Shown here in pieces: positions 1 to 20,557 of a stretch of 20,557 bases of DNA. The number at the start of each line of letters is the position of its first letter. Positions within the stretch are counted from its first letter, which is position 1. Origin of the DNA: a virus. The stretch spans positions 1 through 20,557 of IMG/VR virus record IMGVR_UViG_3300044799_000499; one strand, written 5' to 3'. The notes beneath the pieces are model-generated. The model did not search any database. It was not told where the DNA came from and worked only from the letters and a program-made list of their open reading frames with translations. Position numbers and translations under genes: made by a program.

Positions 1-189
1 AATGTCCTTCAAGGTGACTTCAAAAAGCTTCGGATATACCCTCCCGCGTATCACTTCCAGGTCGATCTCAAAGCAGCTCCAATCATCAATAAGTAAGTAA
101 AGGCGCGGGTAATGAAGCTGTGCCATGTAGGAGCATGAAGCCAGCTTTTTGCTCTTCCAGATCGAATCTTTTATTACTCTGTTGGACAT
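1..189 (-). CDS. Phage replisome-organiser-like protein, N-terminal part (cut by window edge)
   Basis: This is an open frame of 63 codons that begins with ATG at 189 and runs off the left edge with no stop, so only the N-terminus is seen. A ribosome site (GAAGGG, 9 nt before the ATG) supports the start. The visible protein begins MSNRVIKDSIWKSKKL and continues with ...LYLLIDDWSCFEID..VIRGRVYP. This pattern of a short basic start, 'IKDSIW.S.KL', then 'L...DDWxxFE.D...IRGR.YP' is typical of the winged-helix N-terminus of phage replication-initiation proteins. It follows the recombination genes in the same leftward operon, where a replication gene is expected. The C-terminal part that would load a helicase is outside the window, so the assignment rests on the N-terminal pattern and position only. 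Confidence 0.6.
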   Translation of the reverse strand, partial: MSNRVIKDSIWKSKKLASCSYMAQLHYPRLYLLIDDWSCFEIDLEVIRGRVYPKLFEVTLKDI

Positions 190-313
190 TTATGATTGCC
201 CTTCAAGAAAAGAAAGGCCGGAGGGAAAGTTCTTTGAAATGCTTTGAAATGAAGTGTCCATGAAAAGAAGGAGGGTTTGCTTTCCTGCCTTGGACTCCGG
301 CCGGAGTTCATCA
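190..313. other. Short intergenic gap with a palindrome and a tandem 10-bp repeat
   Basis: This 124-bp gap separates the coiled-coil gene from the replication-like gene. It contains a perfect 14-bp palindrome, ACTCCGGCCGGAGT, at 294-307. It also contains two adjacent copies of CTTTGAAATG at 232-241 and 242-251. No promoter with both boxes is convincing. The elements could bind a regulator or an initiator protein, but two repeats are too few to call an origin. Confidence 0.35.
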
Positions 314-1201
314 TCAGCTTATTCTTGCCACGAGCGGATCGGCGGCTTCCCGCGTCTTTCGCTGGTATGGATCATTTGAGAAAAGAACGCCGGGGATTTC
401 AACCCCGGCCTTTTTCGATTCGCTGGCCTTCTTATTCAAGAAGGGCATATTCGGGATGACCGCTTCGCTCGAAACTTTCCCCACGACAATCGCGGCAAGA
501 AGTGTCTTGAGATCAAAAACGCTGGCCTTCCAGTTGTCTATCAGTGCCTGCCCCTGGGTGATTGTCTTTGTCGGCACGATCGGCGCGGCCTCGATGATCT
601 CCGATTCCTTGGCTGCCGCTTTGGCTAGGATTTTGTCCTGCTCTTCTCTGGTCTTGCGCAGTGCCTCCTGCTCTTGGAACCCCAGGTCACGCCGAATCTT
701 GGCCATTTCTTCTTCATGCTGCTTTCTCGACGCCTCGCTTCGCGCCCTGGCGATCTTCGCTTTCTCTTCCCGGATCTTTCTCTCGGCTTCTTCCTTCATC
801 CGCCGTTGTTCCTCCAGCGCCTTTCTCTCGGCCTCCTGAGCCTTGCGGATTGCTTCCTGTTCGATTCTCAGCCGTTCCTGCTCGGCGCGTTGACGTTTCT
901 CTTCGGCCTCCCGGCGGATCCGATCCTGCTCGACGCGATATCGTACGCATTCGGCGTCGATCTTCTCGACGATCGGCTCGATCTTGGCAATCTCTTTGGA
1001 TTCGGCGTCACAGATGCCCTTCCAGGAGGCATGGGCATTTTCTTTCAAGGGTTTAAAAAAATTCCTGATCGTCTTGATGAGTCCTTTACCGGCAAGGGAA
1101 ACTTCGTTCGCCTTGCTCAGGCTCGTTTGATCCACGATCTGCAACCCCTGAGCCCTAAGCATGATTTCGTTCGTTTGTTTTTCAAAATTATTGGCTTCCA
1201 T
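314..1201 (-). CDS. Coiled-coil phage protein of the recombination operon
   Basis: This 295-residue protein starts at the ATG at 1201, preceded by AAAGGAG. The frame is open further upstream, but that would overlap the nuclease gene and lacks a ribosome site. Residues 84-205 are an almost continuous charged heptad region rich in Glu, Arg, Lys and Ala, predicted to be a long coiled coil. Before it, residues 40-80 look helical (LIKTIRNFFKPLKENAHASW). After it there is a small C-terminal domain ending ...NMPFLNKKASESKKAGVEIPGVLF, a type of ending seen in uncharacterised phage proteins. There are no membrane segments or signal peptide. It follows the RecB-like nuclease with only 1 bp between them, so it is probably co-translated and may act with the recombination proteins. 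No function is established; a structural or scaffold role within the recombination complex is a guess. Confidence 0.75.
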   Translation of the reverse strand: MEANNFEKQTNEIMLRAQGLQIVDQTSLSKANEVSLAGKGLIKTIRNFFKPLKENAHASWKGICDAESKEIAKIEPIVEKIDAECVRYRVEQDRIRREAEEKRQRAEQERLRIEQEAIRKAQEAERKALEEQRRMKEEAERKIREEKAKIARARSEASRKQHEEEMAKIRRDLGFQEQEALRKTREEQDKILAKAAAKESEIIEAAPIVPTKTITQGQALIDNWKASVFDLKTLLAAIVVGKVSSEAVIPNMPFLNKKASESKKAGVEIPGVLFSNDPYQRKTREAADPLVARIS

Positions 1202-1202
1202 C

Positions 1203-1868
1203 TTATTCTCCTTTCGCGAGTTTTTTGAGTTTGTAGATTTCCAGGCAGGCAAGAAAAATCTTTTTCTGGATCTCGAGTTTCCCGCTATGCTGACGATCCT
1301 CAAACGCTTCTTCTGGGATACGGCCGATTCTCAGAATCCGATAATTTTCGGGGATCGATCCCCTCTCTTCGTGGAGAATCGCGTATGCCGCGAGCTGATA
1401 GAAAAAATCATCGTAGATTGCCTTCGAGGTCTTGAAATCGATGAGCGTCAGCTTGCCGTCCATCATACCCAAGAAATCCGGCGTCCCGCCAAATCCATGG
1501 ACCTCCGAAACAAATGGCTCTTCTATGATCTGCGGCTCGATCGCGTGCTGGCCTTCCCATTCCAGATATTTGAGGAAGGCGGTCTCCGCCCGATCGATCG
1601 TTTCCTTGGAATACTCATCGGGGACCAAGGTTTCTTTTTTCAGATGCGCAAGAATCATCTTGTGGGCCAGCGTCCCAACTTCGGCAAGATCATCTCGAAA
1701 CGTCCGATAATCGATTCCTTTGATTCCCAGGCCCCAAGCCCAGCCGATAAGCGCGGGCTTGGCGAGCTCGCTGAGCACGGTTGTGACTGATGGCAACCGC
1801 GATCCATCCGCCGCCTTATAAACCGTATGGATCCGGGTTTTATTCTGAATCGGTTCTTTTTTCATCAT
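1203..1868 (-). CDS. RecB/Cas4-type PD-(D/E)XK exonuclease
   Basis: This 221-residue protein carries the full set of RecB-family nuclease signatures in order. These are a GxxxH motif around His69 (VGTLAHK), Asp131 in GTPDFLG, the Asp144-Phe-Lys146 core in LIDFKTSK, and the QLAAY motif at 158-162. In this family the acidic residues and lysine bind metal and cut DNA, and the QxxxY helix contacts DNA. Phage versions act as the 5'-3' exonuclease partner of an annealing or strand-exchange protein. The gene overlaps the preceding Sak4-like gene by ATGA, with two possible adjacent ATG starts, which fits a two-component recombinase. Its length is normal for a phage single-domain exonuclease. I am confident of the fold and less sure of the polarity of digestion. 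Confidence 0.88.
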   Translation of the reverse strand: MMKKEPIQNKTRIHTVYKAADGSRLPSVTTVLSELAKPALIGWAWGLGIKGIDYRTFRDDLAEVGTLAHKMILAHLKKETLVPDEYSKETIDRAETAFLKYLEWEGQHAIEPQIIEEPFVSEVHGFGGTPDFLGMMDGKLTLIDFKTSKAIYDDFFYQLAAYAILHEERGSIPENYRILRIGRIPEEAFEDRQHSGKLEIQKKIFLACLEIYKLKKLAKGE

Positions 1869-2794
1869 GCCCTCGCTTCCGTCTTGGCCAAGAATTCCTC
1901 TTTTTTCCTTGAGAAGAATTCAACGGCCTGGGCGATATCAGATTCACTCTGCAGGCTCTGGATGTAGGCCAACTGTTTTTTCCCGAGTTTGTATCCGGCC
2001 TTGGCGAGTTCATCCAGGATGTCGTTCAGCTGAGAGGGTTTGGCGGTTTCCGGGATTGCCGAGTCGGGTTTAACGGCGGGTTTCTCAATCGGCTTTCCGG
2101 TATTGAGCCATATCATAAACAACTTTCCGGTCTCGATCGTAGGCCTGAAGATTTGACCGTCGAAAAGTCCGGTTCGGTCTTTGGAGCTCATGGCATTGTG
2201 GTCCATCGCTAGATCGAGGACAGTTGTAAACTCGTACTCCATGCCATCGCGCTGGATCGGAGCCATGCCGACTTTTCTTGGGACCTTCTTACCCCCAGTA
2301 TCCTCGAGGATATAATCCTGTTTACTTCGCATCGTAGCGATAATATGAATGTCACTCTGGAGGAGGCGGGCCCGAAACTGTTCATGCTCTTTTGTGATCG
2401 GGCCCCAGTTTGTATACTGATTTGAATGCGGCCGGGCATCCAGGGCCGTCTTCTTGTCGAGGAGCCCGCCCTCGCCCGCCCAAGCATGTGAGATCGAATC
2501 GAGAATCAGGACGTCATATCCGTCCTTCTCCGCGGTAGCGATTCCATCGAGGTATTTTTGAATCGTGTACGGCGGGTCAATCTCAAGGATGTCAAAGACG
2601 ATTCCGGCCAGAGGGCCGCTCTCGATGTCCGCGTAGAGGGAGGCGGACTTGTTCTCGGTGTCGATGACCGCAATCCGCTTGCCTATAGCAGCTGCAATAA
2701 GGAGGCTCGAGAAGGTCTTGCCGCTGCCGCTGGGCCCGGTCAATGCGATCTTGAGCCGTACCTGCCGACGCTCTGCCTTTCTAAATGGACTCAT
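1865..2794 (-). CDS. Sak4-like RecA-fold ATPase (phage recombinase)
   Basis: This is a P-loop ATPase of 309 residues. Walker A is GPSGSGKT at 20-27 and Walker B is DVLILDS at 94-100, followed by ISHAW. The Asp-Thr-Glu after strand 2 (VIDTEN, 43-48) matches the Sak4/AAA_24 type of phage nucleotide-binding proteins, which are reduced RecA/Rad51 relatives working in single-strand annealing together with an SSB. The C-terminal part (about 235-309) is a proline-rich linker followed by a small helical domain with LAKAGYKLGKKQLAYIQSL, which may bind DNA or a partner. The start has a good ribosome site (GAGGAG). The gene lies between an SSB-like and a RecB-like gene, the usual neighbours of Sak4. A role in replication-linked repair and genome exchange is inferred. 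Confidence 0.85.
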   Translation of the reverse strand: MSPFRKAERRQVRLKIALTGPSGSGKTFSSLLIAAAIGKRIAVIDTENKSASLYADIESGPLAGIVFDILEIDPPYTIQKYLDGIATAEKDGYDVLILDSISHAWAGEGGLLDKKTALDARPHSNQYTNWGPITKEHEQFRARLLQSDIHIIATMRSKQDYILEDTGGKKVPRKVGMAPIQRDGMEYEFTTVLDLAMDHNAMSSKDRTGLFDGQIFRPTIETGKLFMIWLNTGKPIEKPAVKPDSAIPETAKPSQLNDILDELAKAGYKLGKKQLAYIQSLQSESDIAQAVEFFSRKKEEFLAKTEARA

Positions 2795-2795
2795 G

Positions 2796-3203
2796 TTAAT
2801 CTCCTCTCAAACCAGCCGGCAGATCGTCTTCGCCCATATCGTCGCCCGGCTCTCTGCCGGAAGGCGCGATATTCTTGAGCTTCGGCCAGGTCTTTGTCGA
2901 GTCGCCCTGATCTACGACGTGGACGACGTCCGCCTCAAAAACGGAACCTACAACCTCGACTTCACTGCTGTGTTCAACGCGCAGGGCCGCAAGAAGATCG
3001 ACATATCGGTCTTCCCACGGCAGAAAGTTGTCGATGATGTAAAACTCTCCATCATCATTAAGACCGATAGCATAAATCGTGACCGTTGAAAATTTTTTGC
3101 CTCCCTTCCCGGTCTTCTCGGCAAGTTCCGGTTCACGGTTAAGCCGAAACTGATAGTGACCTTCCGGGATTTTTGTTTGTGGCGGTGGAAATTTTACAGA
3201 CAT
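2796..3203 (-). CDS. SSB-like protein of the Sak4 recombination module (DUF669-type)
   Basis: This 135-residue protein has a beta-rich body (residues 8-110) that starts KIPEGHYQFRL and continues with a GKGGKKFSTVTIYAI strand pair. The ending is acidic (GDDMGEDDLP, 120-129). 'IPEGxYxxxL...' followed by a 'GKG' turn and an acidic tail is the look of small phage single-strand-binding proteins found beside Sak4 and RecB-like genes. The tail lacks the classical terminal Asp-Asp-x-x-Phe. The start at 3203 has GGAGG upstream. It precedes the ATPase by 1 bp, suggesting coupled translation. The role of binding ssDNA and recruiting the annealing ATPase is inferred from fold-like pattern and context. 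Confidence 0.65.
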   Translation of the reverse strand: MSVKFPPPQTKIPEGHYQFRLNREPELAEKTGKGGKKFSTVTIYAIGLNDDGEFYIIDNFLPWEDRYVDLLAALRVEHSSEVEVVGSVFEADVVHVVDQGDSTKTWPKLKNIAPSGREPGDDMGEDDLPAGLRGD

Positions 3204-3228
3204 GCGATATCCTCCTATGGAAAAAAAA

Positions 3229-4014
3229 TTAACTTCTGTGAAATTCTTCCAATCTTTGTTCTAAAGATTTAAAATTCTTCAGTTCTTTTTCCCAAACTAT
3301 AAACGTCTCAAATCCAAATGGTTTAAAAGCATTTATTCTTATCTGAGAATCTTCTTTTTTATGCCAATAATTTCCGAACATTTCTATAATTTTTTTCTTT
3401 CCATTGATATTTATAAAATCGGGATTTTTTCTTCCTATAATGATTTCGCCATTTCCTACATATTTATATTCACCAGGGAATATTCTATTGAGAATTGTGG
3501 CGAGTTTAGTCTCGGGCCGCGTAGGCCTAATTTGGGTGGCTTTACAAAGGGCGGCAATATGTTCCGGGGATTTCGGACCCTTCATTTTATATTTTGTTTC
3601 TTCTGATAGTTTCCACGTTTTCCCTTTCATTGATTTACTTATTTTTATTTTTGTTTCCTTAGAATGTTTTTTCCCCAAACGATATTTATTTCCTTTTGCA
3701 CTTTCGCTAATTTTTCTTTTTGTTTGTTCGGATACTGGATGACCCATTTGAGAAATGCTCATTTTTCGGCATGCTTCATCAGAATATTTTTTCCTATTGG
3801 TCAATCGATCATTTTCTCCAAAAAACAATTTCATCTGTTTTTCATCGGGGTCCGGCCCTTCAACAGGCTGTCGGCCATTTAATTGAGCCAAGATTTTTTT
3901 ACCTTCTTGCTCAACGCCGAGCGGCCCCGCGTAGTGACAGGAATAGCAAAGGTTTTCCGAAAACATATCACTATCGTGGTAGGCAATTTTGCAGGAATCA
4001 CAAAAACGGATCAT
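3229..4014 (-). CDS. Zinc finger / NUMOD3 / Vsr-like homing endonuclease
   Basis: The protein has 261 residues from the ATG at 4014, which overlaps the preceding stop (ATGA) and has AAGGG upstream; the frame is open further upstream but without support. There are three parts. Residues 1-30 hold a C4-type finger (C5, C8, C23, C26). Residues 76-145 hold repeated NUMOD3-like DNA-binding motifs (SDEACRKMSISQMGHPVSEQ, HSKETKIKISKSMKGK, LSEETKYKM). Residues 164-258 form a Vsr-fold nuclease with Glu168, Asp199 in KNPDF, and EMFGNYWH ending in His218. The last part matches the EDxHD group of phage homing endonucleases, which nick or cut intron-less or intron-bearing target sites and spread by repair. 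The DNA is AT-rich from about residue 58 onward, unlike the N-terminal part and the neighbours, a sign of recent insertion. Target site unknown. Confidence 0.8.
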   Translation of the reverse strand: MIRFCDSCKIAYHDSDMFSENLCYSCHYAGPLGVEQEGKKILAQLNGRQPVEGPDPDEKQMKLFFGENDRLTNRKKYSDEACRKMSISQMGHPVSEQTKRKISESAKGNKYRLGKKHSKETKIKISKSMKGKTWKLSEETKYKMKGPKSPEHIAALCKATQIRPTRPETKLATILNRIFPGEYKYVGNGEIIIGRKNPDFININGKKKIIEMFGNYWHKKEDSQIRINAFKPFGFETFIVWEKELKNFKSLEQRLEEFHRS

Positions 4015-4370
4015 GGCTTTCCCTTGCCGACAACCGCGATGAACGCTTTTTCTTTTTCGTCCCACCGCGCCGGAATATGAAGCGGTCCGTTGGCTGTCTT
4101 GGGCTTGATCCTGTGGACGAACTTGCCACAGACCAACCACCAGGTTGATGGGTTGGGCTTGGAGATCAAAAAAGAATTATCGCCGCGGATGTGTGAAGGC
4201 TTGAGTTTAAGAACGCGGTTTACGTCATCCCAGAAAATATCAACTGCCTTCATCGCGTGAAGATTGGCCAAGTCCGCGCAAGCCTTATTGAAAAAGATGC
4301 CTGATTTGCCCAGGCTTATCGTCGGCTCGGTGAAATGGACGTGCGTATGTGTGATTTGTTCGAACGGCAT
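4011..4370 (-). CDS. Unknown phage early protein (119 aa)
   Basis: The start at 4370 has a very strong ribosome site (AAAAGGAGG). The protein is mixed alpha/beta, with a first part HVHFTEPTISLGKSGIFFNKAC that looks like short beta strands, then a charged part ending EKEKAFIAVVGKGKP. There are no Cys pairs, no membrane segment and no catalytic motif that I recognise. It sits between a one-TM peptide and the homing endonuclease in the early operon and overlaps the latter by ATGA. Small early proteins in this position often modify host functions, but nothing in the sequence shows that here. Confidence 0.75.
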   Translation of the reverse strand: MPFEQITHTHVHFTEPTISLGKSGIFFNKACADLANLHAMKAVDIFWDDVNRVLKLKPSHIRGDNSFLISKPNPSTWWLVCGKFVHRIKPKTANGPLHIPARWDEKEKAFIAVVGKGKP

Positions 4371-4383
4371 GATCGTCCTCCTT

Positions 4384-4518
4384 TTATTCCGGATAATCCT
4401 TCGACGGCCTCATCCTTTCGATGGCCCGATCCGCTCGGCCCGCGGCCTTGCATAGCGCGAGCGCGCAAATAAAGGCGACTGCTTCTAATCCCAAAACGAT
4501 CCACATCCATGGTTTCAT
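4384..4518 (-). CDS. Small single-TM membrane peptide (44 aa)
   Basis: The short gene starts at the ATG at 4518, which overlaps the preceding stop (ATGA) and has AGGGGAG upstream. The peptide begins MKPWMWIVLGLEAVAFICAL and has one hydrophobic helix (residues 4-22), followed by a charged tail with RADRAIERMRP. This predicts an N-out or N-in single-pass inner-membrane peptide. A longer reading from 4569 exists but overlaps the zinc ribbon gene and has no ribosome site. Function unknown; exclusion or host-membrane effects are possible for early phage peptides of this shape. Confidence 0.6.
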   Translation of the reverse strand: MKPWMWIVLGLEAVAFICALALCKAAGRADRAIERMRPSKDYPE

Positions 4519-4718
4519 GCGCGCTCCCCTAATCCTGGTGGTGGATAACAATATGGGACAACGCGCCAAGGACCTTTAAAAAAATATGAGGTCCGCACGA
4601 GCTTTGTCCCACAGATTGGACAGTAGGCATCCATCAGTCTTGCCGGACAATCAAATCGAAAAGCCACTTTGCATTTAGGACATTTGCCCTGAGTTCTTCC
4701 GTCGTTGATATCAATCAT
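4515..4718 (-). CDS. Small zinc-ribbon protein (67 aa)
   Basis: Two Cys pairs, C13-P-K-C16 and C33-P-I-C36-G, make a classic zinc ribbon of about 25 residues. Behind it is an aromatic and proline-rich tail (SYFFKGPWRVVPYCYPPPG). The start at 4718 has AAGGAGG upstream. It lies in the early operon, 18 bp after the previous gene. The fold suggests nucleic-acid or protein binding; no enzyme motif is present. Confidence 0.72.
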   Translation of the reverse strand: MIDINDGRTQGKCPKCKVAFRFDCPARLMDAYCPICGTKLVRTSYFFKGPWRVVPYCYPPPGLGERA

Positions 4719-4736
4719 GAATCCTCCTTTTGGAAA

Positions 4737-4997
4737 TTATTTTAAAACCCCTACCGACTTCTCCAATTTGACGAGCCACTTCTCATGCTCAGCGAGTCGG
4801 CGGCGGATTTCGACTAACTCGCCGACCCGAACGCGAGATAAATTCCATGCCTTTTTGCGGCATTTCGCCGAGGCGTATTTTTGCCAGGATCGCGTAGGAT
4901 TGATCTTTTTCCGGCAGCCGCAGGCGCATATGCGAATTTCCGCCTTTTGAGCCCCAGAATGCTCAGAACGCGTCTTATGCATTTTCTTTTTTGGCAT
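4737..4997 (-). CDS. Small Cys-rich basic protein with C-terminal helix (86 aa)
   Basis: I place the start at the ATG at 4997, which overlaps the preceding stop (TGATG). A TTG one codon upstream is possible but less likely. The N-terminal half is very basic (MPKKKMHKTR) and contains C24-x-C26-x-C28 and C46, in ICACGCRKK...RSWQKYASAKCRKKAW. This resembles the short zinc-binding motif seen in several phage proteins, 'C.C......R..KY.S.KCR..A'. Residues 58-86 form a heptad-rich helix. The combination suggests a DNA- or RNA-binding dimer. No specific function is known. Confidence 0.7.
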   Translation of the reverse strand: MPKKKMHKTRSEHSGAQKAEIRICACGCRKKINPTRSWQKYASAKCRKKAWNLSRVRVGELVEIRRRLAEHEKWLVKLEKSVGVLK

Positions 4998-5461
4998 CAA
5001 AGGGCCTCTTTGCCGATTTTCCGGTCTAATTCAGCCGCGAGCTCCTGCAACCGGGTCAAATGCCTGTGGATTTCTCCGTATTCTTTTTTTGTCAGCTTGC
5101 CGTCTTTGAAGGCTTTTTCGATGTCTTCGAGCGCATGGCCCCAGAGCACGGTCATGTTGATTTCTTCTCGTTCCCGCGACGCCTCGCAGAGTTTGGCCTG
5201 GGCCTTGGTCACGGGGATATAGCCGCACGGCTCGCAGAAGAACTCCAGGTATTCAACGTCCCCTGTCGCTCGGACAAGATCGATGATCCGGTCCGGTGGC
5301 ATGATGTTCTCGCCGCGGACGTAGCGATAAAGCGTATCGCTCGCGATCTGCATCTCCTTGGCCACGGCGTCGACACGGTATTTTTTCTTGATGATGAAAT
5401 TCACGTAGAGCAGGGCTGAGAATCCCGAAAAGGGGCTGCCATTTAGATTGTGCTCAGACAT
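4997..5461 (-). CDS. CII-like phage regulatory protein (CP76 type)
   Basis: The 154-residue protein has an N-terminal helix-turn-helix region: VDAVAKEMQIASDTLYRYVRGENIMPPDRIIDLVRATGD (about residues 28-68). It then has a middle part with EPCGYIPV and a helical C-terminus (residues 100-154) likely to oligomerise. This order, with the phrase 'YRYVRGE..MPPDRI..LV.ATGD', is typical of the CII-like regulatory family of P2-type and related temperate phages, which bind DNA and help set the lysis-lysogeny choice or early replication. The start at 5461 has GAGGAAAG upstream. It is the third gene of the leftward operon, where such regulators are usual. Confident in family, not in target promoter. Confidence 0.8.
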   Translation of the reverse strand: MSEHNLNGSPFSGFSALLYVNFIIKKKYRVDAVAKEMQIASDTLYRYVRGENIMPPDRIIDLVRATGDVEYLEFFCEPCGYIPVTKAQAKLCEASREREEINMTVLWGHALEDIEKAFKDGKLTKKEYGEIHRHLTRLQELAAELDRKIGKEAL

Positions 5462-5488
5462 TCTTTCCTCTATCGTTTGCTCATGAGT

Positions 5489-5686
5489 TCAAAATGGTTT
5501 TATTTTGGACTTGTTCGACCTGACGAAGTCAGCCAGGTCCTGGTCCTCGAACCGGAGCTGCCCCCCGACCTTGACGAACCGGATCTTCCTCCGCCTGCAG
5601 AGCGCCTGGAGTGTGCCGCGGGATATGCTGAGGATCTCCGTCACCTGCTTGGGATTAAGAAGCTTCGGGAGTGCGATGGTGTTCAA
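5489..5686 (-). CDS. Excisionase / MerR-like HTH DNA-binding protein (65 aa)
   Basis: The protein is one winged-helix domain of the HTH_17 type: LLNPKQVTEILSISRGTLQALCRRRKIRFVKVGGQLRFEDQDLADFV. The helix-turn-helix spans residues 10-32 and the wing covers FVKVGGQLRF (38-47). The start is TTG at 5686, which overlaps the stop of the Cro-like gene (AATTGA) and has GGAG 7 nt upstream, so translation is probably coupled. Proteins of this size in temperate phages commonly serve as recombination directionality factors (Xis) or small regulators. The integrase is on the other strand 4 kb away, so the Xis role is inferred, not shown. Confidence 0.75.
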   Translation of the reverse strand: MNTIALPKLLNPKQVTEILSISRGTLQALCRRRKIRFVKVGGQLRFEDQDLADFVRSNKSKIKPF

Positions 5687-5898
5687 TTCTGATCTCCGAT
5701 TCGATTTTCGGGATAAAGAAGATTGAGCAGAGGGATTCCCGTTATTTCGCTCGCTTTGCAGGCCAACTTTTTTGAGAATGAACGTTTACCCGAGAGAATT
5801 TCGCTGAGGTATGATTCGGATATCCCGAGAAGTTCGGCTAAACCTTTGCTCGTAAGCCCTTTTTTTTCTTTATATTCCGCCAGATTCGCTATTTTCAT
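5683..5898 (-). CDS. Cro-like helix-turn-helix repressor (71 aa)
   Basis: The start is the ATG at 5898, with AAGGAG 7 nt before it; the frame extends upstream into the operator region, but that is not used. Residues 16-62 form an XRE-type HTH: LTSKGLAELLGISESYLSEILSGKRSFSKK. The recognition helix ISESYLSEIL.GKR is almost identical to that of the S24 repressor on the other strand (ISNSYLNEIL.GKR). By analogy with lambda Cro and CI, this protein probably binds the same TTCG-N7-CGAA operators and turns down the repressor promoter when the lytic programme starts. It is the first gene of the leftward operon and has no C-terminal domain. Confidence 0.85.
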   Translation of the reverse strand: MKIANLAEYKEKKGLTSKGLAELLGISESYLSEILSGKRSFSKKLACKASEITGIPLLNLLYPENRIGDQN

Positions 5899-5912
5899 CT
5901 CTAGTCTCCTTG

Positions 5913-5944
5913 TATATATTCGCAACTTACGAATCATTTGTCAA
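5913..5944 (-). promoter_or_regulatory. Leftward early promoter
   Basis: On the minus strand a perfect -35 box TTGACA lies at 5939-5944. A TA-rich -10 region follows (TATATA at 5913-5918, or GAATAT or AATATA offset by a few bases, the former preceded by an extended -10 TGC). Transcription would begin just before the ribosome site of the Cro-like gene. Operator 1 fills the spacer, so bound repressor would block RNA polymerase. The spacing to TATATA is 20 bp, longer than ideal, so the exact -10 hexamer is uncertain. Confidence 0.65.
5919..5933. promoter_or_regulatory. Operator 1 of the genetic switch (TTCG-N7-CGAA)
   Basis: The site is TTCGCAACTTACGAA. It has 4-bp inverted half-sites with a 7-bp centre and sits inside the spacer of the leftward promoter. 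Its complement TTCGTAAGTTGCGAA aligns with operators 2 and 3. Confidence 0.75.
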
Positions 5945-5952
5945 GTAATATT

Positions 5953-5967
5953 TTCGTCATTTGCGAA
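5953..5967. promoter_or_regulatory. Operator 2 of the genetic switch
   Basis: The site is TTCGTCATTTGCGAA. It is the middle copy, centred 34 bp from operator 1 and 38 bp from operator 3. It lies between the two promoters and could support cooperative or looping contacts. Confidence 0.75.
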
Positions 5968-5983
5968 TATTTTTATTAAACCC

Positions 5984-6012
5984 TTGAAACTTCGCTGATT
6001 GCGAAATTAAAA
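5984..6012 (+). promoter_or_regulatory. Rightward repressor promoter (candidate)
   Basis: TTGAAA at 5984-5989 and a weak -10 TTAAAA at 6007-6012 are separated by 17 bp, and operator 3 fits exactly in between. The predicted transcript start, near 6019, would make the repressor mRNA almost leaderless if translation begins at the ATG at 6024. The weak -10 box is like a maintenance promoter. No other pair of boxes in the region is better. Confidence 0.4.
5991..6005. promoter_or_regulatory. Operator 3 of the genetic switch
   Basis: The site is TTCGCTGATTGCGAA, the third copy of TTCG-N7-CGAA. It shares TTGCGAA with operator 2 and with the complement of operator 1. It lies 6 bp before the first possible repressor start codon. 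Confidence 0.75.
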
Positions 6013-6761
6013 TGATTATCGGAATGGGAATCCGCGAGAATATAAAACGAGAGATAGATATCCGTTATTCAGGAAACTTTTCGCGCTTCGCCAAAGAACA
6101 TGGAATATCAAATTCTTATTTGAATGAAATCTTAAACGGAAAAAGACGCTTTAATGAGACTTGGCTGGGCAAAATATCGCAAGCCCTCGGCATTCCCACT
6201 TATCAACTCTTCTCGGACGAGCCGCTCGTTCCCAAATCCGAGGCTCAAAAGTACCCGGCTATAATTGAATCCTTTCCTAGCTCATTGGTCCAGGAAGAGC
6301 ATGCAAAGTACAGCACCCGGGATGAATTCATACCGATCCGGATCCTGGAGGATGCAGCTTCACTCGGCCACGGGGCCGTCGTTTCGCAGGAAAGGACACG
6401 AGGCTACGCCCTTATCTATAAGCACGCCCTTAATAAAAAAGCCTGGACCCAGGATCGTCAGGATGAAAAGATCATCGCTTTGTTCGTCCAAGGCGATTCG
6501 ATGGTTCCCACGATCCAAGGTGGGAGTCTCGTGACTATTGATATCGAGGACAAAATAGAAGTACAAAATTATAAACTTTATGCTGTAGAGATCCCGGACG
6601 AAGGTGTGACCATTAAGCGCGTCTACCGCCGGGATGACGATTTCATGCTTTTCGCGGACAATAAGGACTTCCCCGGGTTCCCTCGCTGCCTGCATATGGA
6701 CGGCCTGAACTATAATCCAATCTGTGGGAAGGTGGTTTGGGCGTGGAATAGATTAGATTAG
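6012..6761 (+). CDS. S24-type phage repressor (XRE HTH plus LexA-like domain)
   Basis: The protein has up to 249 residues. Residues 24-65 form an XRE helix-turn-helix with recognition helix ISNSYLNEILNGKR. A linker of about 40 residues follows. Residues 108-249 form the LexA/CI-like S24 domain, with catalytic Ser163 in GDSMVPT and Lys202 in VTIKRV. In this family RecA-ssDNA stimulates self-cleavage, releasing the repressor. The usual Ala-Gly or Cys-Gly cleavage pair is not obvious; the corresponding stretch is AASLGHG (115-121), so induction may differ. Neither the ATG at 6012 nor the one at 6024 (245 aa) has a Shine-Dalgarno site. The gene starts the rightward lysogeny block, divergent from the Cro-like gene, with three operators between. 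Confidence 0.9.
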   Translation: MIIGMGIRENIKREIDIRYSGNFSRFAKEHGISNSYLNEILNGKRRFNETWLGKISQALGIPTYQLFSDEPLVPKSEAQKYPAIIESFPSSLVQEEHAKYSTRDEFIPIRILEDAASLGHGAVVSQERTRGYALIYKHALNKKAWTQDRQDEKIIALFVQGDSMVPTIQGGSLVTIDIEDKIEVQNYKLYAVEIPDEGVTIKRVYRRDDDFMLFADNKDFPGFPRCLHMDGLNYNPICGKVVWAWNRLD

Positions 6762-6890
6762 CCCTTAAAATAGTTCTCAATAATTGATAAAAAAGTGGGT
6801 CCTAAACAGTCTTATATATGTGAAGGGATTGTTCTGTAAAAAGGAGTCTAGCGGGGTTTAAAATAAAGAATCAATAAAAGGGGAGGAAAA
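6762..6890. other. Intergenic gap without clear signals
   Basis: This 129-bp AT-rich stretch lies between the repressor and the two-TM gene. I see no good terminator hairpin and no promoter with two well-spaced boxes. The last part holds the strong ribosome site AGGGGAGG of the next gene. Confidence 0.4.
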
Positions 6891-7103
6891 ATGATTCAGC
6901 TCATCGGTTTGATGATCGGAATGTATATCATCGTCCGGATGATGTCTTTTTTAACTCGAAAAGGAGATCGAGAGGAAAGTATGTTTGTTCAGATTTTGGC
7001 CGGCGTCGTTGCCTTCTTAACTTTTCTCATAATCATGGTGCTGTTATTTCAGGGGACGGAATTCTATAAAAATCTGAGTGGCATACCCGATTTCCTTAAA
7101 TAA
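6891..7103 (+). CDS. Small two-TM membrane protein (70 aa), possible exclusion protein
   Basis: The start is preceded by AAAAGGGGAGG. There are two hydrophobic helices: residues 2-21 (IQLIGLMIGMYIIVRMMSFL) and residues 33-54 (VQILAGVVAFLTFLIIMVLLF). A short charged loop, TRKGDREE, lies between them. The protein is predicted to sit in the inner membrane as a hairpin. Its place directly after the repressor, on the strand expressed in lysogens, fits a superinfection-exclusion or other lysogenic-conversion role, but that is inferred from position only. A holin-like shape cannot be excluded. The stop overlaps the next start (TAATG). Confidence 0.65.
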   Translation: MIQLIGLMIGMYIIVRMMSFLTRKGDREESMFVQILAGVVAFLTFLIIMVLLFQGTEFYKNLSGIPDFLK

Positions 7104-7285
7104 TGTTCGCCCTTCTTTCCGTCATTGAGTGCCCGGCCTGCGGCCAGGCAATTCCTTTGGGCGCTACGAATCTTTTCGATGAACCTGATCTTGCCGTCGT
7201 CAAATGCGAAGCCTGCGGGCTCGATATCCAGATCCAGCACGGCAAGGGCGGTGAGCTTAAAGTTGATCCCCTGAAGAAACATTGA
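7103..7285 (+). CDS. Small zinc-ribbon protein (60 aa)
   Basis: Two Cys pairs, C10-PA-C13-G and C35-EA-C38-G, form a zinc ribbon over residues 8-45, with a short basic tail. Translation is coupled to the two-TM gene through TAATG and there is no separate ribosome site. It is the gene just before the methyltransferase, 70 bp away. It may bind nucleic acid or a partner protein. No known function. Confidence 0.65.
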   Translation: MFALLSVIECPACGQAIPLGATNLFDEPDLAVVKCEACGLDIQIQHGKGGELKVDPLKKH

Positions 7286-7355
7286 CGCGTGACTGCCCAT
7301 CGAAAATTAGAAAGAAGGAAAACGAACTCGGACAAGAGGAGCAGGAGAGAAAGAA

Positions 7356-8990
7356 TTGAGTTCCCAAAACACTCTTTATTATGGGGACAATCTTGACATT
7401 CTGAAACGGTATATCAAAGACGAGAGCGTTGATCTCGTCTATCTCGATCCGCCTTTTAAGAGCAGTCAAAACTACAACATCCTTTTCAAAGAGAAGAACG
7501 GATCTCAAGCCGCCTCGCAGATCCGGGCCTTTGAGGACACCTGGACCTGGAGCCAGGACGATGAGGCGGTCTATGCCGACTTAGTAACAAAGGGCGGGAA
7601 GGTTGCCGATGTATTGCAGGCCTTCCGCACTTTTCTTGGCCCCTGCGATATGCTCGCCTACCTTGTCATGATGGCCCCGCGTCTGGCCGAGATGCGGCGA
7701 GTCATGAAGTCATCCGCAGCTATCTACCTGCATTGTGACCCGGCCGCAAGCCATTATTTGAAGATGCTTCTTGACGCCGTATTTGGCCCTGAAAATTTTT
7801 TTAATGAAATAATCTGGAAGAGGAGCCACGCGCATTGTAGCGCAAACCGATTTGGGGCCAATCATGACGTGATACTTTTTTATGGAAGATCGGGGAAAAT
7901 CAACTGGAATATGGTTTTTCAAAATTATGATTCCGAATATACAGATAAACATTATCGACACGTTGACAAAGAAGGAAGGCGCTATAAACATGAAAATCCT
8001 ACAGGCGCAGGGATATCAAAAGGAGCTACCGGGCAACCTTGGCGGGGCATCGACCCTACGGCAAAAGGCCGCCATTGGGCGAAGCCTCCCGAAGAAATGG
8101 AAAAATTAGACGCGCAAGGTCTTATTCATTGGCCCGATAAACCCGGAGCTTGGCCATATATTAAAATTTATCTCGATGAGATGTCTGGAATTCCCTGCCA
8201 AGATACATGGAGCGATATTGACCCGATTAATATGATGGCAAAAGAACGGCTGGGGTATCCGACGCAAAAGCCGGAGGCGCTTCTTGAAAGAATAATCCAG
8301 GCCAGCAGCAACGAGGGGGATTTAGTGCTTGATCCATTCTGCGGCTGTGGCACCACTATCGCCGCCGCCCAAAAGCTCAAGCGCCAGTGGATCGGGATAG
8401 ACATTACGTTCTTAGCGATCACACTAATAAAGCAGCGAATGAGAGACGCCTTCGGAAATCAGGCTCAGTTCAAAGTGGTCGGAGAGCCCGTCAGTGTGCC
8501 GGATGCCCGAGCCCTGGCGGAGTCTGAACCCTATCAGTTTCAGTGGTGGGCGCTGGACCTCGTGGGCGCGCGTCCGGTCGAGGAAAAGAAGGGCGCTGAT
8601 AAAGGGATTGACGGAAAGATTATCTTTCAGGGGGATGCTCCCGGAATTTTTGAGACGGTCATCATCTCGGTCAAGGCCGGTCATCTACTGGCCCAATATG
8701 TCCGGGATCTCCGCGGAGTCGTCGAACGAGAGAAGGCGGCTATTGGCGTCCTGATCTCTATGGAAGACCCGACCAAGCCGATGCAAACCGAAGCTGTTAC
8801 GGCCGGATTCTTTGAATCGAAGACCTGGGGGAAGAAGTATCCGAAGATCCAACTTCTGACGATAGCCGAACTCCTGGCGGGGAAGAAAATCGAGATGCCT
8901 CCGATCAGACAGGTCGATGCGACTTTCAAGAAGGCGGAGAAATTTAAGGGACAAAAGGCGGAGCAGCTAGAGATCAAAGAGCCGAAGTGA
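7356..8990 (+). CDS. DNA methyltransferase fused to an Mrr-like nuclease domain
   Basis: The start is TTG at 7356 with AGGAG 8 nt upstream; no better ATG lies nearby. Of 544 residues, 8-365 form an N6-adenine/N4-cytosine methyltransferase of the beta order. The catalytic DPPF is at 31-34, a target-recognition region spans about 155-295, then YPTQKP (301-306) and the SAM-binding DPFCGCGT (326-333). Residues 395-512 form a second domain with GADKGIDG (413-420) and VIISVKAG (435-442), then [16 protein letters not shown]. This resembles the Mrr-type PD-(D/E)XK fold (Asp417/Asp419 and Lys440). Such proteins could be modification enzymes with a bound nuclease-like domain, active or not. The target-recognition DNA is more AT-rich than both ends. 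A phage role in protecting its DNA from host restriction is likely. Confidence 0.85.
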
Positions 8991-9102
8991 GAATTGAGGC
9001 GGGGGGGACCCGAAGGCCCCCAGCTCGATACGACGCTTTCGCGATTGATCGCCTCATGGGAAGAGACGAAGGAAATAAAGATTTTTCTCAAAGGAGGATA
9101 AA

Positions 9103-9324
9103 ATGCCTAATCTATATTGGGTTCTAATGATTCCAGGTAAATTCGAAGAAAAATATCCAACATTGGAAGAGGCAACTGAAGCTGGAATCAAATATTTAAA
9201 AGAAAATCTATCTGATATGCAAGTTGCTCTTCAAGAATTTGATGAAAAAGGATTGCAGAGAAGAGGCCGAATAATCTTCCACGTCGGGAAAAATTTCCAT
9301 TTTGTTAATACTGAATGGATATAG
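9103..9324 (+). CDS. Unknown small acidic protein (73 aa)
   Basis: The start at 9103 has a strong AAAGGAGG site. The protein begins MPNLYWVLMIPGKFEEKYPTL, then has a charged helix (LEEATEAGIKYLKENLSD) and a beta hairpin near the end (GRIIFHVGKNFHFVNTEW). The DNA is AT-rich compared with the integrase and methyltransferase, which suggests separate acquisition. It precedes the integrase by 9 bp. No family is recognised. Confidence 0.7.
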   Translation: MPNLYWVLMIPGKFEEKYPTLEEATEAGIKYLKENLSDMQVALQEFDEKGLQRRGRIIFHVGKNFHFVNTEWI

Positions 9325-9333
9325 ATTAATTTT

Positions 9334-10371
9334 ATGTCCCTCCGCCGGATCGGGAAATATTATTATATCGATCTCCGAGTCCGCGGCGCCAAGAAGCGGA
9401 TCCGCCGGGCCCTCCATACCTCAGATAAAGTCGACGCCCTGGACAAGTACAAGGAAGAAAAAAAGAGGATCCTGGCCGAATATCTGAGGAAGGATCTCAA
9501 GCTCGAGGACTTCGCCAAGAAATATCTCGACTGGGCTTGGAGCTCGAAGCCGGCCAGCGCGGACCGCGAAGAGCAGCGGATCGACAAGATCAAGGAATTC
9601 TTTAAGTCCCTGGGAATCGAGTATCTCTCGCAGATCACGCCCTATCATATAGAGCAGCTCAAGGCGAAACTGGGCGAGACCGGCTTCTCCCATGATCCCA
9701 AGACGCCGCGGCTGGCTGCCAAGGCCACGATCAACCGATATCTGCAGCTCCTCCGCGGGATGTTCTACAAGGCGATCGACTGGGAAGTCTACCGGGGCCC
9801 GAATCCTGTCCGGAAGGTCAAATTCTTTAAAGAAAAAACCGAGACTAAAGCTCTGAGCCATGCCCAGGTCAAAAAGGTCCTCGAGGCCGCCCGGGATATT
9901 GCCAAGAATCCGGGATCTCAGCTTCAGAGGATCTTCCCGGACGTTATCGATTTCGCCATTAATACAGGTCTCCGGAAGTCCGAGATCTTGAATCTCGAGT
10001 GGAAGGACCTCCAGGGAGACGAGATCTCGATCCGCGGGAAGGGAGACCGGATCCGGGTCGTCCCCCTCAATGTCGCGGCCCGGACGATCGTCGGCCGGCA
10101 GTCAAAGAAAGACGTCTTTATTTTCGATATCCCAAACCGCGGCCAGCCGGACCTCATGAGGCGGACGGTCAGTCAGATCAGGAAACGGACCGGAATCGAT
10201 TTTCATCTTCATCTTTTGAGGCATTATTTCGCGACGTCTCTCGTCGAAAAAGGGATCGACCTAATCACGATCGCCGCGATTCTCGGCCATAGCAAATTAA
10301 CGACGAGCCTGATCTATTCGCACACAGATAAAGAGAAAATAAGAAAGGCTATTGATAGTCTTTCAAATTAA
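9334..10371 (+). CDS. int: Tyrosine integrase
   Basis: The 345-residue protein has the three-part build of lambda-type integrases. A small beta-rich arm-binding N-terminus spans about residues 1-48 (RRIGKYYYIDLRVRGAKKRI). A SAM-like core-binding domain spans about 55-165. The catalytic domain (about 172-345) carries the set Arg214 (TGLRKSEI), Lys236 (RGKGDR), His293-LL-Arg296, His319 (LGHSKL) and Tyr328 (SLIYSH), which makes the covalent link to DNA. All key residues are present, so it should be active. The start codon has no clear ribosome site, so expression may depend on the upstream gene. It reads toward attP, which lies 280 bp past its end, as in many temperate phages that target tRNA genes. 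Confidence 0.95.
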   Translation: MSLRRIGKYYYIDLRVRGAKKRIRRALHTSDKVDALDKYKEEKKRILAEYLRKDLKLEDFAKKYLDWAWSSKPASADREEQRIDKIKEFFKSLGIEYLSQITPYHIEQLKAKLGETGFSHDPKTPRLAAKATINRYLQLLRGMFYKAIDWEVYRGPNPVRKVKFFKEKTETKALSHAQVKKVLEAARDIAKNPGSQLQRIFPDVIDFAINTGLRKSEILNLEWKDLQGDEISIRGKGDRIRVVPLNVAARTIVGRQSKKDVFIFDIPNRGQPDLMRRTVSQIRKRTGIDFHLHLLRHYFATSLVEKGIDLITIAAILGHSKLTTSLIYSHTDKEKIRKAIDSLSN

Positions 10372-10386
10372 AGGAGAGATATTAAA

Positions 10387-10572
10387 ATGAGCGCTTATTT
10401 CAAATGCAAAGTCTGCGGTGATTCACACCTTTCGCCAATTGGGTTTGGAAGTAAAAATTCCTTTGATACAACAACACTAACCGGCAATCAATTCCAATGC
10501 CCTAAAACCGGGAAAATGGCCTCCTATGACAAAGCAAATATGTATTGGAGAGAAGAAGAGAAAAAAAAGTAA
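10387..10572 (+). CDS. Small Cys-containing protein between int and attP (61 aa)
   Basis: The start has AAAGGAGAG upstream. The sequence has C7-K-V-C10-G-D-S-H and C38-P, so three Cys and a His could bind one zinc. It ends in a charged tail (WREEEKKK). The DNA is AT-rich and the stop lies one base before the first arm-site candidate. Position suggests a recombination accessory protein or a cargo gene; sequence does not decide. Confidence 0.65.
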   Translation: MSAYFKCKVCGDSHLSPIGFGSKNSFDTTTLTGNQFQCPKTGKMASYDKANMYWREEEKKK

Positions 10573-10573
10573 T

Positions 10574-10590
10574 TGGGCCGATTCTGGGCA
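10574..10590 (+). repeat. Left arm-type site candidate (TGGGC pair)
   Basis: The site is TGGGCCGATTCTGGGCA. The two TGGGC motifs start 11 bp apart, one helical turn. The first eleven bases recur at 10819-10829 beside the first right-arm site. Confidence 0.55.
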
Positions 10591-10650
10591 GACGACGGAG
10601 GGACATTCGGCTTAAATAGTTGATAATTAATCCGTTTCCGTTTCCGCCCA

Positions 10651-10697
10651 AGGGACTGAAAATCCCTGCGTCGACGGTTCGATTCCGCCCCTCGCCA
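10651..10697 (+). other. att core: 3' half of tRNA-Phe(GAA)-like gene
   Basis: The fragment begins at the anticodon stem: AGGGA at 10651-10655, loop CTGAAAA (anticodon GAA), TCCCT at 10663-10667. Next come a 5-nt variable part, a T arm GACGG-TTCGATT-CCGCC (10673-10689) with one A.C mismatch, the acceptor strand CCTCGCC (10690-10696) and discriminator A. No CCA follows. The 5' half is missing, so this is not a working tRNA. Temperate phages carry such a 3' part so that integration rebuilds the host tRNA. The matching host gene should end in the same bases and begin near GGCGAGG. Confidence 0.8.
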
Positions 10698-10807
10698 TCT
10701 TCTTTTATTCCCCATATTTCCCTGACAAATGAATAACTTATAGAGACGTCCGCACTTTATAAGGGCTTTCAATTCATTGCAAATCATTATAATCTGTGAC
10801 AAGAAAA

Positions 10808-10823
10808 TGGGCAAAAAGTGGGC
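10808..10823 (+). repeat. Right arm-type site candidate 1
   Basis: The site is TGGGCAAAAAGTGGGC, identical in 16 bp to the next right site. TGGGC motifs start at 10808 and 10819, 11 bp apart. It lies about 110 bp from the core end. Confidence 0.55.
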
Positions 10824-10888
10824 CGATTCGTTTCTCGGGGAAAAGCCGCCCCCTATATAAAAATGATCGCTTTTTAAATAAGGGAAGT

Positions 10889-10904
10889 TGGGCAAAAAGT
10901 GGGC
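10889..10904 (+). repeat. Right arm-type site candidate 2
   Basis: This is an exact 16-bp copy of the site at 10808-10823, 81 bp further on. The TGGGC motifs start at 10889 and 10900. Confidence 0.55.
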
Positions 10905-10928
10905 AAAAAAAAGTTCCATGGTTTTTTC

Positions 10929-11123
10929 TTATTGAAAATGCCAGCCGCCGTCGTAGAATCTCCACTTGGCCAGATACGCCCCGCAGAAGAAGGCGCAGAT
11001 CAGGGCGATGAAACGATGGTCGACCCGACCACCGAAGAAACCGAAATTCAAGCCCTCGGCGAGCAGGGCGTAGGCGGTAAAGAGAATGATGAAATTGAGC
11101 CAGCCGGGCAGAGTTTTAATCAT
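10929..11123 (-). CDS. Small two-TM membrane protein, holin candidate (64 aa)
   Basis: The start at 11123 has AAGGAGA upstream. Two hydrophobic helices (about residues 8-24, WLNFIILFTAYALLAEG, and 37-52, RFIALICAFFCGAYLA) are joined by a loop with Gly-Gly and Arg-Val-Asp. A short C-terminal tail follows. It is the last gene of the virion operon, after the tail tip proteins, a usual place for a holin. The length is near the short end of class II holins. No endolysin gene is in the window to confirm a lysis cassette, so the role is uncertain. Confidence 0.6.
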   Translation of the reverse strand: MIKTLPGWLNFIILFTAYALLAEGLNFGFFGGRVDHRFIALICAFFCGAYLAKWRFYDGGWHFQ

Positions 11124-11138
11124 CGGCTTTCTCCTTCT

Positions 11139-11831
11139 TTAAATCGCAACCAGACGAATCGTAAGAAACGTGGCGCCATATTGACCAGAAAATACATCGA
11201 CGGTGTTGACGCCGGCGTCGTCATAAGCCTTCAGATATAGCTCATCGGCAGCGGTCAGGTAGATGACGTCGTGGCAGAGAGCATGGAAGCTAGCAACATG
11301 AGAAGCGTGCTCCAACTTGCCAATAATCTGGACGGCCCCCTTGAACACGCCGGCGCCATACCTTTTATCCGCCACCACACTTGAAAAGAAAACTTGTCCG
11401 ACAATATCATACCAGCCGGTGAGGGGAACGACGAACTTATATAAGGCCGGGTTAAAATTGCCCCCGATATCATAGTCCTCGGTATTGAGATTAATGGTTG
11501 TCCAAGCGCCTGACGGAAGGTCGAGCTGATCTGCCGATAGGTAAGCCCGGGCCCTATGATCGCTCGCGCCGACCCCAGAGATGGTGACGTTTTCTATTTT
11601 ATAGGTCGTAATTCCCGCGCCCGATATTTCGATATCGTAGTAGCCGGGAAGGACGAAAAATTGAAAACGGCCGAGGACGTCGGTCTGGAAGGGGTTGTCC
11701 TTCAACGTGCCGCTGGGCGTGGAATAGATCGTGGCCTTCGTGACCGTCCCCGCCAAATAAATAGTGATTGTTGCCGTGATCGGAGCACCGGCATTTGAAA
11801 GAACAGCATTGAAATATCCGGAATATAACAT
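11139..11831 (-). CDS. Tail tip / receptor-binding protein with C1q-like domain
   Basis: The protein has 230 residues and starts at 11831, overlapping the fibre gene stop (TGATG), with GGAGG upstream. The N-terminal part (residues 1-90) is a beta sandwich with a repeated pattern typical of carboxypeptidase-regulatory-like folds: ITIYLAGTVTKATIYSTPSG, then PFQTDVLGRFQFFVLPGYYDIEI. The C-terminal part (residues 92-230) has the C1q/TNF-like jelly-roll order: RAYLSADQLDLPSGAWTTINL, YDIGGNFNP, FVVPLTGWYDIVGQVFF, ending FLTIRLV. Such jelly-roll trimers are common in phage receptor-binding tips. It follows the fibre gene as expected for a tip protein. Receptor unknown. Confidence 0.7.
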   Translation of the reverse strand: MLYSGYFNAVLSNAGAPITATITIYLAGTVTKATIYSTPSGTLKDNPFQTDVLGRFQFFVLPGYYDIEISGAGITTYKIENVTISGVGASDHRARAYLSADQLDLPSGAWTTINLNTEDYDIGGNFNPALYKFVVPLTGWYDIVGQVFFSSVVADKRYGAGVFKGAVQIIGKLEHASHVASFHALCHDVIYLTAADELYLKAYDDAGVNTVDVFSGQYGATFLTIRLVAI

Positions 11832-12904
11832 CAGTAGACCTCCACATGCAGCAGCGCGCGGCCGCCGCAGTAGGTGATCGGCTCGGTGATCTTGATCTCG
11901 TAAATTTTCGCGCTCGCAAACCAGGAGCTGACGTCCACTTCGCCGCTGCCGGTCGTGACAAAGACATGAGAGCCGGAGCCGTCGCCGAGTGCCGGAAGCC
12001 CCGATAGGCTTAAAAAGCTCGCTGTCTTATCGACGCCATCCACGTAGATTTTGAGCTGATTCGGATAGCTTTTTTCCCCCGAACTCGCATTGGCCACGTT
12101 GCCGGAAACATCGGCCTCGACCTCGGCGGTCTCCCCGGATATCGTGACGGCATCATCGCCGGCATATTGAGTGTAGTTGAAGGGTGTCCCCTCCTGGTAG
12201 CCGTGTCTGTGTGTGGGTTGGCTTCCAGTTAGGGTCCCGGCTCCGTGTTTATGTGTCGCCTTAAGTGTGCCGGCCTCATGGTCATGCTCAGCGAGTTCCG
12301 TATAATACCCCCTGTGGATCTTCGCGCCCTTGAGTTCCAGAAAGACCTTGCTGTCGTTTGCTCCTTTTTTAAACCGGAAGTATATGCAGGATTCCGATTC
12401 GCCGCCACTATGATAGAGGGCGTTATCTTCGTGGAAATACCGCTTCGGGAAATAGGCCCAGGTCGGAACCGAGCTCTTGAAGATCACGCCCTGGTTCTCG
12501 CCCGGCGAGGGAGACGGCCAGGAAACCTTTGAATCCAGGAACTCGGAGACGATGGGTGAGCCGGTCGCCTTATAAGCGACCCTCACCTGTTTGTTGGCGT
12601 CCGCGGAGTTGAACTCGACGAGGCCGGTCCCTTTGCCGTCAGGCGCCGGATAGTCCACGCTGAATTGGCCTTGGGCCGGCGGGTGCGCGGCCTCCGTCAT
12701 ATACCCGCCGTCGTTATAGTTATAGACCGTTATCGAGGTCGGCGTGTTTTTTCGCGGTACCTCCAGAAGCTGGATGAAAAACGGCGAGCCGGAGGGAATA
12801 GAGAGGTTGTCCTCGGTCTTATCGACCGCCATGTCGCCGCTCGTAAAAGGGTTGTATCGCCAGTTGATATAGGCATCGATGAATCTTTGAAGGGGCGTCG
12901 CCAT
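11831..12904 (-). CDS. Tail fibre protein with histidine (HxH) metal-binding motifs
   Basis: The protein has 357 residues. The start at 12904 has AGGAGA upstream. Residues 1-60 form a conserved-looking attachment part (RFIDAYINWRYNPFTSGD). Near the middle are three HxH motifs, HDH (207-209), HKH (218-220) and HRH (232-234), spaced by Gly/Thr-rich turns. In T4 gp12 and gp37 such motifs from three chains bind zinc or iron along the fibre axis, so I infer a trimeric fibre needle here. The last 120 residues are beta-rich with SGSHVFVTTGSGEVDV. There is no intramolecular chaperone or reverse-transcriptase-type template repeat. The protein lies after the hub, in fibre position. Confidence 0.72.
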   Translation of the reverse strand: MATPLQRFIDAYINWRYNPFTSGDMAVDKTEDNLSIPSGSPFFIQLLEVPRKNTPTSITVYNYNDGGYMTEAAHPPAQGQFSVDYPAPDGKGTGLVEFNSADANKQVRVAYKATGSPIVSEFLDSKVSWPSPSPGENQGVIFKSSVPTWAYFPKRYFHEDNALYHSGGESESCIYFRFKKGANDSKVFLELKGAKIHRGYYTELAEHDHEAGTLKATHKHGAGTLTGSQPTHRHGYQEGTPFNYTQYAGDDAVTISGETAEVEADVSGNVANASSGEKSYPNQLKIYVDGVDKTASFLSLSGLPALGDGSGSHVFVTTGSGEVDVSSWFASAKIYEIKITEPITYCGGRALLHVEVY

Positions 12905-12913
12905 CTTAATCTC

Positions 12914-14098
12914 CTATGGATAAAGCTGTTTGGTCCTCTGATCCCCGAGCCGCTGCTCCTCCTGGACCTGCCGGAGCATATTGACGAGCTGCTGCTCGAA
13001 GGGGACGATGATCGTCCCGAGCTCGAGGTCGGCCGTCATTCCGGCCGCCGAGATCTTGTACGTCACACGCTTGACGGCCAGCGAGTATTCGTCTCCGGAC
13101 TCGGTGGTCAGTTTTATTTTCCCGAGCGCGCTGATCTTCGCCTTCTCGGTGTCCAAGAAATAGCCGGCGATCTTAGCCTGGGTCACCGGATTCTTTTTCT
13201 GGTCCAGGATATAGGCGGCCCAGCGGAGCGCGTCGGTCGTGTTCAGGATCTCCGGGGCCGTGATGATATCCTCGCGCAGCCCATAGGTCGAGATCGAGGG
13301 CGCGGAGGATACAGTACCGGCGATATTCGTCCCCCCGGCCTGGATCTGGCCGACCTTGACGTAGAGCTTATTCCGGATCCCGGTCGGATCGACCTGGATG
13401 TCGTCATCCTGGAAATGCTTCCCCGCCCAGAAATATTTCTTGATCGACATGTCGATCGCCCGGAAGTAAAACTCCCGCTCGTTGTCGACGCCGAACTCGA
13501 AGTTCTGGGCGGCGTCGGCCAGCATCTGGACCGCGTCCTTGGCCTTGGTATGGTCGAAGGAGATCGAATTGAGAGTGTAGCCGACCGTCTCCACCTTGGC
13601 CGCGTTATAGACGATCTGCGTGTTAGGCGCCACGATCGTCTCGATGATGTCCTTGACGATATTGGAGATGTCCTGGCTCGCGTAGGCCTCGGTCACGAGG
13701 ATCCAGTCGAGCTGCTCGTAGAACCCGAAGCCGGAGTATTCAAAGGGTTTTTTGGCGCCCGGATCCGGCTGCTTCTGGATGAACCCGATAAACCAGGGCA
13801 TCGTGTCAAAATAGGGGTGAATCGCGACACGGCTCCTATCGCCGATCGAAAAGCTCGGCTTCGCGTCGACCTTGAAGGAGAAGGCTCCGCATCCGAAATC
13901 CGCGAGCTCAAACTGCGCCTCCGAGACGTGCGCCTCTTTGATGTCGGACCCGAGCTCGCCGACCTTCAGGCCGGCGGTGCTATAAAAAATCAGCTTGAAT
14001 CCGCGCTCCTGCAGGATCGACGGCGAATAGATAACGACCCCGAGCTTGATGCCCCAGAGATGGGTCTCCCGGAATCGATGCTCCCGGAACCGACTCAC
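12914..14098 (-). CDS. Tail hub / tail-associated protein (gp27-like)
   Basis: I place the start at the GTG at 14098. AAGGAGG lies 7 nt before it, inside the last codons of the distal tail gene, and the start overlaps that stop (GTGA). A TTG at 14104 is in frame but only 1 nt from the ribosome site. The 394-residue protein has the pattern of baseplate hub proteins: a first beta domain (EAQFELADFGCGAFSFKV), then RSRVAIHPYFDTMPWFIGFI, and a helical insert with ISNIVKDIIETIV. A second beta part follows (YTLNSISFDHTKAKDAVQMLADAAQNFEFGVD). It ends with a helix rich in Gln and Arg. In long-tailed phages this protein closes the tube and carries the fibres. Confidence 0.75.
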   Translation of the reverse strand: MSRFREHRFRETHLWGIKLGVVIYSPSILQERGFKLIFYSTAGLKVGELGSDIKEAHVSEAQFELADFGCGAFSFKVDAKPSFSIGDRSRVAIHPYFDTMPWFIGFIQKQPDPGAKKPFEYSGFGFYEQLDWILVTEAYASQDISNIVKDIIETIVAPNTQIVYNAAKVETVGYTLNSISFDHTKAKDAVQMLADAAQNFEFGVDNEREFYFRAIDMSIKKYFWAGKHFQDDDIQVDPTGIRNKLYVKVGQIQAGGTNIAGTVSSAPSISTYGLREDIITAPEILNTTDALRWAAYILDQKKNPVTQAKIAGYFLDTEKAKISALGKIKLTTESGDEYSLAVKRVTYKISAAGMTADLELGTIIVPFEQQLVNMLRQVQEEQRLGDQRTKQLYP

Positions 14099-14886
14099 AG
14101 CCAAGCCTCCTTGAAATTGAACGTGATCGTGCAGTCCGCCCCGGTGTAATGAAACTTGTTCTCGCGGCCGCCGAGCAGCCGGAGAAAGAAGCCGGAAAAT
14201 TTGTCGATGATGTTCGTCGAGCCGCGCTTGACCGTGCCCAGGGCGCAGTCGACCTCGATCGTCGTCCCGGTCAGGGCGCCGGCGTCTTGGATCCTAAAGC
14301 TCTTCGCGCCATCCGTCACGGCCTCCAAAGTGAAGTCGGTATTATTCGCCTGATTCAGGATGGTAATGACCGGATAGACTTCGATGTTGCCGAGAACGTC
14401 GAATTGAAAAATATCCAACGGCGAACCTGGCGTGGGGCCAAACTGTTTTGATTTTGCCGAGACCGCGTACCAAAAGGGATCGATGCAGAGAAAATTAATA
14501 GAGACTTCCCCGTACCGGTAATTGACCTGGGAGGGGAAGGCATGGTTGATCTCCGCGATCTTGAGGACGTTGATCTGCCGGCCGCGGTCCTGGAGCTTGA
14601 AATTCTCCTTGATGATCTCTTTCGCCAGATTGTCCCAGGCGGTGTTGTAGGCTGCATCCGTCGCGGCCCAGATCTTGCCCGTGACCTCGATCGTTCGGGT
14701 CGTCATCTTGCCGTCCGAGACATCCCGGGCCCCGTGCGCGAAGGCCACGTCCATGAGCCCCTGTTTTTTGGCGATCGGCTCCGAGCGGATCTCAAATTTA
14801 CTTGGGAGATAAAACTCATTGCCGACGGAGTCGATGATCTTCAATCTCTCGTCAGGGGCGGCCGTATAATAAACAGGGATGCTCAT
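14095..14886 (-). CDS. Distal tail protein (Dit)
   Basis: The protein has 263 residues and starts at 14886, sharing one base with the tape measure stop (TGATG). The N-terminal half is the Sipho_tail-type fold: FYLPSKFEIRSEPIAKKQGLMDVAFAHGARDVSDGK, then TRTIEVTGKIWA and a helix with AWDNLAKEI. The C-terminal half is a beta sandwich: YPVITILNQANNTDFTLEA, ending TITFNFKEAW. Dit forms the hexameric ring that joins the tube to the baseplate. The order tape measure, Dit, hub, fibre is standard for siphovirus tails, and the length is usual. Confidence 0.85.
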   Translation of the reverse strand: MSIPVYYTAAPDERLKIIDSVGNEFYLPSKFEIRSEPIAKKQGLMDVAFAHGARDVSDGKMTTRTIEVTGKIWAATDAAYNTAWDNLAKEIIKENFKLQDRGRQINVLKIAEINHAFPSQVNYRYGEVSINFLCIDPFWYAVSAKSKQFGPTPGSPLDIFQFDVLGNIEVYPVITILNQANNTDFTLEAVTDGAKSFRIQDAGALTGTTIEVDCALGTVKRGSTNIIDKFSGFFLRLLGGRENKFHYTGADCTITFNFKEAWL

Positions 14887-16949
14887 CAGCGTCTTCCTCT
14901 CTGGATCGCTTCCTGGGTCTTGCGGGCCAGCTTCTCCGAGATCTCATCGATGTCCCATGCCGTTCTGATATCTCCGGAAAAATAAACATACTGCTTAAAG
15001 TTTATTGAACCGCCGGCGCCGGCCGCAGCCATGCCAAACCTTCCGATCGGCAAGACAGCCTCCGGTCCTCTTTCGCCGATCATCGCCAACGTCGGCCTCG
15101 TAACTATTCCGCCTTCGCCGAAAGCTTTAATTTTTGAAAATAGAGCTGTGACGCCTGCGATGGCTACGCCGGCCAGGACTAAATTTAACGGAAATGGAAC
15201 GGACTTCATGACCGAGGAAATAGCATGAGCTATCGCCTCGGCTTTTTTGGCGAGAATTTCTTTTGCCGAGGCCATGAGGGTAGTGGTCATTAACTGCCCG
15301 ATCCCAGTTATCGCGCTCTTGACAAAACCGGAAAACGCTTCGCCCATAGCTTTCAAAATGTTTTTATGCCCTTCACCCCAGATCATAAATCCCTCTAGGC
15401 TTCTCGTAACAAAATCTCCGAATATCGAAAGGCCGGTCTCCGTTATCCCAGTCATCAATTCTTGGATGTCGGTCGAGAGTTTAAGGAGTAGGTCCTTGCC
15501 GTACTGAATATCATCAACAAGTTTAAGGATTGTGTTCTTTGAAGTTTCGCCGATAAAAGAAAAAGTGACGCTGCCCGCGTTTTTTATCGCCTCGAATATA
15601 GTGATGATGCTATTCCATTTGTCCCACTGGAATGGGATCGCGGCCACGGTCGTAGAGATATTTTCAAGAACGGGGGGCAGTTTCTTAGCGCCCTCCAGAA
15701 ACTTTTTAAATTCATCAGTGCCGCCTGCCTGGGCCTTTTTTTGTTTTTCGAGTTTTGTTTTATATTCTTCCGTCGCAGCGGCAAGATTTTTTTTGCTTAT
15801 AAGCTCCTCTTTCCCAAACATGACGGAAATTTTAAGCGCCTGAGCATCCTCATGATATTTCGCCAACAGCTTTTTATAGGCTTCGGCAGTCAATCCAGCC
15901 TTTTTCGCGGCTAGATCCATGACGTCTGCCGATTGCTTTCTCATATCGATCCCGTATTGGCGAAGCGTAGCCCCCTCGTCCTTCTCCGCCTCCCGGAGCT
16001 GATAAATAGTAAGTGCCAATAATCCGACCGCCCCGATGGCAAGAGCAACGGGATTCGTAGCCAACCAAAAGAGATTTTTTCCCAGGCTTATCACCCCGTC
16101 CACAACCTTCGGGAAAATCATCACCATCGGCCCGAGGATGGTCATGAGCCCGCCCAGCCCCGCGAGGATCGGGACCAGGGTCTTCATGAGCCCCTGATGA
16201 GCATCGATCCAATCCAAGACGCGCTTCGTTATGTCCCCGATCTTCGTTACGAGCGGCAACAGGACGGGGATAAGCCGTGCGCCGATCGTCTCCATCGTCT
16301 CGCCGATATTGACTTTCAAGATCTTCATCTGGCCGGCGAATGTCTGGCCCGCGGCCACGGCCGCGCCGCCGAAGGCTTTGTCCAAGTCTTTCAGCATTAG
16401 ATTAAAATCGCCGGTCCGCTTTGTCTCTTCCGAGAGCACAACCCCCTGGCGTCCGAGAAGGTCCATGTGGCCCGTGACGGCTCGGCCGACTGCCATCGTG
16501 GCTTCGGCCAGGTTGATCTCTTCGCCCGTCGCCCTGGCCCGCGCCGTCGCCATGTCCAGGATCCTCGGGATGAGTGCCGCGATCTGCTTTTCGTTCAGAC
16601 CGAACGTGGCCAGGCGCGCTTCGGAGATTTTAATCTCTTCATCCTCAATCCCGGTCGTTTGCTGTAAGGCTTCGGCGTACTTAAGAAGCATATCCGCGCC
16701 GGTTTTCGATGCCCCCTCGACGTTTGAAAGCGCCTGACGAAGCTTCATCTCTGCGGCCTCCGCCTTCACGGCCTCGGATATGCTTTTCGCAAAAAAAGCG
16801 GTCATCACCCCGCCGATCGCCGTCATGGTCAAGCCGATCTTGCGAAACTCTTTCTCATGCGCTTCGAGTTTCGCCTTGATCTTGCCCAGTCCGGCTTCGA
16901 GTTCCGCGACGTCGACGCCGATCAAAACAAGGAGCGATTTTACGGTCAT
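14886..16949 (-). CDS. Tape measure protein
   Basis: This 687-residue protein is the longest in the window. The first 60 residues contain a helical part with IGVDVAELEAGLGKIKAKLEAH, typical of phage tape measure starts. A conserved region follows with AAVAAGQTFAGQMKILKVNI and GETMETIGARLIPVLLPL, then hydrophobic helices (about residues 255-320) that could insert into the host membrane. Near the end is the usual FGEGGIVTRPTLAMIGERGP motif, where GGIV.RPT and GERGPE are widely conserved. It fixes tail length and is ejected with the DNA. By the usual 0.15 nm per residue, the tail would be about 100 nm. The start overlaps the stop of the frameshifted chaperone (ATGA), so translation is probably coupled. 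Confidence 0.93.
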   Translation of the reverse strand: MTVKSLLVLIGVDVAELEAGLGKIKAKLEAHEKEFRKIGLTMTAIGGVMTAFFAKSISEAVKAEAAEMKLRQALSNVEGASKTGADMLLKYAEALQQTTGIEDEEIKISEARLATFGLNEKQIAALIPRILDMATARARATGEEINLAEATMAVGRAVTGHMDLLGRQGVVLSEETKRTGDFNLMLKDLDKAFGGAAVAAGQTFAGQMKILKVNIGETMETIGARLIPVLLPLVTKIGDITKRVLDWIDAHQGLMKTLVPILAGLGGLMTILGPMVMIFPKVVDGVISLGKNLFWLATNPVALAIGAVGLLALTIYQLREAEKDEGATLRQYGIDMRKQSADVMDLAAKKAGLTAEAYKKLLAKYHEDAQALKISVMFGKEELISKKNLAAATEEYKTKLEKQKKAQAGGTDEFKKFLEGAKKLPPVLENISTTVAAIPFQWDKWNSIITIFEAIKNAGSVTFSFIGETSKNTILKLVDDIQYGKDLLLKLSTDIQELMTGITETGLSIFGDFVTRSLEGFMIWGEGHKNILKAMGEAFSGFVKSAITGIGQLMTTTLMASAKEILAKKAEAIAHAISSVMKSVPFPLNLVLAGVAIAGVTALFSKIKAFGEGGIVTRPTLAMIGERGPEAVLPIGRFGMAAAGAGGSINFKQYVYFSGDIRTAWDIDEISEKLARKTQEAIQRGRR

Positions 16950-17559
16950 TCGATCTTCAACCTTTTCTTGATGTCCTTAAGTTCCTTTTTCGCCGTCTTC
17001 TTGCCCGCCCTTTTTTTCTTCATTTTCGGAAAAACGGAAGGCAGAAGATCCCGCGGCTGGACGGACTTCCCGGAAAGAACACTCACGATCTGGGCCGCCA
17101 GCCAGGCCGTCCGCTGCCATTCAGCTTTATCGCGTTCAACCTCGACCTCGTTCCAGGCTTCGAGCCGTTCTCGAAACTCGACCGGCGTCAGGTCTTCAAA
17201 TTCGGCGGGAGAGATCCCGATTCTGAGGGCCGCACGTCTTGCTCGTCCGATGTCTGAGTCATCGTTTTTTTTTCCGTCCCGACCTGCTCCGAAATCGCTT
17301 CGATGATAATTTCGACGATGCCCATGACGGTGTAGCGGTCCGGGATCTGCTCGTCGATGAGATCAGAAACGCGCTCGACCGTCAGGCCCTCCTCCTCGTG
17401 GACGAGGCCCGCCCAGGCGACCGTTGGCATTTCATCGACCTTTAGATTCAGGAGATCCGAAATGTCCCGGTCCCCGAACTTCTCCCGGATGAGCCGGATC
17501 GCCTTGAACCCGAATTTGAGCCGGCGCGGCCGGTCGAGATTGAGAATAAACTCTCTCAT
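16946..17559 (-). CDS. Tail assembly chaperone GT fusion, made by -1 frameshift
   Basis: A -1 shift at the A9 run joins the G frame to an uninterrupted second frame ending at TGA 16948-16946, giving about 204 residues. I translated the second frame by hand. After the shift it reads through DIGRARRAALRIGISPAEF, then EDLTPVEFRERLEAWNEVEVE, then WQRTAWLAAQIVSVLSG, and a lysine-rich end. The phrase LTP.EF...LEAW...RTAWLAAQI is typical of the T part of phage tail chaperones. The +1 frame hits a stop at once, so only -1 works. The long form binds the tape measure protein and guides tube assembly, and the short form G is made in excess. The stop overlaps the tape measure start. Confidence 0.85.
17188..17559 (-). 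CDS. Tail assembly chaperone G (short form)
   Basis: This 123-residue protein is the unshifted product. Residues 1-95 form a helical domain: RRLKFGFKAIRLIREKFGD, then ISDLLNLKVDEMPTVAWAGL and VERVSDLIDEQIPDR, fitting the phage tail chaperone family. The last about 25 residues after the A9 run are read only when no shift occurs (TMTQTSDEQDVRPSESGSLP) and look disordered. The start at 17559 has no strong ribosome site and follows the previous stop by 2 bp. The gene lies between the tube and tape measure genes, where this pair is always found. Confidence 0.85.
   Translation of the reverse strand: MREFILNLDRPRRLKFGFKAIRLIREKFGDRDISDLLNLKVDEMPTVAWAGLVHEEEGLTVERVSDLIDEQIPDRYTVMGIVEIIIEAISEQVGTEKKTMTQTSDEQDVRPSESGSLPPNLKT
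17265..17273 (-). other. Slippery A9 run for the G/GT frameshift
   Basis: On the minus strand the run reads GG-AAAAAAAAA-CG, which contains the heptamer AAAAAAA in the right phase (GAA AAA AAA ACG). A one-base backward slip changes ACG ATG ACT to AAC GAT GAC and opens the T frame. I see no certain downstream pseudoknot by eye. Confidence 0.78.
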
Positions 17560-17561
17560 GC

Positions 17562-17891
17562 TCAGGCGACCCGGACGACCGCGATCGTCAGCGCCACGAC
17601 GCCGCTGTAGGTGAGCTGAACCTTGTCGGCAGCATCGTTGAACCGGTCCTTCGGGAAAGGCCCGATCATCCGCTCCCCGGCGTTCGGGATGGCCACCGCG
17701 ACGTCGTGATCAAAGCCCTGGTTGCAGGCGGTCTGCGAATTCACGGTCACGGTCTGCGGGCTCGTATGCCCGTTTTTGATGTGGATGAAATCCTTCCCGC
17801 TATTGACAAACGCATCGCCGCCAGCGGCCGCGGCCCCGTACGTCGGATTCAGCCCGGGAAGGGAAACACTTTGGACAGTTAAGTCTGCCAT
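17562..17891 (-). CDS. Small beta-rich virion protein next to the tail tube (109 aa)
   Basis: The start at 17891 has GGAGGAG upstream. The protein is rich in Val, Thr, Ala and Gly, with a pattern of beta strands: FIHIKNGHTSPQTVTVNSQT, then NAGERMIGPFPKDRF, and VQLTYSGVVALTIAVVRV at the end. 'HxKNG..SP.TVTV.SQ..C.QGF' followed by 'GERMIGPF....FND' recurs in small structural proteins of actinophage-like and other siphoviruses. The fold is probably an Ig-like or decoration sandwich. Lying between tail tube and chaperone it may decorate the tail or head. Exact location in the virion is unknown. Confidence 0.65.
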   Translation of the reverse strand: MADLTVQSVSLPGLNPTYGAAAAGGDAFVNSGKDFIHIKNGHTSPQTVTVNSQTACNQGFDHDVAVAIPNAGERMIGPFPKDRFNDAADKVQLTYSGVVALTIAVVRVA

Positions 17892-17903
17892 ATTCTCCTC
17901 CTA

Positions 17904-18317
17904 TCAGGTGATCGTAATGACGCCGGACGATTCGAGCGAGAAGCTGAACTTCGCAGCATCCTTTTCCGAGGCCTTGATCCCGCCCTTCCCGAATACGTAG
18001 GCGCCCGTGTAGGTCTTCGCCTTCGTGATGACCTGGGCTTCGAGCATCACGCTATCCGGAGCGTCGACCCAGCCGCCGAAGATTTCGAGGATCCCGGCGT
18101 CGTCTTCGATGAGGAAGCAGTCACAATCGACGCTCAGGTTCCGGTTTCCGGGAAGCGATTCTTCCCATCCCTGGGAATCCTTGTCCGTGACTTCGATCTT
18201 GCCGCGGTTGAAGTTGATCGTCGCGTCGCTCTGGCCGCCGATCTTCGTCCAGACGGGGGAAGCGTGGGTTCCGGTGTTGACCTTGAGATAAACATCCAAG
18301 CCTTTAGTTTTTGCCAT
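17904..18317 (-). CDS. Major tail tube protein
   Basis: The 137-residue protein begins MAKTKGLDVYLKVNTGTHASPVWTKIGGQ, followed by SDATINFNRGKIEVTDKDSQGW and a C-terminal beta strand region ending SFSLESSGVITIT. 'G.D..LKVNTGT..SPVWT.IGG..DA.I...R..IEVT.KDS.GW.E.LPG.R..S.' is the characteristic pattern of TP901-1-type tail tube proteins. The start at 18317 has AGGAGG upstream. It stands before the chaperone and tape measure genes, as expected. It stacks into hexameric rings. Confidence 0.9.
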   Translation of the reverse strand: MAKTKGLDVYLKVNTGTHASPVWTKIGGQSDATINFNRGKIEVTDKDSQGWEESLPGNRNLSVDCDCFLIEDDAGILEIFGGWVDAPDSVMLEAQVITKAKTYTGAYVFGKGGIKASEKDAAKFSFSLESSGVITIT

Positions 18318-18848
18318 TTAAACCTCCTGTAAATTTGCTTCAGCGGCTTTCGCCCTGAAGATATATTTCAACTCTACGTGATAGAGATTTTGTCCAGCAA
18401 TCCTGTCGAACTTATCGTGGCCCTGGACCGCGTGAAGATAAATGACCAGGCCGTCGTGCTCAACCTCGCGATTGCCGGCAAGGATCATGAAGTCGATCAT
18501 GCGCCGAAGCTCGCCGAATGAGCCGGCGTAAATTTGAACGGCGTAGCAGTAATAGATATCATCCGGCCCGCCGATCTCAAGCGCGAATAAATGGACAGGA
18601 CAAAGAACGCCCTGCGCGAGATCGTCCGGCTGCGTCTCCCAGGCCGGGAAATCCTTGACCAAACCGCGAATCGTTTTTCCGATATCGATCGGAGACGTGA
18701 ACCGCTGCTCCTGCTTCGCCTTCTCTTTCTCAAGTTCCTGGTCGATCAGGGCGTCGAATGCCGCTTCCGTTTCGGACAGGGGCTCGTCCGACTGGAAAGG
18801 TTCGGCTTCGATTATTTCTTCCGGATCGATTTTTTTTCTCTTGGCCAT
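18318..18848 (-). CDS. Unknown virion-operon protein with acidic N-terminus (176 aa)
   Basis: The start at 18848 has GAGGAG upstream. The first 45 residues are low-complexity and acidic (PEEIIEAEPFQSDEPLSE, then IDQELEKEKAKQEQ). From about residue 65 there is an ordered part: FPAWETQPDDLAQGVLCPVHLFALE, then DDIYYCYAVQIYAGSFGELRRMIDF and a beta end with LYHVELKYIF. It lies between the tail terminator and tail tube genes with no intergenic gap to the tube gene. It may be a second terminator-like or tail completion protein, but no known family is clear to me. Confidence 0.7.
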   Translation of the reverse strand: MAKRKKIDPEEIIEAEPFQSDEPLSETEAAFDALIDQELEKEKAKQEQRFTSPIDIGKTIRGLVKDFPAWETQPDDLAQGVLCPVHLFALEIGGPDDIYYCYAVQIYAGSFGELRRMIDFMILAGNREVEHDGLVIYLHAVQGHDKFDRIAGQNLYHVELKYIFRAKAAEANLQEV

Positions 18849-18849
18849 A

Positions 18850-19239
18850 TCAAAGCTCCTCGATGAGATATTTCATTTCCAGGATCCCATGCCTGGTCAC
18901 GCCGTCGATATCGATGATGATCTGGTTTGTCTCCATGTCCTGGAAAACGACGTTGAAGTCCGAGCCCAGGGCCGGATAGGTCGCCGTCAGGATCTCGAGC
19001 ACGGAGGCCATCATCTCAGCGACTTCTTTCTTGCCCGGATACTGGGACCAGAAATCGATTGTAGCCAGGACGGTCTGGCCGGGCTTTGACTTGTCTGACC
19101 AGGGCGTGCCGCGGATCCCGCCCAGGATGATATAGGGATAGACTGGCTGATCTGGATGATCGTCATGGACACGGAAAGACGTCTCGGCCGCGATCTTGTC
19201 GCCGATCCATTTGGTGAGAGGCAGCACGGGAGATTTCAT
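18850..19239 (-). CDS. Tail terminator (DUF3168-type)
   Basis: The 129-residue protein has the usual order of this family. It begins PLTKWIGDKIAAETSFRVHDDHPDQPVYPYIILGG.RG (split between a helix and first strands), then QTVLATIDFWSQYPGKKEV, then a helix with MMASVLEIL and the end NQIIIDIDGVTRHGILEMKYLI. Tail terminators form a ring that caps the tube and joins it to the head. The start overlaps the preceding stop (ATGA). The position between the gp10-like gene and the tube gene is standard. Confidence 0.8.
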   Translation of the reverse strand: MKSPVLPLTKWIGDKIAAETSFRVHDDHPDQPVYPYIILGGIRGTPWSDKSKPGQTVLATIDFWSQYPGKKEVAEMMASVLEILTATYPALGSDFNVVFQDMETNQIIIDIDGVTRHGILEMKYLIEEL

Positions 19240-19682
19240 TTTTCGAGGATCCTCTTGAGCCGGTCGAAAAATTCACCCTCGATGGAAAAGAAGGCCGGAT
19301 TCAAATACGGCCTGGCCGGTAGGCCGCGCTTTGCGATCGCCCTGGCCACAAGAAAGACCGGGATCTTATGCTTCCGCGCCCAGTCCTCGAGCGCTTCCAT
19401 CGGCGGGAAATGCGGCCGCGTCCCGAATTCGACGTAGGGGGCATAGGGAAACGGCGACCCGATCTCTGCGCTTAATCCGTTCGGCGTCGTCTCCGCAATA
19501 ATCGAGTTCCGGAGATTTCCGGTATCGATCGCCTTGAGCGCCCGGGCATTATCCTGGGCCTGGGTTTTGATTTGCAGCGCCGAGTAGAGGACTTCAGCCT
19601 TCACGCCGGCAGTCTTCGATTTCTGGCGCTCAAGCTCTTTCATGAGTGCGTCCATGCCCTTAAGCTTGATACTGACTTTCAT
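19236..19682 (-). CDS. HK97 gp10-like tail/neck protein
   Basis: I choose the ATG at 19682, which overlaps the preceding stop (ATGA); the longer frame adds nine residues without support. The 148-residue protein has a helical start (KLKGMDALMKELERQKSKTAG) and then the family signature. That signature is LYSALQIKTQAQDNARALKAIDTGNLRNSI, followed by the strand pair PNGLSAEIGSPFPYAPYVEFGT. The end is ARPYLNPAF followed by a helix. 'DTG.L..SI...' and 'YA.YVEFGT...' are the key motifs. It helps complete the head-tail junction. Confidence 0.88.
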   Translation of the reverse strand: MKVSIKLKGMDALMKELERQKSKTAGVKAEVLYSALQIKTQAQDNARALKAIDTGNLRNSIIAETTPNGLSAEIGSPFPYAPYVEFGTRPHFPPMEALEDWARKHKIPVFLVARAIAKRGLPARPYLNPAFFSIEGEFFDRLKRILEK

Positions 19683-20020
19683 TCGCCGCCCTCTTTCGCC
19701 TCGATGCACAGAAGCTCCAGGAATCGCCTTCTCCCGCCCATGTCGATCATCGACTGGACCGAGTAGTAAGCATCCCTATGTTTTATCTGCCATCCCTGCC
19801 CGATATCCGGGCGGTAACGGATTTTGATCCTGTGCGTCACCTCCGCCTGGTTTGCCTGGGCGAAGAAATACTCTCGGCTTGAGATCGGCTCGACCTTGGC
19901 CCAGACCTCCGCGATATCCAGCCAGACAACCCGCTTGCCGTGGTATTCGTCATCGATCTTCGCGGGCCGGCGGATCGTCACGCGTTCGACCATCTCTCCT
20001 ATCTCCGGGAATTTGCCCAT
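19679..20020 (-). CDS. Head-tail joining / head closure protein
   Basis: The 113-residue protein begins MGKFPEIGEMVERVTIRRPAK and has strands with WLDIAEVWAKVEPISSREYFFAQ and HRIKIRYRPDIGQGWQIKHRDAYYSV, then a Gly-Arg turn and FLELLCIEA. This is the pattern of the SPP1 gp16 / HK97 gp7-like joining family: 'I......WA.V.P.S..E...A.....E..H...IRYR......W.I...G..Y.V'. It plugs the connector after DNA packaging. The start follows the connector gene by 1 bp. Confidence 0.85.
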   Translation of the reverse strand: MGKFPEIGEMVERVTIRRPAKIDDEYHGKRVVWLDIAEVWAKVEPISSREYFFAQANQAEVTHRIKIRYRPDIGQGWQIKHRDAYYSVQSMIDMGGRRRFLELLCIEAKEGGE

Positions 20021-20021
20021 G

Positions 20022-20549
20022 TCACAACCTGAACACCTTGTACGGCCAGCAGGGGCCGGAAATCGCCTTCGAGACCTTGCCCTCGTCCATCTCGCCGCGG
20101 CTCTCGTAGAGGATGGCCAGGGCGATAAGGACGGCCTGCTTCAACGCGGAAGGGACGCTCGCCCCAGTATCCCCATAACCCGCCTTGACCGTGATGATGA
20201 AGGAAGCGAAGCCCCGATGATCCGGCCAGGAGCAGCCGCTCCGCAGCTGCACACGTCCACGTATGCCCGAGACATCGACGTAATAGAGCATATTGCTGAC
20301 TTCCGTCTTTATGCCAGCGTCATCTACGACCTCGATTTTTGTCACCTCTTGAAGCGGAGATTTGATGATCTCGATCGACGCGCCGACCTCGTCATAGATG
20401 AGTTCGAAGCTCTGCGTAAGAAGCGCCCGCCGCGTTTCCTTTTCGACGCAGTCTTCCGCCACGGAAATAAGCGCCGTGATGAGTGCATTATCGTCCGCTC
20501 CGTCAACACGGAGATGTGTTTTAGCTTCATCCAAGATGATGACCGACAT
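20022..20549 (-). CDS. Head-tail connector (HK97 gp6-like)
   Basis: The 175-residue protein is complete; its ATG at 20549 lies 8 bp from the window edge, so the ribosome site is not in view. The helical start is typical: LDEAKTHLRVDGADDNALITALISVAEDCVEKETRR (several helices). Next come the beta part with VTKIEVVDDAG and VSNMLYYVDV, then WPDHRGFASFIITVKAGYGD and a helix with ALKQAVLIALAILYESRG. 'K.HLRVD...DD..I..LI..A.......T.R', 'I.V.AGYG' and 'A.L.L.A.LYE.RG' mark this family. It forms the ring under the portal. Confidence 0.9.
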   Translation of the reverse strand: MSVIILDEAKTHLRVDGADDNALITALISVAEDCVEKETRRALLTQSFELIYDEVGASIEIIKSPLQEVTKIEVVDDAGIKTEVSNMLYYVDVSGIRGRVQLRSGCSWPDHRGFASFIITVKAGYGDTGASVPSALKQAVLIALAILYESRGEMDEGKVSKAISGPCWPYKVFRL

Positions 20550-20557
20550 CTAAGCGT

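Follow-up and report, generated by a model that had tools for sequence, protein, structure and literature searches.

Genetic organization around the attachment site

The virus record IMGVR_UViG_3300044799_000499 carries a tRNA-derived core between an integrase gene and tail-tip genes, which raises the question of whether the sequenced DNA was a prophage or unintegrated phage DNA. We analysed the whole record, a stretch of 20,557 bases referred to here as the window. From left to right, it contains a leftward early operon, a rightward lysogeny block, a non-coding region (10573–10928) and a leftward late block, with the following genes:

1–5937, minus strand: early operon, continuing beyond the left end (exonuclease, Sak4-like ATPase and HTH proteins)
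6012–6761, plus strand: CI-like repressor in the lysogeny block (HTH and S24 peptidase)
7356–8990: DNA methyltransferase in the lysogeny block, beside the integrase (PF01555)
9334–10371, plus strand: tyrosine integrase of 345 aa (PF00589 and PHROG integrase matches)
10387–10572, plus strand: small ORF of 61 aa between the integrase and attP, with no family match
10929–11123, minus strand: small membrane-protein-like ORF, the final late-block gene (52% identity to a homologue in the viral contig L112)
11139–14886, minus strand: tail-tip genes, encoding two unnamed proteins (one at the tail-lysin/Tal position) and Dit
14886–20549, minus strand: tape measure, major tail protein, and head-tail connector and closure genes

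The initial annotation had proposed the order integrase, tRNA-derived core and tail-tip genes, and phage genes flanking the core on either side. All these elements were identified, the genes on the far side being real tail genes, and family matches were obtained on both flanks. The family scans of the window proteins recognised no host gene and no gene for partition or plasmid replication. The integrase (PF00589, E=5e-27; PHROG integrase, E=8e-53) is a full-length ORF with the Phage_integrase domain, and the family alignment keeps the catalytic-domain columns. The neighbouring methyltransferase is fused with a C-terminal restriction-endonuclease-like domain (NA-iREase1/Mrr_cat matches).

Core and arm-type sites of attP

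Within and at the edges of the non-coding region, we identified a tRNA-Phe core flanked by pairs of short direct repeats:

10574–10589, plus strand: predicted P arm (integrase side), one TGGGC pair (sites at 10574 and 10585)
10651–10697, plus strand: attP core, the 3′ half of tRNA-Phe(GAA) from the anticodon stem to the discriminator base
10808–10823, plus strand: predicted P′ arm (tail side), pair 1, TGGGCAAAAAGTGGGC (TGGGC at 10808 and 10819)
10889–10904, plus strand: predicted P′ arm (tail side), pair 2, TGGGCAAAAAGTGGGC (TGGGC at 10889 and 10900)

Because the core represents only half a gene, ARAGORN detected no complete tRNA and Rfam gave no match in the window. The exact core was absent from the viral and genome collections searched, after which the host was traced via integrase relatives and relaxed tRNA searches. 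The best complete tRNA-Phe genes of hosts match the core region at 46 of 50 positions (4 of 50 differ), and the GGCGAGG acceptor stem is common to the core and complete host tRNA-Phe genes. The two bases within the core that differ from the nearest hosts are both present in other host tRNA-Phe genes. Decay of the core, considered for an A-C mismatch in the T-stem, was rejected, as the same bases occur in the complete tRNA-Phe genes of two host genomes (G100 and G198).

The arrangement TGGGC-N6-TGGGC, with sites 11 bp apart, forms three pairs in the 20.6-kb window, all of which flank the core, and the 16-bp TGGGCAAAAAGTGGGC was found twice against 0.15 occurrences expected. When the region was shuffled, no 5-mer gave three pairs at one spacing in any of 300 shuffles with free spacing and homopolymers excluded, while 14 of 2000 shuffles reached three pairs when the spacing was fixed at 11 and homopolymers were permitted. 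The looser arm-pair motif used across the relatives also had a few further occurrences elsewhere in each locus. Repeated site pairs, predicted to be of the arm type, are thus located on both sides of the core, as in an attP.

Relatives with the same organization

Integrase relatives in viral contigs are 44–57% identical to that of the window. A tRNA 3′ end lies within approximately 550 bases of the integrase in 10 of the 13 relatives with downstream DNA read. The tRNA-Phe half was found beside the integrase in L104 and L111, tRNA-Arg(CCT) in L002, L005, L107, L108, L112, L113 and G022 (a complete tRNA in G022), and tRNA-Arg(ACG) in L110. The tRNA-Phe cores of the window (10651–10697), L104, L111, G295 and G148 run with the integrase direction; all tRNA-Arg cores seen (L002, L005, L107, L108, L110, L112, L113 and G022) run against it.

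The nearest tRNA-Phe relative is L104 (IMGVR_UViG_3300009488_000008, also listed as G350), a closed contig of 41 kb. Like the window, it encodes an integrase of the same family (56% identical), has this tRNA-Phe half in the orientation seen in the window, with a single arm pair preceding the core and two following it, and carries leftward late genes beyond attP. Unlike the window, its arm sequence is GGNCAC in place of TGGGC, and its late proteins gave no tblastn match to the late proteins of the window. Most of the other relatives, including those with tRNA-Arg, showed a similar arm layout with variations. In L103, the integrase is 52% identical, and rightward of it are nine homologues of the late genes of the window in the same order and direction.

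It is conceivable, and in our view nearly an even matter, that attP follows a single plan throughout the integrase family even though the tRNA target is exchanged and the tRNA half is turned around with respect to the integrase. If true, related phages would restore the host tRNA with opposite arms. The integrase-family tree has weak support, too weak for counting tRNA-target switches.

Closure of the contigs and gene direction

Closure of the parent contig had been proposed as a check on a circular molecule. The record is identical to the window, a search for a terminal direct repeat found none, and the contig ends without overlap. The window contig itself is therefore open, and it is probably a fragment of about half a genome, being about half the length of its closed relatives. 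Closure was observed in the relatives, four of which have perfect terminal overlaps (144 bp in G349, the same contig as L103; 76 bp in G350; 83 bp in G354; 127 bp in G356) and therefore close on themselves. Such an overlap fits a circle and a terminally redundant virion genome equally well.

The gene directions in the window had also been taken to fit a circle, and the relatives bear this out. Their late genes are located between the portal and att and their early genes between the integrase and terminase, and the early operon continues via the terminase and portal into the head-tail genes. In G349, the terminase and portal occupy the left and right ends, respectively, so that the terminase–portal neighbourhood, intact in G350, crosses the contig ends.

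Integrated counterparts

An integrated border would have host DNA on one side, a complete tRNA or a displaced core, and one arm. The window does not have this form, and two related loci differ from it in this respect. In G022 (IMGVR_UViG_3300031862_000774), the integrase is 52% identical and the late genes are approximately 57% identical to those of the window (56–58% for the homologues of the 11831, 12914 and Dit genes). Here, a complete tRNA-Arg(CCT) with a single arm pair is located on the integrase side, the tail-tip genes lie at the opposite contig end, at a distance of more than 40 kb, and a different element lies beyond the tRNA. In G295:C10, a complete tRNA-Phe is located at 60231, and its 3′ half recurs without mismatch over 50 bp at 150784, after the integrase. 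The 90-kb segment is thus bounded by the complete tRNA-Phe and the core copy, with arm-like TGTGGCG repeats near both. The borders of G022 and G295 look like attL and attR forms, judging from their sequences, and the window is unlike them.

Further genes were noted at both loci. In G295:C10 (60231–150834; L148, L132), a GmrSD restriction gene adjoins the integrase, and the segment is probably a genomic island. The element beyond the tRNA in G022 (L087, 1–8135) encodes an HK97-type capsid (PF05065), a terminase-like protein and its own integrase, and ends 34 bases before tRNA-Arg(CCT), while the full prophage begins on the other side of the same tRNA. This block could represent either a satellite with a capsid gene, located next to a possible helper, or the terminal part of a second prophage. 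Its assignment to the same phage was rejected, as that phage has its own terminase and portal.

Host of the phage

Integrases 58% and 64% identical to that of the window were found in genomes of one Candidatus Aminicenantes class (L097 is titled so). In this class, 105 of 142 genomes contained tRNA-Phe matches to the core at E<=1e-6, and a homologue of the Sak4 protein in G295, a genome of the class, is 71% identical. These similarities place the probable host in an Aminicenantes class, an inferred assignment that applies at class level. On one host contig (G182:C82, 8029–8082; L118), the sequence breaks 12 bases past the tRNA-Phe 3′ end; this break might reflect some cells with an element inserted at tRNA-Phe. 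Among the papers searched, none was devoted to phages of Aminicenantes.

State of the sequenced DNA

As a single contig holds both arms together with phage DNA on either flank, we conclude with high confidence that the locus is the intact attP of a temperate siphophage targeting tRNA-Phe, and that the DNA was unintegrated, whether as virion DNA, a circle or a concatemer, or, less likely, contained a junction of tandem prophages. Free phage DNA is the most likely source of the sequence, ahead of an integrated prophage; the unintegrated source named in the initial annotation agrees with the intact attP, the four closed relatives and the different borders of the integrated relatives. By sequence, virion DNA, an excised circle and a tandem-prophage junction look alike.

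In lambda-type biology, tandem prophages meet at an attP, and two prophages inserted head to tail in a host tRNA-Phe gene would be read as attP at their inner junction. The window contig is open and too short to argue against such an arrangement, and G022 has two elements side by side at one tRNA. However, four relatives close at the length of a single genome, which free DNA accounts for more simply, and the window contains no recognisable host gene, so that we regard a tandem arrangement as very unlikely. The window might instead be a plasmid-prophage in which the tRNA fragment is a fossil or a chance match rather than a working attachment site. ParB-domain proteins are indeed present in G022 and G349, and G349 is without a recognisable tRNA core. 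Against this, an intact integrase adjoins the core, a tRNA 3′ end is found beside most of the related integrases as described above, the integrated element of G295 is bounded by exact core copies, and the scanned window proteins included no recognisable partition or plasmid replication gene; this reading is extremely improbable.

We give next to no weight to an assembly chimera, in which an attL or attR end would have been joined with unrelated phage DNA. Metagenome contigs can be chimeric, and nothing specific indicates this here. The arm sites match on both sides of the core, and a chimera is unlikely because the order integrase, att and late genes repeats in independent contigs (L103, L104, L111 and the tRNA-Arg relatives).

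On the preferred reading of an intact attP on free phage DNA, and by analogy with lambda-type and mycobacteriophage systems, the integrase would bind the core, which spans the tRNA from the anticodon arm to the 3′ end, together with the arm-site pairs flanking it, and would recombine attP with the host tRNA-Phe gene. Crossover, presumably at the core, would open the phage circle there. The tail side, with the tRNA 3′ half, would restore the host tRNA-Phe because the core reads in the integrase direction, and the integrase side would end in a displaced copy of the core, an order such as that in G295. The G295 borders lend indirect support to such recombination with a host tRNA gene. The site provides an integration system open to testing and, for phages of Aminicenantes, a host assignment at the level of class. 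When a metagenomic phage contig has attP in its interior, flanked by both arms, this is good evidence of an origin from unintegrated DNA.

Comparison with known systems

The attP of the window is ordinary temperate-phage biology and belongs to a known kind of system. G295:C10 and G022 are placed among the Islander-type islands and prophages that end in tRNA genes (PMC4383910). Both resemble the window in the integrase family and in the kind of tRNA target, but they show integrated borders, whereas the window shows the joined, unintegrated site. In mycobacteriophage attP sites, a tRNA or tmRNA core is flanked by paired arm sites (PMC3203893). The attP of mycobacteriophage Pixie is like that of the window in its 47 bp core, which copies part of a tRNA gene, and in its direct arm sites, two of which form a pair on one flank, with several more on the other (PMC3203893). 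The two differ in target, tRNA-Lys in Pixie and tRNA-Phe in the window, and on the far side of the core, where the window has two pairs and Pixie three single sites (PMC3203893); the TGGGC arm sequence is the window's own.
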